A stretch of DNA of 64,000 nucleotides from positions 229,604 through 293,603 of the forward strand of contig NZ_UIHB01000010.1 of assembly GCF_900476395.1 (NCBI RefSeq), read 5' to 3'. The stretch comes from Xanthomonas euroxanthea. Its GTDB lineage: Bacteria; Pseudomonadota; Gammaproteobacteria; Xanthomonadales; Xanthomonadaceae. The translations under genes and the position numbers were made by a program. Shown piece by piece: positions 1 through 64,000 of the stretch (position 1 is its first letter; every line of letters starts with the position of its first letter). A model generated the notes under the pieces. It saw only the letters and a program-made list of their open reading frames with translations, made no database searches and was not told the origin of the DNA.

Positions 1-87
1 CGGTGCTGCGGTACGGAGTGCATCAGCCTAGCAGCGACTGCGCAAATCAGATAAAGCGGGCGCGAGCACAAGCTGAATAGGTTGGCA

Positions 88-1353
88 TCAGCCTTGGACG
101 GCGGGGGCCACGCCGGCGCCCCGCCCTGCCCGCTTCCAGGCCATGACCCAGCCTGCGGCCAGCAGGAGACCCGCCAGCAACCACGGGGCGCCAGGCAGAT
201 GCAGCGGTGCGCCGCGGCCGATGAACCAGGCGAACACATTGGCAAACAGCAACGGACCGGCGATGCCGGCCAGGCTGACCAGGCTGGTCAGCGCGCCTTG
301 CACGCGACCCTGCGCATCGGCGCCGACTTCGCGGGTGATCAGGGCCTGCGCGGCCGGTGCGGCGATCGCCCAGAACGCGCTGATCGGCACGCCGACCAGG
401 AACGCGGCGCCGCTGTCGGCCAGCCCGTAGATGACGAAACCGACCACCCCGCAGCCCAGGCCCAGCAGCAGCGCACGGCGTTCGCCCAGCCAACGCACCA
501 GCCGGCCGACCAGCAGCGCATTGACGATGATGCTGCACACGCCGACGCCGGCCAGCACCCAGCTCACCTCGCGCGGGCCCCAGTGATACTGATACCCGGC
601 GAACAGCACGAAGATGCTGGGGTAGACGTAGTGCGCCAGGTTGGCCAGGAACACCACCGAGGCCAGTCCGAGTACCTGCGGATAACGGCGCAGCAACTTG
701 AGCGCGCCCAGCGGGTTGGCATGGGACCAGTCCAGGCGTGGCGTGCGGCGTTCGGCAGGCAACGATTCGGGTAGTACGAACCAGCCATACAGCACGTTCA
801 ACAGCGCCAGCCCGGCGGCAAACCAGAACGGCCAGCGCAGGCCGATGCTGCCCAGCCAGCCGCCGATCAACGGGCCGGCGACAAACCCAATACCGAAGGC
901 CGCGCCAAGCATGCCGAACGCGCCGGCCCGTTTGTCGGCCGGGGTGACGTCGGCGATGTAGGCATTGGCGGTGGAGAAGCTGGCCGAGCACACCCCGGAG
1001 ATCACCCGCGCCAGCAGCAGCATCGGCAAGGAATGGGCGACCGCCATCAGGATGAAATCCAGGCCCAGCCCCAGGCACGAGAGCAGGATCACCGGGCGGC
1101 GGCCGTAGCGGTCGGACAGGGTGCCCTGCAGCGGCGAGCAGACGAACTGGATGGCGGCGAACAGGAAACCGAACCAGCCGATCCAGCCGGCCGCGACGGC
1201 GTAGTCGCCCCCGGTGAACTGGCGCACCAGATCCGGCAGCACCGGAATGATCACGCCGAAGGACAGCACGTCGATCAGCACGGTGATGAAGATGAAGATC
1301 AGCGCGGCGCGGCGCCGGCCCGTGGCGGGAGCGGAATCGGCGGAGGGAGACAT
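88..1353 (-). CDS. MFS drug/metabolite exporter, TCR/Tet-like
   Basis: A 421-residue inner-membrane protein with the twelve-helix pattern of the major facilitator superfamily. The loop between helices 2 and 3 carries the motif GTLSDRYGRRPV (around residues 80-91), the MFS motif A. The N-terminal LIDVLSFGVIIPVLPDL and helix 4-5 ARVISGVCSASFSTANAYIADV segments resemble TCR/Tet-type drug:H+ antiporters. The start ATG is the first one after a short polar segment; no clear ribosome binding site precedes it. It stands alone between the window edge and a repeat cluster. The substrate cannot be read from sequence: tetracycline-type drugs or a metabolite are both possible. Family assignment is firm, substrate is not. 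Confidence 0.85.
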   Translation of the reverse strand: MSPSADSAPATGRRRAALIFIFITVLIDVLSFGVIIPVLPDLVRQFTGGDYAVAAGWIGWFGFLFAAIQFVCSPLQGTLSDRYGRRPVILLSCLGLGLDFILMAVAHSLPMLLLARVISGVCSASFSTANAYIADVTPADKRAGAFGMLGAAFGIGFVAGPLIGGWLGSIGLRWPFWFAAGLALLNVLYGWFVLPESLPAERRTPRLDWSHANPLGALKLLRRYPQVLGLASVVFLANLAHYVYPSIFVLFAGYQYHWGPREVSWVLAGVGVCSIIVNALLVGRLVRWLGERRALLLGLGCGVVGFVIYGLADSGAAFLVGVPISAFWAIAAPAAQALITREVGADAQGRVQGALTSLVSLAGIAGPLLFANVFAWFIGRGAPLHLPGAPWLLAGLLLAAGWVMAWKRAGRGAGVAPAVQG

Positions 1354-1482
1354 CGCGCAGCCCAGGGTAGCGAGGCGGGAAGTGTAGCTGCGGATGGAGA
1401 TCGGTTGCCCCGGGGGGCACTGATGGAGTGCGGACCCAAGCGCCGCCTGGCGGCTGGTGCTGAGTGCCTGGATGGCCGCTGG

Positions 1483-1527
1483 CCCTCATCCGCCCTTCGG
1501 GCACCTTCTCCCGCGAGCGGGAGAAGG
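1483..1527. repeat. REP-like palindromic element (family A)
   Basis: Two palindromic modules lie side by side: CCGCCCTTCGGG, then CTTCTCCCGCGAGCGGGAGAAG, which can form a hairpin. The same core recurs at 12600-12640, 21045-21085, 46447-46490 and 46903-46945, and hairpin-only copies sit at 1646-1667 and 1766-1787. This matches the dispersed palindromic repeats common in Xanthomonas intergenic regions. Confidence 0.85.
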
Positions 1528-1811
1528 AGTGGCATGGTGCCGGTGATCGGTTATTCGACGCTGATGGTCTGGCTCAGCGTGTGATGGCGCCGGGGGCGAA
1601 TTCGATCACGTCCGGGCCGGCATTGGCTGCTGCCAGGGCCGGCATCTTCTTCCGCGAGCGGGAGAAGGAGTGGCGTGGTGCCGGTGATCGGTTATTCGAC
1701 GCTGATGGTCTGGCCCAGCGTGTGGCTGGCGCCGGGGGCCAGTTCGATCACGTCCGGGCCGGCATCTTCTCCCGCGAGCGGGAGAAGGAATGGCATGGTG
1801 CCGGTGATCGG
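1528..1811. repeat. Two extra tandem copies of the mutarotase gene 3' end
   Basis: The segment that begins GGTGCCGGTGATCGGTTATT, holding the last codons and stop of the downstream-oriented mutarotase gene, appears three times: from about 1536, about 1677 and in the real gene end from about 1797. The first two are separate from the gene. Each copy is bounded by the hairpin CTTCTCCCGCGAGCGGGAGAAG or a one-base variant, at 1505, 1646 and 1766, giving periods of 141 and 120 bases. The first copy reaches about 20 bases deeper into the gene than the second. No gene is seen here. Confidence 0.85.
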
Positions 1812-2672
1812 TTATTCGACGCTGATGGTCTGGCTCAGCGTGTGGCTGGCGCCGGGGGCGAGTTCGATCACGTCGGGGCCGGCATTGGCCGCTTCCAGGC
1901 AGACGTAGTCACGCCAACCATCGCCCACGTCGGCCATCTTTTTGCCGGCCTCTTCGCCCGGGTTCCAGGCCACCAGCGAGCGGCTGCCCTGGGTGGCGAT
2001 GACGATGCGGCGGCCGAGCACCGGGTCGGTCAGGGTGTAGCGGCCGCCGGCGTTGGTGTAGATGCGGTCGCTGCGACCGGGGTCGCGCGGATCGCGCAGG
2101 CTCCAGTCGCCTTGCTGGCGGTGGGCGGTGGCGTAGTTCTCGTACTTGTCCAGGTAGTCCAGCCCGTCCAGGCCCTGCACGCTGACGGTGAGCGCGTCGC
2201 CGACCCGGAAATAGTTGTGCAGTGCCTGGGTGAAGCGCACCGGGGCCGGGCTGGTGTTTTCGGTGATCAGGCGTTGTTCGAGGGTGCGGCCGATGCGCAG
2301 GGTCATGCGCAGGCGCAGCGCCAGGTCATCGAAACTGGGCGGGGTCAGCGTGAGCACCAGCGTGCCGTCGTCCTCGCGCCGGCTCTCGGTGAGCTGCCAG
2401 GGCACGGTCCGCACGAAGCCGTGCGCGGGGACCTCGCCGGTCTGGTCCTGGCGGCCGAAGTATGGCCAGCACACCGGGGCGCCGCCGCGGATCGGGGTGG
2501 GCGGCTGCTTGGCGGTGGGCGACAGCCACATCACGTCCTGCCCGCCCTTGGGCACGAACGACAGCAGCTGGCCGCCGAACAGGCTGATGGCCGCGGTGGA
2601 GAACGGGGTGTCGATCAACAGCGAGGGGAAACCGTGGAAATCGCCTGTGCGCAGGCCGGTGAGGTCGGACAT
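1812..2672 (-). CDS. D-hexose-6-phosphate mutarotase (YeaD-like aldose 1-epimerase)
   Basis: A 286-residue galactose-mutarotase-fold protein, the usual length of the YeaD family, which interconverts alpha and beta anomers of hexose 6-phosphates in the cytosol. Recognisable segments are GGAPVCWPYFG (substrate pocket), PAHGFVRTVPW with the active-site His, FTQALHNYF with the second conserved His, and LVAWNPGEEAG near the C-terminus. The start at 2672 fits the family, with AAGG about eight bases upstream, but the frame is open upstream with no stop into the transglycosylase gene, so a fused product is possible. Two copies of its 3' end follow downstream. Confidence 0.85.
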   Translation of the reverse strand: MSDLTGLRTGDFHGFPSLLIDTPFSTAAISLFGGQLLSFVPKGGQDVMWLSPTAKQPPTPIRGGAPVCWPYFGRQDQTGEVPAHGFVRTVPWQLTESRREDDGTLVLTLTPPSFDDLALRLRMTLRIGRTLEQRLITENTSPAPVRFTQALHNYFRVGDALTVSVQGLDGLDYLDKYENYATAHRQQGDWSLRDPRDPGRSDRIYTNAGGRYTLTDPVLGRRIVIATQGSRSLVAWNPGEEAGKKMADVGDGWRDYVCLEAANAGPDVIELAPGASHTLSQTISVE

Positions 2673-3974
2673 GGGAGGTGCCTTCTGGACGATGGGGGAT
2701 TGGGCAAATGCGGGGTACGCGGCCGGCAGCGTGAACGCGGTGGCGCGGACAGCAGCCGCGCCGGTCGCCGGCGGGGCGGCGCGCAGGGCGGTGAGGATGC
2801 GTTGGCCGGGGCGGCCGTCGGCCGGCTGCAGGCCCAGGCGGGTCTGTTCGACCTGGATGGCGCGCCGGCTGGCGGTGCCGATCATGCCGTCGGCCTCGCC
2901 GATCAGGTGGCCGCGGGCCAGCAGCAATTGCTGCAGTTCGCGCCGTTCGGGGCGGCCCAGGCCGGGGTCGTCGGTGGGCCAGGCGGCGACCAGGCCGGGG
3001 CCGCCGCGCAGGCGATCGGCGAGCAAGGCGATCGACAGCGCATAGCTTTCGGCGGCGTTGTAGGCGTAGATCGCGTCGTAGTTGCGGAACACCAGGAACG
3101 CCGGGCCGGTGGCGCCGGCCGGCAGCAACAGGGCGGCCGGGGCATCGGCGGGCAGGCCGCTCGGCGCCAGGGCCTTGCCGTCGCTGCCGAGCAGCCCTGC
3201 GTTCTGCCAGGCCTGCAGCGGCTGGCGCCGGGTGCGGCCGGCCTTGCTGGCGTCGAAGCCGGCCGGCAGGCGCACTTCCATGCCCCAGGGACGGGCGCGC
3301 TCCCAGCCGGCCTTGACCAGGTAGTTGGCGGTGGAGGCCAGCGCGTCGGGAATGCTGGCGACCAGGTCGCGGCGGCCGTCGCCGTCGCCATCCACCGCGA
3401 TGCGGGCATAGGTCGAGGGCATGAACTGGGTCTGCCCGAAGGCACCGGCCCAGGAGCCGGTCAAGCCATCCGGCGACAGGTCGCCTTGCTGCAGCAGGCC
3501 GAGCAAGGCGAGAAATTCGCCACGGAAGAACGGCTGGCGGCGGCCGGCGCACGACAGCGTGGCCAGCGAGACCAGCAGCGGGCGCTTGCCGGTGACGCGG
3601 CCGTAGTCGCTCTCCACGCCCCAGACCGCCACGATGGTGGCCGGATCGACGCCGGTCTGTTCGGACAGACGCGTGAGCAGGTCGCGATGGGTGACCAGCA
3701 TCGCCCGGCCGTCGGCCACGCGCTGGCTGTCGACCAGGCTGGCGAGGTAGTCCCAGATCGGGGTGGTGAATTCGGGCTGGGCATCGAGCAGCGGCAACAC
3801 GCTGGGATCGGGCGCCAGGCCGCCGGTGAAACGCTGGAAGTCGGCGGCCTGCACGCCCTTGGCGGCGGCCTGGGTCTGCAGGCCGGCCAGGCAGCGGTCG
3901 AATGCCGGATCGGCGCAGGCGATCAGCGGCAGCAGCGCCAACAGCGCGGGCAGGACGCGCCGGGACGGCGTCAC
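2673..3974 (-). CDS. Lytic murein transglycosylase, MltB-like lipoprotein
   Basis: The GTG at 3974 gives a signal peptide ending in the lipobox LIAC, so the product should be a lipoprotein. The mature part carries the MltB transglycosylase pattern: GVDPATIVAVWGVESDYG holds the catalytic Glu, and GSWAGAFGQTQFMPSTY is the substrate-binding motif. A C-terminal peptidoglycan-binding repeat follows (RGHLIGEADGMIGTASRRA). It cleaves glycan strands to 1,6-anhydromuropeptides during cell-wall turnover. There is no stop codon before the mutarotase start at 2672, so the listed end is the last codon before that ATG. The real product may be a fusion of about 720 residues. Confidence 0.8.
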
Positions 3975-4303
3975 GGCGCGGTGGCCGGCGTGTGGACGGA
4001 GGTCATGCGGTGGAGCGCTCCTGCGGCAAGTCGAGCCGACGAGGATAGCCAACCTGGCTGGTTGCAGGCGTGCAGGTGGCGATTGTCACGATGTCGCCGC
4101 GTCAGCGTGCGCTGCGCTCGCTGGTGGCAACGTGCCGGGGTGCGGGTGCGCACGCTTTCCAGACCGATGCGCGCAGCCAAGACACCGGATGATCCGATGA
4201 GGTGATGACCTTCCAGCGAGCGATGTCGCGTGCCGAGGCGAGATGCAGAACCGGCGCGCCTGGTGGATGCGATGCGCCAGCCCAGCGGCGTCGATCGCCG
4301 CGC
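3975..4303. other. Intergenic stretch with no recognised gene
   Basis: It lies upstream of the transglycosylase gene and downstream of a small membrane-protein gene. It should hold the transglycosylase promoter, but no convincing promoter elements, RNA or repeat was recognised. Open frames here look like GC-rich shadows. Confidence 0.4.
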
Positions 4304-4510
4304 CTAGCTGCCGTCGCCGGTGATGCCGGTCAGCAGCGACAAGGCCGGGCTGGAGGGGCTGGCGTCGGACACACGGCGGGCACGGGCCCTGCGCGGGGCG
4401 TCGTGGCGGGGACCGAACCAGATCAGTGCAGTGGCCAGGCAGGCCGGCAGCACGATCGCAAACACCACGATGGCCGCAAGCACCCACTGCCAGAGATTGA
4501 AGGTTGCCAT
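4304..4510 (-). CDS. Small single-span membrane protein, unknown function
   Basis: A 68-residue product starting at the ATG at 4510. The N-terminal 35 residues form one hydrophobic helix (LWQWVLAAIVVFAIVLPACL...), followed by a basic RRARARR stretch and a Ser/Pro-rich tail, suggesting a cytoplasmic C-terminus by the positive-inside rule. No family was recognised. It is monocistronic between the transglycosylase and ychJ-like genes. Confidence 0.55.
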   Translation of the reverse strand: MATFNLWQWVLAAIVVFAIVLPACLATALIWFGPRHDAPRRARARRVSDASPSSPALSLLTGITGDGS

Positions 4511-4670
4511 GATCGTGTCTGCCCCGCGGCGCGCTCCGCCGAGGCGGCAAGCTTCCGGGATCGGCTGCGAACGTGGCGTCGACAAAGCGTGCCGGTCCGT
4601 GCCGTTCGTCTGGCTGAACGGCTTCACGGCCTGCGGCCAGGGCGCAAGACGCGTCCAGGCCTGCGCCTGC

Positions 4671-5060
4671 TCAGTGCGCGTCGAGGTAATACCACTGGCC
4701 GTCTTCGCGCACGAAGCGGCTGTGTTCGGTCATGCGCACCGCACTGCCGCCGCCGATACGGTAGCGGGCCAGAAACGCCACCTCGGCCGTGTCGGTGCCG
4801 GTGACGAGGGCGCGTTGCACGGTCAGGCCGAGCCAGGTGGTGCGGCCGCCCTCGTCCAGCGACAACGCGGGTGGGCGCGTGGACGGATGCCAGCTGGCGA
4901 GCAGGTACGCCACATCACGGCGGACGTAGGCGCTGTAGCGCGCACGCATCAGGGTCTCGGCATCGGGCGCGGCGGCACCGGCGTGGTACTGGCCGCAGCA
5001 CTGCGCGTAGGTGGCGGCGCGGCCGCAGGGACAGGGATCGGTGGGTGTGGAGGTCGGCAT
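4671..5060 (-). CDS. YchJ-like SEC-C motif protein (UPF0225)
   Basis: A 129-residue protein with the N-terminal zinc-binding SEC-C motif [19 protein letters not shown] (residues 8-26). The rest matches the YchJ middle domain: [22 protein letters not shown] and a C-terminal [14 protein letters not shown], an NTF2-like/YchJ fold. Length and motif order agree with the UPF0225 family. Its biochemical role is unknown; SEC-C motifs bind metal and sometimes SecB-type partners. The sequence just upstream is a heptamer/octamer tandem repeat array shared with the divergent permease gene. Confidence 0.85.
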
Positions 5061-5073
5061 CGGGCGATTGTGC

Positions 5074-5153
5074 GGGAATTGGGAATTGGGAATTGGGAAT
5101 TGGGAGTTGGGAAGTAGGGAAGTAGGGAAGTAGGGAAGTAGGGAAGTAGGGAA
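5074..5153. repeat. Short tandem repeat array: heptamer then octamer
   Basis: About five units of GGGAATT (the last GGGAGTT) run directly into five exact units of GGGAAGTA and one GGGAAGTG. The array separates the divergent ychJ-like and TauE/SafE genes, starting 14 bases from one start codon and ending about 50 bases from the other. Confidence 0.95.
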
Positions 5154-5203
5154 GTGAGAAGTGGGGAACGGGGTTTCTGCGCGTTTATGCTGTCGCCCCC
5201 GTC

Positions 5204-5998
5204 GTGCGGAGTGCCGCCTTGCTGGACCTGATTCCCACCGAGTTGCCGTGGCTGCTGTGCATCGCCTTCGTCGCCGGGCTGGTGGATGCGGCGGTCGGCG
5301 GCGGTGGCTTGATCCAGCTGCCGGGATTGTTTGCGACCCTGCCGCAGCAGGCGCCGTCGCTGATTCTGGGCACCAACAAGTTCAGTGCGATGTTCGGCAC
5401 CGCTGCATCGGCCTGGCGCTATGCGCGCAACGTGCGCTTTCCGTGGCGGCCGGTGCTGTACGCCACGGTGGCGGCGTTCACGTTCTCGTTTCTCGGCGCG
5501 ACCGCAGTCAGCCTGATGCCCAGGCAGGCGGTGCGGCCGCTGATCCTGGCGCTGCTGATCGCGATGCTGATCTACACGCTGATCAAGAAGGACTTCGGTG
5601 CGCTGCATCGCCCACGCCAGATCGGCCGGCGCGAACTGGCAACTGCATTGGTGATGGGCGCGGCGATCGGGTTCTACGACGGGTTCTTCGGCCCCGGCAC
5701 CGGCAGTTTCCTGATCTTCCTGTTCATCCGCTTTTTCGGGCTGGACTTTCTGCGCGCCTCGGCCGCGGCCAAGGTGGTGAACCTGGCCACCAACCTGGCG
5801 GCACTGTCGTTCTTCCTGCCCAGCGGCCAGGTGATGCTGGCGACCGGCATTCCGATGGCGGTGGCCAACGTGGCCGGTGCGGTCGCCGGCACACGGATGG
5901 CACTACGCGGTGGCACGCCGCTGATCCGCACCTTGTTCCTGGTGCTGGTGATCGTGCTGATCGGCAAGATGGGCTGGGATCTGCTGCACGGCGTTTAG
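5204..5998 (+). CDS. TauE/SafE-family sulfite/anion exporter
   Basis: A 264-residue polytopic membrane protein. The family signature is present in two half-repeats: [19 protein letters not shown] near residue 27 and [19 protein letters not shown] near residue 157, each followed by a conserved charged segment ([33 protein letters not shown]). TauE/SafE proteins move sulfite, sulfoacetate or related anions across the inner membrane; the substrate here is unknown. The GTG at 5204 is used as the start; a TTG at 5219 is an alternative. Its stop overlaps the end of the convergent TonB-receptor gene by four bases. Confidence 0.85.
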
Positions 5999-8055
5999 AA
6001 ATCCACGCTCAGCGTCGCCGACAAGGTGCGCGGCGCGCCTGGATAGTTGGTGGTCTGCGTCACCGGCTGCTCGATGTAGAACCGGTTGGCGACATTGCGC
6101 AGCATGAGCGCCAACTGATAACGGCCACCGAAGCGATACGCCGCCGAGGCATCGAAACGCGTGTAGCCGGCAATGCGGTAACTGTTGGCGAGATCGCCTT
6201 CGCGCTCGCCCACATGCACCGCGCCGGCGCCCAGGGTCAGGCCGTACAGCGGCCCGCTGGCGACGTGGCAGGTGCTCCATAGGCTGGCACTGAGGCGCGG
6301 CACGCCGCGCAGGCGGTTGCCGACCGGGATGACGGTGTCGCGGGTGACCTGCGCGTCCAGATAGCCGGCGCCCAGGATCAAGCGCCAGTTCTGGGTGAGC
6401 TCGCCGGTGATGTCCAGTTCCAGCCCGCGCACGCGTTGCTGGCCGGTGACCAGCACGAAGCCGCTGTTGTCCGGATCGTTGCTGGCGACGTTGTCCTTGG
6501 TGATCTGGAACGCGGCGGCGGTGGCAAGCACCCGGTTGTCCAACAGCGCGCCCTTCAGGCCGACCTCGTACTGGCGGCCGGTCTCCGGTGGCGCGCTGCC
6601 GCCGGAAAACAGCGAGGCGCTGCGTGGGCGAAACGAGGTGGAGGTGTTGGCGTACAGCGACAACTGCGGCACCGCCTTCCACACCACCCCGATGCGCGGC
6701 GAGGCGCGTCGGCCGTCCTCGCGGGTGCGCGCGCCGTTGTCGATGGTGGTCTGCTGCACATCGTCCCAGCGCACGCCGGCCAGCACGTCCCAGCGCTCGC
6801 CGATGCTGATCTGGTCCTGCAGGTACAGCGCGGCATAGCGCGCATCGACGTCGATGTCGCGGGCCGGCACATAGGTGCCCGGCAAGGCGCCCTGCACCGG
6901 AGTGCGCACGCTGATGCGGGCCAGCGGCGCGCGCGCTTCGTCGGTGTGGCGATGCGCATCGACGTACTCGGCACCAGCCAGTACCTGATGGCGCAGCGGG
7001 CCGGTGGCAAAACGCGCCAGCGCTTCGGTCTGCGAGGTCGTGGCGCGCACCTGCTGGTCCTGGCGCACGGCGCGGCGCTGCAAAAAGGCGCGGTCGGCGC
7101 TGAAACCGGTGAAGTCGGCCACGTTGCGGCCGCTGTCGCCGTCCTGGTGATTGAGGATCTGGCGCAGCGTCAGCCAGTCGGTGGCGTCGTACTCGATGCG
7201 GCCGCGTGCCGTGGTCGCGCTGCCGTGATTGCGCGACCACGGCTCGCCGAAGCTGCGCTGTGCCGGCCCACGCACCACCCCGTCGATGGCGACCAGGCCG
7301 CGATCGCCCGGGCTGGTCTGGCGGGTGTATTCCAGATCCAGGTCGGCCCGCAGCTGCGCGGACGGCCGCCACGCCAACGAGGGCGAGACGAACACGCGAT
7401 CGCCATCGGCCTGCGCGTCCCGGAAGCTGCCGGTCTCCTGCGCGGCGGCGCTGAGCCGTGCCGACACGGTCGGGCCCAGCGGGCCGGTGACGCTGGACTG
7501 CACGCGGCGCAGGCCGTGTTCGGCCACCTGCACCGATGCATTGCCGCCAAACACCGCGTCCGGGCGCAGCGTGACCAGATTGATCACCCCGCCGGGTTCG
7601 CCGCGCCCGTACAGCACCGCCGCCGGGCCCTTGAGCACTTCCACCTGGGCGACATTGGCCAGATCGCGCACGGTCTCGGTGAAGTTCTGCGCCGGGTTGA
7701 GCAGGATGCCGTCGACCGCATACGAAGACGCCTCGAAACCGCGGATGACGAAGGTTTCCGAGCGATTGCCCTGGGTGCCGCCGGGCTGCACGTTGGAGAC
7801 ATTGGCCACCACATCCACTAGCCGGGTGAGTTGCTGTTCGTCGATCACCGAGCGCGGCACCACCTGGATCGCCTGCGGAATGCGCTCCACCGGCGTCTGC
7901 GTGCGGGTGGCGCCGGCGGCCTTTTCCGGCCGGTACAGGGCGCGCTTTTCGCTGACCACGATGGCATCAAGCAGGCTGGACTCCTGGGCGGAGGCCGGCA
8001 ATGCAGCAAACAGGGACACGAACAACAGGTGGCGAGGCGCAGGCAGTGGGGTCAT
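5995..8055 (-). CDS. TonB-dependent siderophore receptor
   Basis: A 686-residue outer-membrane receptor with a signal peptide ending ALPASAQ at its N-terminus when started at the ATG at 8055. The plug domain (about residues 30-170) shows VERIPQAIQVVPRSVIDEQ, ETFVIRGFEASSYAVDGILLN and VEVLKGPAAVLYGRGEPGG, the FhuA/FpvA-type siderophore receptor pattern. The remainder is a 22-strand barrel ending in SATLSVDF with a terminal aromatic residue. It imports a ferric siderophore using TonB-ExbBD energy. A Fur-box-like sequence lies about 50 bases upstream of the start. No siderophore biosynthesis genes are adjacent, so the ligand may be a xenosiderophore. Confidence 0.92.
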   Translation of the reverse strand: MTPLPAPRHLLFVSLFAALPASAQESSLLDAIVVSEKRALYRPEKAAGATRTQTPVERIPQAIQVVPRSVIDEQQLTRLVDVVANVSNVQPGGTQGNRSETFVIRGFEASSYAVDGILLNPAQNFTETVRDLANVAQVEVLKGPAAVLYGRGEPGGVINLVTLRPDAVFGGNASVQVAEHGLRRVQSSVTGPLGPTVSARLSAAAQETGSFRDAQADGDRVFVSPSLAWRPSAQLRADLDLEYTRQTSPGDRGLVAIDGVVRGPAQRSFGEPWSRNHGSATTARGRIEYDATDWLTLRQILNHQDGDSGRNVADFTGFSADRAFLQRRAVRQDQQVRATTSQTEALARFATGPLRHQVLAGAEYVDAHRHTDEARAPLARISVRTPVQGALPGTYVPARDIDVDARYAALYLQDQISIGERWDVLAGVRWDDVQQTTIDNGARTREDGRRASPRIGVVWKAVPQLSLYANTSTSFRPRSASLFSGGSAPPETGRQYEVGLKGALLDNRVLATAAAFQITKDNVASNDPDNSGFVLVTGQQRVRGLELDITGELTQNWRLILGAGYLDAQVTRDTVIPVGNRLRGVPRLSASLWSTCHVASGPLYGLTLGAGAVHVGEREGDLANSYRIAGYTRFDASAAYRFGGRYQLALMLRNVANRFYIEQPVTQTTNYPGAPRTLSATLSVDF

Positions 8056-8106
8056 CGGGATCTTCAGCGGGGCGATGCGCACACTGGCGAGCACATCCGG
8101 GCCGCT

Positions 8107-8125
8107 AATGATAACGATTCTTATC
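8107..8125 (-). promoter_or_regulatory. Fur-box-like operator of the siderophore receptor gene
   Basis: The 19 bases AATGATAACGATTCTTATC contain the inverted hexamer arms GATAA/TTATC characteristic of Fur operators and lie 52-70 bases upstream of the receptor start. This implies iron repression. Confidence 0.75.
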
Positions 8126-8204
8126 TGCGCTTGTTGGCTTGCGGTGCCCTGCCCCTCGACGCCTGCGACCGCAATGCGGTGACACAGGCATCCCGGTGTT
8201 GCGC

Positions 8205-11200
8205 TCAGCGCTTTCCGCGCGGCTTGCCCGCAGACCCGCGTGTTGGCGCAGGGCGCGCCTTGGCCACTGCCGTTCTGGCTGGCGCGGGCCTGGCGGCGCC
8301 GCGCGCCGCGGTTGCCTTGGTTGCGCCACGCAGCGCCGTGCTGGTGCGTTTGCTCGCTACCGCAGGCCTCGAAGCAGGCGCCTTCGGCGCTGCCGTGGTC
8401 GTCGCGGTTTTCCCAGGCTTGGTGGTCGGCTGGACGGATGCGCTCGTGCGCCGGGAGGCCGCCCTGGTGGTTGCCGGCGTCTTGGCGGCTTTGGTCGGGG
8501 TTGCCGGCTTGCGCGGCGTGCTCGCGGCAGGCGAGGCACGCCGGGCTGAGGCAGGTTTGGCTGAGGCGGCCTTGGCCGCTGCGGTCTTTGCAGATGCCGA
8601 CCGGGGTGATCCCGCACGTTCGCTGGACGCCGCAGTTTTCGAAGACGTCGGCGCGGCTTGCACCGCCGGCGCCGATGCCGGCGTGACCTTGCTGGCGCGT
8701 TTGCTCGCCTTGGCGGCCAGGTCGTCCTGCGCAGGGGCTTCCTGAAGTGGCACACCCTCATCGCCAGAATCCGCACCGGAGCCGTCTATCTGCGTCTGGC
8801 TCTGCGTCGAACGCGCTGCATCCTCGGGCTGCGCAGTAACCACCGCCTGCTCCGTCACCGCTGCACCAGCCTCGTCCCCACGCGAGCGCTCGGGCAACTG
8901 GAGTCGCTGCGCCTGCGCGTCGTATTCGATCAACAGCACGCCGGAGTTGTGCCGGCCGCTGATTTCCACGAAGCAGGCACCACCGATGAAGGGCTCCAGC
9001 GTCATCACCGATTTCAGCGGTGTGGCCACCACCATCTGGAACCCGAAGTTCTCGAAGATGTTCATTGCCAGCGCGGTGAATTCGTTGTCGGCCTTGTCGA
9101 AGGCCTCGTCCAGCACCACGGCGCAATAGCGCGGCAGCTCGCCGTCTTCGCCGCCGAGCTGGTAGCGCAACGCAGCGGCCAGGCAGGTGGTTGCCAGCTT
9201 CTGGCGTTGACCGCCGGACTTGCCGGCGCCGCTGCGGTAGATCTCCACCTGCGCGCGGGTCTGTGCGTCCAGTTCGACACCGATGAATTCCACATGCAGG
9301 CGCACGTCCAGCACCTGCTCGCGCCAGCGGCGTGCGTCCGGTTCCTGCGCGCCCAGGCGTGCTACCAATGCGCGCAAGGTGGAAAACTGCGCTTCGGCCA
9401 GTGCGCGGTCTTCGGTCTGTTGATGCGACAGCACTGCACGCAGCTGTTGCTGGAAGTCCTGCACTTCGCTCAGGCGACGGTCGCTGACCTCGATGGTCAG
9501 CAGCGTGCCGCGATTGAACGGCACCTGCTCCAGGCTGGCGTTGACCTCGTCCATGCGCTGCTTGATGCCCTTGTGGGCCTCGGCGGTGTGGCGCTGCAGG
9601 GCGAGCAGATTGTTCTTGCTCTGGGTCTGCAGCAGGTCGAAGAAGCGGTGCTCGTGGCGCGGCAGGCCATCGCTTTCCAGCCGGTCCAGCCGCGCGAGGA
9701 AATCGTCGGCACTGGCCAGGCTCACGGTGAAATCGCCGCTGTCTTCCGGCCACTGCTGGCAGTACTTGCGGAAGCAATCGAGCAGCTGCGCGCTGAGCCG
9801 GCTGTCGCGGCCCTGGCTCTCGGCCAGTTGCTCGGCCAGGCCACGCTCGACCACGCGGAAATGCGCTTCCAGGTTGTCCAGCGACAGCGGGGCCAGCGCC
9901 GCCAGGCGTTCGCGCAGGCCCTGCAGCTGGGTGGGCGTGAGCGCGGCGGTGCCGGCACGGCTGGCGCAGGCGGCGTGCTGCTGTTCGAGCCGGACCCGCT
10001 CGCGCGCCAGCTGCGCGCGCTCCAGCCGCACGTCCTCGTAGGTGCGCTTGGCCTGGTCGCGCAGGGTGCGTGCGGTCTCGATCGCCTGGCCGAGTGCGCG
10101 CAGGCCGCTGTTGCCTTCGCGCAGCTGCTGCAGCTGTTCGTCGATATCGCTCAGGCGCTGCAGCTTGGGGCCGACATCGATCTCGTCCCAGTCGCGCTCC
10201 ACCAGGGTGTGCGCGGCCAGCTGCCGTTCCTGGTCCTGCTCGCGTTGCCTGCGCAGCGCGGCCACGTCGGCATCGCAACCGGCGATGCGCTGGGCCAGCG
10301 TCTGCGCTTCGCGCTCGAACACCTTGAGCTTGTCGCGGTTGTCGTGACCCAGCAACCAGCGCTTGCGGTCGTTGACCGCGTGGCGGTCGTCCTTCTCATA
10401 GCGATCGCCCGGATGCTTGACCTGCCCTTCGCGAGTGATGGCGCGGTCGGCATTGCGCAACGCGGCGGCGTTATCGACGCATTCGTAGTCGAAGCGACGC
10501 ATCAGCTCGTTGCGCAACCACTCGGTGAAGGCATGCTCGCGCAGCTGCAGCTTGCCCGGCAATGCACGCGCATCCGGCGTGCGCGCATGCAGCGCATCGT
10601 TGCGGCGTACCCGGAAGTACACCAAGCGCGTGCCGATGTGGGTGCGGTTGACCCACTCGCTGACCTGCGCGTAATGCCGGTCATCCACCAGCAGCGACTG
10701 CGCGAAACCGCTCAGCACGCGCTCGATCGCACCGCGCCAGGCTGCCTGGTCCTCGCGCACCTGCACCAGTTCGCCAACGAACGGCAGCGCGGCTTCGGCA
10801 ATACCGGTGTCCTCGCACAGGCGCGCCCGCAAGGCCTGCATCGGTGCCGGCATGCTCGACGGCGCGCGCTTCAACGCCTCCAGTTCGGCGCGGATCTCGG
10901 CAAAGCGTCGCTCGTCGTCGCGGCGCGCACCCATGCGCTCGGCAATCGCCTCATCCAGCGCGCTGGCGTCGTGCTTGCCGTTCTCGAGCACGGTCTGGGC
11001 ATGCTCTACCTGGGCGGCAAAGCCGCTGGCGCCTGCGGCCAGGGCCGTGCCGAGCTGGCGGCAGGCCTGCTCGATCTGCGCGCGCCGCCGCAGACGCTCG
11101 TCGCGCTCGCGTTCGACCCGTGCGCGCTCGCGCTCCAGTTCCTCGATCTGCTCGCCACCGGCGGCGCGTTGTTCGCGTTCCAGCCCGGCCAGTTTCTGTT

Positions 11201-12251
11201 CGTGATTGTCCAGCGATTCGCGCCGCTGGCCTTCCTCGCCGGCCAATCCGCGGTCCTGGCTGTCGAGCTCCTGCAGGCGCGTCTCCAGCAAGGCCAGACG
11301 CTGCTGTTCGCGATAGCTGTCCACACCCAGCTGCAGCTCGCGCAGCTCGCCGACGCTGTGGCGCAAGGCCATCAGTGCCGCATGGTGTTCGCGTGCCGGG
11401 CTCAGCGTTTCCACCTGGCGCCGTGCGGTGACCACCGCATGATGGGCGCCATCGAGTTCGGCGAAGTCTTCCACCAGCCGGTCGGCGGCCTCGAACGTGC
11501 GCGGCTCGTCCAGCATGAAGCCGCGCAGGAACACGTTGAGATCGCCCAGGTTCTTGGCCGACTGGGTCTTGTGCAGCAACCGCAACGCCATCTCGTTGCC
11601 GATGCCCAGCACATGCCGGAAACGCTCCGCGTAGCCGGCGAAGCCGTCGAAATGCGCAACCTCCTCGCCCAGACGCGCCTTGAGCTTGCGCAGATCCAGG
11701 TCGAAGCCATCCAGCTCGCTGGCCACATCGAAGCTGCGCGGCGCGACCATGTAATGACGGCGCACATCGGCCGCGGCATTGCCGCTGCCGGCGATCCAGA
11801 ACAGGCGAATCAGGCTGACCGTCTCGCCATGCGCGTTGCGGTACTCCAGCACCAGCGCAGACCAGGTGGCGCCCTTGCGCAGGTATTGGGTGGCGATTTC
11901 GCCCGAGGTGCTGTCCTGCTGATCGGCCCAGGCACCACGCACATACGACACCAGGCTGCGATCGCGCCCACTGCGCTCGGCCTCGCGTGCGGCAGCGTTA
12001 AAGTCGACGATGCTGGGCGGGGTCAGCAGTGCCGACATCGCATCCAGCAGGGTCGACTTGCCCGAGCCGGAGCGCCCGACGAACAGGAAGCCCTTCTCGG
12101 CGATCGGCACCTCGGTCAAGCCATTGAACGTGCCCCAGTTGTGCACCTGCAACCGCCGCATACGGAACTGCTGCGCGCGCTGCTCGGCAAGCGAATCAGT
12201 GAACAGGGACGCGCCCGGCTGCGCCGGCGACAGGTTGGACTGGGAATTCAT
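8205..12251 (-). CDS. JetC/MksB-like SMC-family ATPase with basic C-terminal tail
   Basis: A 1348-residue condensin-like ATPase. GRSGSGKST at residues 59-67 is the Walker A motif, and a long coiled-coil region rich in Glu/Arg/Gln/Leu spans about 290-950. The C-terminal half-site has SGAGKSGGQRQKLATT (ABC signature region, near 1000) and VVLDEAFDKAD (Walker B, near 1040). With the DUF4194 and DUF3375 genes upstream this is the JetABC/MksFEB set, which loads on DNA and extrudes loops. From about residue 1150 the protein continues as roughly 200 residues of Ala/Lys/Arg/Thr/Ser/Pro, like histone H1, which is not part of the family core. No JetD/MksG gene follows; the next gene is the receptor. 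Confidence 0.88.
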   Translation of the reverse strand: MNSQSNLSPAQPGASLFTDSLAEQRAQQFRMRRLQVHNWGTFNGLTEVPIAEKGFLFVGRSGSGKSTLLDAMSALLTPPSIVDFNAAAREAERSGRDRSLVSYVRGAWADQQDSTSGEIATQYLRKGATWSALVLEYRNAHGETVSLIRLFWIAGSGNAAADVRRHYMVAPRSFDVASELDGFDLDLRKLKARLGEEVAHFDGFAGYAERFRHVLGIGNEMALRLLHKTQSAKNLGDLNVFLRGFMLDEPRTFEAADRLVEDFAELDGAHHAVVTARRQVETLSPAREHHAALMALRHSVGELRELQLGVDSYREQQRLALLETRLQELDSQDRGLAGEEGQRRESLDNHEQKLAGLEREQRAAGGEQIEELERERARVERERDERLRRRAQIEQACRQLGTALAAGASGFAAQVEHAQTVLENGKHDASALDEAIAERMGARRDDERRFAEIRAELEALKRAPSSMPAPMQALRARLCEDTGIAEAALPFVGELVQVREDQAAWRGAIERVLSGFAQSLLVDDRHYAQVSEWVNRTHIGTRLVYFRVRRNDALHARTPDARALPGKLQLREHAFTEWLRNELMRRFDYECVDNAAALRNADRAITREGQVKHPGDRYEKDDRHAVNDRKRWLLGHDNRDKLKVFEREAQTLAQRIAGCDADVAALRRQREQDQERQLAAHTLVERDWDEIDVGPKLQRLSDIDEQLQQLREGNSGLRALGQAIETARTLRDQAKRTYEDVRLERAQLARERVRLEQQHAACASRAGTAALTPTQLQGLRERLAALAPLSLDNLEAHFRVVERGLAEQLAESQGRDSRLSAQLLDCFRKYCQQWPEDSGDFTVSLASADDFLARLDRLESDGLPRHEHRFFDLLQTQSKNNLLALQRHTAEAHKGIKQRMDEVNASLEQVPFNRGTLLTIEVSDRRLSEVQDFQQQLRAVLSHQQTEDRALAEAQFSTLRALVARLGAQEPDARRWREQVLDVRLHVEFIGVELDAQTRAQVEIYRSGAGKSGGQRQKLATTCLAAALRYQLGGEDGELPRYCAVVLDEAFDKADNEFTALAMNIFENFGFQMVVATPLKSVMTLEPFIGGACFVEISGRHNSGVLLIEYDAQAQRLQLPERSRGDEAGAAVTEQAVVTAQPEDAARSTQSQTQIDGSGADSGDEGVPLQEAPAQDDLAAKASKRASKVTPASAPAVQAAPTSSKTAASSERAGSPRSASAKTAAAKAASAKPASARRASPAASTPRKPATPTKAAKTPATTRAASRRTSASVQPTTKPGKTATTTAAPKAPASRPAVASKRTSTALRGATKATAARGAARPAPARTAVAKARPAPTRGSAGKPRGKR

Positions 12252-12666
12252 GGCTCACTCACCAAAACGGGATGACGGGTAACGCTGAAGACGAATCACA
12301 TCACGCATGTTTGAAGCGGGTGTTGCTGGACAAGCACGGACTGCGGTGGCTGACGGTGATCGGGTAGGTCCCTTCGCGGCCTGGGCCGCTCCTACGCGGC
12401 GCGGTGATCTGGATGGACACGGATGCGTGACGAGAGCGGGTGCTGACCGATGCGCGGGAAGCTGATGGCTCCGTGCCGCCCATGAAGAAAGTCACTTGCG
12501 CTTGACGGGGCGTGAGAGCTGAGTTTCATCGCGCAATGCATGACGCACGGCTACACACACACTCCAGAGGTCACATCCAGGCATCGCGATCGGCCGTCCC
12601 CTCATCCGCCCTTCGGGCACCTTCTCCCGGTGGGAGAAGGGATGGCTGTCCGGGGTGCAGACGCCA
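12252..12666. repeat. jetB-jetC intergenic gap filled by dispersed repeats
   Basis: A 415-base gap in an operon whose genes usually abut. It contains a family-B element (TTCGCGGCCTGGGCCGCTCC, around 12368-12395, matching copies inside recB) and a family-A element at 12600-12640 (CTCATCCGCCCTTCGGGCAC followed by a CTTCTCCC/GGGAGAAG hairpin). The rest holds no recognisable gene. Confidence 0.75.
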
Positions 12667-13368
12667 TCACTCCCACGCAACCTCCCCCTCTCGCAACTCC
12701 CGATACGCCACCACCAGGGCCTGCACGTCCTCGGCCGAGAACAACAGCTTCAGCACCGGCGAAACCTCGTAGCGCTCCTCGCTGCCGCGCAGGCGCGACA
12801 GCAACTGGTTGTCGCGCATCTTGCCGATCGCCGTCATCACCCGTCGCGCGAATCCCGCGCGGTCGGTGGACACATTCTTCTCGTAGACCGACAAGGCCTC
12901 CACCAGCTGTGCCTCGTCCACCACTGCACGCTCGCCGCGCGTATCGGCCTCGGCCAGTTGCTGGCGCAGGAACAGCAGCAGCACCGACTCGATAAAGGTC
13001 AGCGGCGCGCTGCGCAGCAAGGTCGGCGATTCCAGCTCGGCGGTATCGGCTTGGCGGGTGAAGGCCACCCCGCCCTCGCGGTCCAGCACCAGTTCCAGGA
13101 ACAGCTCGCACAACACCTGGCGGATCGGCGCTTCGTTGCGCAACAGCGCAGGCCACAGCGCACCGTGGCGTTGCGCGTCGATGCTGGGGCCGGCCAGCAG
13201 CTGGCACAGCGCGCGCCGCGCGTCCAACGGCAGCGTGCCGGTGTCGCCCAGGAACAGCTCGCCTTGCGGCTGTGCAGGCGATATCTCCGTCAGCGGCGTG
13301 CGGCCGGCATCGGCCGACGCGCCCGTGTCCTCGTCCGCATCCAGGCGGGTGTCCTCAGACCAGTTCAT
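12667..13368 (-). CDS. JetB/MksE-like kleisin-partner protein (DUF4194)
   Basis: A 233-residue acidic protein. Family features of DUF4194 are [20 protein letters not shown] followed by a winged-helix-like core ([55 protein letters not shown]). In Wadjet/MksBEF systems this subunit bridges the DUF3375 kleisin-like protein and the SMC ATPase. It starts inside the end of the DUF3375 gene (14-base overlap), indicating translational coupling. The first 40 residues are a low-complexity acidic leader. Confidence 0.85.
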
Positions 13369-14824
13369 TGCGTTTCTCCCGGGTGAACCACACCAGCGGA
13401 ATGCGTGCGCGCCGCAGCGCGCCGTCGCCGCCTTCCCATTGCACCGTTTCCATCTGTCCGTCGATCACCACGCCGTGGCGGGTGCCCAGCGACAGGTAGC
13501 CGATCACGCTGCCCAGGCCCTGCACGGCCGGGCGCTGCTGCAGCGCATCGCCGATGGTCAGGCGCGGGCGTTGACCGAGCAGCTCGTGCAGGTCGCGGCG
13601 CAGGCTGCGCACGTCGATCTCCGATTGCGCGACCAGGTCGCCCACGCTGTCGAGCGAGATGTCCGCCGCATCGGCGGCCTGCACGCGGCCATCGACCTGG
13701 GTCAGGCGCGGGTCGTGCAGGCGCCATTGCGACAGCGACCGAAGGCGTGCAGCGCTCAACGCCTGCGTGTAGCCGGTGGCGGCGGTAGCGTGCAGGCTGT
13801 CGCGCAGCTGCAAGGCTTCGCCCTGCGCCTGCCTGAGCAATTGATTGAGCCGGCGCTGTTCCAGATAGCCGCGGCTTTGCACGAAACCGCGCAGGCTGCG
13901 CGCGAAGTGCTGCATCACCGTGTGTACCTCGCCGCCGCGCTCCAGCAGCGTGCCGGTCAGCCCGCGCAGGAAGGCGCGCTCGCGCCGGTCCAGCTTGCGG
14001 GCGAAGCCGCGTGCCAGCAGCGCATCCAGCGCCTGATCGAGCTGGCTGCTTTGCTGGGTGTCGTTGAGCAGGCTCCAGAACGCCTCGAAGGTGCGCCCGG
14101 CCTCGCTCTCGGCGATCACGTCCACGCCGTTGAACAGCTGCTCCAGCACATCGCCGCGCGCGCCTTCGTCGTCGATGATGCGCTCGCGGAACTGGCGGTT
14201 GAGCTGTTCGAAATCGTCGCGGACGCGATGGAAATCCTCGGCCAGCTCGTCGGACAGATGGATCAGGTCGCGGGCGCGCTCCAGCGCGCGCTTGCCGTCG
14301 AGTGCGGCCACGCGGCCCGACGCCACGCGTTCGATCTCGGCATCGATGCGCGCACGTTCGTCGCGCAGGGCGGCCAGGCGCAGCTCCGGGTCGGCCTCGG
14401 TCTGCCCAGCCAGCTGCACCAGCTGCTGGATCACCAGAGACAGGCGGCTTTCGGTGGCGCTGCTGCTGCTCTCGCGCAGGCCGACGATGAAGCGGATGGC
14501 CTGGGTGGCCGCGCGCGACAGCTCGTATTCCTCTTCGGCTGCACCTTCGGGCAGGCGGCGTTCCAGCCAGCCCTGTGCCAGCCAATGCGCCAGATAGGCC
14601 TGCGCGGTGCGCGGCAACTCGCGCGAGAGTTCGTCGGCGCGCAGCACGTCGAGCTGGCGCTGCAGGCGCTCGTGCAGCACGCCCGCGGGCAGGCGGCGTT
14701 CGCCGTCCAGCAACACCGTCTGCAGCAGGCCGATCAGCTCCGGCGCGTGGTCGGCGGCCAGCAGTTTCCACACCGGCTGCTCGCGCAATTGGCGATAGCC
14801 GGCGATGCGTGCCTGGTGCTTCAT
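13355..14824 (-). CDS. JetA/MksF-like kleisin subunit (DUF3375)
   Basis: A 489-residue protein of the DUF3375 family. The N-terminal winged-helix-like region (about residues 1-120, with [15 protein letters not shown] and [17 protein letters not shown]) is followed by a long helical region and a C-terminal domain. The residues around [20 protein letters not shown] are typical. It is the kleisin analogue that closes the SMC ring in JetABCD/MksBEFG systems. The start lies 19 bases after the folE stop on the same strand, so folE and the jet genes may be one transcript. Confidence 0.85.
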
Positions 14825-14843
14825 GGCGACGGCAACGGCTGCC

Positions 14844-15446
14844 TCAACGCTTGCCGCCCACTTCGATGAACTGCAGGAATTCGGCGCGGGTACGCGCGTC
14901 TTCGCGGAAGCTGCCCAGCATCTTGGAGGTCACCATGCTGACACCGCGCTTGTGGATGCCGCGGGTGGTCATGCACTCGTGCGCCCCTTCCACCACCACG
15001 CCGACGCCGCGCGGCTGCAGCACGTCCTGGATGCACTGGGCGATCTGCGCGGTCATCTTTTCCTGCACCTGGAAGCGCCGCGCATAGCTTTCCACCACAC
15101 GCGCCAGCTTGCTGATGCCGACCACCTTGCCGCGCGGCAGATAGCCCACGTGCACCTTGCCGATGATCGGCGCCATGTGGTGCTCGCAGTGGCTTTCGTA
15201 GGAGATGTCGCGCAGCACGATCAGCTCGTCGTAGCCGGCCACTTCCTCGAAGGTGCGTTCCAGGTATTCGCGCGGTTCCTCGCGGTAGCCGCTGAACCAG
15301 TCGCCATAGGCCTCGGCAACCCGGCGCGGGGTATCCAGCAGGCCCTCGCGGGCCGGGTCTTCGCCGGCCCAGCGCAGCAGGGTGCGCACGGCATCTTCGG
15401 CCTGGGCCTGGGTGACGGGGGAATCGGGCTGGTCGGACTGGCTCAT
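14844..15446 (-). CDS. folE: GTP cyclohydrolase I
   Basis: A 200-residue enzyme that converts GTP to 7,8-dihydroneopterin triphosphate, the first step of tetrahydrofolate and queuosine precursor synthesis. The zinc and active-site residues are visible: [18 protein letters not shown] (Cys and His) and [13 protein letters not shown] (second zinc Cys and catalytic His). The C-terminus [13 protein letters not shown] is typical. The ATG at 15446 (MSQSDQ) fits the family N-terminus better than one four codons upstream. It heads a possible operon with the condensin-like genes and is divergent from the MarR gene. Confidence 0.97.
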
Positions 15447-15543
15447 GCGCAGGTGCACCCAAAGGGGGCGAGCATGGTACCCGAGGACGGGCCGGCCGCC
15501 CCAGTGGCGGTTGCGCCGGCTTGCGCGGGTTCAGTGACTATTG

Positions 15544-15572
15544 ATTCATTGTTGAATTGATAGCATCCTATC
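15544..15572. promoter_or_regulatory. Candidate MarR operator: two inverted repeats
   Basis: Two short inverted repeats, ATTCA-TTGT-TGAAT (15544-15557) and GATAG-CATC-CTATC (15559-15572), lie immediately before the MarR start in an unusually AT-rich stretch between the divergent folE and marR-like genes. They suit autorepression of the efflux operon. Confidence 0.6.
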
Positions 15573-15576
15573 TATT

Positions 15577-16032
15577 ATGACGAACAGCGTTCTCTCCTCC
15601 CGTGCCCAGCTCAGCTCCGGCCTGCTGGTCGCCGCCCGCCAGTGGCAGCGGCTGGCCGACCAGGCATTTGCCGACTTCGGGCTGTCCAGCGCCTGCACCG
15701 GGCCGTTGCTGATGATCGGCCGCTCCGGCGGCGGTATCCGCCAGGTGGCGCTGGCCCAGCAACTGGGCATGGAAGGCCCCTCCCTGGTGCGGCTGCTGGA
15801 CAAGCTGTGCGCGCAGGCATTGGTACGCCGGCAGGCCGACAGCAGCGACCGCCGCGCCAACCAGCTGTGGCTCACCGATGCAGGCCAGGCGCTGGTCGGG
15901 CGCATCGAGATCCGCCTGGATGCGCTGCGTGCGGAGGTGTTCGGCACGCTCAGCGAAGCGCAGGTGCAGGTGGTGCTGACCCTGTGGGAGCAGATCGCGC
16001 AGGCGCATGCGCGGCTGAGTGGGTCCGACTGA
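15577..16032 (+). CDS. MarR-family transcriptional regulator
   Basis: A 151-residue winged-helix repressor. The recognition region is GGIRQVALAQQLGMEGPSLV followed by RLLDKLCAQALVRRQADSSDRRANQLWLT, the classic MarR helix-turn-helix plus wing with the conserved DxRxxxLxLT-type stretch. It probably represses the DUF1656-HlyD-outer membrane factor-FUSC operon that starts about 100 bases downstream on the same strand, and responds to a phenolic or drug ligand. The ligand is unknown. Confidence 0.9.
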   Translation: MTNSVLSSRAQLSSGLLVAARQWQRLADQAFADFGLSSACTGPLLMIGRSGGGIRQVALAQQLGMEGPSLVRLLDKLCAQALVRRQADSSDRRANQLWLTDAGQALVGRIEIRLDALRAEVFGTLSEAQVQVVLTLWEQIAQAHARLSGSD

Positions 16033-16135
16033 GCCAGTTGTAAGGCGTCGTGCTGCGACGCGTGTAGTGCCTTGCCGATGTCCCTGGCGCGCGCGGCGCC
16101 GGGCGTCGTTGTTTTCCTTACCCAGGATGTGCCCG

Positions 16136-16345
16136 ATGTACGGCGAATTCAGTCTCTACGGTGTGTTCGTTCCCACCTTGCTGGCGTTGATGACGCTGGC
16201 CTACCTGCTCAACAGCGCCATCGGTGCGCTGCTGTCCCGGGCCGGCGCCTACCGGCACATCTGGCACCCGGCGCTGTTCAACCTGGCGCTGTACATCGCG
16301 CTGCTGGGTGGCCTGTTTTCCCTGACCCGTTGGATGCAATCGTGA
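16136..16345 (+). CDS. DUF1656 small inner-membrane protein (AaeX-like)
   Basis: A 69-residue protein with two hydrophobic helices (FVPTLLALMTLAYLLNSAI and NLALYIALLGGLF). DUF1656/AaeX proteins are encoded at the head of aromatic-acid efflux operons. The ATG at 16136 is chosen over 16127 because AGGA lies about eight bases before it. Its stop overlaps the GTG start of the HlyD gene by four bases. Confidence 0.85.
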   Translation: MYGEFSLYGVFVPTLLALMTLAYLLNSAIGALLSRAGAYRHIWHPALFNLALYIALLGGLFSLTRWMQS

Positions 16346-17265
16346 AAAAGCTGATCAAGACCGCGGGGCCGGCGCTGCTGACCCTGGCGATGGTGGTGGT
16401 GGCCGCGGTGGTGCTGCAGCACCTGTGGCGTTATTACATGGAGGCGCCGTGGACGCGCGATGCGCACGTGGGCGCCGATGTGGTGCAGGTGGCGCCGGAT
16501 GTGTCCGGGCTGGTGGAGCAGGTGGCGGTGGCCGATAACCAGGCGGTGACGCGCGGGCAGTTGCTGTTCGTGGTGGACCGCGCACGCTATGCGATCGCGC
16601 TGGAACAGGCGCGCGCCGCGCTGGCCGAGCGCCAGGCCACCTTGAGCCAGTTGCGCCGCGAGATCGCGCGTGACCGCAGCCTGCAGGACCTGGTCGCCGC
16701 CGAAGATGCCGAGGTGCGCCGCTCCAACGTGCAAAAGGCGCAGGCGGCGGTGGCCACCGCGCAAGCGGCGGTGGACCTGGCCCAGCTCAATCTGGACCGC
16801 ACGCAGGTGCGCAGCCCCGCCGACGGCCACATCAGCGACCGCACCGTGCGCGTGGGCGATTACGTCAGTGCCGGGCGCCCGGTGGTAGCGGTGCTGGATA
16901 CCGGCTCGTTTCGCGTCGATGGCTATTTCGAGGAGACCCGCCTGCAGGGCGTGCATGCCGGCCAGCGCGTGGACGTGCACCTGATGGGCGAGCCGGCCAC
17001 CTTGCACGGGCATGTGCAGAGCATCGCCGCCGGGATCGAGGACCGTTACCGCAGCGGCAGCGCCGGCGCCTTGCCCAACGTCACCCCGGCGTTCGACTGG
17101 GTGCGGCTGGCGCAGCGCATCCCGGTACGCATCGTGCTGGACCAGGTGCCGGCGCATGTGCAGCTGATCGCCGGGCGCACCGCCACCGTGAGCATCCTGC
17201 CGGACGCCGTGCGTGACGCTGCCGCCAGCGCGCCTGCCCGCGTGCAGGCCAAGGCCGCGCCATGA
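16342..17265 (+). CDS. HlyD/EmrA-family periplasmic adaptor (AaeA-like)
   Basis: A 307-residue membrane-fusion protein. After one N-terminal helix comes the family start YYMEAPWTRDAHVGADVVQVAPDV, the first lipoyl half, then an alpha-helical hairpin (about residues 85-150), the second lipoyl half RSPADGHISDRTVRVGDYV and a beta-barrel domain ending in LIAGRTATVSIL. It links the FUSC inner-membrane pump to the outer membrane channel. The GTG start overlaps the preceding stop, and its end overlaps the next start, so translation is coupled. Confidence 0.9.
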   Translation: MKKLIKTAGPALLTLAMVVVAAVVLQHLWRYYMEAPWTRDAHVGADVVQVAPDVSGLVEQVAVADNQAVTRGQLLFVVDRARYAIALEQARAALAERQATLSQLRREIARDRSLQDLVAAEDAEVRRSNVQKAQAAVATAQAAVDLAQLNLDRTQVRSPADGHISDRTVRVGDYVSAGRPVVAVLDTGSFRVDGYFEETRLQGVHAGQRVDVHLMGEPATLHGHVQSIAAGIEDRYRSGSAGALPNVTPAFDWVRLAQRIPVRIVLDQVPAHVQLIAGRTATVSILPDAVRDAAASAPARVQAKAAP

Positions 17266-18722
17266 ACCGCAGCGTCTTGCGTCCTGTGGGATTGGCCGCA
17301 GTGCTGAGCGCCCTGAGTGCTTGCAGCACGGTCGGCCCGAACTACGCCGTGCCGGACGATTCGGCCTACCAGCGTCCGGCCGCCAACGCGGCGTTTGTCG
17401 ACACCGGCAACGCCCAGGTGCAGGCCGGCGCGCCGCTGCCGGCACGCTGGTGGGCGCTGTATCAGGACCCGATGCTGGACCGCCTGATCGAACAGGCCTT
17501 GCGCGACAACGTCGAGTTGAAGGTGGCCGGTGCCAACCTGCGCCGCGCCGCCGCGGTGTACGAACAGGCGCTGGACGCGGGCGGTTTCGATTACGAGGTG
17601 GAGGCCGGCGTCAGCCGCGCGCAGGTCTCGGCCGAGGCGTTCCTGCAGCAGGAAAAGCTGCCGGTGTTCAACCTGGCCGATGGCAAGCTCGGGGTGTCGT
17701 ATCAGTTCGATCTGTTCGGCAAGCTGCAACGCGGCGCCGAGGCCGCGCAGGCCGATACGCAGGTCGCCCAGGCCGCGATCGATCTGGCACGCGTCAACGT
17801 GGCCGCGCAGGTCGCCGGCAGCTACGTGGAGATCTGCCACGCCAACCACGAGCTGCACGTGGCCGAGCATTCGCTGCAATTGCAGCAGCGCAGCCGCGAC
17901 ATCACCCAGCGCCTGATCGCTGCCGGCCGTGGCACCCCGCCCGATCTGGCCCGCGCCACCGCACAGGTGGCGATGCTGGAAGCGGCGCTACCGCCGCTGC
18001 GCGCGCGCCGCCAGGCCGCCGGGTATCAACTGGCCGCGCTGCTCGGCAAGACGCCCGGCGAGGTGCCGGCCGGCGTGGACGGCTGTGCGCACGCGCCGGC
18101 CTTGCAGCGACCGATTCCAATCGGCGACGGCCGCGCGCTGCTGGCGCGTCGCCCGGATGTGCGCCAGGCCGAACGCCGGCTGGCGGCGGCCACCGCGCGC
18201 ATCGGCGTGGCCACCGCCGAGCTGTATCCGGAGATCCGCCTGGGCGGCTCGATCGGTGCCACCGGCCTGCTGGCCGATGTCGGCGAGCCGGCCACGCATG
18301 CCTGGTCATTCGGCCCGCTGATCTCCTGGACGCTGCCCTCCAGCGGTGCGCGTGCGCGCGTGCGCGCCACCGAGGCCGGCGCCGACGCGGCGCTGGCGCA
18401 GTTCGACCACACCGTGCTGCAGGCGCTGCGCGAAGTGCAGACCAGCTTGTCGCGCTATGCGCAGGACCTGGACCGCCTGCACCTGCTGGAGCAGGCGCAG
18501 CAACAGGCCGAGCTGGCGTCGGCGCAGAACCGGCGCCTGTATCAAGGCGGGCGCACGCCGTATCTGTCCAGCCTGGATGCCGAGCGCACGCTCGCCACCG
18601 CCGACATGACGCTGGCCAATGCGCAGGCGCAGGTCTCGCAGGATCAACTGCAGCTGTTCCTGGCGCTGGGCGGCGGTTGGGAAGCGACCGCCGGCCGCAC
18701 CGACGCCACGGCCGCGCGATGA
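17262..18722 (+). CDS. NodT/OprM-family outer membrane efflux lipoprotein
   Basis: A 486-residue TolC-like channel. The signal peptide ends in the lipobox LSAC, so it is lipid-anchored. Two repeats of the outer-membrane-factor domain follow (about residues 65-255 and 290-475), with the characteristic WWALYQDPMLDRLIEQAL near the start and RRPDVRQAERRLAAATARIG at the second repeat. It forms the exit duct of the tripartite pump with the adjacent HlyD and FUSC proteins. It overlaps both neighbours by four bases. Confidence 0.92.
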   Translation: MNRSVLRPVGLAAVLSALSACSTVGPNYAVPDDSAYQRPAANAAFVDTGNAQVQAGAPLPARWWALYQDPMLDRLIEQALRDNVELKVAGANLRRAAAVYEQALDAGGFDYEVEAGVSRAQVSAEAFLQQEKLPVFNLADGKLGVSYQFDLFGKLQRGAEAAQADTQVAQAAIDLARVNVAAQVAGSYVEICHANHELHVAEHSLQLQQRSRDITQRLIAAGRGTPPDLARATAQVAMLEAALPPLRARRQAAGYQLAALLGKTPGEVPAGVDGCAHAPALQRPIPIGDGRALLARRPDVRQAERRLAAATARIGVATAELYPEIRLGGSIGATGLLADVGEPATHAWSFGPLISWTLPSSGARARVRATEAGADAALAQFDHTVLQALREVQTSLSRYAQDLDRLHLLEQAQQQAELASAQNRRLYQGGRTPYLSSLDAERTLATADMTLANAQAQVSQDQLQLFLALGGGWEATAGRTDATAAR

Positions 18723-20911
18723 GCGCGCTGCTGCGCGACCGCCAGGCCTGGCTGTTTTCGGCCAAGACCTTCGCCGCCTCGATCGCGGCGTTGTACGTGG
18801 GGCTGGCCGGCAATCTGTCGCGGCCGTACTGGGCGATGGCCACGGTCTACATCGTCTCCCAGCCGCTGCTCGGCCCCACCCGCGCCAAGGGCGTGTACCG
18901 CGTGCTCGGCACCTTGCTGGCCGGCGCGGCGACCCTGGTGATGCTGCCGAACCTGGTGGAGACGCCGCTGCTGCTCAGTGCGGCGATGGCGTTGTGGCTG
19001 TCGGCCTGCCTGTTCCTGGCGCTGCTCAATCGCGGCCCACGTGGCTATGCGTTTCTGCTGGCCGGCTACACCACCGCCTTCATCGGCTTCCCGGCGGTGA
19101 CCGCGCCGGAAGGCATCTTCGACACCGTGGTGGCGCGCAGCGAGGAGATCATCCTGGGCACGGTGATGGCGGTGCTGTTCGCCGCGCTGGTGTTCCCCGC
19201 CTCGGTCAAGCCGATGCTGACCGGGCGCATCGGCAACTGGATGCGCGACGCCGCGCAATGGTGCCGGCAGGTGCTGCAGCGCGGCCCAGCGCAGGCACCG
19301 CGCAATCGGCTGGCCGCCGATCTGGTGCAGTTCGAGGCCTTGATCGCCTTCGTGCGCCACGACGACCCACGTCATGCCGGTGCGGTCCCCACGCTGGAAC
19401 AGCTGCGCGCACGCATGCTGATGTTGCTGCCGGTGCTGTCGTCGATGGCCGATCGGCTGGATGCCTTGCAGCGCGATGGGTCTGCGTTGCCGCTCTCCAC
19501 CGCCGCGCTGCTGGAGGACGTCGCAGCCTGGGTGGACCAGAGCGAGGACGCACCCAGCGATACAGACGTGGACGCCTTGCGTGCACGCATCGCCGCCCTG
19601 CGCCCGGTGGTGGATCAGGACATCGAACATCTGCTGCTGGCGAGCCTGCTGTTGCGGCTGGAAGAGCTGCTCGACCTGTGGCAGGACTGCCGCGCGCTGC
19701 AGCAGGCAGTGGTGCACGGCACCGCGATGCCGGTACTGCGGGCCATGCCGGGGACTGCGCGACAGCCTGCAACGGCCCAATCACCCGGGCAAGCCGCGGC
19801 GGTGCAGGGCGCACCCGCCACGCGTTCGCGCATGCAAGCGTCATTGCGACAGCGCCTGGGTTGGTCACGATCCGATGCACCCGTACCTGCCAGCAGCAGC
19901 CGCCACATCGATTTCGGCATGGTCGCGTTTTCCGCCCTGAGCGCGGGCGTCGCGCTGATGGCGTACTGCGTGCTGTGGATCGGCATCGGCTGGGAAGGCG
20001 GCGGCAACGGCGCGATGATGGCCGCGGTGACCGCCGCGTTCTTCGCCGCGCAGGACGACCCGGCGCCGAGCATGCTGTCGTTCCTGGCCTGGGCGGTGGT
20101 GGCCAGCGTGGTTGCCGGCATCTATCTGTTCGGCATCTTCCCGGCCATCCACGATTTCCCGATGCTGGTCCTGGTGCTGGCGGCGGTGTTCCTGCCGATC
20201 GGCGCATTGCTGCACCGCCCCAAGACCATGCTGATCGCGCTGCCGCTGGTGGTGAACCTCACCGCGCTGCTGAGCCTGCAGAACACCTACAACGCCAATA
20301 TCCAGAGCTTCGTCAACGCGGCGGTGGCGATGGTGCTGGGCATTGGATTTGCGGTGGTGCTGACGCGGCTGTTCCGCTCGGTGGGTGCCGAATGGAGCGC
20401 GCGCCGGCTGGTGCGCCAGGGCTGGCGCACGCTGGCCGAGGCCGCCGACGGCCGCGGCGCACAGGACCGGCAGCACTTTGCCGCCCGCATGCTGGACCTG
20501 CTTGGCCTGCTCGCACCACGGCTGGCCCTGACGCCGGAAGGCAGCGACCTGGCCTCGGTGGACATGCTCAACGAAGTGCGCGTGGGCTTGAACATCCTGC
20601 AACTGCGCAGCGCGCGGCACGGTTTGCCGCAGCCGAGCATCGAGGCGGTGGACGCGATCCTGGTCGATGTTGCCGCGCACTACCGGCAACAGATCGCGCA
20701 CAAGCGCCCGCTGCCTGCGCCGGATGCCTTGCGTGCGCGGCTGGATGCCTCGCTGGCGCGCGTCGGCAAGGTGCCGGCGGGTGCGCATCGCGATGAAGCG
20801 CTGCTGGGGTTGATCGGGCTGCGTTACAGCTTGTTTGCGCAGACGGCGCCGCACACCCACAGAAACACCGGTACCGCGCCACCCTTGGCCCCTCTCCCCG
20901 CGGGGCGATAA
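18719..20911 (+). CDS. FUSC-family inner-membrane efflux transporter (AaeB-like)
   Basis: A 730-residue transporter with two membrane blocks (about residues 15-165 and 400-545) separated and followed by cytoplasmic helical regions, the FUSC/AaeB layout. SRPYWAMATVYIVSQPLLGPT near the N-terminus is the family signature. With the DUF1656, HlyD and outer membrane proteins it should export aromatic carboxylic acids or related compounds, plausibly plant phenolics. The last few codons and the TAA stop lie in a dispersed repeat (20903-20995), so the C-terminal tail may differ from relatives. Confidence 0.9.
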   Translation: MSALLRDRQAWLFSAKTFAASIAALYVGLAGNLSRPYWAMATVYIVSQPLLGPTRAKGVYRVLGTLLAGAATLVMLPNLVETPLLLSAAMALWLSACLFLALLNRGPRGYAFLLAGYTTAFIGFPAVTAPEGIFDTVVARSEEIILGTVMAVLFAALVFPASVKPMLTGRIGNWMRDAAQWCRQVLQRGPAQAPRNRLAADLVQFEALIAFVRHDDPRHAGAVPTLEQLRARMLMLLPVLSSMADRLDALQRDGSALPLSTAALLEDVAAWVDQSEDAPSDTDVDALRARIAALRPVVDQDIEHLLLASLLLRLEELLDLWQDCRALQQAVVHGTAMPVLRAMPGTARQPATAQSPGQAAAVQGAPATRSRMQASLRQRLGWSRSDAPVPASSSRHIDFGMVAFSALSAGVALMAYCVLWIGIGWEGGGNGAMMAAVTAAFFAAQDDPAPSMLSFLAWAVVASVVAGIYLFGIFPAIHDFPMLVLVLAAVFLPIGALLHRPKTMLIALPLVVNLTALLSLQNTYNANIQSFVNAAVAMVLGIGFAVVLTRLFRSVGAEWSARRLVRQGWRTLAEAADGRGAQDRQHFAARMLDLLGLLAPRLALTPEGSDLASVDMLNEVRVGLNILQLRSARHGLPQPSIEAVDAILVDVAAHYRQQIAHKRPLPAPDALRARLDASLARVGKVPAGAHRDEALLGLIGLRYSLFAQTAPHTHRNTGTAPPLAPLPAGR

Positions 20912-20995
20912 GGCACTGCCTGCGCGCCACGGGTGCGCGTGCCCTGGAGCGCCCGCGCGGCTGGCGCGGGCCGGGGCGCGGGGGGTGCGGTGAAG
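20903..20995. repeat. Dispersed GC-rich repeat, family C (copy 1)
   Basis: The sequence starting GGGCGATAAGGC and continuing through GTGCCCTGGAGCGCCCGCGC and GGCGCGGGCCGGGGCGCG recurs with few changes on the opposite strand at 47697-47810. It has internal complementarity. The FUSC stop codon is part of it. Confidence 0.75.
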
Positions 20996-21044
20996 GGACG
21001 AGGCGAAGCCACTCGCGGTAAATGACACGAGGCGTCGCACGTCC

Positions 21045-21136
21045 CCTCATCCGCCCTTCGGGCGCCTTCTCCCGCAGGGAGAAGGAAAATCAACTCCCGC
21101 AGGGAGAAGGACGCTCAACGCCCGACGGGAGAAGGG
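21045..21136. repeat. REP-like family-A element with three tandem hairpins
   Basis: CCTCATCCGCCCTTCGGGCG is followed by three CTCCC..GGGAGAAGG hairpins in about 75 bases (near 21064-21085, 21094-21110 and 21119-21136). They lie between the convergent FUSC and MHS permease genes and could act as a transcription terminator or mRNA 3' stabiliser. Confidence 0.8.
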
Positions 21137-21143
21137 CAGAGCA

Positions 21144-22505
21144 TCAGCGCTTGCGCTGATGCATCGCCGCTTCGTCATCCAGCCAGTTGCTGCCCTTGTT
21201 GGTCAGGAAGAACATGTACACCACCAACGACACCGCGATCACCGCCGTTGCGTAGATCACGAACTCGCTGACGTGGCCGGTCTTCAACGAGGCCTGGTAC
21301 AGCAGCGGCGCGGTGCCGCCAAAGGCGGAGTTGGCCAGCGCATAGCCCAGGCCCACGCCCAGCGCGCGCACATGGGTGGGGAACAGTTCGGCCTTCACCA
21401 CCGCATTGATCGAGGTGTAGCCGGTCAGGATCACAAAGCCCACGGTGAGGATCGCGAACGCGGTCAGCCAGTCGGTCTGCTTGGGCAGTTCCATCACCAG
21501 GAACCAGGTGTAGAGCACCCCGCCGATACCGAAGAACACCAGCAGGCTCTTGCGCCCGACGATGTCCGACAGCCAGCCGCCCACCGGCTGCATCAGCATC
21601 AGCACCGTCAGCGCGACCAGGTTGATGATGGTGCCGGCCATCACGTCGCCACCGGCGAACGCGGTCTGGATCATCTTCGGCCCGGTGACCGAATAGGTGT
21701 AGAACGCGATGGTGCCGCCGGCGGTGATCAGGAAGCACAGCAGCAGCGGGCGCCACTGGTTGACGAACAGCTCGCGCATCGAGCCCGACGCCTTGGCCTT
21801 GCCGGTGCGCGAATCGGCGATGGATTCGGAGCTCAGCGACTCGTCCATGGTCTGGCGCAGCCAGAACACCACCAGCGCACCGATGCCACCCAGGCCGAAC
21901 GCCACGCGCCAGCCCCACTCGGACACCTGCGGCGCATCGAAGAAATGCAGCATCACCAGCAGCGTGGTCTGCGCCAGCACGTGGCCGCCGACCAGCGTGA
22001 CGTAATGGAACGAGGACAGGAACCCACGCCGGCCCGGAATGGCCGCCTCGGACATGTAGGTGGCGCTGGTGCCGTACTCGCCGCCGGTGGCAAAGCCCTG
22101 CAGCAGGCGCGCCAGCAACAGGATGATCGGCGCGGCGATGCCGATCGTGGCCACCGTGGGCGTCACCGCGATGACGAACGAGCACAGCGCCATCATCGAC
22201 ACCGAGATGGTCAACGCCAGGCGGCGGCCGTAGCGGTCGGCGAAGCGGCCGAAGTACCACGCGCCGATCGGGCGCATCAGGAAGGTCATCGCAAAGATCG
22301 CCCACACAAACATCGTGGCGTTCTTGTCTTCCTTGGAGAAGAACTGCGATTCGAAATAGGTGGCAAACACCGAGTAGACGTAGACGTCGTACCACTCGAC
22401 CAGATTGCCGGCCGACCCCTTGAGCGTGTTGGACACCGAACGGCGAAGGCTACCGGGGGCTGCGCCAGAACCGGCGGCGATCGGAGACGTTGGGGGTGCG
22501 CTCAT
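21144..22505 (-). CDS. MHS-family MFS permease (metabolite:H+ symporter)
   Basis: A 453-residue twelve-helix transporter. The MHS subfamily is indicated by GNLVEWYDVYVYSVFATYF in helix 1, RPIGAWYFGRFADRYGRR between helices 2 and 3, and RLLQGFATGGEYGTSATYMSE in helix 4. It resembles KgtP/ShiA-type carriers of dicarboxylates, shikimate or osmolytes. The ATG at 22505 is preferred because the upstream codons are not transporter-like. It is monocistronic, with a REP cluster just downstream. Confidence 0.88.
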   Translation of the reverse strand: MSAPPTSPIAAGSGAAPGSLRRSVSNTLKGSAGNLVEWYDVYVYSVFATYFESQFFSKEDKNATMFVWAIFAMTFLMRPIGAWYFGRFADRYGRRLALTISVSMMALCSFVIAVTPTVATIGIAAPIILLLARLLQGFATGGEYGTSATYMSEAAIPGRRGFLSSFHYVTLVGGHVLAQTTLLVMLHFFDAPQVSEWGWRVAFGLGGIGALVVFWLRQTMDESLSSESIADSRTGKAKASGSMRELFVNQWRPLLLCFLITAGGTIAFYTYSVTGPKMIQTAFAGGDVMAGTIINLVALTVLMLMQPVGGWLSDIVGRKSLLVFFGIGGVLYTWFLVMELPKQTDWLTAFAILTVGFVILTGYTSINAVVKAELFPTHVRALGVGLGYALANSAFGGTAPLLYQASLKTGHVSEFVIYATAVIAVSLVVYMFFLTNKGSNWLDDEAAMHQRKR

Positions 22506-22692
22506 GCAGTCAGAACCTCGTGGGTGGGACACCCGGGAAGTATAGGTGCGTGCTTGTGTGACGCATGTAAGCATTTCGGCGCATATACAGGCGCCGCAAC
22601 CGGCGTCGGTGCGCGCGCTTCAGCCCGCTCGGAGTCGGCCGCGACGCCCGTGGCCCATCATGGGCGTGACCGCCCTGGATGCCGATCGACGG

Positions 22693-23586
22693 CTACGGCA
22701 ACACCTGCCTGAGCGTCTCGATGAACGCGCGCAGCCCGGGCGGAATCTGCCGATGCCCCGGGTAATACAGCACCAGTCCCGGAATCGCCGGACACCACTG
22801 CTCCAGCACGCGCACCAGCGTGCCGCGTGCCAGTGCCGCCATCGCCGCGTGCTCGGGCACATAGGCGATGCCAAGGCCGGCCTCGGCGGCTTCGCTCATC
22901 ATCAGGAGCTGGTCCAGCGTCAGCCGCCCCGGCACATCGATCGCCACCTCCTGGCCGCGCCGCTCGAACTCCCAGCGGTACAGCCTGCCGCTGGGCATGC
23001 GATGCCGGATGCAGGCGTGGCGATGCAGATCGTCCGGCGTGTCCGGGTAGCCGGCACGCTGCAGATACGCAGGTGCGGCCACTGCGATGAAACGCGTCTG
23101 CCCACCAAAGGGCACTGCAATCATGTCCTGCGGTACCGACTCGCTCAGGCGAATGCCGGCATCGAAGCCGGCCGCCACGATGTCCACCAGCCGCCCTTCG
23201 CTCACCAGGTCCACCGACAGCGCCGGATGACGCGCCAGCACCTGCGGCACCACCTGCTGCAACAACAGCCGCACCACCACTTCGGGGGCATTGATGCGCA
23301 CCGTGCCGGTGGGCCCGCTCCGGAAGGCATCCAGTTCGCCCAGCGCCTGTTCGACGTCCTGCAACGCCGGCACCAACTTGGCGTAGAGCCGTTCGCCTGC
23401 TTCGGTCAGCGACACGCTGCGCGTGGTTCGATGCAGCAGGCGCACGCCGAGGTTGCGTTCCAGTGCGCTGATCAGATGGCTGAGCGAGGACGGTGCCAGC
23501 CCCAGCTCGGCGGCCGCACGCCGAAAGCTGCGATGCACCGCGACGCTGGTGAACGCGGCCAGGTCATTGAAGGTCGGCTTGGGCAT
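22693..23586 (-). CDS. LysR-family transcriptional regulator
   Basis: A 297-residue regulator with the N-terminal helix-turn-helix FRRAAAELGLAPSSLSHLIS followed by LERNLGVRLLHRTTRSVSLT, the typical LysR DNA-binding domain, and a two-lobed co-inducer domain (about residues 90-290). It is divergent from the SDR gene, the usual arrangement for a LysR regulator and its target. The 99-base gap carries a perfect palindrome with LysR-box geometry. Confidence 0.93.
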   Translation of the reverse strand: MPKPTFNDLAAFTSVAVHRSFRRAAAELGLAPSSLSHLISALERNLGVRLLHRTTRSVSLTEAGERLYAKLVPALQDVEQALGELDAFRSGPTGTVRINAPEVVVRLLLQQVVPQVLARHPALSVDLVSEGRLVDIVAAGFDAGIRLSESVPQDMIAVPFGGQTRFIAVAAPAYLQRAGYPDTPDDLHRHACIRHRMPSGRLYRWEFERRGQEVAIDVPGRLTLDQLLMMSEAAEAGLGIAYVPEHAAMAALARGTLVRVLEQWCPAIPGLVLYYPGHRQIPPGLRAFIETLRQVLP

Positions 23587-23617
23587 TGGTGGCTATTTCA
23601 CATCAACTCATTCGGAT

Positions 23618-23630
23618 TCTATGGCATAGA
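23618..23630. promoter_or_regulatory. LysR-type operator palindrome
   Basis: TCTATGGCATAGA is a perfect 6-1-6 palindrome that also satisfies T-N11-A. It lies between the divergent LysR and SDR starts. A weaker TGGAA-N5-TTCCA repeat sits at 23655-23669 near the SDR start. Confidence 0.6.
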
Positions 23631-23685
23631 CCCATCAATTCCCCGCGCCTAGAGTGGAATTCCCTTCCACGCAAAGGCCACCCCC

Positions 23686-24525
23686 ATGTCCCGGACCTGG
23701 CTCATCACAGGCGCATCCTCCGGCTTCGGCCGCGGCCTGGTCGAAACATTGCTGGCGCGCGGCGATCGCGTCGCAGCCACCGTGCGGCGCGCAGAAGCGC
23801 TTGCCGATCTGCAGGCCGCGCACAACGACGCATTGACCGTCCTGCAGCTGGATCTGCGCGACAGCGCAGCGGTGCGCGAGACCGTCACCCGGGCCTTCCA
23901 GGCCCTGGGCAGGATCGACGTGCTGGTCAGCAACGCCGGCTACGGCACGCTCGGTGCCGCTGAGGCCGCCACCGACGCCCAGGTGCGCGATCTCATCGAC
24001 ACCAATCTCATCGGCTCCATCACGCTGATCCAGGCCGCGCTGCCGCACCTGCGTCGCCAAGGTGGCGGGCACGTGCTGCAGGTGTCGTCCGAAGGCGGCC
24101 AGATCGCCTACCCCGGCTTCAGCCTGTATCACGCCAGCAAATGGGGCATCGAAGGCTTCATCGAAGCCGCCACGCAGGAAGTGGCCGGCTTCGGCATCCA
24201 TTTCACCCTGGCCGAACCCGGCCCGGCACGCACCAACTTCGGCGCCTCGCTGGTCAGGACCGACATCCCGTCCGACTACCTCGGCACACCGGTCGACACA
24301 CTCGGCCGCGCGCTGGACGACGGCAGCTGGGTCATCGTCGGCGACCCGCAGCGCATGGTCGCGGCCATGATCGCCTGCACCGAGGCATCCCCCCCGCCGT
24401 TTCGGCTGGTCATGGGCACGGCGGCCTACCACGCGATCCGCGAAGCGTTGACCACGCGGCTGGCTGCGCTGGAAGACCAGCGCGACATCGCGTTGTCCAC
24501 CGACAGCCCGGCTGCCGCCGGATGA
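23686..24525 (+). CDS. Short-chain dehydrogenase/reductase (classical SDR)
   Basis: A 279-residue NAD(P)-dependent oxidoreductase. It has the cofactor motif TGASSGFGRG (residues 7-16), SNAGYG (Rossmann NNAG equivalent), the catalytic Ser in LQVSSEGGQ and the YHASK pair of catalytic Tyr and Lys. The Arg after the second strand (TVRRAEAL) suggests NADPH preference. The substrate is unknown. It is probably controlled by the divergent LysR gene. Confidence 0.92.
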   Translation: MSRTWLITGASSGFGRGLVETLLARGDRVAATVRRAEALADLQAAHNDALTVLQLDLRDSAAVRETVTRAFQALGRIDVLVSNAGYGTLGAAEAATDAQVRDLIDTNLIGSITLIQAALPHLRRQGGGHVLQVSSEGGQIAYPGFSLYHASKWGIEGFIEAATQEVAGFGIHFTLAEPGPARTNFGASLVRTDIPSDYLGTPVDTLGRALDDGSWVIVGDPQRMVAAMIACTEASPPPFRLVMGTAAYHAIREALTTRLAALEDQRDIALSTDSPAAAG

Positions 24526-24675
24526 AGGCAGCGACGCTGCAGCGCGCGCGTTCTGCAGCGTCACCAGCGCCGATCCGCGGCTGGCGCCCCACCCTTCACG
24601 GCCCCCATGCCGCCCGGCTTGCCAGAATGCCGGCCGCTTGGGGCCGTCGATGGCAGGGGAACAGGGGTTGGATGC

Positions 24676-25941
24676 ATGACATGGATCATCGTGGCCACGG
24701 TCGTCACCACGCTGGTGGTGGGGCTGCTGCTGCTCAACTTCGCCACGCCCGAGAAAAAGCTCGAGCACATCCCCAGCCATTGCTACGACGTGTCCGACCC
24801 GCAGTTCAAGCGCGAGATGTCGGTGTTGCTGGGTCCGGCGATCCTGCCCGGCAACAAGATCCAGGTACTGCATAACGGCAGCGAGATCTTCCCGGCGATG
24901 CTGGCCGCCATCCGCAGCGCGCAGCGCACCATCACCTTCGAAACCTATATCTACTGGTCGGGCGAGATCGGCCGCGAGTTCAGCCAGGCGCTGTCCGAGC
25001 GCGCGCGCGCCGGGGTCAAGGTGCGCGTCACCATCGACTGGGGCGGCAGCCTGAAGATGGATGCGGCGCTGGTCGAGGACATGACCAAGGCCGGGGTGGA
25101 AGTGCATCGCTACCGCCCGCTGACCTGGTACAACCTGCACCGCGTCAATAACCGCACCCATCGCAAGCTGCTGGTGATCGACGGCCGCATCGGCTTCACC
25201 GGCGGCGTGGGCGTGGCCGACCAGTGGATGGGCGATGCGCAGGACCCGGAGCACTGGCGCGACTCGCATTACCGCATCGAAGGCCCGGTGGTGGCGCAGG
25301 TGCAGGCCGCCTTCAACGACAACTGGATCAAGAGCACCGGCCGCGTGCTCAACGGCGCCGAGTACTACCCGGAGCTGGCACCGGCCGGCGACAGCGACGC
25401 GCAGCTGTTCGTGGCCTCGCCGGCCGGCGGCAGCGAGAGCATGCACCTGATGTACCTGATCGCCATCGCCGCGGCGCGCAGCTCCATCGACCTGGCCGCG
25501 GCCTACTTCGTCCCCGATGCGCTGATCACCCGCTCGCTGCTGGAAGCGCGTGCGCGTGGCGTACGCATCCGCGTGCTGCTGCCGGGCAAGCATATCGATG
25601 CAGTCTCGGTGCGGCTGGCCTCCAAGGCCAGCTGGGAGCCGCTGCTGCAGGCCGGCATCGCCATCCACGAATTCCTGCCCACCATGCTGCATACCAAGCT
25701 GCTGATCATCGACGGCCTGCTGGTCTCGGTGGGCTCGACCAACTTCGACATCCGCTCGTTCCGCCTCAACGACGAGGCCAGCCTGAATGTCTACGACCGT
25801 GACCTGGCCGCGCAGATGACCGAGGTGTTCGAGCGCGACCTGCAACGGGCCGAACCGTACACACTGGAGCGCTGGCGCAAGCGGCCGCTGCGGCAGAAGC
25901 TTGGCGAGAAGCTGGTCCTTCCGTTCCGCTCGCAGGTGTGA
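24676..25941 (+). CDS. Cardiolipin synthase/phospholipase D-family protein (ClsB-like)
   Basis: A 421-residue protein with one N-terminal membrane helix and two HKD motifs: HRKLLVIDGRIGFTGGVGVA (near residue 165) and HTKLLIIDGLLVSVGSTNFD (near residue 340). Tandem HKD domains with a membrane anchor are typical of bacterial cardiolipin synthases, which join two phosphatidylglycerols or use phosphatidylethanolamine. The ATG at 24676 has AGGGG upstream and starts right at the membrane helix. It is monocistronic; another phosphatidyltransferase activity cannot be excluded. Confidence 0.88.
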   Translation: MTWIIVATVVTTLVVGLLLLNFATPEKKLEHIPSHCYDVSDPQFKREMSVLLGPAILPGNKIQVLHNGSEIFPAMLAAIRSAQRTITFETYIYWSGEIGREFSQALSERARAGVKVRVTIDWGGSLKMDAALVEDMTKAGVEVHRYRPLTWYNLHRVNNRTHRKLLVIDGRIGFTGGVGVADQWMGDAQDPEHWRDSHYRIEGPVVAQVQAAFNDNWIKSTGRVLNGAEYYPELAPAGDSDAQLFVASPAGGSESMHLMYLIAIAAARSSIDLAAAYFVPDALITRSLLEARARGVRIRVLLPGKHIDAVSVRLASKASWEPLLQAGIAIHEFLPTMLHTKLLIIDGLLVSVGSTNFDIRSFRLNDEASLNVYDRDLAAQMTEVFERDLQRAEPYTLERWRKRPLRQKLGEKLVLPFRSQV

Positions 25942-25983
25942 TGCAGCGCGGACGCCGCAAGCAGCTGCGGCGCCCGACAACCC

Positions 25984-26520
25984 TCACGACAGTGGCGGCA
26001 GCACCGCGATCGGCGCAGCCTGCAGCCGCAGCTGGCGCAGCCGCCACCACAGCCCGCCCAGATGCACCAGCGAATACAGCACCAGCGCCGCGGCGATGGC
26101 CAGCGTCAGCGGACTGGCCTGCGATCCGGCCGCCGCCGCGCCCGCGCTGAAGGCGCCATCGGCCCAGCGCCAGGCCAGGCGCCCGAGCAGCACCAGCATC
26201 AAGCCACCGCCGATCCACGGATTGGGCGTATACCAGCCGCGTCCCTCCACCCATTCGGCATGCGTGTAGCGCAGCGATGCGGCGCCCAGCCCGATGCCGA
26301 CCAGCGCTCCCGCGGCGATCCCTGGCCGGACCTGCGGCAAGCCATAGACCGCGTATGCCAGCGCCGCCGCGGCAACCACCAGCACCACGGCGCGCAGCGC
26401 CGTGCTCACCGGCTTCCAGCGCTGGCGGCCGAAGCTGCGGCGGATGCGCCGGTAGTAGAGGAAGGCGATGGCCGCCATCGACAGATACGGCGTCAGCGGT
26501 GCGATGGCAGCAGCGGGCAT
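25984..26520 (-). CDS. Polytopic membrane protein, DUF1453/CcdC-like
   Basis: A 178-residue protein with five hydrophobic segments. The pattern FLYYRRIRRSFGRQRW after the first helix, a conserved Trp-rich centre (EWVEGRGWYTPNPWIG) and short loops resemble the DUF1453/CcdC-like family. No function is known. It faces the cardiolipin synthase gene tail to tail, with 42 bases between them. Confidence 0.6.
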   Translation of the reverse strand: MPAAAIAPLTPYLSMAAIAFLYYRRIRRSFGRQRWKPVSTALRAVVLVVAAAALAYAVYGLPQVRPGIAAGALVGIGLGAASLRYTHAEWVEGRGWYTPNPWIGGGLMLVLLGRLAWRWADGAFSAGAAAAGSQASPLTLAIAAALVLYSLVHLGGLWWRLRQLRLQAAPIAVLPPLS

Positions 26521-26788
26521 GGCGATTCCTTTGCGGGGTGAGGTGACCACCGCAGAATGAAACCGCCCCCAGTAGCGAACAAGGTGCCAAGTGTCACTTT
26601 CTGCGCGCGCAGGCGGCCTGGCCGGGCCGGGCCGCCACGTCCGGCCATCGCGACGGACCAGAGGCCCTCGCGCAGGACCGCTTTCCCTACCACTGCCAAT
26701 AAACGCCTCAACCGCACGCCAGCCGTTGCCACACGCGAACCAGAGCCGCACGGGTAGACTTGCCGGCAGAGCTCCCCACCGCAGTGCC

Positions 26789-26995
26789 ATGTCCGCCATC
26801 AAGCAAGAAGCCCATACGCTGATCGACACGCTGCCCGAGACGGCAGGATGGGACGACGTGGTTCGCGTCGTGGACACCGCCAGCTTCGAGGCCGCCGTGC
26901 TGGAGGGCATGGCCGCAGCGGATCGGGGCGCGGTTGTCGCACCGGCACAGGTGGCGGCACTGTTCGCCAGATGGGGCGTTGATGTTGCGGCGTGA
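26789..26995 (+). CDS. ParD/StbD-like type II antitoxin
   Basis: A 68-residue protein with KQEAHTLIDTLPETAGWDDVVRVV followed by FEAAVLEGMAAADRGAVVAP, the compact layout of antitoxins partnered with ParE/RelE toxins. It overlaps the downstream toxin start by 14 bases. It should bind and neutralise the toxin and repress the pair. Family assignment is by sequence pattern only. Confidence 0.75.
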   Translation: MSAIKQEAHTLIDTLPETAGWDDVVRVVDTASFEAAVLEGMAAADRGAVVAPAQVAALFARWGVDVAA

Positions 26996-28094
26996 CTGGA
27001 CCGTCCCGGCCGCCAGGCAACTCGCACACGCCCAGGATCACTACCACGCGCTCAGCCCGACCGCCGCCGCCGCGATGGCGCGGCGGGTGCTGGACGCCAC
27101 CCGCACCCTGGCCGAGCAGCCCGGGCGCGGCCGCGCCGGCCGCGTCGCCGGCACCCGCGAATGGGTGGTCAGGCAAACGCCCTACGTGCTGGTCTACCGC
27201 GTGCGCGACGACGCGCTGCAGCTGCTGCACGTCCGCCTGGAGACGCAGGACTGGCTGCCGCGCACCGAGCCGCTGATCGAACGCATCGAACCGTGGATCG
27301 CCGCGCTGATCAGCGCCCTGCTGCATGTGCTGATGCTGCTGATCCTGCTGTCGGCCTCCACGCCCACCATGACCCCGCCGCAGGGCTCGGCCAGCGGTGG
27401 CCGCACCAAGGTGGATTTCGTCGGCGACACCTCCACGCCCGACCAGCCGGTTCCGTCCCCGACGCCCACCCCGCCGTCGCCAACGCCCGCGCCCGTGCAG
27501 CCGCCGCCGGCCGCCTCGCCGGTGCAGTCCACCCTGGTCAAGACCGCCAAGAACCCGATCCCGCCGGCAGGCAACACCCGCCGCGGCGGCCTGGTCGAGC
27601 AGCGCCAGACGCAACCGGTGCAGCGCCCCACCCCGCCGCAACCGCCGGCAGAACCCTCGTCGCCGCCGCAGCGCCGCCCCGAAACCTGGACCGGCCGCCC
27701 ACCGGGCATGCTCGAAGAAGAGGCCGATGCCGCCGAAGACGGCCTGTCCAACACGCCCACCATCAGCGAAGGCCGCCGCCGCGACCGCAGCAACGCCCAA
27801 CCCAGCATGGATGTGGGCGGGTACCAGGTCTATTACGAAGTGCGCAGCGAAACCCAGCTGCGCAACTGGCGCGACCAGGGCATGAAGGAACTGGCCATCA
27901 TCCTGCCCGGCACCCAGTACCGCATGGTCTGCCCGTTGGAAGTCGCGCTCAAGCGCGGCTCCAGCAAATGCCGCCTGCTGCCGCCGGACTCGCCGGAGCT
28001 GAAAGACATCGGCGATGCCCGCGAGGTCATCAACATGATGGAGGTCTACAAGCAGGGCGAGCCGGTGTGGCGCGGGCCGGGGCCGTATCGGTGA
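26982..28094 (+). CDS. ParE/RelE-type toxin domain open in frame into a proline-rich membrane protein
   Basis: Residues 1-91 form a ParE-like toxin: MLRRDWTVPAARQLAHAQDH, RRVLDATRTLAEQPGRGR, then TREWVVRQTPYVLVYRVRDD and the closing VRLETQDW. The frame continues without a stop for about 280 more residues: a hydrophobic helix (WIAALISALLHVLMLLILL), a Pro/Thr/Ser-rich periplasmic-type linker and a C-terminal region with GGYQVYYEVRSETQLRNW and PGTQYRMVCPLEVALKRG. This second half resembles TonB-type or cell-envelope proteins and could start separately near the CTG/ATG codons around 27270-27370. Whether one fused protein or two are made is unknown. Confidence 0.7.
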   Translation: MLRRDWTVPAARQLAHAQDHYHALSPTAAAAMARRVLDATRTLAEQPGRGRAGRVAGTREWVVRQTPYVLVYRVRDDALQLLHVRLETQDWLPRTEPLIERIEPWIAALISALLHVLMLLILLSASTPTMTPPQGSASGGRTKVDFVGDTSTPDQPVPSPTPTPPSPTPAPVQPPPAASPVQSTLVKTAKNPIPPAGNTRRGGLVEQRQTQPVQRPTPPQPPAEPSSPPQRRPETWTGRPPGMLEEEADAAEDGLSNTPTISEGRRRDRSNAQPSMDVGGYQVYYEVRSETQLRNWRDQGMKELAIILPGTQYRMVCPLEVALKRGSSKCRLLPPDSPELKDIGDAREVINMMEVYKQGEPVWRGPGPYR

Positions 28095-28180
28095 GTGGTG
28101 GGGCCAGGTTGGCCCCGGATTCCACTACGGCTGGTGCGGTGATGACTGCTTCGATACCGGGTGTGGTGAAGTTGTCTAAG

Positions 28181-28207
28181 TGCTTGCACTTCTCTAAAGT
28201 GCAAGCA
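28181..28207. promoter_or_regulatory. FitAB operator: perfect inverted repeat
   Basis: TGCTTGCACTT and AAGTGCAAGCA are perfect 11-base arms around a 5-base spacer, 25 bases before the FitA-like start. Ribbon-helix-helix FitA-FitB complexes bind such repeats, so autoregulation is likely. Confidence 0.8.
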
Positions 28208-28231
28208 GCCTGATTCCACCGGGAGGGCGAC

Positions 28232-28486
28232 ATGCCTTCTTTCACCGTCCGCAATATCCCCGATGAGGTGCATCGCGCGATCCGCGCGAGGGCCGCACTC
28301 CACGGCCGCAGCACCGAGGCGGAGATCCGCGCAATCCTTGAATCAGCGGCCAAACCGGCAGACCGGGTCAAACTCGGCTCCCTGCTGGTGGACATTGGCC
28401 GCGACGCTGGCCTGACAGCAAAACAGGCCGACGCGTTCGACACCTTACGCGACAAGACCGCAATCAAGCCGATCAGCCTGAAGTGA
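28232..28486 (+). CDS. FitA-like ribbon-helix-helix antitoxin (VapB-type)
   Basis: An 84-residue protein with FTVRNIPDEVHRAIRARAAL followed by HGRSTEAEIRAILESA, the ribbon-helix-helix DNA-binding domain of FitA/StbC antitoxins. The C-terminal part (AKQADAFDTLRDKTAIKP) should wrap the PIN toxin. GGAGGG lies eight bases upstream of the ATG. Its stop overlaps the toxin GTG start. Confidence 0.9.
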   Translation: MPSFTVRNIPDEVHRAIRARAALHGRSTEAEIRAILESAAKPADRVKLGSLLVDIGRDAGLTAKQADAFDTLRDKTAIKPISLK

Positions 28487-28899
28487 TCCTGCTCGATACC
28501 AATGTCATCTCCGAGCTTTGGCGGCCTCAGCCCAACCCGAAGGTCGTTGCCTGGATCGATGCGCAGGCTGTCGAGACACTGTTCCTGTCTGTGGTAACGG
28601 TGGCCGAATTGCGTTATGGCATTGCCGTGATGCCCGAGGGCCGCAAGCGATCCACGTTGCATGCACGGTTGGAAAGCGATGTATTGCCACTGTTCAATGG
28701 GCGCCTGCTGGCGTTTGATCTGGACGCATCGCACGCATTCGCGACACTCGCATCGAAAGCCAGAGCCGCAGGACTCACACTCGGTCGCGCCGATGCCTAC
28801 ATCGCTGCAACGGCAGCCGCGCAAGGCCTGACCGTTGCCACCCGCGACACGGCACCGTTCGCGGCGATGGCGCTGGACGTCATTGACCCGTGGAGTTGA
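28483..28899 (+). CDS. FitB-like PIN-domain ribonuclease toxin (VapC-type)
   Basis: A 138-residue PIN-domain protein. The conserved acidic residues are visible: LLDTNVISELWR (first Asp), VVTVAELRYGIAVMPEG (Glu), DLDASHAFATLASKARAAG, then GRADAYIAATAAAQGLTVATRD with the last Asps. FitB/VapC toxins cleave RNA, often tRNA. The GTG start overlaps the antitoxin stop by four bases, giving tight coupling. A perfect 14-base hairpin follows the gene. Confidence 0.92.
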   Translation: MILLDTNVISELWRPQPNPKVVAWIDAQAVETLFLSVVTVAELRYGIAVMPEGRKRSTLHARLESDVLPLFNGRLLAFDLDASHAFATLASKARAAGLTLGRADAYIAATAAAQGLTVATRDTAPFAAMALDVIDPWS

Positions 28900-28968
28900 T
28901 CCGGAGCGTGCGGTGATAAACCGCCGTTTCGCCCGCCCCCTCCAACGTGCTGCTTTGAAAACAGCAGC

Positions 28969-29000
28969 CGAACGCGCCGAAGCTGTCTTCGGCGCGTTCG
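28969..29000. terminator. Hairpin between convergent genes, terminator-like
   Basis: CGAACGCGCCGAAG and CTTCGGCGCGTTCG are perfect 14-base arms around CTGT, located between the convergent FitB gene and the secreted protein gene. No T-tract follows on either strand, so an intrinsic terminator is likely but not certain. Confidence 0.6.
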
Positions 29001-29024
29001 CCGATTACCCGGCGGTTACAGACA

Positions 29025-29585
29025 TCAGCGGCCCTGGTCTTTGCCCAGTTTGGTAGCCAGTGCTCCCTTGAACGGCGCCGGATTGCTGGTCACCAGGCAG
29101 TTGTAGGGTTTGTCGCTGTTGAGAACCAGCACGGATGACTGCGGCCCCTTGAAATCCAGCCCGACCGAAAACAGCACATAGGTGTCGGGCAGCGCGCTCG
29201 GCCGAAACGCGCCGAAGGCATACTCCCCAGCCACGCCCAACGGCGCCAGCGGTATCGTCACCGTCAGCGGCTGTGTGGCCACAGGCGATGGCAGCGACGA
29301 GGACGCGGACATCATCTTGGATTGCACTTCGATGGAGTACTTGGTGGTGACCGCCGAGCCCAGGTACTTGGAAGCTGGTGCAGAAACCTGCTTGCGACAT
29401 GCCGCAATGTCTTCGGGTTTCTGATCCTGCTGACCGGTCTGCAGCGTGGCAAAGACATGGGTCAGCGTGACCGTGTCCGTCTTGCTGACCGGTGCTGCAA
29501 CAGCAGCGTCCATGCACAGCGCGGCCACGACGAGTGAAAGGCCACAGGCCGCAAGCGCACCGCGATAGCTGGTTTTACGTTTCAT
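29025..29585 (-). CDS. Secreted hypothetical protein
   Basis: A 186-residue protein with a signal peptide (MKRKTSYRGALAACGLSLVV... ending near AAVAAP) and about 160 mature residues with two Cys (ACRKQV and YNCLVT), suggesting a periplasmic disulfide. Start at the ATG at 29585, with ATCGAAATGA just before it. The mature part is rich in Ser/Thr/Val and probably beta. No family was recognised. Confidence 0.6.
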   Translation of the reverse strand: MKRKTSYRGALAACGLSLVVAALCMDAAVAAPVSKTDTVTLTHVFATLQTGQQDQKPEDIAACRKQVSAPASKYLGSAVTTKYSIEVQSKMMSASSSLPSPVATQPLTVTIPLAPLGVAGEYAFGAFRPSALPDTYVLFSVGLDFKGPQSSVLVLNSDKPYNCLVTSNPAPFKGALATKLGKDQGR

Positions 29586-30210
29586 TTCGATCGTTCCCTG
29601 GTGTGTGATGCAAGGTGCCGGCAGCGGCTGTTGCGCGGCTGCCGCTTGCGCCTTGAATGGATAATCGCAACGGCACCTGTGCATAACGCCAAGCGGCAGA
29701 TGATCGATTGCGTACGATGACGCCCTGCGTGTGTGTGGGAAGCACCACACCTACGCCACCCAGCTGGCCACGCCGCTGGTGTGCTCATCGTTGAAGACCA
29801 ACGCCTCGCAAACCCGGCAAATCGTCTCAACAACCTCGTTGCGTGATGCAGTTTGGAATTCGGGAGCGAACACCGCGCTGTCCATCGCTCACATCGAGCA
29901 TCAGTCGAGGCAAAGCAACTATTTGAAGCGCTTAGGGACTTGCAACTTCCAGTAACGCCACTGAATTGTGGTCGTCTACTTGAAGAGGCGTGGATTGCAG
30001 GAATATCCCAATGCATACATTTGGATGTGGCACAAAATAGATCGCCTGGGCAGCCCTGACGATCCAACTCAGCTATTCATCAACCATGGGAAGCTTGTAG
30101 TACGCTGGTATCGTCTGCACGGAAGGAGTATTGATGTACCAGCCTGCCTGGGAAGGCTCAAGACTTCGCGGGCATTCTATTCAAGTGATTGGTTGTATCA
30201 GGAGATCACC
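29586..30210. other. Intergenic stretch of low coding signal
   Basis: About 625 bases between the divergent secreted-protein gene and the immunity lipoprotein. It is visibly less GC-rich than flanking housekeeping genes, consistent with acquired DNA. No gene, RNA or repeat was recognised; open frames read as non-coding. The upstream edge should hold promoters for both neighbours. Confidence 0.4.
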
Positions 30211-30648
30211 ATGCCACGCATCGTGCTAAACGGGTGGGCCGCAACGCTCGCACTCACTGGGCTTGCGGTGCTCCCGCTTTCATCCTGCGCCAATGCAGAT
30301 ACTGCACGCACCGCTTCGACACAGGAAGACACCATGAAATCAGGAGCCAGCCCAATGCTTGAAGAGATTTATGCATCAAAAAAGCCCGTTCGATTCGAAC
30401 AGGTCGACGTTAGCAGCATCGTTGCCAAGTACGTTCCTCTGGGAACAACAAAGTTGGTTGTGCTGGAGACGTTCAGCAAATCTCCAACGTCCAAGATTGT
30501 TGAAGACACCCCAGGTAGGGTGGTCGTCAGGGACAATAAGGGGCAGGCAATGCTTGATCCAGATGCACGTTCCGTCGTGATGACTTTTTCTTTGGATACC
30601 GACGGCAAGGTGACACACGTCGACGCCGTCCACATCAAGAATCAGTAA
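30211..30648 (+). CDS. Putative X-Tfi immunity lipoprotein (pair 1)
   Basis: A 145-residue protein whose signal peptide ends in the lipobox LSSC (near residue 26), giving a periplasm-facing lipoprotein of about 120 residues. AGGAG precedes the ATG by seven bases. It lies 16 bases upstream of an XVIPCD-bearing gene. In Xanthomonas the immunity proteins against type IV secreted effectors are encoded next to the effector and are often lipoproteins. That link is inferred from position and signal sequence; no immunity-family match was made. Confidence 0.65.
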   Translation: MPRIVLNGWAATLALTGLAVLPLSSCANADTARTASTQEDTMKSGASPMLEEIYASKKPVRFEQVDVSSIVAKYVPLGTTKLVVLETFSKSPTSKIVEDTPGRVVVRDNKGQAMLDPDARSVVMTFSLDTDGKVTHVDAVHIKNQ

Positions 30649-30664
30649 GCCAACGGAGACTGTC

Positions 30665-31597
30665 ATGGACGAGAAGATTGAAGTTGGATATCGGAACATC
30701 GGGTCTGCGCTGGGCAAGGAATACCACCACAAATTCCTTCTCTACACAGATAACGAGGGTAAGCAGCACACCATCAGCGGCTGGACCGGCGATGAGCAAC
30801 CTGGATTGCCGTATGGCCGCATGCACGTCGAGACTAACCTGCCCTACAACCGGGCCAACCCCGATCATCGCGACAACCCGAATGCGGTTGGACAAAAGCA
30901 ATATCGCGAAGAGATCACACACGGTGCGGACTTGTCGGGAACCTGGGCACGCATGGTCGCCAATGCCAAGAGCAAGGATGACAAGTATCCCTACGATCCC
31001 CAGTTGCAAAACTCCAACACACTGGCCGATAGCGTACTGCGGGATGTACGCCTTCCGGAACCAAAGAACGATGGCGTTTTCGGCCACTGGGCGCCTGCAT
31101 CGGGACGACAGCTCGACGAATCGATCCAGCCGTCGGTGCCAGGATTAGGTAACTCAGGGCGTACCTTCAGCGCAGGCGGAGCACCACTCGATCCGCATCA
31201 GGAAGCGCGGCTACGCGATGACCCATTGTTCAAGCAAGCCTTGGCGGGGCTCGATAAGCTCGGCCCGGATGCAGGCGTCTACACCAATCAGCAAGAAAAG
31301 GAACGTATTGCCGGTGCCCTGGCGGTCCAGGCCAAACTCAATCGCCCGCCGCTGCCCGAGATTCAGGACGTTATTCCCAATCACACAAACGGCAATATTT
31401 TCGCGACGTACAAAAATCCAGGAAATGACATGGATGTATTACGCACGCACGTGGATAAGGCCGAAGCCGTCAAGCAGCCATTGGCCGAGAACCTGCAGAA
31501 ACTCGAAGTTGCCAATCAACAGGCCGTGCAGGCGTCTACGCAGGAGGCATCACGCACGGTGGACCAACCAAGTCATGGTGCACTTGGAATGCGGTGA
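30665..31597 (+). CDS. Putative X-T4SS effector with C-terminal XVIPCD-like domain (pair 1)
   Basis: A 310-residue protein. Residues about 190-300 resemble XVIPCD, the docking signal for VirD4 of the Xanthomonadales killing system: DPLFKQALAGLDKLG, then ERIAGALAVQAKLN, GNIFATYKNPGNDMDVLRTH and PLAENLQKLEVANQQA. The N-terminal 150 residues carry HHKFLLYTDNEGKQH, a Tyr/Asn-rich centre and YDPQLQNSNTLADSVLRDV. This order of an early His and a late Asn-Ser-Asn-Thr recalls permuted papain-like or NlpC/P60-like hydrolases, but with Ser where Cys would be expected, so the enzymatic activity is unknown. The preceding lipoprotein is the likely immunity protein. No secretion genes are in the window. 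Confidence 0.7.
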   Translation: MDEKIEVGYRNIGSALGKEYHHKFLLYTDNEGKQHTISGWTGDEQPGLPYGRMHVETNLPYNRANPDHRDNPNAVGQKQYREEITHGADLSGTWARMVANAKSKDDKYPYDPQLQNSNTLADSVLRDVRLPEPKNDGVFGHWAPASGRQLDESIQPSVPGLGNSGRTFSAGGAPLDPHQEARLRDDPLFKQALAGLDKLGPDAGVYTNQQEKERIAGALAVQAKLNRPPLPEIQDVIPNHTNGNIFATYKNPGNDMDVLRTHVDKAEAVKQPLAENLQKLEVANQQAVQASTQEASRTVDQPSHGALGMR

Positions 31598-32072
31598 ACA
31601 GCAATTGGGAATACAGTCGTATCGTCTTGCTCCCGCAGCAAGCCTTCCGCATTGCTGACTGCGCGGACATAGGCGCCGATGTCGAATGTTTGATCGATTG
31701 GGACGCGCATGGCAGTGATCGAATCTAAAGCCGGCTTTAGATTGTTCCGGCAGTGAACAGGAACAAGCGGAACCTAGAAAAGATATTAGATTGGCTGCCT
31801 GTCAGACATTTACCTGGTTGGAACTGACGCGGGCTTTCGTTTTAGTTACTTGGGGCTGGCGAGGCTGACCCAGCTTCACGCTATGGCTTGCGCTGCTCGT
31901 GATACCGGGTGGAGTCGGGGTCGGGTCCGGTTGAGGAGGTGATTCCTGGACAGGCAGATCGGATACGGTGACCTGACCTCGCGATGGCGGCGCACGGTCG
32001 GCCGGGAACTGGCTACAGTCTGCGCAGGGCCGTGTGTGCCCGCCTCGTCCACCTGCGTTCCAAAGGATCTGC
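31598..32072. other. Intergenic stretch with no recognised gene
   Basis: About 475 bases between the putative effector and the esterase gene. Short open frames do not resemble proteins, and no insertion sequence ends or clear repeats were seen. The last part should contain the esterase promoter. Confidence 0.4.
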
Positions 32073-33698
32073 ATGTCCCTGCATCGTCTTGTTCCCCGCC
32101 TGGGTCTGGCCATTGGCCTGTTGTGCGCCTGCGCCGCGCACGCCGCCGCACCGGCAGCGGCCCATCGCCTGCTGCGCGTCACGCTGGACGGGGCCAGCGA
32201 CCAGCCCGTGTCCGGGCGCCTGCTGGTGTTCGCCACGTTGGCCAAGGACGCCCAGGCCGCGGCCAAGGATGGAAAGGACGGCAAGGACGGCAAGGTGGAA
32301 GAGGTGGACGTCAGCCCGTTCCGCCCGACGGCGGTGGCCGTGGCGGCGCAGGAGGTGACCGCGCTCGCCCCCGGTGCCAGCGTCGAGATCGACCTGGACA
32401 ACATCGCCTTCCCCAGCGGGTTTTCCGCGCTGCCGGCCGGCGAGTACCTGTTCCAGGCCGTGCTGGATCCGGACCACAGCTACGGCTACAGCGGCCGCGA
32501 TGGCGGCGATCTGCTGAGCGAGGTCACCGCGGTGACGCCGGGCAAGGGCAAGCCGTTGCCCACGCTGAAGCTCAGCAGGCAGGTGCCGGTATCGGACGAC
32601 CCGTGGCAGGTGTCGCCGCGGGCGCCGCAGGCGATCCGCGACGCCATCCCGGAGGCCAGGCTGCATAGCGCGGACGCCTCGCTGGTGAGCCCGGCGCTGA
32701 GCGCGTTCTGGGGCCGGCCGGTGTCGCTGCGCGCCCGCGTGCTCACCCCGCCGGGCTACGACGCCAAGGCCGCTGCCCGCTATCCCACCGTGTATGTCAC
32801 CCACGGCTTCGGCGGCAACTACAACCGCTTTGCCGGCAGCATCGCCGCCGCCTGGAGCGCGATGGCGGCCAAGCAGATGCCGCCGATGATCTGGGTGTTC
32901 CTGGACCAGTCCACGCCCACCGGCACCCACGAATTCGCCGACTCGGTCAACAATGGCCCCTGGGGCACCGCACTGACTGAAGAGCTGATCCCCGCGCTGG
33001 AGCGCCAGTACAAGATGGACGGCAAGGCCAGCGGCCGGTTCTTGAACGGGCATTCGTCCGGCGGCTGGGCCACGCTGTGGCTGCAGACGCGCTACCCCAA
33101 GCTGTTCGGCGGCACCTGGTCCACCTCGCCCGACTCGAGCGACTTCCACGACTTCACCGGGCCGGACCTGTACGCGCCCAATGCCAACGTCTACCGGCGC
33201 CCGGACGGCAGCCAGTTCCCGCTGATCCGCGATCAGGGCAAGGTGGTGGCCGACCTGGAGACCTTCGCCAGGCTCGAACGCGTGCTCGGCCCGTACGGCG
33301 GCCAGCTCACCTCGTTCGAGTGGGTGTTTTCCCCGCGCGGGCCCGACGGCCGCCCGCTGCCGATGTTCGACCGCGACACCGGCAAGGTGGACCCGGCCGT
33401 GGTGGCCTACTGGCGCACGCACTACGACATCGCCGCGCGCGTGTCCGCGCAATGGCCCACGCTCAAGCCGGACCTGGACGGCAAGATCCACCTGATCGTC
33501 GGCACCGCCGACACGTTCTACCTGGATGGGGCGGCGCGCAAGTTCCAGGCGGTGCTGGACGGCCTGGGCGCCAAAAGCGACTTCCGCTACCTGGAAGGCC
33601 GCAGCCACTTCGACCTGTACAAGGAGGGCGAGGACAGCAACGCCTTGATGAAGAAGATTGCCTGGGAGATGTACGCCGTAGCGCGACCCAAGCAGTAA
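32073..33698 (+). CDS. Secreted alpha/beta-hydrolase esterase (esterase D/Fes-like)
   Basis: A 541-residue protein with a signal peptide ending near CAAHAAAP. An N-terminal beta domain (about residues 27-190) includes the low-complexity KDGKDGKDGK run. The esterase domain begins at RARVLTPPGYDAKA. It carries YVTHGFGGNYNRFAG (oxyanion region), the nucleophile in LNGHSSGGWATLW (near residue 326), VGTADTFYLDGA (Asp) and GRSHFDLYKEG (His). The fold belongs with enterochelin-esterase-like and esterase D enzymes. It should act in the periplasm or outside the cell on an unknown ester. Confidence 0.85.
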   Translation: MSLHRLVPRLGLAIGLLCACAAHAAAPAAAHRLLRVTLDGASDQPVSGRLLVFATLAKDAQAAAKDGKDGKDGKVEEVDVSPFRPTAVAVAAQEVTALAPGASVEIDLDNIAFPSGFSALPAGEYLFQAVLDPDHSYGYSGRDGGDLLSEVTAVTPGKGKPLPTLKLSRQVPVSDDPWQVSPRAPQAIRDAIPEARLHSADASLVSPALSAFWGRPVSLRARVLTPPGYDAKAAARYPTVYVTHGFGGNYNRFAGSIAAAWSAMAAKQMPPMIWVFLDQSTPTGTHEFADSVNNGPWGTALTEELIPALERQYKMDGKASGRFLNGHSSGGWATLWLQTRYPKLFGGTWSTSPDSSDFHDFTGPDLYAPNANVYRRPDGSQFPLIRDQGKVVADLETFARLERVLGPYGGQLTSFEWVFSPRGPDGRPLPMFDRDTGKVDPAVVAYWRTHYDIAARVSAQWPTLKPDLDGKIHLIVGTADTFYLDGAARKFQAVLDGLGAKSDFRYLEGRSHFDLYKEGEDSNALMKKIAWEMYAVARPKQ

Positions 33699-33780
33699 GC
33701 GCGCCCACGCACGGCCGGCGCTGTCGATCGACGGGCCGGCCACCGGCGCGCCAAGGCGCGCCGTGCAACGCTGTCAATCC

Positions 33781-34182
33781 TCAGGCCGAGCGCTTGGACA
33801 ACTCCCACTCCAGCTGCTGCCTGAGCACCAGCAGCAGCACCTGCAGGCGGCCACCGCGCACCAGCGCGGCCGGCGTCTGCCCGTCCAGGGCGTTCATGGG
33901 CTTGCGGAACCAGCCGATCAGCGCCTCGTTGTTGCCACCGTTCAAGGCCCAGGCGTGGCAGACGATCTCGCCCAGGTTCTCGATACCGGTGCTGCCCAGC
34001 AGCTTGAGGTGCTCCGGCGTGAAGGCGAACAGCGTCAGCACCAGCTCGGCATCGGCCGCCTTGCCGTAATCGGCCTCCATCTGCTGGCTGTGCGCGGTGC
34101 TGTAGATCAACGCTTGCGCGCGGAAGTCTTCGGCACGCCGCATGCCGGTGAGCAGTGATGCAATGAGGTCGGCGCGTTCCAT
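33781..34182 (-). CDS. Hypothetical protein with MbcA/ParS-like (DUF2384) C-terminus
   Basis: A 133-residue protein from the ATG at 34182. The C-terminal WFRKPMNALDGQTPAALVRG followed by GRLQVLLLVLRQQLEWEL resembles the DUF2384 antitoxin-type module, in which a Trp and the LGG-x-P pattern precede an amphipathic helix. No partner toxin of the RES type is adjacent. It may therefore be an orphan regulatory protein. Similarity is weak. Confidence 0.5.
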   Translation of the reverse strand: MERADLIASLLTGMRRAEDFRAQALIYSTAHSQQMEADYGKAADAELVLTLFAFTPEHLKLLGSTGIENLGEIVCHAWALNGGNNEALIGWFRKPMNALDGQTPAALVRGGRLQVLLLVLRQQLEWELSKRSA

Positions 34183-34476
34183 GGGGCAGTCCAGCGGTGT
34201 GATAGCGCGCACGCTATCGACGTTGCTGCCGCCGCTCAATCAGGAGACTCCTGACAGGCGGTATCGGCGTCAGCGGCCGTTATAGTCCGCGCCAGCCGGC
34301 GTTGGTGCCTGGCGGCGGCGTTGGCGGCCGATTGCTGCTTGCGCGCGGCCGCCGTAGCGGCGTCACCCATTGGCCGTGCTTGACGTGGACATTGCTAGGA
34401 TTCGGGCGCGTTACTGGCAGCAGCCCGCGCCTGCAAGGCTGCAGTATTGGAGTGTCATCTCATGAGGAGTTGTCAG

Positions 34477-34932
34477 ATGCCCTGGAAATCCGCCCTCGCC
34501 GTGCTTGCCCTGTCCACCGCCGCGCTGCCGGCGCTGGCCCAGTCCGACCGCCAGGTGGTCGAAGACATGCTCACCCGCTCGGCCAATGTCTGCCCCGGCC
34601 ACAGCACCGACCGCACCGCGCCCACCGTCAAGGCCGTGCCCGTCGGCGCAGTGCGGGTGATGTTGGAACGCGGCCTGGTCATGTGCCCGGACCGCCGCCT
34701 GGATGCTGCCGCGCCGGCGGTGTTCTACGGCCGCCTGGGCGTGTTCGCCTGGAACCCGGAAGTGCCCGCCGGCAAGACGGTGATCGTCAAGCAGATCGAC
34801 ACCATGACCCGCAACGAGGAATACCCCGCCGAGACGCTGGTGTGGGACGCCAAGGGCACCGCGCTCAAGCAGCAGACCGTGCCGATGTTCGAGCCCAAGC
34901 CGGGTGCGGCGGTGTTGTACAAGGTGCGTTGA
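34477..34932 (+). CDS. Periplasmic hypothetical protein
   Basis: A 151-residue protein with a signal peptide (MPWKSALAVLALSTAALPALAQS). The mature part has two Cys residues (NVCPGHS and VMCPDRR) that may form a disulfide, and a beta-rich region. The ATG at 34477 is supported by GAGGAG seven bases upstream; an ATG at 34462 is the alternative. No family was recognised. It is convergent with the next small gene. Confidence 0.6.
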   Translation: MPWKSALAVLALSTAALPALAQSDRQVVEDMLTRSANVCPGHSTDRTAPTVKAVPVGAVRVMLERGLVMCPDRRLDAAAPAVFYGRLGVFAWNPEVPAGKTVIVKQIDTMTRNEEYPAETLVWDAKGTALKQQTVPMFEPKPGAAVLYKVR

Positions 34933-34960
34933 GGCTGACGCGATTGCCCGCGGCGCCCGG

Positions 34961-35272
34961 TCAGACCCTGGCGCCGCGCTGCCCGCTCGCTTCGGCCGCA
35001 TCGTCCGGACCATCGACACCGAGGCGCTGCTCGTAAATCTCATCGACCACACCGCGCACCGCGCGGGCGGCGTTGAAGATGCTCTCGCCCAGAACCGACA
35101 GACTGGTGGCATCCAGCGGCTTGCCGCTGCACACCGCCACCATGTCGCTCTGCGCAGTGATCGTGCGCAGCAGCGAATGGAACTGGTCGATCTGCTGCAG
35201 GGTGACGCCGAAGGTGAGGGGCTCTGCTTGCGTCTGCACCGTGGCCATATTGGGAGTTTTCAAAGTCGTCAT
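34961..35272 (-). CDS. Small DUF6124-like hypothetical protein
   Basis: A 103-residue protein. The segment FGVTLQQIDQFHSLLRTITAQSDMVAV followed by LDATSLSVLGESIFNAARAV resembles small four-helix DUF6124-type proteins of pseudomonads. The ATG at 35272 has GAGG about ten bases upstream. It is divergent from the XRE regulator across a gap that contains a strong inverted repeat, so it may be a target of that regulator. Confidence 0.5.
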   Translation of the reverse strand: MTTLKTPNMATVQTQAEPLTFGVTLQQIDQFHSLLRTITAQSDMVAVCSGKPLDATSLSVLGESIFNAARAVRGVVDEIYEQRLGVDGPDDAAEASGQRGARV

Positions 35273-35320
35273 GGCATCCATCCTCGACATGAGCGGACGA
35301 AATATCCGCCGCTCGAATTT

Positions 35321-35350
35321 ATCCCTTTTTCAGATATTTGAAAAGGGGAT
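35321..35350. promoter_or_regulatory. XRE operator: near-perfect inverted repeat
   Basis: ATCCCTTTTTCA (35321-35332) and TGAAAAGGGGAT (35339-35350) match at 11 of 12 positions around the spacer GATATT, in the gap between the divergent small gene and the XRE regulator. Confidence 0.75.
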
Positions 35351-35383
35351 ATAGCTTCAGTGCGGCCTTTCAACGTTGCCGCC

Positions 35384-35629
35384 ATGCCAATCAAGTCGAT
35401 CCACAAAGACCATTACGACGTCCTGCTGCAGCAATTGCGCGAACTTCGCCTCTCAGCCGGGCTAACGCAGGTCGCCCTGAGCACTGCGCTGGAGCGCCCG
35501 CAGTCGTATGTAAGTGATGTTGAGCGCGGCAGTCGCCGGATGGATCTTCTCCAGTTGCGGGACTTCTGCAATGCCTGCGGAACTTCATTGACCAAGTTCG
35601 TTACCGAGTTCGAGAAGGAACTGAAGTAG
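35384..35629 (+). CDS. XRE-family helix-turn-helix regulator
   Basis: An 81-residue protein that is essentially one Cro/C1-type helix-turn-helix domain: LRELRLSAGLTQVALSTAL followed by ERPQSYVSDVERGSRRMDLL. The ATG at 35384 (MPIKSI) is used; 35360 is an upstream alternative. Such single-domain XRE proteins often repress themselves and a divergent gene. The inverted repeat at 35321-35350 is the likely site. Confidence 0.85.
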   Translation: MPIKSIHKDHYDVLLQQLRELRLSAGLTQVALSTALERPQSYVSDVERGSRRMDLLQLRDFCNACGTSLTKFVTEFEKELK

Positions 35630-35658
35630 TCCACTGGGCAGTGCGTGGTGCTTCGTTC

Positions 35659-36549
35659 CTAATTGTTCGGTCCGACCGTCGCTGTAAAACTCCGCGGCTC
35701 GCCGGTGATCGGGTCATCGAACGCCAACGTATGCGCGAACAACTGCAGCGGCCGTTCCGGATCATCGGGCCGCTGGTCTTCCAGCTCTGGATAGAAGCGG
35801 TCATGCAGGATCGGCGCGCCCAGCGCGGCCATGTGCACGCGCAACTGGTGCTTGCGCCCGGTGACCGGCTCCAATCGATACGTCCACGTGTCTGCGCCGC
35901 GTGCGACTACATCGATCACCGTCTCGCTGTTCGGCTCGCCCACACCCTCGCGCATGCGGAAGAACGGCTCGCCCGACTCCAGCTGGCTGCGATGCACATA
36001 CGGAAACGTCAGCCCCGGCAGCGGTGGTGCGACTGCCAAGTAATGCTTGCGAATACGCCGCTCGCGGAACAGCGCCTGGTAGATGCCGCGCGTGGACGGG
36101 TTGGCAGAGAACAACACCAATCCGGCAGTGTCCCGATCGATGCGGTGCAGCGGCACCAATGCGGGATTATCGAAGCGCCGCACCAATCGCGTCAGCAGCG
36201 TCTCGCGCACATACGCTCCAGCTGGACCCACGGGCAGGAAATGCGGCTTGCACGCAACCACCAGATGTGCATCCGCATGCACCACCGTCTCGGCAAATGG
36301 AATGACCGGCTCGTCCACTACCTCGCGGAAGTACAGAATCTCGGCACCTAAGCTATACGGCGCAGAGACATCAAGCGCGCTGCCTTCGGCATCCAGCACA
36401 CGCCCACGCGCGAAGCGGTCCTGCCAGATGGCGGCATCCACACCCGGAAAGCACGCGCATAACGCCTCCAACACCGTGGACCAGGGGCCGGACGGGAGCT
36501 GGAACTGGCTGGCGGGAAGGCCATCAAGCATCGGGCGTGCTGGAAGCAT
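35659..36549 (-). CDS. RluA-family rRNA/tRNA pseudouridine synthase
   Basis: A 296-residue protein with the RluA catalytic motif HRIDRDTAGLVLF, whose Asp attacks the uridine, and the closing GRKHQLRVHMAALG. The N-terminal part (about residues 30-80) is short and lacks a clear complete S4 domain. The start at 36549 is the second in-frame ATG; the first at 36567 is an alternative. It isomerises a uridine in rRNA or tRNA; the site cannot be told from sequence. It lies among accessory genes but looks typical. Confidence 0.9.
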   Translation of the reverse strand: MLPARPMLDGLPASQFQLPSGPWSTVLEALCACFPGVDAAIWQDRFARGRVLDAEGSALDVSAPYSLGAEILYFREVVDEPVIPFAETVVHADAHLVVACKPHFLPVGPAGAYVRETLLTRLVRRFDNPALVPLHRIDRDTAGLVLFSANPSTRGIYQALFRERRIRKHYLAVAPPLPGLTFPYVHRSQLESGEPFFRMREGVGEPNSETVIDVVARGADTWTYRLEPVTGRKHQLRVHMAALGAPILHDRFYPELEDQRPDDPERPLQLFAHTLAFDDPITGEPRSFTATVGPNN

Positions 36550-36917
36550 GACCACAACAAGGCGCACTCATACGAAGAGGGATGGAATCGTACCCTGGCC
36601 GCGTTTTCCGTTCTCTCCTGATTTCTGCAAAGGTGAACAGACAAGCCCCAACCGCAACGAGTGACTGTCAGGCGATACGCATAACGCCACGTTAGGCAAT
36701 GCCGCAGCTCCATACCAAGTAGATGGGGATGCGCTGTTGCTTCAGACACCAACCGGTCTTGGGCGTGCGAAAGACATTTCGGTTCTTCAGTAGTGACTTT
36801 TGCCAACAGCCTACCTGCGATTTTTTGTACCGTAAGCGAATTGAAAGCTGTTGTTTGCAGTAAAGTCGCTGTGCCCTACGCCCGATTCGCCGATAGTGCA
36901 GATCAAGGAAGCGTTCA
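36550..36917. other. Intergenic stretch upstream of the immunity gene
   Basis: About 370 bases between the divergent pseudouridine synthase and immunity genes, with lower GC than the flanks. GCATAAC and GTTAGGC lie five bases apart near 36680, but not in attC geometry. No gene was recognised. Confidence 0.4.
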
Positions 36918-37409
36918 ATGAGAGCTCAAAGAAGATTCAACAAGAAGATCATGCGTTGCATGTCACTCACCATAGTCGCGCTGAGTGCAGCATGCTCGAA
37001 TGCTTCGCCACCGGCTGGTGAGACGGTCGGTAACTTTGCAAACAAGTGGGCGTACGCCACAGCCTGCGGTTCTGGCCACTTTCTGAGCGTTGACCTCAAT
37101 CAGCAGAAGAGCCATGTCACGGGAGAGTGGAGCGAAGGAACCAACGTGCGTGGGGGTGGCGGAAAATTGGAAGGGGATGTGCGTAGCGGAAAGCTCTACG
37201 TTCGCTACTGCAGCGATGATGGCGAGGCAGGCTATGAGGCATGCCCCAACTTCTCGGGGGAGGAAGATTACTTCGTTCTTGAAAAGGGGGCCTTGGTTCG
37301 CTACCAGAAGTTCGGCAATACATATAAGCGAGATGTCGCCCTGCACCCTGATATCAAGGGCAAGCAAATTCCATCCGAAACCTGTGCGGACACGGAGAGC
37401 GACTCATGA
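36918..37409 (+). CDS. Putative X-Tfi immunity lipoprotein (pair 2)
   Basis: A 163-residue protein with a basic N-terminus, hydrophobic core and lipobox LSAAC (Cys near residue 26), so a periplasmic lipoprotein. The mature part has further Cys residues (YATACGSGH, VRYCSDDGE, EACPNFSG, SETCADTE) and a beta-rich pattern. AAGGAAG precedes the ATG. Its stop overlaps the effector start by four bases, so the two are translationally coupled, as expected for an immunity-effector pair. The target it protects against is inferred only from the neighbour. Confidence 0.7.
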   Translation: MRAQRRFNKKIMRCMSLTIVALSAACSNASPPAGETVGNFANKWAYATACGSGHFLSVDLNQQKSHVTGEWSEGTNVRGGGGKLEGDVRSGKLYVRYCSDDGEAGYEACPNFSGEEDYFVLEKGALVRYQKFGNTYKRDVALHPDIKGKQIPSETCADTESDS

Positions 37410-39058
37410 GCAGGCTGACAGATCAGGAGTTGCGGGCCACGCTGTACTTTGCTGTCGGCGTTTCATCCGAAAGCGGATATGCCGCTTATCAATTGGAAGT
37501 CGCTGGCGACAATCTCAGAACACCGTTGCTAGAGCCGGCCGACAACAGTGGCTACACGATCGGCACCATCCAAACTGACTTGGGACAGCACTATCAGCCG
37601 AACACGCCTAACGGAGAGAACGTTCCAAGGGACCTCGTGAATGCCTATCAGCAATGGGCGCATGGGCAGCAGCAAGATCTTGTTCTCAGCCAACAGCAGG
37701 TTGATCAGACAATCGCCGATCTTGGCCGTAACGGCCGCGCTATCCGCGTTGATGCCGGTCGGCCTCTCGATGCGGAGGTGAAATCCAAGCTAGACACATT
37801 CCTTTCTTCGAACGAAGGCATCAGCTGGGTACATCAACGCGATGTGGCGCAAGTCGACAAGTTGATGGATCGTGCTATCGCGCCCTTGCAGCGGAGTGAG
37901 CTCTACCAGAACGCGTCTCTGGACGACCAAGTAAAGTTGGCGACGATGGTTGGGAAAGCCTACAACCAGAACGAAACGCGCACCGCGCCGATGATCCGCA
38001 ACATTGAGGCAAATCAGTACCATTCGCTCACGGATGTGAGTGCCGCCATTGATGATCTGAATTCAAGGGCGACTGGACGTGGCGACTATCTGGAAGCTGG
38101 GCGAGACAAGGCGCTGGAGGGCGCCGACGTGATAAATGCATTGCGCAATGCGGATTCGCGTAGCCCGCTTGCAACAGCATGGACCAATGTGGTGGCCAAT
38201 CCGCTTGTGGATCCGACAACACTCAATGCGCCGCATGCAGGCCAAAACTTGGCGCACGAATACCATGCGGTGAAAAACCTGTTTCTGCACTACAACCGTG
38301 CAGAGGAATTCGTGAGCGCGCTGGATCGTGGCGCTACCTATCAAAATGCTTCAACGGACCGGGCAGACCCAACGCGATTCAATGGTGCCGGCTTTTATGC
38401 TGCCGGTAACGACTTGGTGACCTGGGACAAGACAGGTCAGGGTCACGCATTCTTGAATGATGCTTGGAGCGGTGTTGAGCGGCAGAATCTTGCGCGAGTG
38501 CGCAACGATGACGGAACCACAGATCTGAACATCAACGAAAATGGTCAGGCGCGTAGATTGCTGCATGTCGATCCACATGCAAATCCATTGCGCGGATCGG
38601 AAGAACCAGCGCAGCCAACGCTGCATGATCAGCCGCCCGTGGTGCCTTGGCATGGTTCTTTATTTCCATCACAGGACCCGCTGCATCGCCAAGCCGAAGA
38701 TGCTGTTCGCCGCCTTGAGCAAGGCCTCGGCCGTGAGTACGACGACAACAGCGCACGGCTGGCAGCAAGTAGCGCGTACTTAGCTAAAGAGAATGGGCTG
38801 ACAAGAATCGATCATGTCGTGCTGAGCGAGAACTCTAAGTCTGTGCGACAAGGCGAGAACCTGTTCGTTGTAGAGGGGGCGTTGAACGATCCCGCACACA
38901 AGATGGCGCACATGAAGACGAACGACGCCATCGCACAGCCGGTTGAACAATCTCTGGCGCAATTGCAGTCCTTAGGTGAGACGCAGCGGCAGCAACAGTC
39001 CCAGCAACAAGAGCAGCAGCGCGAACAATCGATCACTCCGCCGCCTCGTATGGTATGA
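37406..39058 (+). CDS. Putative X-T4SS effector with C-terminal XVIPCD domain (pair 2)
   Basis: A 550-residue protein. The last 130 residues are a strong XVIPCD: DPLHRQAEDAVRRLEQGLG, SAYLAKENGLTRIDHVVLSE, NLFVVEGALNDPAHKMAHM and QPVEQSLAQLQ, ending in a Gln-rich tail. The N-terminal 200 residues carry SSESGYAAYQLEVAG and NSGYTIGTIQTDLGQHY. These resemble lysozyme-like, peptidoglycan-targeting domains of other Xanthomonadaceae effectors, though the catalytic residues cannot be fixed from sequence. The middle contains Tyr/Asn/Asp-rich repeats. It should be injected into rival bacteria by the X-T4SS, encoded elsewhere, with the coupled lipoprotein giving self-protection. Confidence 0.82.
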   Translation: MSRLTDQELRATLYFAVGVSSESGYAAYQLEVAGDNLRTPLLEPADNSGYTIGTIQTDLGQHYQPNTPNGENVPRDLVNAYQQWAHGQQQDLVLSQQQVDQTIADLGRNGRAIRVDAGRPLDAEVKSKLDTFLSSNEGISWVHQRDVAQVDKLMDRAIAPLQRSELYQNASLDDQVKLATMVGKAYNQNETRTAPMIRNIEANQYHSLTDVSAAIDDLNSRATGRGDYLEAGRDKALEGADVINALRNADSRSPLATAWTNVVANPLVDPTTLNAPHAGQNLAHEYHAVKNLFLHYNRAEEFVSALDRGATYQNASTDRADPTRFNGAGFYAAGNDLVTWDKTGQGHAFLNDAWSGVERQNLARVRNDDGTTDLNINENGQARRLLHVDPHANPLRGSEEPAQPTLHDQPPVVPWHGSLFPSQDPLHRQAEDAVRRLEQGLGREYDDNSARLAASSAYLAKENGLTRIDHVVLSENSKSVRQGENLFVVEGALNDPAHKMAHMKTNDAIAQPVEQSLAQLQSLGETQRQQQSQQQEQQREQSITPPPRMV

Positions 39059-39292
39059 GAAGGCACGAAATAACTTTGGCCCTGAGGTTTCGCGAGGGCA
39101 TTAATACTCCGACGCACGCGGGCGCGCTGATGGACGCATAAGCGGCCTCAAGCGTTGGAGCAAGAATTTGGTTTCTCACTTTCGAGCGCGTGAGGCTGAT
39201 GTCTGGTGGGAGATTGCTCGCAACGGCGCAGATGCTCTGCTGACAAAACCTGTTGCAGCGGCTATGGTCGAAGCTGGGACGGGGGTTCTTGC

Positions 39293-40129
39293 ATGGGACG
39301 CAGAAAGAAGCAAACCGGGTTTGAAGCATTGGCTGCATTGCCGTGGCCGGCTGGCTTGGTTGCAGGAGTCGCTGCGTATCTTGCGGTGCGCTACGGCATA
39401 AGCTGGTGGTTTTCTCACCAAGGCGGAATGCTGTCGCAAGGCTTCACCCAGCAATCGAGCGGAATGTTCGCGCCATTGGCGTGGACGCTGCTCGGCGTCT
39501 GCTGGCTTGCTGCGCTGTTCTCCTATCTGGGCACACGCAGCCGGCGACGCTTTCTGGAAACACGCACAAGCCTGGAGAGCCTGGCCGCCGGCGGCTGGCG
39601 CCAGTTCGAACTATTGGTGGGTGAAGCATTTCGCCGCCAGGGCTACAGCGTCGAAGAAACAGGCCTGGGCGGCGCCGACGGCGGCATCGACCTGATCCTG
39701 CGCAAGGACGGCCGCCGCACGCTGGTGCAATGCAAGCAATGGAAGCGCCAGCAGGTCGGAGTCAGCGTCGTGCGGGAGATGTACGGCCTGCTCGCCCATC
39801 ACCAAGCCCACGCAGTAAAGATCGCCTGCATCGGCACCTACACGAAGGACGCTGAGCGCTTCGCCGAAGGCAAGCCGATTGAATTGATTGGCGGCGAGCA
39901 GTTATTGGACATGATACGAGCGGTGCAAACAACCGCCACAGCGCAACCGGCACCACAAGCAGCACGCGTCGAACCTATCCTTTCTTCAACTGAGTCTGCC
40001 ATTTCTGGAACCACTGCGACACCAGACTGCCCGCTCTGCGGTAGCGCGCTTGTAGGGAGAATAAACCGGCGCACTAAGGAGAACTTCCTAGGCTGCAGCC
40101 AGTTCCCGAAGTGTAGAGGGACCGCGTGA
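39293..40129 (+). CDS. Membrane-anchored Mrr-like restriction endonuclease with zinc ribbon
   Basis: A 278-residue protein. Two hydrophobic helices come first (residues about 15-35 and 55-75). An Mrr-type PD-(D/E)xK domain follows (about 95-205): FELLVGEAFRRQGYSVEETG, GADGGIDLILRKDG with the catalytic Asp, and LVQCKQWKRQQVG with the Gln-x-Lys. The C-terminus is a zinc ribbon of topoisomerase type, CPLCGSALVGRINRRTKENF then CSQFPKC. Such proteins cleave modified or foreign DNA near the membrane, but some act in DNA metabolism. It sits directly after the effector pair. Confidence 0.85.
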   Translation: MGRRKKQTGFEALAALPWPAGLVAGVAAYLAVRYGISWWFSHQGGMLSQGFTQQSSGMFAPLAWTLLGVCWLAALFSYLGTRSRRRFLETRTSLESLAAGGWRQFELLVGEAFRRQGYSVEETGLGGADGGIDLILRKDGRRTLVQCKQWKRQQVGVSVVREMYGLLAHHQAHAVKIACIGTYTKDAERFAEGKPIELIGGEQLLDMIRAVQTTATAQPAPQAARVEPILSSTESAISGTTATPDCPLCGSALVGRINRRTKENFLGCSQFPKCRGTA

Positions 40130-40262
40130 GTAAACCTGACCCCAGCTTTTATCACATGCTTATAGAGTGCATACCGAACGTTGTCAGCTTCGTATTTTTA
40201 TATTCGCCTTAGCCGCAACTTAAAACACTTCACCCCCAACAAATAATTTAAGCGAATAATTG

Positions 40263-41549
40263 ATGAATATCTGCAGCTACTGTGATAAGAAAAAACCCGC
40301 AACGCGCGAGCATATTATTCCCAGCTGGTACTACAAACATGAGCGAGATTCTGAAGACACCGGATTCATGGAAAGAGCAAAGGGTAAGATCGTAAAAACC
40401 GAACTCGTAATTCGTGACGTTTGCGAAGATTGCAATAATAATGTGCTTTCGGATCTCGACTCTTACGGAAAGAAGCTATTCTTTGAAAGTTTCATAAATT
40501 ACGTTTACAAGGATACGAAAACCCAGCTCCACTACAACTATGAACAGCTTGCTCGCTGGCTTTTAAAAATCTCATATAACTCCGCAAGGTCACATGACAG
40601 TGATACTGAAATATTGACTCAGTACCGCAGAATAATTACTGGCAGCGAGCCGCTACCAGATCATCTAATGGTAAAAATATTGACGATAGCGCCAGCTGCT
40701 GGCGGTATATATAGCGTAACCTCCGCTACCAAGGGTGCCAACGCTGTAAGTCATCCAGATTGGTTTAGAGTCGGTGTTTTTCGCGTCGAAGATTTCGACA
40801 CGATGTATTGGGCATTCCGTCACGTAACAATTAATTCGTACTCCTTTCTTTTATATGTACCAGATCTATCGATTTCTTCTCGTGCTCTAGAGGAGTTAAA
40901 AGCACTGCAACAAGTGGTCAACAAAGAAATAAAATTATCTCCTGCTCTTTCGAGAGCAGGAGTCATTGACGTGCCGACGCCTGAAATCGATTCGATTAGT
41001 TACAACATGAATCATCTCGGCAATTTTCCATTTGCTTATGGGCTCATTAAGAATGAGACGATCGAAGCCGCAATGGAGAATAAGATTGGATTAGTAAATT
41101 ACTGGATCGACCGCACAGATATCGAAAATAAAGACATTTCAAATGCACTGGCGTTTCTGAATGACCTTGTATCCTCTAGGGAGGTATGTATGGGCATGAA
41201 AGAACGTATTGAAATTTCTATACACGGCTACGATGACGATGCTCGTGAAATCTACGAGATTCCTGAGGTAGTGACGTTCCTAAAAGCGCTAGATGAAGAA
41301 TGGCCATATTGGATGCTTTTTCAGCATCCTAATTTTCGGTGGCTTCAAATATTGGCGGTTTGCCTAAGCGAACCAAAAAATAATAAAGCCGGAAAGGTTG
41401 AATTTAATCCAGAGCTAATTTCCAAATGCATGCATAAATGGTTTATATCCCTTAATGAAATATGCCATAAGCATGCTATAAGCCTGACAATCAATAAAAG
41501 GGTGTCTGCCCAAGCAAACGCAATTATGACTAAAGGACTAGTGGGATAA
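40263..41549 (+). CDS. AT-rich HNH-like protein of unknown function
   Basis: A 428-residue protein whose N-terminus reads CSYCDKKKPATREHIIPSW (Cys4, Cys7, His17) and then VCEDCNNNVLS about 45 residues later. This CxxC...EH..P...CxxCN layout is the HNH endonuclease zinc motif. The rest (about residues 80-428) is not recognised. The gene is strikingly AT-rich with many AAA, AAT and ATT codons compared with all neighbours, which points to recent transfer. Start at the ATG at 40263; a TTG lies just before it. An anti-phage role is possible but unproven. Confidence 0.7.
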   Translation: MNICSYCDKKKPATREHIIPSWYYKHERDSEDTGFMERAKGKIVKTELVIRDVCEDCNNNVLSDLDSYGKKLFFESFINYVYKDTKTQLHYNYEQLARWLLKISYNSARSHDSDTEILTQYRRIITGSEPLPDHLMVKILTIAPAAGGIYSVTSATKGANAVSHPDWFRVGVFRVEDFDTMYWAFRHVTINSYSFLLYVPDLSISSRALEELKALQQVVNKEIKLSPALSRAGVIDVPTPEIDSISYNMNHLGNFPFAYGLIKNETIEAAMENKIGLVNYWIDRTDIENKDISNALAFLNDLVSSREVCMGMKERIEISIHGYDDDAREIYEIPEVVTFLKALDEEWPYWMLFQHPNFRWLQILAVCLSEPKNNKAGKVEFNPELISKCMHKWFISLNEICHKHAISLTINKRVSAQANAIMTKGLVG

Positions 41550-41907
41550 CCAATACAGCGTGATAGTCCTATATCAGACGGACGGAATCAGCGGCGCTGT
41601 CAGATACGGGTCACGCTCTGCGTCAATTGAGCTTTAGCTGCTGACGGGGCGGGCTGTTCGTCCATGCCGGTAAAGGAAGTCACCATTCACAGGAAGCGCT
41701 ACTGCGACGGGGAACATTAGGAACAAGCTAGTTTGGGTGATGGGGTACCAATTCACGCATAGTGCGCTCCTGTTGAACGGCGTCAGATTGATGTCTCCAA
41801 TGGTGTGGGCCGCGCTTGCATTCAAGCGTTCGTTGCGCGGAAACCTTGACCTCCCATACATCCCCCACCCGCCATCCTCGGCTCCAGACTCAACTGGAGA
41901 ACACACG
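41550..41907. other. Intergenic stretch with no recognised gene
   Basis: About 360 bases where base composition returns from AT-rich to GC-rich. No gene, repeat or integrase site was recognised. The promoter of the lipoprotein gene should lie near the right end. Confidence 0.4.
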
Positions 41908-42240
41908 ATGATGAAGTGGATGGGCACCGCGCTGGCCGCGGCACTGCTGGTGAGCGGTTGCGCCAAGGTGGAGGGCGAGAAGTTCGTCGGCCACTGGGTC
42001 AACGTGCAGACGCAGGAAGAGACGATGGACATCGAGCGCAATGGCGAGACCTTCATGGTCCGCAGCACCACGCCGAAGTTCTTCAGCCGCAAGCCCAAGA
42101 CCGAGAGCTACCCGGCGGTCTACAAGGACGGGGCGCTGCAGGTCACCAACGATGGCGAGACGGTGAACTTTGCCATCGACGCGGCCAACGGCCACCTCAA
42201 CACCGGTGGCGAGCAGTACCAGCGCGTGCCGGCCAAGTAA
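41908..42240 (+). CDS. Small lipoprotein of unknown function
   Basis: A 110-residue protein with signal peptide and lipobox VSGC (Cys near residue 18). GGAG lies about ten bases before the ATG. The mature part (GHWVNVQTQEETMDIERNGE and QVTNDGETVNFAIDAANGHL) looks like a small beta-sandwich or lipocalin-like domain with alternating strands. No defined family was recognised. Confidence 0.7.
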   Translation: MMKWMGTALAAALLVSGCAKVEGEKFVGHWVNVQTQEETMDIERNGETFMVRSTTPKFFSRKPKTESYPAVYKDGALQVTNDGETVNFAIDAANGHLNTGGEQYQRVPAK

Positions 42241-42493
42241 GCCCGCCGCTGCCGCCAGCGCCCGCGTGCCGACCTTCCCCGTCGCACGCGGGCGTTTGCG
42301 TTTGTGGCCCTGCCGGGCGCGCCGAGGGGCTGCTGGCGCTTGCTGCGTTGAGCAAACGCCGGGCCGGGCGTACCGCCCGTCGCCCGGCCTGGCGCTGCCG
42401 CTGCCCTTCCACCCCGCGCAAGCCGTACAGTGCGCAGGCACGCCAGGGTCATGGCGCTGCCCGACCGATCAATCCAGCAATTACGAGGGTGTC

Positions 42494-42592
42494 ATGAGCA
42501 AGGGGATGGACCAGAAGAAGAGCCAGAAGAAAGAGCCGACCAAGACGCTGAAGGAAAAGCGCGCGGCCAAGCAGGAAAAGAAGGGCAAGTAA
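42494..42592 (+). CDS. Short lysine-rich protein
   Basis: A 32-residue product, about 40 percent Lys, with MSKGMDQKKSQKKEPTKTLK and a KEKRAAKQEKKGK end. GAGGG lies six bases before the ATG. Composition suggests a small nucleic-acid-binding or disordered protein. I recall similar short Lys-rich ORFs in Xanthomonas, but this is not verified. Confidence 0.5.
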   Translation: MSKGMDQKKSQKKEPTKTLKEKRAAKQEKKGK

Positions 42593-42664
42593 GCCGCCCG
42601 GCCTGCAAGACGGCAGACGAGGTCAGGCGCAGGCCTGGCCTCGCGGTGTGACGCCGTGCCAACC

Positions 42665-43057
42665 TCAATGACCCCGCAGGCGTAATGGGTGCTCAGGGTT
42701 CTCACGGATGAAGCGATCGACCTCCGACAGCTTGGCTGGGAGAGCAACGCACGGGTGGCTGCGGTAACTGAAGAACCGAAAGCCAGCGCGATACAACCGC
42801 TCGACCTTGCGCCATTGCGCCTGGTTGCGGGCCGGGGGTGCCTTGAACGAACGCCCCATCACGCACAGCGCGTTACCGCAGCCAGGACAGGGGGCCACCT
42901 GCTCGCGCGGAGCGATCTTGAAACTTCTGCGGCAACCGAAGCAGGCGTGCGCTAGCCGATAGGCGGCGCCGGTGACGGGCACCTTGGCCACACGCGGCTG
43001 ACGAGCACCGGCGGCATAACGCAATGCGGTGCGATGGGCTTTGTCGGTGGAACTCAT
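42665..43057 (-). CDS. Zinc-ribbon-containing hypothetical protein
   Basis: A 130-residue protein with a CxxC...CxxC zinc ribbon (HACFGCRRSFKIAPREQVAP then CPGCGNALCVMG). A basic, Trp/Arg-containing segment follows (QAQWRKVERLYRAGFRFFSY). The start overlaps the previous gene by four bases, so the two form a transcription unit. No function is known. Confidence 0.6.
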   Translation of the reverse strand: MSSTDKAHRTALRYAAGARQPRVAKVPVTGAAYRLAHACFGCRRSFKIAPREQVAPCPGCGNALCVMGRSFKAPPARNQAQWRKVERLYRAGFRFFSYRSHPCVALPAKLSEVDRFIRENPEHPLRLRGH

Positions 43058-43530
43058 TGACGTGCCTCCGGGCCGACCACGGCTGGCTGACGCTGCACGA
43101 CATACCGAGTACTGCCATCGCATGACGCAGTGCCGGCCGGATGCGTGGCGGGCAGGATCGCTGCGACCTCGTCAGGCAGAGCCAGTTGCCAATCCAGGTT
43201 GGGAAAGGCGGCAGGGAAGCTCGTGCCGTTCGGATTGGCAGAGTGCGCGTAAATACCCGTATCCATCGTGTCCTCACTGAGGTGTGCCCACAGCTGCGCC
43301 GCTGCCCCACGTTGCGCCAGACGTGCTTCCAGGTAGCACAGCACACGCACTGTAACCGCGTTGACCGTCTGCCGATGCTCAACACAGGAGTGGCCGCGGC
43401 CATTCCAGTCCACATGCGTATGCCACAGGTCGAACCAGCTTTCCGGGTTCAACCGGTCAACCGCTGCACGCGCCTTGGCTTCTGTCCGCGCCCAATAGCG
43501 CTCCATCCGTTTGCGGCGACGTCGGTCCAT
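43054..43530 (-). CDS. Hypothetical protein, coupled to zinc-ribbon gene
   Basis: A 158-residue protein beginning with a very basic stretch (MDRRRRKRMERYWARTEAKA) and containing WFDLWHTHVDWNGRGH with conserved Trp and His, followed by a helical region. It overlaps the next gene by four bases. No domain was recognised. Confidence 0.5.
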   Translation of the reverse strand: MDRRRRKRMERYWARTEAKARAAVDRLNPESWFDLWHTHVDWNGRGHSCVEHRQTVNAVTVRVLCYLEARLAQRGAAAQLWAHLSEDTMDTGIYAHSANPNGTSFPAAFPNLDWQLALPDEVAAILPATHPAGTASCDGSTRYVVQRQPAVVGPEARQ

Positions 43531-43685
43531 CGTTGCGGTCCTGTTTCGGGAGTTGACTCATGCTTTCAACGGCCAGGCGTTGTTGCAAGCAACGCTGCAT
43601 GCTGCCATGCCGAGCAGCGGCCCAGCCAGATCAGATGACGGTCTTGAATTGCCTGCTCAATGCGGCGTGCTGGAGGAGGCCCGGA

Positions 43686-43976
43686 TCAAGCCGCCAGCCG
43701 CTTGATCCGCGATGGCAGGCCGCCCAGCGCGCGGTGCGCCTGTTCCAGCTCGTAATCGGCTTGCAGGCCCAGCCAGAACCGCTCGGTCGTGCCCAGCGCT
43801 GCAGCCAGGCGCACGGCGGTGTCGGCGGTGATGCCGCGCTTGCCCAGGACGATCTCGTTGATGCGACGCGGCGGCACGCCGGTGGCCCGCGCCAGTGCGT
43901 TCTGGCTGATGCCCATCGGCTCGAGGAACTCCTCAAGCAGGATTTCGCCGGGGTGGATGTTGGGTAGGACTGTCAT
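43686..43976 (-). CDS. HigA-family XRE antitoxin, without adjacent HigB
   Basis: A 96-residue protein matching the HigA layout: HPGEILLEEFLEPMGISQNA, then LARATGVPPRRINEIVLGKR and the XRE helix-turn-helix end TADTAVRLAAALGTTERFW. The HigB toxin gene normally lies just upstream, but here the upstream neighbour 49 bases away is the RhuM-family gene and no HigB-type frame was seen. It could be an orphan, or act with the RhuM protein. Confidence 0.85.
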   Translation of the reverse strand: MTVLPNIHPGEILLEEFLEPMGISQNALARATGVPPRRINEIVLGKRGITADTAVRLAAALGTTERFWLGLQADYELEQAHRALGGLPSRIKRLAA

Positions 43977-44024
43977 GGACAGATGCCTCGTGCTCAGCGG
44001 TAAACGACAATGCCGGGACTGGGT

Positions 44025-45080
44025 TTATGCATCTCCGGCCTTCTTGCCAGCTGCGCCACTGCCCCGGGCACGTGCCATCTTCTTCAACTCTCGCGTAGCG
44101 GCGTCGAAATCGCGCTCGACCGCTGAGGGCTCGGCCAGCTTCTGCTGCTTGTGGCGTGCGAATTCCGCCTTACCAAATTCCAGCGCCTGCTCACGGCTGA
44201 CCCGGCCCGCGTGAGTGAGGACCTCTCGGTCGCTTAGCCGCAAAAAGTCGTCAAGCTTGGCGATCCAGTCGGCCATGGTCATGGGCTTGCGGTTCAGCGC
44301 CTGAAGCTCCGCAAATTCCAGATAGGCAGTGACGATGCGATTCAGTGCGTCCAGCTCGTCAGGATTTAGATAGCTTTTTGCGACCGTGGCGTCGGATGCA
44401 CGCGGCGTAGCGCTAACCCAGTTGGTCATACCGCTGTGCGGTTTGCCTGCGTCGGCGCGCTCCATGATCAGCTCGGCGGCAGTGTGTCCGTGCGCAGCCC
44501 AATGCATCTTGTTCTGCACCGTAGCGAAAAAGCGCTGGCTTGCCTCTGCAGAGGCATCGTAGTCGACGCTGGTGGCGTAGATCTCCAGCACCTTGCGCCA
44601 GAACATCTCCGAGGAGCGGATGTCGCGAATCTTGCCGAGCAGGTCTTCAAAGTAGCCGTCATCAGGGCCACGCTTGAGGCGTTCGTCATCGATGGCGAAG
44701 CCTTTGACCAGATACTCGGTAAGCCGGGCGGTGGCCCATTGCCGGAACTGCGTACCGCGCGGGGCGCGAACGCGGTAGCCGACCGCGAGAATCACGTCGA
44801 GATGGTAGTGATCCACTGTCCTGCGGACATTGCGCTCGCCTTCGGTTTGAACTATTCGGATTTTCCGAATAGTTCGTTCAGCTTCAAGTTCACCTTCGGC
44901 GAAAATACCGGATAGATGCTCGTTGATGGTCGGGACGGAGACCTGGAATAGCTCAGAGAGTTGCCGCTGCGTCAACCAGACCGAGCCGCCTTCCAACCGC
45001 ACCTGGACGCGCGTTTGCGCATCGTCGGTGCGATACAGGATCAGCTCGGAAGCAGGGGCATCCTTGTCATCGGTGTTCAT
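44025..45080 (-). CDS. RhuM-family protein
   Basis: A 351-residue protein with the RhuM pattern: VWLTQRQLSELFQVSVPTIN near the N-terminus (a helix-turn-helix-like region), then HYHLDVILAVGYRVRAPRGTQFRQWA and the helical HWAAHGHTAAELIMERAD region. The C-terminus is basic and ends in a GSGAAGKKAGDA tail. RhuM was named for a Salmonella pathogenicity-island gene; its function is not settled. Its base composition and place among toxin-antitoxin genes suggest mobile origin. Confidence 0.85.
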   Translation of the reverse strand: MNTDDKDAPASELILYRTDDAQTRVQVRLEGGSVWLTQRQLSELFQVSVPTINEHLSGIFAEGELEAERTIRKIRIVQTEGERNVRRTVDHYHLDVILAVGYRVRAPRGTQFRQWATARLTEYLVKGFAIDDERLKRGPDDGYFEDLLGKIRDIRSSEMFWRKVLEIYATSVDYDASAEASQRFFATVQNKMHWAAHGHTAAELIMERADAGKPHSGMTNWVSATPRASDATVAKSYLNPDELDALNRIVTAYLEFAELQALNRKPMTMADWIAKLDDFLRLSDREVLTHAGRVSREQALEFGKAEFARHKQQKLAEPSAVERDFDAATRELKKMARARGSGAAGKKAGDA

Positions 45081-45104
45081 GCGGTCTCCAAGCGCGTGAT
45101 GTCA

Positions 45105-47441
45105 TCAGAATAACGAGCCTTGCAGCGGTGCGACCGGTGCCTCTGGCGAATCCTGTGCGATTTCAGCAGCGGGCCGTATTTGTTCCCCACCCAGCCGCCA
45201 TGCCAGGCCCGAGATGCGTGCGGCGTGCCGGGCGAGTGCGCTGCGGATGACCGCTTCGCTGCCGGCCAGGTGCAGGGCGCGGCGGGCGCGGGTGATGCCG
45301 GTGTAGAGCAGTTCGCGGCTGAGCACGCGGGCGTCGCGGGTGGGCAGTTGCAGCCAGACGGTGTCGAATTCGCTGCCCTGGGCCTTGTGCACGGTCATGG
45401 CGAAGGCGCTTTCGTGCGCGGGCAGTGCGGCGGGGTGGAAGCCGCGCACCTGGCCGTCGCCGTCGCCTTCGAACCAGGCGACCAATGGGCCCTGGGCACG
45501 GCTCTCTGTGCCTGGGTCACGGCGGTTGGCGGTGCCGGCGGACTGGCCTGGCGGTGAAGACGGGCTTTCGTCCCTGCGCCCCGAAAAGGGACTCGCATCG
45601 CTGCGCAGGCAGATGCCGACATCGCCATTGAACAGGCCGTGGCGGTAGCTGTTTTCGGTGATCAGCAGCAGGCGGCCCTGAAACCAGGGCGAGGCGCTGC
45701 CGAGGCGGCGGGCGCCGGAGCCGGTTTCGGCCAGCAGTTGTTCGATACGGGCGTTGAGGCCGCGTGCGCCCTGCGGGCCGGCGCGCACGGCGGTGAGCAG
45801 GCGCAGGCGCGCGGCATCGCGCAGGGCGGCGGCCGGGTCGTGCGCGTCGGCCAGCGCGCGCCAATGGGCGAGCAGTGCGTCGCGGCCCAGGGTGAGCGGG
45901 TCTTCGCCGTCTTCGTGGAAGTGCACGCCGGCCAGCTCGCCGCTGCGCAGCAGCGCCAGGGCGGTGTCGGCGTCGCCGGCGCGCACGGCGTCGGCCAACG
46001 GGGCGAGTGCGAAGTCGTGCGCCTGCCGGTAGCCGCGCAGCAGGTGCACGCGGTGGCCGGCCAGGCCGCCGCTGTGGGTGGCGGCGGGCGTGGTGTCAGC
46101 GGGCGCGTTGCCGAGCAGCGGTTGCAGCGCCTGTGCATCCTGCGGCTGCAGGGTGTCGCCGGGGCCGGCGGCCTGCAGGATGGCGGCGAGCACGTCGCCG
46201 GCTTCCACCGAGGGCAGCTGGTCGGCATCGCCGAGCAGGATCAGCTGGGTGCCGTCGGCCACGGCTTCCACCAGCTTGCACATCAGCGGCAGGTCGACCA
46301 TGGAGGCTTCGTCGACCACGATCAGGTCGAACGGCAGCGGGTTGTCCGCGTTATGGCGGAAGTTCGGGGAATCTGGAATGACACCGAGCAGGCGGTGGAG
46401 GGTGCTGGCGCCGGTGGGGAGGAGGGAGTTCCAGGTGGACGGCTGGCCCTCACCCGCCCTTCGGGCACCCTCTCCCGCTTGCGGGAGAGGAGAAGCGACG
46501 GGGTGCGGTGACGGCTTCGCTTGCCCGGGCGCGGCTGCCGCGGGAGTGGGTGCGAGCTGGATGCCGTCGGCGATGGCGCGGGCGACCGCAAAGCGCAGGC
46601 TCTCGGCCATGCGCTCGGCGGCGCGGCCGGTGGGCGCGGCCAGGGCGATGCGCGGTGCCGGGGTGTTGGATGCTTGCGCCTGGGCGATGCGCAGCAGCAG
46701 CAGGCGGGCGATGGTGGTGGTCTTGCCGGTGCCGGGGCCGCCGGTGACCAGCAGCAGGGTGCGGCGCAGCGCCAGGGCGGCGGCCTGGGCCTGGCGGTCC
46801 TGGTTGTGGGATGGGGCCGGTGGGTGCGTGCCGTCTTGGTAGACGGATGGCGCGGGCGGGGCCATGCCCTCTTGGTGGACAGATGGCGCGGGCAGGCCCG
46901 TGCCCTCACCCGCCCTTCGGGCACCCTCTCCCGGGGGGAGAGGGGTTGGGTCCACGGGGTGAGTGGCTGGGGTCGGGTTCGGGAATAGCTGTGCGAATAG
47001 CGGGGCCAGCGTGGCGGCGTCGAAGGGGGGCGGCGACTGGGCGGCGATGCGTTGCAGGCCCAGCGCCAGGCGGCGCTCGTATTCGCGGTAGCGGCGCAGA
47101 TAGAGCAGGCCGCGTTCCAGCACCAGCGGGCAGTCGGCGGCGGCGGGATCTTGCGGATTCGGTTGGTCGACCCAGCGCGAGGCGGCCAGGGTGCGTTGCC
47201 AGTCGGCGGGGTCCGGCATTACGGGCGATGGGCCCTCGCGCGCGTCCAGCAGCATGGCGGCGCGGGCGGGGTCCAGCCCTGCGTGGCCGCTGGTGACGGC
47301 CAGCGAGGCGAGCGCGGCGCCGGCCAGGACCTGGGGGTCGGTGTCCGGGGCCAGGCGTTGCAGGCTTTGCGCGAAGGCCAGATCCAGCGGGCGCAGCGCG
47401 TCGGCCTTGATCAGCGCGCTGAAGAGGTTTGGCTGGTTCAT
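45105..47441 (-). CDS. recD: RecD, exonuclease V alpha subunit, with repeat insertions
   Basis: A 778-residue helicase subunit of RecBCD; E. coli RecD is 608 residues. The 1B region is followed by LLVTGGPGTGKTTTIARLLL (Walker A, near residue 230), DLIVVDEASMVDLPLM (Walker B) and the C-terminal FAMTVHKAQGSEFDTVWL and RELLYTGITRARRALHLAG motifs. The excess length lies in at least three inserts: about residues 160-214 (including tandem 12-residue repeats around 46800-46902 and a REP-like element), 307-333 (a second REP-like element), and 613-650 (a Gly/Ser/Pro/Arg-rich segment). All keep the frame open and avoid the helicase motifs. Confidence 0.95.
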   Translation of the reverse strand: MNQPNLFSALIKADALRPLDLAFAQSLQRLAPDTDPQVLAGAALASLAVTSGHAGLDPARAAMLLDAREGPSPVMPDPADWQRTLAASRWVDQPNPQDPAAADCPLVLERGLLYLRRYREYERRLALGLQRIAAQSPPPFDAATLAPLFAQLFPNPTPATHPVDPTPLPPGEGARRAGEGTGLPAPSVHQEGMAPPAPSVYQDGTHPPAPSHNQDRQAQAAALALRRTLLLVTGGPGTGKTTTIARLLLLRIAQAQASNTPAPRIALAAPTGRAAERMAESLRFAVARAIADGIQLAPTPAAAAPGQAKPSPHPVASPLPQAGEGARRAGEGQPSTWNSLLPTGASTLHRLLGVIPDSPNFRHNADNPLPFDLIVVDEASMVDLPLMCKLVEAVADGTQLILLGDADQLPSVEAGDVLAAILQAAGPGDTLQPQDAQALQPLLGNAPADTTPAATHSGGLAGHRVHLLRGYRQAHDFALAPLADAVRAGDADTALALLRSGELAGVHFHEDGEDPLTLGRDALLAHWRALADAHDPAAALRDAARLRLLTAVRAGPQGARGLNARIEQLLAETGSGARRLGSASPWFQGRLLLITENSYRHGLFNGDVGICLRSDASPFSGRRDESPSSPPGQSAGTANRRDPGTESRAQGPLVAWFEGDGDGQVRGFHPAALPAHESAFAMTVHKAQGSEFDTVWLQLPTRDARVLSRELLYTGITRARRALHLAGSEAVIRSALARHAARISGLAWRLGGEQIRPAAEIAQDSPEAPVAPLQGSLF
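46447..46490. repeat. REP-like family-A element inside recD
   Basis: CCCTCACCCGCCCTTCGGGC then CTCTCCCGCTTGCGGGAGAG, the same core as the intergenic copies. In the recD frame it reads LPQAGEGARRAGEG, at about residues 315-330. Confidence 0.85.
46835..46945. repeat. 36-base tandem repeat plus REP-like element inside recD
   Basis: CTTGGTAGACGGATGGCGCG starts at 46835 and recurs as CTTGGTGGACAGATGGCGCG at 46871, a 36-base (12-codon) period. It is followed by CCCTCACCCGCCCTTCGGGC and a CTCTCCCGGGGGGAGAG hairpin at 46903-46945. In frame this is LPPGEGARRAGEG plus three diverged PAPSVHQEG-like units just before the Walker A motif. Confidence 0.85.
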
Positions 47442-47839
47442 GGGGTGGACGCCTGGTGGGCGGAGGCGCCGCGGGCGAGTTGTCGATCGGCACGTTTCTG
47501 ACCCTGCACGACACCCTCACCACAGTCTCCGCTCCGCATCCCGGCCCGCGCGGCGTGGCGCAGGCATTGCCAGGCACGCGCGCCTTGGCGCGCAAGCGGT
47601 GTGTGCTCGCCCCGAGGGGCGCGCGGCTTGCGCACAGCGCTGGGCGGGAGTGCGGTCTGTTGGGTCATGGCTCGGATGCTTCGGCGGCGGACGTACCCTC
47701 ACCCCAACCCCCGCTCCGCGCCCCAGCCCGCGCCAGCGGCGCGGGCGCTCCAAGGCACGCGCGCCAGTGGCGCGCAACCAGCGCCTTATCGCCCCCGGGG
47801 GAGCGGGGCTTTGGTGCGTCAGCGGTAAGGGGCTGTGCG
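47442..47839. repeat. recB-recD gap with family-C repeat and related sequence
   Basis: The 398-base gap separates genes that usually overlap. A reverse copy of the family-C repeat spans about 47697-47810 (GCGCCAGCGGCGCGGGCGCT...CGCCTTATCGCCCC), and a partial relative (CAGGCACGCGCGCCTTGGCG) lies near 47571-47590. No gene was recognised. Confidence 0.75.
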
Positions 47840-50800
47840 CTAGCGGGCATCGGGCGTGCCTGGGTTGCTGGATGTCGACTCTGGGGCGCTGCCGGCGAAC
47901 AGGGCATCCAGGGCCTGGACCAGGGCCGGATCGAAGCGCCAGGCGTGGATGCCGGGCGCAACGCAGACGGATGCCGCTTGGATGCCGGGTGCGGCCGCGT
48001 CGGACATGGCGTCGCTGGCGACGGCGTCGCGTGCAGGGTCGGAGCCGGAGCCGGAATTGGCCTCGGCATCGCGGGCGCGGTCGGCGCCAGGGTCGGCTGC
48101 GGCGTTGCTGTGGGGGTCGGAGCCGGGGTCGGTTGCGGCGCTGCGGGCAGGGTTGAAGCCGGGGTTGGCCTCGGCGCTGCGGGCAGGCTCGAGGCCGGGG
48201 CCTGATGCCGGGTTACGGCTGGCGTCCAGGCCGCGGCAGAACAGATAGCGCACGCCGCCGAAGTCGCGGGCGTAGTCGTAGCCATCGCCCAGGCGGAAAC
48301 GCAGCCAGCGGTGCAGCGCGACGGTGTAGATCAGCGCCTGCAACTCGTACTCGCTGTGCGCCATGGCGCGGGCCAGGGCGTCGGCGTCGTAGCTGGGCAG
48401 GCGGTTGGATTTGTAGTCAAGCACGTACCAGCGCCCGTCCACGGTGTAGGTGAGGTCGATCAGGCCGGTCATCAGGCCTTCCAGCCGCTGGCGCGCGCCG
48501 AAGGCCTGGCGCTCGCCGACCACGCCAAACCGGTGCAGCAGTGCCAGCAGTGCCTCGACGCGGGTGGGTCGCATGGCGAAGTGGAATTCCATCTCGTTAC
48601 GGCGCTGCGGCGCGGGCACGGCGGCCAGGGGGGTGCCTTCGGGCAACATCACGGTGAGGGTGTGGCCGATCAGGGCGGTGAGCATGGCCAGGCCGTCGTC
48701 CCATTCCTTCTCGACGTAGCCGCCGCGTTGCAGCGCCTCGAGGATGGCGGCGGCCTGCCCTTCGGGTGCGGGTTGGCCGGGCTGCCACGCCTGCCAGGCG
48801 GCAAAGTCGCAGCGCTCGAACACGTCGTGCATTACCACGCCGAAGCGGTTGCCGGCAAAGCGCGGGTCGAAGGCGTCGACCTCGGTGGCCACCGCGATCG
48901 CCTCGCTGCCGGCGGGCTCGTCGCTGCCGCCGCTGCCGACCACCGTGGCGCTGGCCATCGGGTCGGTGGCGGCGCCGGCATCGGCATTGGCCAGCTGGGT
49001 AAAGCTGTAGACCCACCAGTCCGGGGCGATATGCCGCTGCGGGGTGCGCGCGGGCGGCACCTGCGCCTCGACCGGCGGCGGCAGCCGCGGCAGGGTGGCC
49101 GGTGGCGTGGACGTGTCCACCACCACCGCGCCCTCGCCGGCCGCGCCCTGCAGCGCGTCGAGCGCGCGCAGCATGCCGGACAGTGCAGTGCGCTCGTGCT
49201 GGTGGAACGGGCCGCTGGCGATCCACAGCGCGTGCTCGGCACGGGTCAGGCCGACGTAGAGCAGGCGCGCGTCTTCGGCGCGTTGTTCCTGCTTCCAGGC
49301 CGCTTCGGCGACGCTCCAGCTTGGGTCGTCTTTGTCAGTCTTCCAGTGCAGCTGGCGGCCGAGCTCCGGCGCATGCACCACGCAATGGCGGCCGGCGCCC
49401 TTGTCGCTGCGGCCGATGCCGATGTACGGCAGGAACACCAGCGGATATTCCAGGCCCTTGCTCTTGTGCAGGGTGACGATCTGCACGCGGCGCGCGTCCG
49501 ATTCCAGCCGCAGCTGCTGGGCTTCGTCGTTGTCGTCGGCATTGGCGATGCGGCGCGACAGCCAGTCGACCAGGCCGTGCGGGCCGAGTGCGCGGGCGTC
49601 GGCCTCCTGCAGCAGTTCGGCCAGCTGCAGGTAGTTGGTGAGGCGGCGCTCGCCATCGCCCAGGGCGAGCAGGCGTTGCCCGTGCGCGGCGCCCAGCTCG
49701 CCGATCAAGGCCAGCGGGCCGCCGCGTTGCCAGCGCTCGCGCCAGTCCAGCGCCTGTTGCTGCCAGCGGCGGTGACGCTCGCCATCGTGTGCGAGCGCGG
49801 CGATGGCGGCGGCGTCCGCGCCGATCAGCACGGTGGCCAGCGCGGCGCGCAGGCGGCTGTCGTCACCCGGGTCGAGCAAGGCCTGCAGCAAGGCCAGCAG
49901 TTCTAGCGCTTCGTCGGTGGCGAACAAGCTCTGTTTGCCTGCGGCCACCGCAGGGATGCCCACCGCGCCCAGCGCCTGTTGCATGCGCGTGGCCTCGCCG
50001 TGGCTGCGCACCAGCACGGCGATATCGCCGGCCTGCACCGGGCGCGCGTTGATGGTGGCGGTGCCGTCGCGGCCACCGGCCAGCCAGCCGCGGATCGCCG
50101 CCACGCAGGCGGCGGTGGCCAGCTCGCGGGCGCGGCCGGCGCTCCAGGGTTTGGGCTTGCCTTTCGCAGGCGGCGGCGGTTCCGGCGCACGCCACAGCGT
50201 CAGCGCCGGGGCGGCGGCGCCATCGCGTTGCAGGTCGGCATCCGCCCGCTTGGTGCCGGGCTGCACCGGGTGGAAGGCGATGCCGTCGGTGAGGAAGGCC
50301 TCGGTATAGCCGGCCTGTGCGTACAACGCGTCGATGGCCGCCAGCACGCCGGGGCGCGAGCGGAAGTTGTGGCTCAGCGGCGGGGCGAGTTCGGCAGTGA
50401 CCGCGGCGGCCAGATAGGTGCGCACATCGCCGCCACGGAAGCCGTAAATGGCCTGCTTGGGGTCGCCGATCAGAAACAGCGCCGGCGCCAGGCCGGCCGC
50501 GCGCGCGAGCGGGCCTTCGCCGAACACGTTGGAGAAGATCGCCCACTGGCGGTCGTCGGTGTCCTGAAATTCGTCCACCAGCGCGATGGCGTATTGCGCG
50601 CGCAGCCGCGTGACCAGGGTGCCGGCCTGCGCGCCTTCCAGCGCGTGCGCAACGCCATCGACCAGGTCGTCGTAGGTCTGCACGCGGCGCTGGCGCTTGA
50701 GCAGTGCCAGCCGCGCGATGGCGTCCTCGCGTAGGGCGTGCAGCAGGCGGATGCGGCGACGTGTGCGCCATTGTTCGACACGCGCCAGCGCGGCGAGATA

Positions 50801-51889
50801 GCCGTCGATCTCGTGGCTCAGCGGCGAGGCCGGGGTGCGCTCGACGAACTTCTTGTTGGTACCGGCGGCCAGGTCCGCGGCGGTCAGCTTGATCAGCTTG
50901 GGATGCGGGGCGGTGTTGACCGATGGCGCGGCGGCGAAGCTGTCGAACCAATGCCACAGCGAGGCCAGCCACTCGGGTTTGTAGCTGACCTTGCTCAGGA
51001 TGCCGCCGTCGATGGCGGCCATCAGGGTGTCGAAAAACGCGGTGCCATGCGCCTGGAATGCGGCGGCCAGAGCGGTACTGGCGTCCTGCACGGCCTGCAG
51101 CAGCGCAGCGGAATCGTCTGGGGTGGTGGCGGCCGCCGGCAGCAGCGTTGGATGGCGCACCAGTGCGCGCAGATCGCTGGCCAATGCCTCCGGGCCGCCC
51201 GACCACAGCGCGATCAGGTCTTCGGCCATCGCCGCATCGGCGGCGCGCTGGCGCCACAGGTCGGCGGCGACTTCGCCGAGCAGTTCGCGGTCGTTGGCGA
51301 GCAGTTCCGGTGCGGCGAAGGCCTGGCCGCTTTCCAGCGCATGCTCGCGCAGCACGCGCGCGCAGAAGCCGTGGATGGTGAACACCGCGGCCAGGTCGAT
51401 TTCTTCCACCGCCTGTTGCAGGCGGCGGCGCAAGGCGGCCGGTGTCTCGGTGCCTTTGGCCAGGTGGGTGGCGAGGATGGCGCGGGTGAGCAGGACGTCA
51501 GGCGCGTCCTGTAGGAGCGGACCTGGCCGCGACGGGTCGTTGGCGAAGTCGGTCGCGGCCGGGGCCGCTCCTACAAGAGCCGATGCGCCATTGGGCGCCG
51601 GTGTTGTGGGCAAGTCGGTCGCGGCCGGGGCCGCTCCTACGGGGGTCTCGGGGACCAGGGTTGCGGCCAGCACCAGGCGCTCGCGGATGCGGCGGCGCAG
51701 TTCCTGGGTGGCGGCCTCGGTGAAGGTGACGGCGAGGATCTGGCCGATGCGCAGGCCGCGCTCGACCACCAGCCGGGTGAACAGCGTGGCCAGGGTGAAG
51801 GTCTTGCCGGTGCCGGCGCTGGCCTCGATCAGGCGCACGCCATGCAGCGGCAGGTGCAGGTACGGGTCGGTGACGGGGCTGGCGCTCAT
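47840..51889 (-). CDS. recB: RecB, exonuclease V beta subunit, with repeat insertions
   Basis: A 1349-residue helicase-nuclease; E. coli RecB is 1180. Walker A is IEASAGTGKTFT (residues 21-32), and ALVDEFQDTDDRQWAIF is Walker B. The nuclease motif LIDLTYTVDGRWYVLDYKSN near residue 1150 keeps the Asp-x-Lys residues. The excess length coincides with two inserts. Residues about 83-126 contain three copies of a palindromic element reading VGAAPAATD. A C-terminal run of 12-residue units (ARSAEANPGFNP, ARSAATDPGSDP, HSNAAADPGADR) follows YLFCRGLD and precedes the end of the nuclease domain. Start overlaps the recC stop by four bases. Confidence 0.95.
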   Translation of the reverse strand: MSASPVTDPYLHLPLHGVRLIEASAGTGKTFTLATLFTRLVVERGLRIGQILAVTFTEAATQELRRRIRERLVLAATLVPETPVGAAPAATDLPTTPAPNGASALVGAAPAATDFANDPSRPGPLLQDAPDVLLTRAILATHLAKGTETPAALRRRLQQAVEEIDLAAVFTIHGFCARVLREHALESGQAFAAPELLANDRELLGEVAADLWRQRAADAAMAEDLIALWSGGPEALASDLRALVRHPTLLPAAATTPDDSAALLQAVQDASTALAAAFQAHGTAFFDTLMAAIDGGILSKVSYKPEWLASLWHWFDSFAAAPSVNTAPHPKLIKLTAADLAAGTNKKFVERTPASPLSHEIDGYLAALARVEQWRTRRRIRLLHALREDAIARLALLKRQRRVQTYDDLVDGVAHALEGAQAGTLVTRLRAQYAIALVDEFQDTDDRQWAIFSNVFGEGPLARAAGLAPALFLIGDPKQAIYGFRGGDVRTYLAAAVTAELAPPLSHNFRSRPGVLAAIDALYAQAGYTEAFLTDGIAFHPVQPGTKRADADLQRDGAAAPALTLWRAPEPPPPAKGKPKPWSAGRARELATAACVAAIRGWLAGGRDGTATINARPVQAGDIAVLVRSHGEATRMQQALGAVGIPAVAAGKQSLFATDEALELLALLQALLDPGDDSRLRAALATVLIGADAAAIAALAHDGERHRRWQQQALDWRERWQRGGPLALIGELGAAHGQRLLALGDGERRLTNYLQLAELLQEADARALGPHGLVDWLSRRIANADDNDEAQQLRLESDARRVQIVTLHKSKGLEYPLVFLPYIGIGRSDKGAGRHCVVHAPELGRQLHWKTDKDDPSWSVAEAAWKQEQRAEDARLLYVGLTRAEHALWIASGPFHQHERTALSGMLRALDALQGAAGEGAVVVDTSTPPATLPRLPPPVEAQVPPARTPQRHIAPDWWVYSFTQLANADAGAATDPMASATVVGSGGSDEPAGSEAIAVATEVDAFDPRFAGNRFGVVMHDVFERCDFAAWQAWQPGQPAPEGQAAAILEALQRGGYVEKEWDDGLAMLTALIGHTLTVMLPEGTPLAAVPAPQRRNEMEFHFAMRPTRVEALLALLHRFGVVGERQAFGARQRLEGLMTGLIDLTYTVDGRWYVLDYKSNRLPSYDADALARAMAHSEYELQALIYTVALHRWLRFRLGDGYDYARDFGGVRYLFCRGLDASRNPASGPGLEPARSAEANPGFNPARSAATDPGSDPHSNAAADPGADRARDAEANSGSGSDPARDAVASDAMSDAAAPGIQAASVCVAPGIHAWRFDPALVQALDALFAGSAPESTSSNPGTPDAR
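47993..48205. repeat. 36-base tandem repeats in the recB 3' region
   Basis: About five diverged units of roughly 36 bases such as GCGCTGCGGGCAGGGTTGAA and GCGCTGCGGGCAGGCTCGAG. They encode 12-residue units rich in Ala/Asp/Pro/Gly/Ser within the C-terminal part of RecB. Confidence 0.8.
51511..51640. repeat. Three family-B palindromic elements inside recB
   Basis: GTAGGAGCGGACCTGGCCGC at 51511 and two inverse copies (GTCGCGGCCGGGGCCGCTCC at 51552-51574 and 51618-51640). The same element is found outside genes near 12368-12395. Within recB it codes for the GAAPAATD repeats of residues about 83-126. Confidence 0.85.
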
Positions 51890-54800
51890 TCGGCCTCCTC
51901 CTGCGCGCCGTGCCAGTGGCGCCAGCTCTCGACCAGGCGCTGCGGATCCAGCGTGGCGTCGGCGTTGCCGCGCTCGAGCAGGTCGTACACGCGGTGGCTG
52001 GTGGTGGCGAACTCGGCGAAGCGCTGTGCATCGGCGAACGGGTCGCGGCCGCGGTTGACCAGGCGCAGTTCCGGGCTGTGCGATTCGCTCCAGCCGAAGC
52101 TGGACTGCCACTGCCCGGCGGCCTCCTTGATGGCCTTGTCCAGGTCGTCGCCGCGCGCGGCCTGGTGATATTTCCAGCTGCTGTAGGGCGCGAAGGCCAG
52201 CGGCGCCTGCAGGCCGTGCCGATATAGCTGCAACAGTGCGGCCAATGCAGTTTGCGCCTGCGCCTGCGACAGCGGTTCGAGGTCGATGGGATGCGGGCCT
52301 AACCCGTCTTCGTGTTCGAAGAAGCGCACATACGGCGCATGCTCGCCGGCAGCGCGCAGCAGCAGCCATTCCAGGCCGTGACGGATCGCGCTGCGGCCGC
52401 TGAGCGCGCCGACCTGCACCCGCCCCACCCCGCTCGCATACCAGCCGGGCACGCGGCCGTGCACCTCGACATCGCCGATCTGCACCTGCAGCCGGTGCGA
52501 CTGCGCTGGCGCCTCGCCGCGCCATTGCCGGAATGCCTCGGCATACGGGCGCAATTGCGCCACCCGCTCATCGAGCTGGCGTCGCCCCAGCGGCCCGGAC
52601 GGCAGCAGCGCACGCGCGCGCAGGCGCTCGTAGAGCCGGCCGGTGTCGCCGGCCAGTGCGGCGTCGAACACATGCTGCTGCAGGCCGTATTGGTCCAGCC
52701 CGCGCGTGGGCGCCAGCAGCGGCTCCAGGTCGCTGTCTTCGCTGGCCGGGTCGGGCAAGCGCATGCCGAGGCGATGGCGCAGGAACTGCCCGGCCGGGTC
52801 GGAAAACAGGCGGCGCAGGTCGTCGATCGAGACGCTGCCCGGCACTGCGCTGTCGTCGGCCGGCAACGCACCGGCCACCCACGGCGCGAGCGGCTGGCGC
52901 TGGCCGACCAGGCTGTCCACCGACGGTCGCCATTGGCGGCGATAACTGAAACGGCGCGGGTCGGCGCCGTGATCGCCCGGCGCACCGAAGGCGGCGGCGG
53001 CGAAGGGCTGCAACGGATGCTCCACCACCAGCGTGGCGATCGCCTGCGGCTCGGCGTGGTACTGCGCGGCGCTGCCCAGCAGTTCGCTGACCAGCACCGA
53101 CGGTTCGCGCGCGCTGCCATCGCGCGCATCGGCGCCGAGATAGCTCAGGTAGAACACCTCCTGCGCAGAGGCGAACAACTGCAGAAACAGGAACCTGTCG
53201 TCCTCGCGGGTTGAACGGTCGCCATGCCGGCGGCGCTCGGTGCCCAGCTCGGCCGTGAGGCGATTGAGCCCGGCGGCCGGGTCGCGGCGCGGGAAATCGC
53301 CATCGTTCATGCCGAGCAGGCAGATCACGCGGAACGGCAGCAGGCGCATCGGCACCATGCGGCCGAAGCTGATGCCGCCGGTGAGCAGCGGCGCGCGCGT
53401 GTCCGACTCGCCCAGCACCGCGGCGAAGTGCGCACGCACCACCTCGGCCGGCACATCGCCTGCGTAATCGGCGCGCACCGCATCGCGGGCGAACTGGTCG
53501 ATCAGGCTGCGCAAGCGGTCCAGCGCGCGCTGCGCGCGCGGTGCCGACGGCGCCTTCGGAATCAACGCATCCAGCAGGCCGAGCAGACGCTCGCGCCACT
53601 CGACTGGCGTCATCGCCTTGGCCAATACCGACTGGTGGCGTTCGAGCACGCCCAGCAAGTGCAACAGCGTGTCCAGTGCGGCCAACGCGCTGCCTTCCAG
53701 CTGCGGCCAGGGCGCCACGCCCTCGATATCGTCGTCGGCGCCACTGGCATGGCCGAGCAGCAGCCGGTCCAGCGCGAAGCGCCAGGTGTAGGCATCGTCG
53801 CTCGGTGCCTGGTGCTGACGCCGATGCGCCGCATCCAGCCCCCAGCGCGCGCCGGCCGCGTGCAGCCAGCCGCGCAGGCGTTCCAGCCCGGCTTCGTCCA
53901 GGCCGGCGGCCTCGGCGATCGGCGCGCTGGCCAGCAGGTCGAGAATCTCGTGCAGGCCGAAGCGTGCGATCGGCAGGCCGAGCAAGGTGAGGAACACCTC
54001 GGCCAGCGGCTCGCTGGCCAACGGGCTGGCATCGGCCAGCGCGTACGGCAGCGCGTCGTCGTTGCCGTGGCTGCCGAACACCGCGTCCAGGTACGGCACG
54101 TACGGGTCGATGTCCGGCGACAGCACCGCGATCTCGCGTGGCTGCAGTGGCGGGTCGAAGCGTGGGTCGTCGAGCAAGGCGCGCAGCTGGTCGTGCAGCA
54201 CCTGCAGCTCGCGCAGCCGCGTGTGGCAGGCATGCACCTGCAGGCTGGGGTCGTGCAGATTCACCGTCGGTAATGCGGCAGGCACGCCTGGCGCGCGGCG
54301 ATGGAACAGGTCGCTCTGCATGCGGCGCAGCAGGCTGTCGCCCAGGCCGCCGTCGGCCAGTGCGCGGCGGCCGGACTCCAGCGGGTCGGCGTAGACGGCG
54401 ATCTCGGCCAGCGGATGCACCACCTCGTAATCGCCGACCAACGCCATGAAGTCGCGCCCGGCCGCGCCCCAGGCCTGCAGCAGCGGGTTTTCCTGTACCT
54501 GCTCGGCAAACAGCTGCACCGCGCCGTCTTCGCGGCGACGTTGCCACAGGGTCTGCAGATCGCCCCAGTACCCTTGCGTGGGCGTGGGCAGATAGAAATG
54601 CAGCGTGCCCACGCGCGCCTGCGTGGCCAGCACGCGCAGCACGTCGGGCGAAATATTCAGGATGGCAAAGGCGAACAGGCGCCTGGGCAAGCCCTGCGGC
54701 AGCGGGCCATCCGGGCGCGCGTAGCGATCCAGGTACTGGCCGATGCGGCGCGCGCGGTATTGCCGGCCGGCGGCGATGCTGCGCCACAGCCGCGCCTGCG

Positions 54801-55290
54801 GATCATCGGGGTCGGCGCCGCCTTCCCAGCGCAGCAACCAGTCGCGTCGCCAGGCCTGGTACTTCTCGAACACGTTGCCCAGCTCGCCGGCCAATGCCCA
54901 GGGCTTGAGCGCATCGCCATCGGACAGATAACCGGCCAACGGCGCCAATGCCGCATCGCTGCCCAGGTCGGCCTGCAATGCGGCATACAACCGCCACTGT
55001 GTGGTGGCCATGTCCAGATCGTCGTCGGCCGGGCCGAGATTGCACTCCAGCGCGCGCGCGACGAATTCGCCGGGGGTGAGGAATTCCAGGTTGGCGGCCA
55101 CGCCGTGCTCGGCCGCCAGCGTGGACTGCAGCCAGCGCCGCATCGCCACCTGCGGAATCAGCACCACCTCCGGCTGCAGCAACGGCTGCTCCGGCACCGG
55201 CCGGCGCAGCTCCTGGGCGAGCAAGGCGGCCAGCGTATCCAGCGCATTTGAGGGATAGAGGCGGAAATCGGGCGCGGAAGTGGCGTGCAT
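51886..55290 (-). CDS. recC: RecC, exonuclease V gamma subunit
   Basis: A 1134-residue protein, close to E. coli RecC (1122), with FRLYPSNALDTLAALLAQEL at the N-terminus, GEFVARALECNLGP, QVHACHTRLRELQVLHDQLR (the RecC inactive helicase signature) and RVICLLGMNDGDFPRRDPAAGLN. It holds the complex together and recognises Chi. The ATG at 55290 is used because it starts just before the conserved core; 55302 is an alternative. No repeat insertions were seen in it, in contrast to RecB and RecD. It is the first gene of the recCBD unit. Confidence 0.95.
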   Translation of the reverse strand: MHATSAPDFRLYPSNALDTLAALLAQELRRPVPEQPLLQPEVVLIPQVAMRRWLQSTLAAEHGVAANLEFLTPGEFVARALECNLGPADDDLDMATTQWRLYAALQADLGSDAALAPLAGYLSDGDALKPWALAGELGNVFEKYQAWRRDWLLRWEGGADPDDPQARLWRSIAAGRQYRARRIGQYLDRYARPDGPLPQGLPRRLFAFAILNISPDVLRVLATQARVGTLHFYLPTPTQGYWGDLQTLWQRRREDGAVQLFAEQVQENPLLQAWGAAGRDFMALVGDYEVVHPLAEIAVYADPLESGRRALADGGLGDSLLRRMQSDLFHRRAPGVPAALPTVNLHDPSLQVHACHTRLRELQVLHDQLRALLDDPRFDPPLQPREIAVLSPDIDPYVPYLDAVFGSHGNDDALPYALADASPLASEPLAEVFLTLLGLPIARFGLHEILDLLASAPIAEAAGLDEAGLERLRGWLHAAGARWGLDAAHRRQHQAPSDDAYTWRFALDRLLLGHASGADDDIEGVAPWPQLEGSALAALDTLLHLLGVLERHQSVLAKAMTPVEWRERLLGLLDALIPKAPSAPRAQRALDRLRSLIDQFARDAVRADYAGDVPAEVVRAHFAAVLGESDTRAPLLTGGISFGRMVPMRLLPFRVICLLGMNDGDFPRRDPAAGLNRLTAELGTERRRHGDRSTREDDRFLFLQLFASAQEVFYLSYLGADARDGSAREPSVLVSELLGSAAQYHAEPQAIATLVVEHPLQPFAAAAFGAPGDHGADPRRFSYRRQWRPSVDSLVGQRQPLAPWVAGALPADDSAVPGSVSIDDLRRLFSDPAGQFLRHRLGMRLPDPASEDSDLEPLLAPTRGLDQYGLQQHVFDAALAGDTGRLYERLRARALLPSGPLGRRQLDERVAQLRPYAEAFRQWRGEAPAQSHRLQVQIGDVEVHGRVPGWYASGVGRVQVGALSGRSAIRHGLEWLLLRAAGEHAPYVRFFEHEDGLGPHPIDLEPLSQAQAQTALAALLQLYRHGLQAPLAFAPYSSWKYHQAARGDDLDKAIKEAAGQWQSSFGWSESHSPELRLVNRGRDPFADAQRFAEFATTSHRVYDLLERGNADATLDPQRLVESWRHWHGAQEEAE

Positions 55291-55606
55291 GCGTGCGTGC
55301 ATTGTGCCGGATGCGGCCGTGCTGCGCTGTTTGCCAAGGATCTGCATGCAGCGATCGGTGCCGATGCCCAGGGCTGTCCTGTGACATGGGCAACTGCTCA
55401 GCCGCGCGTGGCGATCGACTGCCGACGCGCGGCGGACCCGACCAAACCCGACACCGGCAGGAAAGCAGACAGGCGGACCAGGCTGCACGTTGGCTTCGAT
55501 GCACTGCGGCCGATGCGCTTGGCGGCCTGTCTACAACTCCCCGTCGACCAATGCGCAGCGCAGCGCCAACGCAGCCATGCAACACATACCGCCGGCGGCA
55601 TCACAA

Positions 55607-55643
55607 ACGCGATGGGCCGGGGTAGTCGCCCGGCCCATCGCGT
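55607..55643 (-). terminator. Terminator-like hairpin after the autotransporter gene
   Basis: ACGCGATGGGCCGGG and CCCGGCCCATCGCGT are perfect 15-base arms around a 7-base loop, 27 bases beyond the autotransporter stop. On that strand TTTGT follows a short distance later, a weak T-tract. Confidence 0.7.
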
Positions 55644-55669
55644 TGCTCAGTGCATGACGCTGGAGACGA

Positions 55670-58600
55670 TCAGTATTTCTTTTCCAGATTGATCATCCAG
55701 GTCTGATCGTTGTTGCTGTCGCCATCGGTGATGCCGCGGTATTCCAGCCGCGTCGACAGGCCCTGCTCGGTCAGCAACGCCGCGCCGATGCCGACCATCA
55801 GGCGGTTGCGGTCGAACGCGCTCTGGCCGGCACGATAGAACGGCCCGCCGTTCAGGTCGGCATAGCTCAGCGTGGCATCGCCGCGGCCCTGGAAGTCGCG
55901 CTGGTATTCCACGCGCAACTGCGGGGTCAGCCGGCCCCAGGCCACTTCGCGGCGCCATTCCAGGCGCAGGCCCAGGTTGCCGGTGGTGGTGGCCACGTCC
56001 ATGTCGTCATAGCGCAGCGCGAACGGCGCCACGCCGTCTTCGACATAGCCATCCAGCGTGGCGCGGGCCACATCCACACGCGCATACGGGGTGATCTGCA
56101 ACTCGCCACGCTGCAGGTCCGCACCGGTGGAGACCGACGCAATCCACTGCTTGCCGTCGCGGTTGCCCTCGGCCATCGAGCTATCGTCGGTGACGAAGCG
56201 GCGCAGGTCGTAGGACAGCAGCTGGTAGCCGACCAGGGTGTCGAAGAAGAACGCCTTGCCCGGATGGAAGCTGGCATACAGCGCCATGGTGTAGGCGGTG
56301 GCCTTGGAGTGGCTGCCGTTCCTGCCCACATCGCTGTCGTCGCGGCCCCACCCCAGGCCCGCACCGATCGCCAGCGACTGTGCCACCCGGTAATCGGCGC
56401 CCACGCTCAGGCCGTCGGTCTGGAAGTCCACCCCGTTGCTGTTGGACTGCTTGTCCAGGCTGCCCGAGCGGATTGCACCGCCCACCCACAGCCCCAGATC
56501 GCCCTGACCCTGCGCGGTGCTGTTGCCGCTGCTGGCCATTGCTGGCGCATCGCGGAAGTCGTTGTCGGCCTCCTGCGTGTCCGGGCTGCACGGCTGCGCA
56601 CTGATGCCGCGGTCGGCCTGGCGGCAATGCGAGGTCGGCTGGAAGCTCACCGCGTTGCTGAAGGTGCTGCCGCCGCGGTGGGTGGCTTCCAGGCGGCGCT
56701 GGAAGTTGTCGATCTGCGCGCGCGCAAAGCGCCGGGTGGACTCGGACTGCGCATCGATCAGGCCACGCACTTCCGCATCCACGCTGGGGTCGCGGCGCGG
56801 CGCGATGGTGAACACCACGCTGGCCGGCACCGAGGTGGCGAACGCATTGGACAAGGTGAACTGCACCGTGGCCTGACCGACGAAGGCCGGGTTGGGGGTG
56901 AAGGTCAGCATGAACGTGGGCGTCTCGGCCATCGCAGCCGCCGCCGGCGACGGGCCGGAGGCACGCGCAGCCGCCGCGGTGGCGGTGCCGCCAGTCCGGG
57001 TGATGGTGGCGGTACCGGCCGAGGCCGGCAGCACCGCGACCACGGCTGCAGCCACGAACGGCCCGCCGGTGGCATTGCGGGTCAGGTCGACCTGCTGCGC
57101 TTCGCCGGGCACGGCCGCGGCAGTCACCGACACCGCCACCGGACGTGCATTGACCGCGATGGTCACCGTGACCGGCGCCGACGTACCGCCGCTGCCGGTG
57201 ACCGTGTAGCTGACCACATCGGTGCCGACGAAACCGGCGGCCGGCGTGTAGACCAGCTCCAGCCCGTTGACCACGGCGGTGCCGTTGGTCGGCGCGGTGG
57301 CAATGCCGATCGATGCGATGTTGCCGGTGTCGTTGGCGGTCACCGCCACCGTCACCGCAGCGTCGGACATGGTCGCCGCCACATCCGCCACCGCCACCGG
57401 CGCCGCATCGCTCACCGTGAAGCTGTAGGCCTGGGTGGCGCTGGCATTGCCGGCGTCGGCCACCGCGATGGTGAAGGACGAGGTGCCCTGCGTCGTCGGC
57501 GTGCCCGACAGCGTGCCGTCGCCGGCCAGCGTCAGGCCAGCCGGCAAGGTGCCGCTGGCGATGCTGTAGCGATAAGGCGCGACGCCACCGCTGGCCGTGA
57601 GCACCTGGGTGTACGCGCTGCCGCGCGTCGCCGGTGGCAGGGTGGGCTGCGCCAGCACCAGCGTCGCCGCCGCAATGGTGACCGTATAGCGCTGGCTGGC
57701 CTGGGCCGCCGGGCTGGGCGTGCTGTCGGTCGCGGTCAGGGTGAAGTTGAACGTGCCCGACGAAGTCGGCGTGCCGCTGAGACCACCGGTCGCCGCATCG
57801 AGGACGATACCGCTCGGCAGGGCGCCGGCTGTCAGTGCATAGCTGTAAGGCGCGATACCGCCGGTCGCGGGCGCGATGGTCGCGGCGTAGACCTGAGCGG
57901 CCGTGCCGGCCGGCAAAGTACTTGCCGGCAGGACCAGGTTCGGGCCGTCCACCGTGAAGGTATACGCCTGGGTGGTGCTGGCATTGCCGGCGTCGGCCAC
58001 CGCGATGGCGAACGAAAAGACGCCTTCAGCGGTCGGCGTGCCTGACAACGTGCCGTTGCCGGACAGGGTCAGACCGGCAGGCAAGCTGCCGTTGGCGACG
58101 CTGTAGGTATACGGCGCGACGCCGCCGGACGCCGTCAGCACCTGACTGTAGGGCCTGCCACGCACCGCTGGCGGCAGCGTGGGCTGGCCAGGCACCAGGG
58201 TGGCGGCTGCAATCGTCAGCGTGTAATTGCGGCTGGCCTGGGCCGCCGGGCTGGGCGTGCTGTCGCTGGCAGTCAGGGTGAAGGCGAAGTTGCCCGACAA
58301 GGTCGGCGTGCCGCTGAGCGCACCGGTCGCAGCATCCAGCACCATGCCGTTCGGCAACGTGCCGGCCGTCAGTGCGTAGCTGTAGGGCGCGGTGCCGCCG
58401 GTCGCAGGCGAGATGGTCGCCGCGTACGCCTGCCCGGCCGTGCCTGCCGGCAGGGTGCTGGCCGGCAACGCCAGGTTCGGGCCGGCCACCGTCAGCGCAT
58501 AGGCCTGCGCAGCGGTAAAGGCGTTCGCATCGGTCGCCGTCACGGTGAAGTTGAAGCTGCCTTCCACTGTTGCGGTGCCGGACAGCGTGCCGTTGCTGGC

Positions 58601-61600
58601 CAGGGTCAGGCCAGCCGGCAGCGTGCCGCTTCCGAGGCTGTAGGTGTACGGAGCGGTGCCGCCGCTGGCGCTCAGCGTCTGGCTGTAGGCCGTGCCGCGG
58701 GTGGCGGCCGGCAGCGTGGTGGGCGCGACCGCGATCACCGGTGCCGCGATGGTCAGCGTGTAGCTGCGGCTGGCCTGCGCCGCCGGGCTGGGCGTGCTGT
58801 CGGACACGGTCAGGGTGAAGGTGAACGTGCCTGCCACGGTCGGCGTGCCGCTGAGGCTGCCGGTGGCCGCGTCCACGACAACACCCGCCGGCAATGCGCC
58901 GCCAGTCAGTGCATAACTGTAGGGCGCGGTGCCGCCAGTGGCGGGCGTGATCGCCGCAGTGTAAGCCTGCCCGGCCGTGCCTGCCGGCAAGGTGCTGGCC
59001 GGCAACGTCAGGTTCGGGCCGGCCACCGTCAGCGCATAGGCCTGCGCAGCGGTGAAGGCGTTCGCATCGGTCGCCGTCACGGTGAAGTTGAAGCTGCCTT
59101 CCACTGTTGCGGTGCCGGACAGCGTGCCGTTGCTGGCCAGGGTCAGGCCGGCCGGCAGCGTGCCCGCGCTTAGCGCATAGGTGTACGGCGCAGTGCCGCC
59201 GCTGGCGCTCAGCACCTGGCTGTACGCGGTGCCGCGGGTGGCGGCCGGCAGCGTGGTGGGCGCGACCACGATCACCGGTGCCGCGATGGTCAGCGTGTAG
59301 CTGCGGCTGGCCTGCGCCGCCGGGCTCGGCGTGCTGTCGGACACGGTCAGGGTGAAGGTGAAGGTGCCTGCCACGGTCGGCGTGCCGCTGAGGCTGCCGG
59401 TGGCCGCGTCCACGACAACACCCGCCGGCAGGACGCCGCCGGTCAGTGCATAGCTGTAGGGCGCGGTGCCGCCGCTGGCGGGCGTGATCGTCGCCGCGTA
59501 CGCCTGCCCGGCCGTACCTGCGAGCAAGGTACTCGCCGGCAGTACAACGTTCGGGCCGGCAACGGTCAGGCTGTAGGCCTGGTTGCCGGTGAAGCTCCCC
59601 GCATCGGTCGCGGTCACGGTGAAGTTGAAGCTGCCTTCCACCGTCGCGGTACCCGACAGCGTGCCGTTGCTGGCCAGGGTGAGGCCTGCCGGCAGCGTGC
59701 CGCTTGCTAGCGTGTAGGTGTACGGCGCGGTGCCGCCACTGGCGCTCAGCGTCTGGCTGTAGGCCGTGCCGCGGGTGGCGGCCGGCAGCGTGGACGGCGC
59801 AACCACGATCGGCGGCGCGGCGATGGTCAGGGAGTAGCTCTGCGTTGCCTGCGATGGCGTGCCGCTGGTGCTGTCGGTGGCGGTCACGTTGAAGCTGAAG
59901 CTGCCCGCAGTGCCGGGCGTACCGGTCAGGGCGCCGCTGCTGCCATTGAGCGTGATGCCCGCCGGCAGGGCGCCGGCGGTAACGGCGTAGGTATACGGGG
60001 CAATGCCGCCGGTCGCCGGAGTGAGCGCGCTCGAATAGGCCTGGCCCGCCGTGCCGGCCGGCAGGTTGGTCGCCGGCAGGGTCACCGTCGCGCCGGCCAC
60101 GGTCAGCGTGTAGGCACGGTTGCCGCTGGTGGGGCTGCCGCCGCTATCGGTAGCGGTGGCGGTGAAGTTGAAGCTGCCGGTGGCGGTGGGTGTGCCGGAC
60201 AGCACGCCGGCAGCGCTCAGGGTCAGCCCGGGCGGCAGCGCACCGGCCGTGACGGCGAAGGTGTACGGCGCGGTGCCGCCGCTGGCGCTCAGGTTCTGGC
60301 TGTAGGCGCTGCCGGCGGTGGCTGCCGGCAGCGTGGCCGGCCCGACAATCACCACCACATCGTCGTTGACGATGGTGCCGGTGCCGGTGGCGCGCGCGAT
60401 GCTGGCGTTGCTGGCACCGGACAGGCCGACGCTGAAGGTCTCGCTGGCCTCGACCGCGGTGTCGCCATTGACGGTGATCGCCACGCCCTGCGCAGTTGTA
60501 CCCGGCGGAAATGTCAGCGTGCCCGACCGCGCGACGTAGTCGCTCCCTGCGGTGGCGGTGCCGTTGGCGGTGGCGTAATTGACCGACACGGTCTGGCCGC
60601 TGGCCGCGCTCAGGCTCACCGTGAACGTGGCCGTGGTGGTGCCGCTATTGCCTTCGTTCACGCTGATATCGTCGATCGACAGCGACGGCACCGCATCGTC
60701 GTTGACGATGGTGCCCAGGCCCTGCGCATCGGCCACTGTCGCGCCGGTGACGTTGCTGACGTTGACGAAGAAGGTCTCGTCGGGCTCGCTGAGCGAGTCG
60801 CCGTTGACCCGCACGGTGAAGGTGGCGCTGCTGCTGCCGGCGGGGATGGTCTGCCCGGCCAGGCTGGAGGCGACGTAGTCCACGCCGGCAGTGGCAGTGC
60901 CGTCGGCAGTGGAGATATCGAAGCTGACGCCGCCGGCGCCGGCCGGCTGGCTCAACGAGACAGTGAAGGTGGCATTGGTGGTGCCGGCGTTGCCTTCGCT
61001 CACGGACACGTCGTTGATCGACAGCGCCGGCTGGTCGTCGTTGAGGATGGTGCCGGTGGCGCTGTTGGGCGACCCCACGCTGTAGCCACTGCCCGCAGCC
61101 AGGCTGATCACCACGGTCTCGTCCGGTTCGATGGTGGCATCGGCGGTCGGATTGATGGTGATGGTGCCGGTGGTCTGGCCGGCGTTGATCACCAGCGGCG
61201 AACTCACGGCCGCGTAGTCGGTGCCTGAGGTCGCGCTGCCACCGACGCTGAAGGCGACCGATACCGCGCTCTGCGCGGCCTGGTCGAGCGAGACGGTGTA
61301 GATCAGGTTGGCCGCGCCGTCCTCGGGCACGCTGGACGGAGACACCGTGATCGATGCGGTCGGAAAGTCGTCGTTGACGATGGTGGCGGTGGCGCTGGAC
61401 GGACTGCCGATGGCATAGCCGCTACCGCTGGCCACGCTGATCACCACCGTCTCGTCGGCCTCCACCGTGGTATCGGCGACCGGGGTGACGGAAAAGGTGG
61501 CCGTGGTGGCGTTGGCGGGCACCACGATGCTGCTCGGCGCACCCGTGTAGTCGGTGCCGCTGGTGGCGGTGCCGCTGCGACTAAGGTTTACCGTGGTCGC

Positions 61601-62062
61601 CGAACTGCTGCTCTGGCTCAGCGTCACCGTGTAGGTGAACGCTGCGCCGCTATTTTCGTTGCGGCTGGCCGGGCTCACCGCGATGCTGGCAGTGCGCGAG
61701 GGGTTGACGGTGATGTTGAAGACGATCTGGTTGTTGTCTTCGTCCAACAGATAGAACGAGTCCGATGTCGCACCATCGCCGTTATTGGTATAGGTCACCT
61801 GTTCGGTGCTGTCAGGATTCTGACCGGGAAGACTGTATGTGCCATGCGCCGGGGGCACGCCGGGATCGGTCATGCCGATATTGGAAGGCCCGTCGCAATC
61901 GCCGACTTCGAAGGACACCGAGCCACCTGAGTTGACGGTGGCGCTTTTCGGAGTCGGGCAGTAGGCAGCCAGGGCGACGTGAGAGGTCGCCAACAGCAAC
62001 AGCGCCAGCATCCAACGCAGCAGCAGGCGCACGCCACCCGAGGCGGCGAAGGTCGTAGACAT
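55670..62062 (-). CDS. Giant autotransporter adhesin with Calx-beta and Ig-like repeats
   Basis: A 2130-residue surface protein. A signal peptide (MSTTFAASGGVRLLLRWMLA... ending ALAAY) precedes four Calx-beta repeats (about residues 124-570, each ending in a VNDD/LNDD motif). Next come eleven repeats of about 86-90 residues, alternating two types: LPAATRGTAYSQTLSASGG and LPAGTAGQAYAATITPATGG (about 575-1545), which resemble the putative-Ig/He_PIG family. One cadherin-like domain follows (APVAVADVAATMSDAAV). The last 280 residues form a beta-barrel ending MINLEKKY. It should be secreted by the type V route and act in attachment. GGGGAA lies just before the ATG at 62062. Confidence 0.9.
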   Translation of the reverse strand: MSTTFAASGGVRLLLRWMLALLLLATSHVALAAYCPTPKSATVNSGGSVSFEVGDCDGPSNIGMTDPGVPPAHGTYSLPGQNPDSTEQVTYTNNGDGATSDSFYLLDEDNNQIVFNITVNPSRTASIAVSPASRNENSGAAFTYTVTLSQSSSSATTVNLSRSGTATSGTDYTGAPSSIVVPANATTATFSVTPVADTTVEADETVVISVASGSGYAIGSPSSATATIVNDDFPTASITVSPSSVPEDGAANLIYTVSLDQAAQSAVSVAFSVGGSATSGTDYAAVSSPLVINAGQTTGTITINPTADATIEPDETVVISLAAGSGYSVGSPNSATGTILNDDQPALSINDVSVSEGNAGTTNATFTVSLSQPAGAGGVSFDISTADGTATAGVDYVASSLAGQTIPAGSSSATFTVRVNGDSLSEPDETFFVNVSNVTGATVADAQGLGTIVNDDAVPSLSIDDISVNEGNSGTTTATFTVSLSAASGQTVSVNYATANGTATAGSDYVARSGTLTFPPGTTAQGVAITVNGDTAVEASETFSVGLSGASNASIARATGTGTIVNDDVVVIVGPATLPAATAGSAYSQNLSASGGTAPYTFAVTAGALPPGLTLSAAGVLSGTPTATGSFNFTATATDSGGSPTSGNRAYTLTVAGATVTLPATNLPAGTAGQAYSSALTPATGGIAPYTYAVTAGALPAGITLNGSSGALTGTPGTAGSFSFNVTATDSTSGTPSQATQSYSLTIAAPPIVVAPSTLPAATRGTAYSQTLSASGGTAPYTYTLASGTLPAGLTLASNGTLSGTATVEGSFNFTVTATDAGSFTGNQAYSLTVAGPNVVLPASTLLAGTAGQAYAATITPASGGTAPYSYALTGGVLPAGVVVDAATGSLSGTPTVAGTFTFTLTVSDSTPSPAAQASRSYTLTIAAPVIVVAPTTLPAATRGTAYSQVLSASGGTAPYTYALSAGTLPAGLTLASNGTLSGTATVEGSFNFTVTATDANAFTAAQAYALTVAGPNLTLPASTLPAGTAGQAYTAAITPATGGTAPYSYALTGGALPAGVVVDAATGSLSGTPTVAGTFTFTLTVSDSTPSPAAQASRSYTLTIAAPVIAVAPTTLPAATRGTAYSQTLSASGGTAPYTYSLGSGTLPAGLTLASNGTLSGTATVEGSFNFTVTATDANAFTAAQAYALTVAGPNLALPASTLPAGTAGQAYAATISPATGGTAPYSYALTAGTLPNGMVLDAATGALSGTPTLSGNFAFTLTASDSTPSPAAQASRNYTLTIAAATLVPGQPTLPPAVRGRPYSQVLTASGGVAPYTYSVANGSLPAGLTLSGNGTLSGTPTAEGVFSFAIAVADAGNASTTQAYTFTVDGPNLVLPASTLPAGTAAQVYAATIAPATGGIAPYSYALTAGALPSGIVLDAATGGLSGTPTSSGTFNFTLTATDSTPSPAAQASQRYTVTIAAATLVLAQPTLPPATRGSAYTQVLTASGGVAPYRYSIASGTLPAGLTLAGDGTLSGTPTTQGTSSFTIAVADAGNASATQAYSFTVSDAAPVAVADVAATMSDAAVTVAVTANDTGNIASIGIATAPTNGTAVVNGLELVYTPAAGFVGTDVVSYTVTGSGGTSAPVTVTIAVNARPVAVSVTAAAVPGEAQQVDLTRNATGGPFVAAAVVAVLPASAGTATITRTGGTATAAAARASGPSPAAAAMAETPTFMLTFTPNPAFVGQATVQFTLSNAFATSVPASVVFTIAPRRDPSVDAEVRGLIDAQSESTRRFARAQIDNFQRRLEATHRGGSTFSNAVSFQPTSHCRQADRGISAQPCSPDTQEADNDFRDAPAMASSGNSTAQGQGDLGLWVGGAIRSGSLDKQSNSNGVDFQTDGLSVGADYRVAQSLAIGAGLGWGRDDSDVGRNGSHSKATAYTMALYASFHPGKAFFFDTLVGYQLLSYDLRRFVTDDSSMAEGNRDGKQWIASVSTGADLQRGELQITPYARVDVARATLDGYVEDGVAPFALRYDDMDVATTTGNLGLRLEWRREVAWGRLTPQLRVEYQRDFQGRGDATLSYADLNGGPFYRAGQSAFDRNRLMVGIGAALLTEQGLSTRLEYRGITDGDSNNDQTWMINLEKKY

Positions 62063-62325
62063 AAGTTTTCCCCGAAAAAGCACGCCACCCCAAATGGCGT
62101 CGGCAGCGGTCCTGGTGCCTCGGATCAGCGCAACGCAATGCCTAAAGAGGCATGTGATTCAACTATAGCGCTATTTGAACTGGAACTGACTGCCAGTTAA
62201 AGAATGAAAAATTAATACTTCATCTCAATTAGGATCTTGGTGGCTTGTGGTATGCAATGTCGGCAGGTATGACTACGTCAGTCTCCGACAGTCGGTCGGC
62301 GGCGCACCTACGTGGGGAGAGCTGC
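62063..62325. promoter_or_regulatory. Divergent promoter region of adhesin and collar genes
   Basis: This 263-base gap between divergent genes has an AT-rich core (GAATGAAAAATTAATACTTC near 62201) that is unusual for the genome and fits promoters. No clear operator palindrome was found. Confidence 0.45.
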
Positions 62326-62871
62326 ATGAGTGAGTTCTTCATCGGCCAGATCATGTTGACCGGTTTCGCATTCGCGCCGAAGTATTTTGCGCAGTGCAAC
62401 GGGCAATTGCTGCCAGTCAATCAGAACCAGGCCCTGTTCAGTCTGCTCGGCACGCGCTTCGGCGGCGATGGCAGGACCACGTTCGGCTTGCCGGACATGC
62501 GTGGGCGCACCCCGATGGGCTATGGGCCGTCGGCGGACCCGAACTGGCAGCCGCCTGCCGCTCCCATGGGCCAGGCGGCAGGCGCGGAGACGGTGACGCT
62601 GGTGGCAGACAACCTGCCCCCGCACAGCCACCTGATGGATTGCAGTAGCGCCAACGGCGACAACCGCACACCGACAGGCCGTCTGTTCGCGAACAACAAC
62701 GTCGCCTCCGGGACTGCGCACGCCTTGTACGCCGCGCCTGGCGCGATGGTGCCGCTGTCCCAGTCCACGATCGCCAACAGCGGCGGCAGCCAGGCGCATC
62801 CGAACCTGCAGCCCTATACCGCGATCAATTTCTGCATCGCGCTGTCCGGCATCTTCCCTTCGCGCAGCTAG
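62326..62871 (+). CDS. Tail-collar-domain protein, MdpB-like (1 of 3)
   Basis: A 181-residue protein with the microcystin-dependent/phage tail-collar pattern: IGQIMLTGFAFAPKYFAQCN, then GQLLPVNQNQALFSLLGTRF and GGDGRTTFGLPDMRGRTPMG near the N-terminus. The C-terminus ends PYTAINFCIALSGIFPSR. The tail-collar fold is found in phage tails and in bacterial surface proteins. No other phage structural genes are adjacent, and two homologues follow, so this is a bacterial MdpB-type cluster rather than a prophage. Function is unproven. Confidence 0.85.
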   Translation: MSEFFIGQIMLTGFAFAPKYFAQCNGQLLPVNQNQALFSLLGTRFGGDGRTTFGLPDMRGRTPMGYGPSADPNWQPPAAPMGQAAGAETVTLVADNLPPHSHLMDCSSANGDNRTPTGRLFANNNVASGTAHALYAAPGAMVPLSQSTIANSGGSQAHPNLQPYTAINFCIALSGIFPSRS

Positions 62872-62942
62872 GCGCCTCCGTATCCGGGGGCGCCGGCGTA
62901 CGCAGCCTTGCGTACGACGCCCCATCGACCAGGAAGAATTTC

Positions 62943-63470
62943 ATGGGTACTCCCTTCATCGGCGAAATCCGCATGTTCGGTTTTGGCCGCACTCCCCAGG
63001 GTTGGCAGGCGTGCGACGGCTCGTTGCTGCAGATTTCCGAATACGAACCGTTGTACGTCCTGCTCGGCACTGTCTACGGTGGCAATGGCACCAGCACGTT
63101 CGGCGTGCCGGATCTGCGCGGCCGCCTGCCGATCCACCAGGGCCAGGGACCGGGCCTGAGCAACTACGTGCTCGCCCAGCACGCCGGCACCGAGACGGTG
63201 ACGTTGACGGACCTGCAGATGCCGGCGCACACGCATACCGCTCAGGCCACCACCACCGCAGCGACGGCGACCGCACCGGCGGGGTTATTGCCGGCGGCGG
63301 TCAACGGCAGCACGTTCTACGTGAGCGATGCAACCGGTGGCACCACCTTGGCGATGTCCACGCAGAGCACCTCGTTCGCCGGCGGCAACCAGCCGCACGA
63401 CAACCTCATGCCGACACTGACGGTGCAGTACTGCATCGCCACCACGGGCATCTTTCCGCAGCAAGCCTGA
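62943..63470 (+). CDS. Tail-collar-domain protein, MdpB-like (2 of 3)
   Basis: A 175-residue homologue of its neighbour: FIGEIRMFGFGRTPQGWQAC, then LLGTVYGGNGTSTFGVPDLR, and the C-terminal MPTLTVQYCIATTGIFPQQ. It is 71 bases after the first copy and on the same strand, so the three probably form an operon. The central part is rich in Thr/Ala and differs most between copies, as expected for the variable tip of the collar fold. Confidence 0.85.
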   Translation: MGTPFIGEIRMFGFGRTPQGWQACDGSLLQISEYEPLYVLLGTVYGGNGTSTFGVPDLRGRLPIHQGQGPGLSNYVLAQHAGTETVTLTDLQMPAHTHTAQATTTAATATAPAGLLPAAVNGSTFYVSDATGGTTLAMSTQSTSFAGGNQPHDNLMPTLTVQYCIATTGIFPQQA

Positions 63471-63527
63471 TCCCCGCGCCGCGGCGGCAGGCCGCGGTAT
63501 GCATCCGCTTCATCGGAGACTCTGTTC

Positions 63528-64000
63528 ATGACCGAACCCTATATCGGCGAAATCCAGCTGTTCGGCTTCGACTACAACCCCTACGGCTGGGCGTTCTGCA
63601 ATGGCGCCACACTGCCGATCGCGCAGAACACCACGCTGTACTCCCTGCTCGGCGTGGCCTATGGCGGCAACGGTAACAGCACCTTCCAGTTACCGAACTT
63701 TTCCGCACGCGCCGGTTGCCAGCAGGGCGCGGGGCCGGGCCTGACCCCGCACTCGCTGGGTAGCAACTTCGGCTCCGCGTCGGAAAGCCTGCTCAGCACG
63801 CAGATCCCGATGCACCAGCATGGCGTCAACATACTCTCGCAGCCGGACATGACCAAGAAGACGGGCACGCCAGCCAACGGTGTGGCGCTGTCGTCGCTGA
63901 ACGTCAACACCGAGCGCCCGTTCCTGGCGGTCGCGCCGGACAAGCAATTCTCCCCGACCATGCTGTTGCCTACCGGCAGCGGACAGGCGCACGAGAACCG
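63528..64000 (+). CDS. Tail-collar-domain protein, MdpB-like (3 of 3, cut by window edge)
   Basis: The ATG at 63528 starts TEPYIGEIQLFGFDYNPYGW, then TLPIAQNTTLYSLLGVAYGG and GNSTFQLPNFSARAGCQQGA, the same collar pattern as its two neighbours. The frame stays open to the end of the window; by comparison only about 20-25 C-terminal residues are missing. It is 57 bases after the second copy. Confidence 0.85.
   Translation, partial: MTEPYIGEIQLFGFDYNPYGWAFCNGATLPIAQNTTLYSLLGVAYGGNGNSTFQLPNFSARAGCQQGAGPGLTPHSLGSNFGSASESLLSTQIPMHQHGVNILSQPDMTKKTGTPANGVALSSLNVNTERPFLAVAPDKQFSPTMLLPTGSGQAHEN

What the first reader, a model, noticed from the sequence alone, without database searches (positions are those of the whole stretch)
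45105..51889. RecB and RecD swollen by in-frame palindromic and tandem repeats
RecD (778 residues) and RecB (1349) are each about 170 residues longer than E. coli homologues. The excess coincides with family-A elements at 46447-46490 and 46903-46945, family-B elements at 51511-51640, and 36-base tandem repeats at 46835-46902 and 47993-48205. Frame is kept and helicase/nuclease motifs are intact. It resembles Rickettsia palindromic elements in coding genes, here concentrated in the DNA-repair enzyme itself, while RecC is free of them.
Basis: partly seen in the sequence, partly recalled or inferred. Interest (0 to 1): 0.75.

Follow-up and report, generated by a model that had tools for sequence, protein, structure and literature searches.

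The report
Palindromic repeats captured inside recB, recD
In Xanthomonas bacteria two subunits of the RecBCD DNA-repair enzyme carry extra loops built partly from the genome's own mobile-type palindromic repeats; the recB case was already in print, the recD case looks like a further example, and where the repeats survive their letters have changed unusually little.

Summary
RecD (778 aa) and RecB (1349 aa) exceed E. coli's 608 and 1180. Two family-A elements lie in recD and three REP arms (family B) in recB, in frame, none in RecC. The inserts sit at shared sites in most main-clade Xanthomonas and are short in most other Xanthomonadaceae examined. Both families are otherwise mainly intergenic. 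Of 144 copies examined in this genome, 7 lie in genes: recB 3, recD 2, glyS 1, an E2 linker 1. Repair genes are over-represented, not alone. REPs in Xanthomonas recB at a shared site, and repair genes as frequent hosts, were published in 2013 (PMC3733652; its gene list and figure were not readable here). My searches listed no report of family A in recD, the recD minisatellite, or of stem and tag codons changing less than flanks while loops vary. Best reading: old in-frame captures in tolerant loops, mostly inherited vertically, kept partly by constraint on the nucleic acid. Any effect on RecBCD or its expression is untested.

The parts
45105..47441 (-). recD, 778 aa (exodeoxyribonuclease V alpha)
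   Evidence: TIGR01447 526 bits, over cut-off; E. coli RecD 1w36_D E 1.2e-78
46797..46976 (-). RecD insert S1, 60 aa (between E. coli residues about 146 and 153)
   Evidence: 4-7 aa in most other Xanthomonadaceae examined
46903..46945 (-). family-A palindromic element in S1, read GEGARRAGEG
   Evidence: 30-mer match 46903-46932
46829..46907 (-). 36-bp minisatellite in S1; unit not found elsewhere in the genome
   Evidence: TRF score 116; 2 of 2 genome matches at up to 2 mismatches lie here
46413..46562 (-). RecD insert S2, 50 aa (between E. coli residues about 220 and 232)
   Evidence: 11 aa when empty
46447..46490 (-). family-A element in S2, read GEGARRAGEG
   Evidence: 30-mer match 46447-46476
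45489..45602 (-). RecD insert S3, 38 aa, no family A or B
47840..51889 (-). recB, 1349 aa (exodeoxyribonuclease V beta)
   Evidence: TIGR00609 703.9 bits, cut-off 696.05; E. coli RecB
51500..51661 (-). RecB insert B1, 54 aa (between E. coli residues about 80 and 111)
51511..51574 (-). REPIN-like pair: two inverted family-B arms (51511-51533 and 51552-51574), read VGAAPAATDFANDPSRPGPLL; RNA hairpin -56 kcal/mol, z -7.0 for 51500-51585
51618..51640 (-). third, single family-B arm, read VGAAPAAT
47948..48229 (-). RecB insert B2, 94 aa, 36-bp tandem repeats, no family A or B
51886..55488 (-). recC, free of both families

Best explanation
Family-B (GTAG-type REP, REPIN-like) and family-A palindromic elements were captured in frame, before or early in the radiation of the main Xanthomonas clade, at a few loops of RecB and RecD that tolerate added residues. 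Shown: the shared sites, the nearly uniform frame and orientation, the relation to mainly intergenic families, a recD-specific variant kept across species, and low change at stem and tag positions in the rows that keep the element. Inferred: that a RAYT put family B there (route of family A unknown), that the loops are flexible and leave the enzyme working, and that the letters are kept by selection on the nucleic acid (hairpin or protein-binding site) as well as on the frame. The sequence around the elements (36-bp minisatellites, linkers) grows and shrinks freely.
For: Final REPIN unit intact in 24 of 32 main-clade Xanthomonas recB that I chose. Family A at S1 in 27 of 34 recD (one of the 27 weak; of the other 7, two cut, one holds it in another frame) and at S2 in 19 of 34. 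Short in most other family members. 40 of 41 family-A matches in genus recD share orientation and phase, and the family-B arms in genus recB keep one phase per orientation. recD copies carry CACCC..ACCCTCTCCC (3 exact copies in the own genome, two in recD), while E2 and most other copies carry CATCC..ACCTTCTCCC. Rare codons inside elements are shared by 92% (12 columns, recD) and 86% (7 columns, recB) of genomes against 50% (42) and 41% (86) elsewhere in the genes. Tree-aware counts of change at stem third positions: 1.0 against 2.48 in flanks (recB, 23 rows), 1.0 against 2.85 (S1, 26 rows), 0.38 against 1.76 (S2, 17 rows); flank windows as low: 13 of 227, 8 of 220, 4 of 202. In recB, loop codons change 2.5-3.25 times per position against 0.25-1.0 in stems. 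Of six genomes with few family-B copies, the only perfect copies are in recB in two (G032: 2 of 7 matches; G006: 1 of 13).
Against: Rows without a recognisable element were left out of the change counts (9 of 32, 8 of 34, 17 of 34), which favours low change; with all 32 recB rows the stem contrast disappears (third-position variability 0.23 against 0.14-0.16 in flanks), because 8 rows have lost or rearranged the unit. In the other four low-copy genomes the recB copy is not the sole best: G010 one mismatch (tied), G019 perfect copies lie elsewhere, G011 and G022 have none in recB at up to 2 mismatches. The fourfold-diversity test was not significant for S1 (p 0.11; recB 0.003). Covariation is weak. 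Family-A RNA folds no better than shuffles (z -1.1, -0.3). L036 recB carries an arm of the sister subfamily, which looks like exchange. States flip often: at least 7 changes at S1 and 9 at S2 on 59 rows. No structure model could be run.
Confidence: 0.55

Rival explanations
1. Translational brake (compatible with the best explanation): the REPIN forms a very stable hairpin about 105 codons into recB mRNA and limits RecB synthesis, as Hfq does in E. coli; the element is kept for that.
For: RNA hairpin -56 kcal/mol, z -7.0, 0 of 200 shuffles as stable; stem letters kept and loop free in rows that keep it; E. coli RecB is scarce and held down after transcription (PMC12342828, abstract read).
Against: 8 of 32 recB lack the intact unit; glyS and E2 hold similarly uniform elements; no expression data; weak covariation.
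Confidence: 0.2
2. Ongoing traffic: RAYT or gene conversion keeps replacing the in-gene copies from the intergenic pool, so they look young.
For: PF01797 matches in 31 of 35 genus genomes, two in the own genome; one recB arm of the other subfamily (L036); repeated gain or loss at S1 and S2; in G019 perfect copies exist outside recB.
Against: recD copies keep their own variant while most of the pool is of another; in G032 and G006 recB copies are perfect though no other perfect copy exists.
Confidence: 0.12
3. The inserts change RecBCD activity (for example a mutator enzyme), as speculated in 2013 for repair genes with REPs.
For: Repair genes recur as hosts in the literature (PMC3733652, sections 15 and 17 part 1 read); recB and recD hold 3 of 5 sites here.
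Against: glyS and an E2 linker are hosts too; conserved helicase motifs are intact; insert lengths differ widely between close relatives.
Confidence: 0.08
4. Plain neutrality: tolerant loops, no constraint; apparent conservation reflects short age, codon bias or the choice of rows.
For: Inserts are low-complexity and variable; fourfold test for S1 not significant; contrast vanishes when decayed rows are included.
Against: Rare-codon and tree-aware tests; loop and stem differ inside one element.
Confidence: 0.25

Closest known systems
Intragenic GTAG/CGTC REPs (Di Nocera et al. 2013, PMC3733652), including recB of X. campestris and X. oryzae
   Same: Family B has the GTAG tag, palindrome and inverted pairs; in frame in recB at about one site; repair genes and X. 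oryzae tRNA synthetases named as hosts
   Different: Main text has no hit for recD, but its Figure 7 and Additional file 3 gene lists were not readable; the parts I read do not test nucleotide-level conservation; family A lacks a GTAG or CGTC tag
Rickettsia palindromic elements (RPE)
   Same: Palindromic repeats read in frame inside working genes
   Different: Here few genes, a GTAG-type and an untagged family, sites shared across a genus; RPE facts are from PMC3733652 and recall
REPIN/RAYT system
   Same: Two inverted REPs with a short spacer; RAYT-type (PF01797) matches in 31 of 35 genomes
   Different: REPs are described as almost exclusively intergenic (PMC3686654, passage); mobilisation of these copies was not tested

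Membership tests
GTAG-tagged REP / REPIN (family B) | GTAG at one end next to a short palindrome | tested here: met
   GTAGGAGCGG-N4-GGCCGCGAC arms
GTAG-tagged REP / REPIN (family B) | Arms paired in opposite orientation with a short spacer | tested here: met
   51511-51533 and 51552-51574; hairpin
GTAG-tagged REP / REPIN (family B) | Many, mostly intergenic copies | tested here: met
   128 matches; of 100 distinct copies examined 4 in genes; 28 not examined; sites within 40 codons of a gene end cannot be called
GTAG-tagged REP / REPIN (family B) | RAYT gene in the genome | tested here: met
   PF01797 twice in own genome; its match to this REP not tested
GTAG-tagged REP / REPIN (family B) | Mobilised by its RAYT | not testable with these tools
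   needs experiment
GTAG- or CGTC-tagged REP (family A) | GTAG or CGTC tag at one end | tested here: not met
   searched core CCCTCAYCCGCCCTTCGGGCACCYTCTCCC and its window copies show neither
In-frame protein-coding palindromes (RPE-like) | Element in frame inside a conserved gene, related copies elsewhere | tested here: met
In-frame protein-coding palindromes (RPE-like) | Host protein made and working | not testable with these tools
   conserved motifs intact only

The most novel reading that the evidence does not exclude
The palindromes in recB (and perhaps recD, glyS, E2) have become working parts at the nucleic-acid level: a hairpin in the coding mRNA, or a protein-binding DNA site, that sets how much of these enzymes is made, so that one sequence serves as a peptide loop and a regulatory signal.
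Probability: 0.2. Interest if true: 0.75.

Novelty: new member of a known kind. Interest (0 to 1): 0.42.

Why it matters
Why REPs in genes fall so often in replication and repair genes has been an open remark since 2013 (PMC3733652). The genus-wide record here (shared sites, a recD-specific variant, stems kept and loops free where the element survives, and in two genomes perfect copies only in recB) turns that remark into a testable case, and shows that non-repair hosts (glyS, E2) must be explained by the same rule.

Tried and rejected
Rejected: a coding site at C9:617041 (L157), first flagged; genes there lie on the other strand and the REPIN is between them. Rejected: recB/recD as sole hosts. 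Rejected in its general form: homogenisation with the genome pool, though L036 hints at one exchange. Considered: self-templated correction of the two arms; it should leave paired changes, and only 3 pairs, 5 cells show them, reached by 149 and 31 of 500 shuffles (the covariation score by 6 of 500, a control that related rows can beat). Single-arm hairpins gave nothing stronger. Strong RNA structure in in-gene family A: not found (z -1.1, -0.3), while an intergenic copy gave z -2.8 and a single intergenic family-B arm z +1.2. The fourfold-diversity test was inconclusive for S1. First gene-caller settings missed recB and were changed; the final one recovered 162 of 180 random positions in six window genes, most of them in its own training set. 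The family-B column used a mis-spaced pattern (one base short) and is not used; glyS rests and the insert lengths. A literature search for short family-A strings found 59 papers holding one of them; the 15 listed were unrelated. No structure was obtained: the predictor was busy. On checking, confidence in the best explanation was lowered from 0.6 to 0.55, because four of the six genomes do not show the recB copy as sole best.

Full report
What is there. The window is 64 kb of contig 1 of a 4.90 Mb genome. The nearest named row in a RecB+RecD tree is Xanthomonas arboricola pv. populi (96% over 1759 columns; records of the own genome may be left out of that collection). recC, recB and recD lie in a row on the minus strand. 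Against E. coli, RecD carries three insertions (about E. coli 146-153, 220-232 and 503-504) and RecB two (about 80-111, and near the C-terminus). I call them S1, S2, S3, B1, B2.

Content of the inserts. S1 and S2 each hold one family-A element and B1 three family-B arms, two forming a REPIN-like pair. S1 also holds a 36-bp minisatellite whose unit was found only there in the genome (2 of 2 matches); L041 has about nine units. B2 is a 36-bp tandem array without either family. The palindromes themselves make about 29 residues in RecD and 43 in RecB.

Genome-wide families. Family A has 56 matches and family B 128 in the own genome; reversed-pattern controls gave 0 and 3. Among 144 distinct copies in the stretches I fetched (44 A, 100 B; duplicates judged by flanks) nine were flagged as coding and two of these (L157) rejected. 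Seven remain: recB 3, recD 2, glyS 1, E2 acyltransferase 1. About 28 B and 12 A copies were not examined, and the caller needs 40 open codons on each side, so sites near gene ends are missed. The names glyS and E2 are my reading of the translations.

Across relatives. recBCD loci came from 31 of the 34 same-genus genomes and 9 outgroups, 20 further family genomes and 78 named loci, of which the 66 numbered L199-L264 were analysed and L265-L276 were not; 91 recD and 87 recB rows were distinct. In main-clade Xanthomonas the final REPIN unit is intact in 24 of 32 recB; family A is at S1 in 27 of 34 and at S2 in 19 of 34 recD, with S2 empty (11 aa) in 10, filled without the motif in 4 and cut in 1. 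Early-branching rows such as X. albilineans have short S1, S2 and B1. S1 is also filled with family-A-like sequence in a few Stenotrophomonas (L238, L240, and L186 unnamed) where S. maltophilia is empty; whether that is a separate capture is open. S3 above 13 aa and B2 above 16 aa were seen only in the main Xanthomonas clade. Minimum changes on a 59-row tree: S1 7, S2 9, S3 2, B1 4, B2 2, at length thresholds of 20, 20, 12, 25 and 16 aa (quick method, unrooted; gain and loss cannot be told apart, and recombination of recD alleles is not excluded).

Conservation as nucleic acid. Rare codons inside the elements are far more often shared than elsewhere in the same genes (12 columns, 92% against 50%, recD; 7 columns, 86% against 41%, recB; Mann-Whitney p 5e-6 and 6e-4, rows not independent). 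Tree-aware counts point the same way. In recB rows that keep the unit, variable letters are mainly those of the REP loop, first and second codon positions included, while tag and stem third positions vary 0.05 against 0.14-0.16 in flanks (one search shows the same on motif-selected arms). Caveats: rows without the element were left out (9 of 32 recB, 8 of 34 S1, 17 of 34 S2); with all 32 recB rows the contrast is gone; columns are few; one search was not significant for S1. E2 and glyS elements look similarly uniform among rows that have them, but this was not tested formally: over all rows the E2 third-position value (0.17) is like its flanks. So nothing here is special to RecBCD.

Mixing with the pool. 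recD copies keep a variant that is rare outside: 3 exact copies in the own genome, two in recD; G002 and G009 have one exact copy each, in recD (that list is cut). Of six genomes picked for few family-B copies, recB holds the only perfect copies in G032 and G006, is tied best in G010, and is not in G019, G011 and G022. L036 recB has one arm of the sister subfamily. Descent is therefore the main pattern, with some loss and perhaps some exchange.

Prior work. PMC3733652 (passages; section 15 and section 17 part 1) reports REPs inside genes in many species, recBCD among them, X. campestris and X. oryzae recB at about the same site, tRNA synthetases in X. oryzae, and speculates on mutator effects. 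Its figure and gene list were not readable, so recD could be in them. My literature searches listed no paper on such elements in recD; the library holds open-licence papers only.

Mechanism. I commit to capture in tolerant loops, mainly vertical descent and partial nucleic-acid constraint (0.55). A role of the -56 kcal/mol recB hairpin in limiting RecB is the most testable extension; E. coli RecB is scarce and held down after transcription (PMC12342828, abstract). The odds of rivals are not exclusive of the best explanation. No structure model could be made, so 'loop' rests on alignment to E. coli and on sequence make-up.

Noticed in passing
L174:886-2421 (own genome C10:521485-523020): Family-A element read in frame (GEGARRADEG) in the linker of a 2-oxoacid dehydrogenase E2; matched in 24 of 30 genus loci
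   Followed up: partly
L141:1106-3295 (own genome C1:133605-135794): Family-B-type insert in glyS: 22-23 aa in 26 of 30 genus loci, 4-7 aa in the other 4
   Followed up: partly
L051, L057: recD is not open in one frame; L057 reads family A in another frame. Assembly error or a real break; left as it is
   Followed up: no
window 5074-5168: G-rich 7-8 bp tandem repeat, perhaps the quadruplex-type repeat reported as enriched in Xanthomonas (PMC4692102, seen only in a search listing)
   Followed up: no
window 1483-1885: Family-A element beside or inside tandem duplications of 120 and 141 bp
   Followed up: no
window 55670-62083: 2137-aa protein with many Ig-like repeats and an autotransporter-like end (my reading of the translation)
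   Followed up: no
L186, L238, L240: S1 of recD filled with family-A-like sequence in a Stenotrophomonas subgroup while S. maltophilia (L264) is empty: possible second capture at the same site
   Followed up: partly
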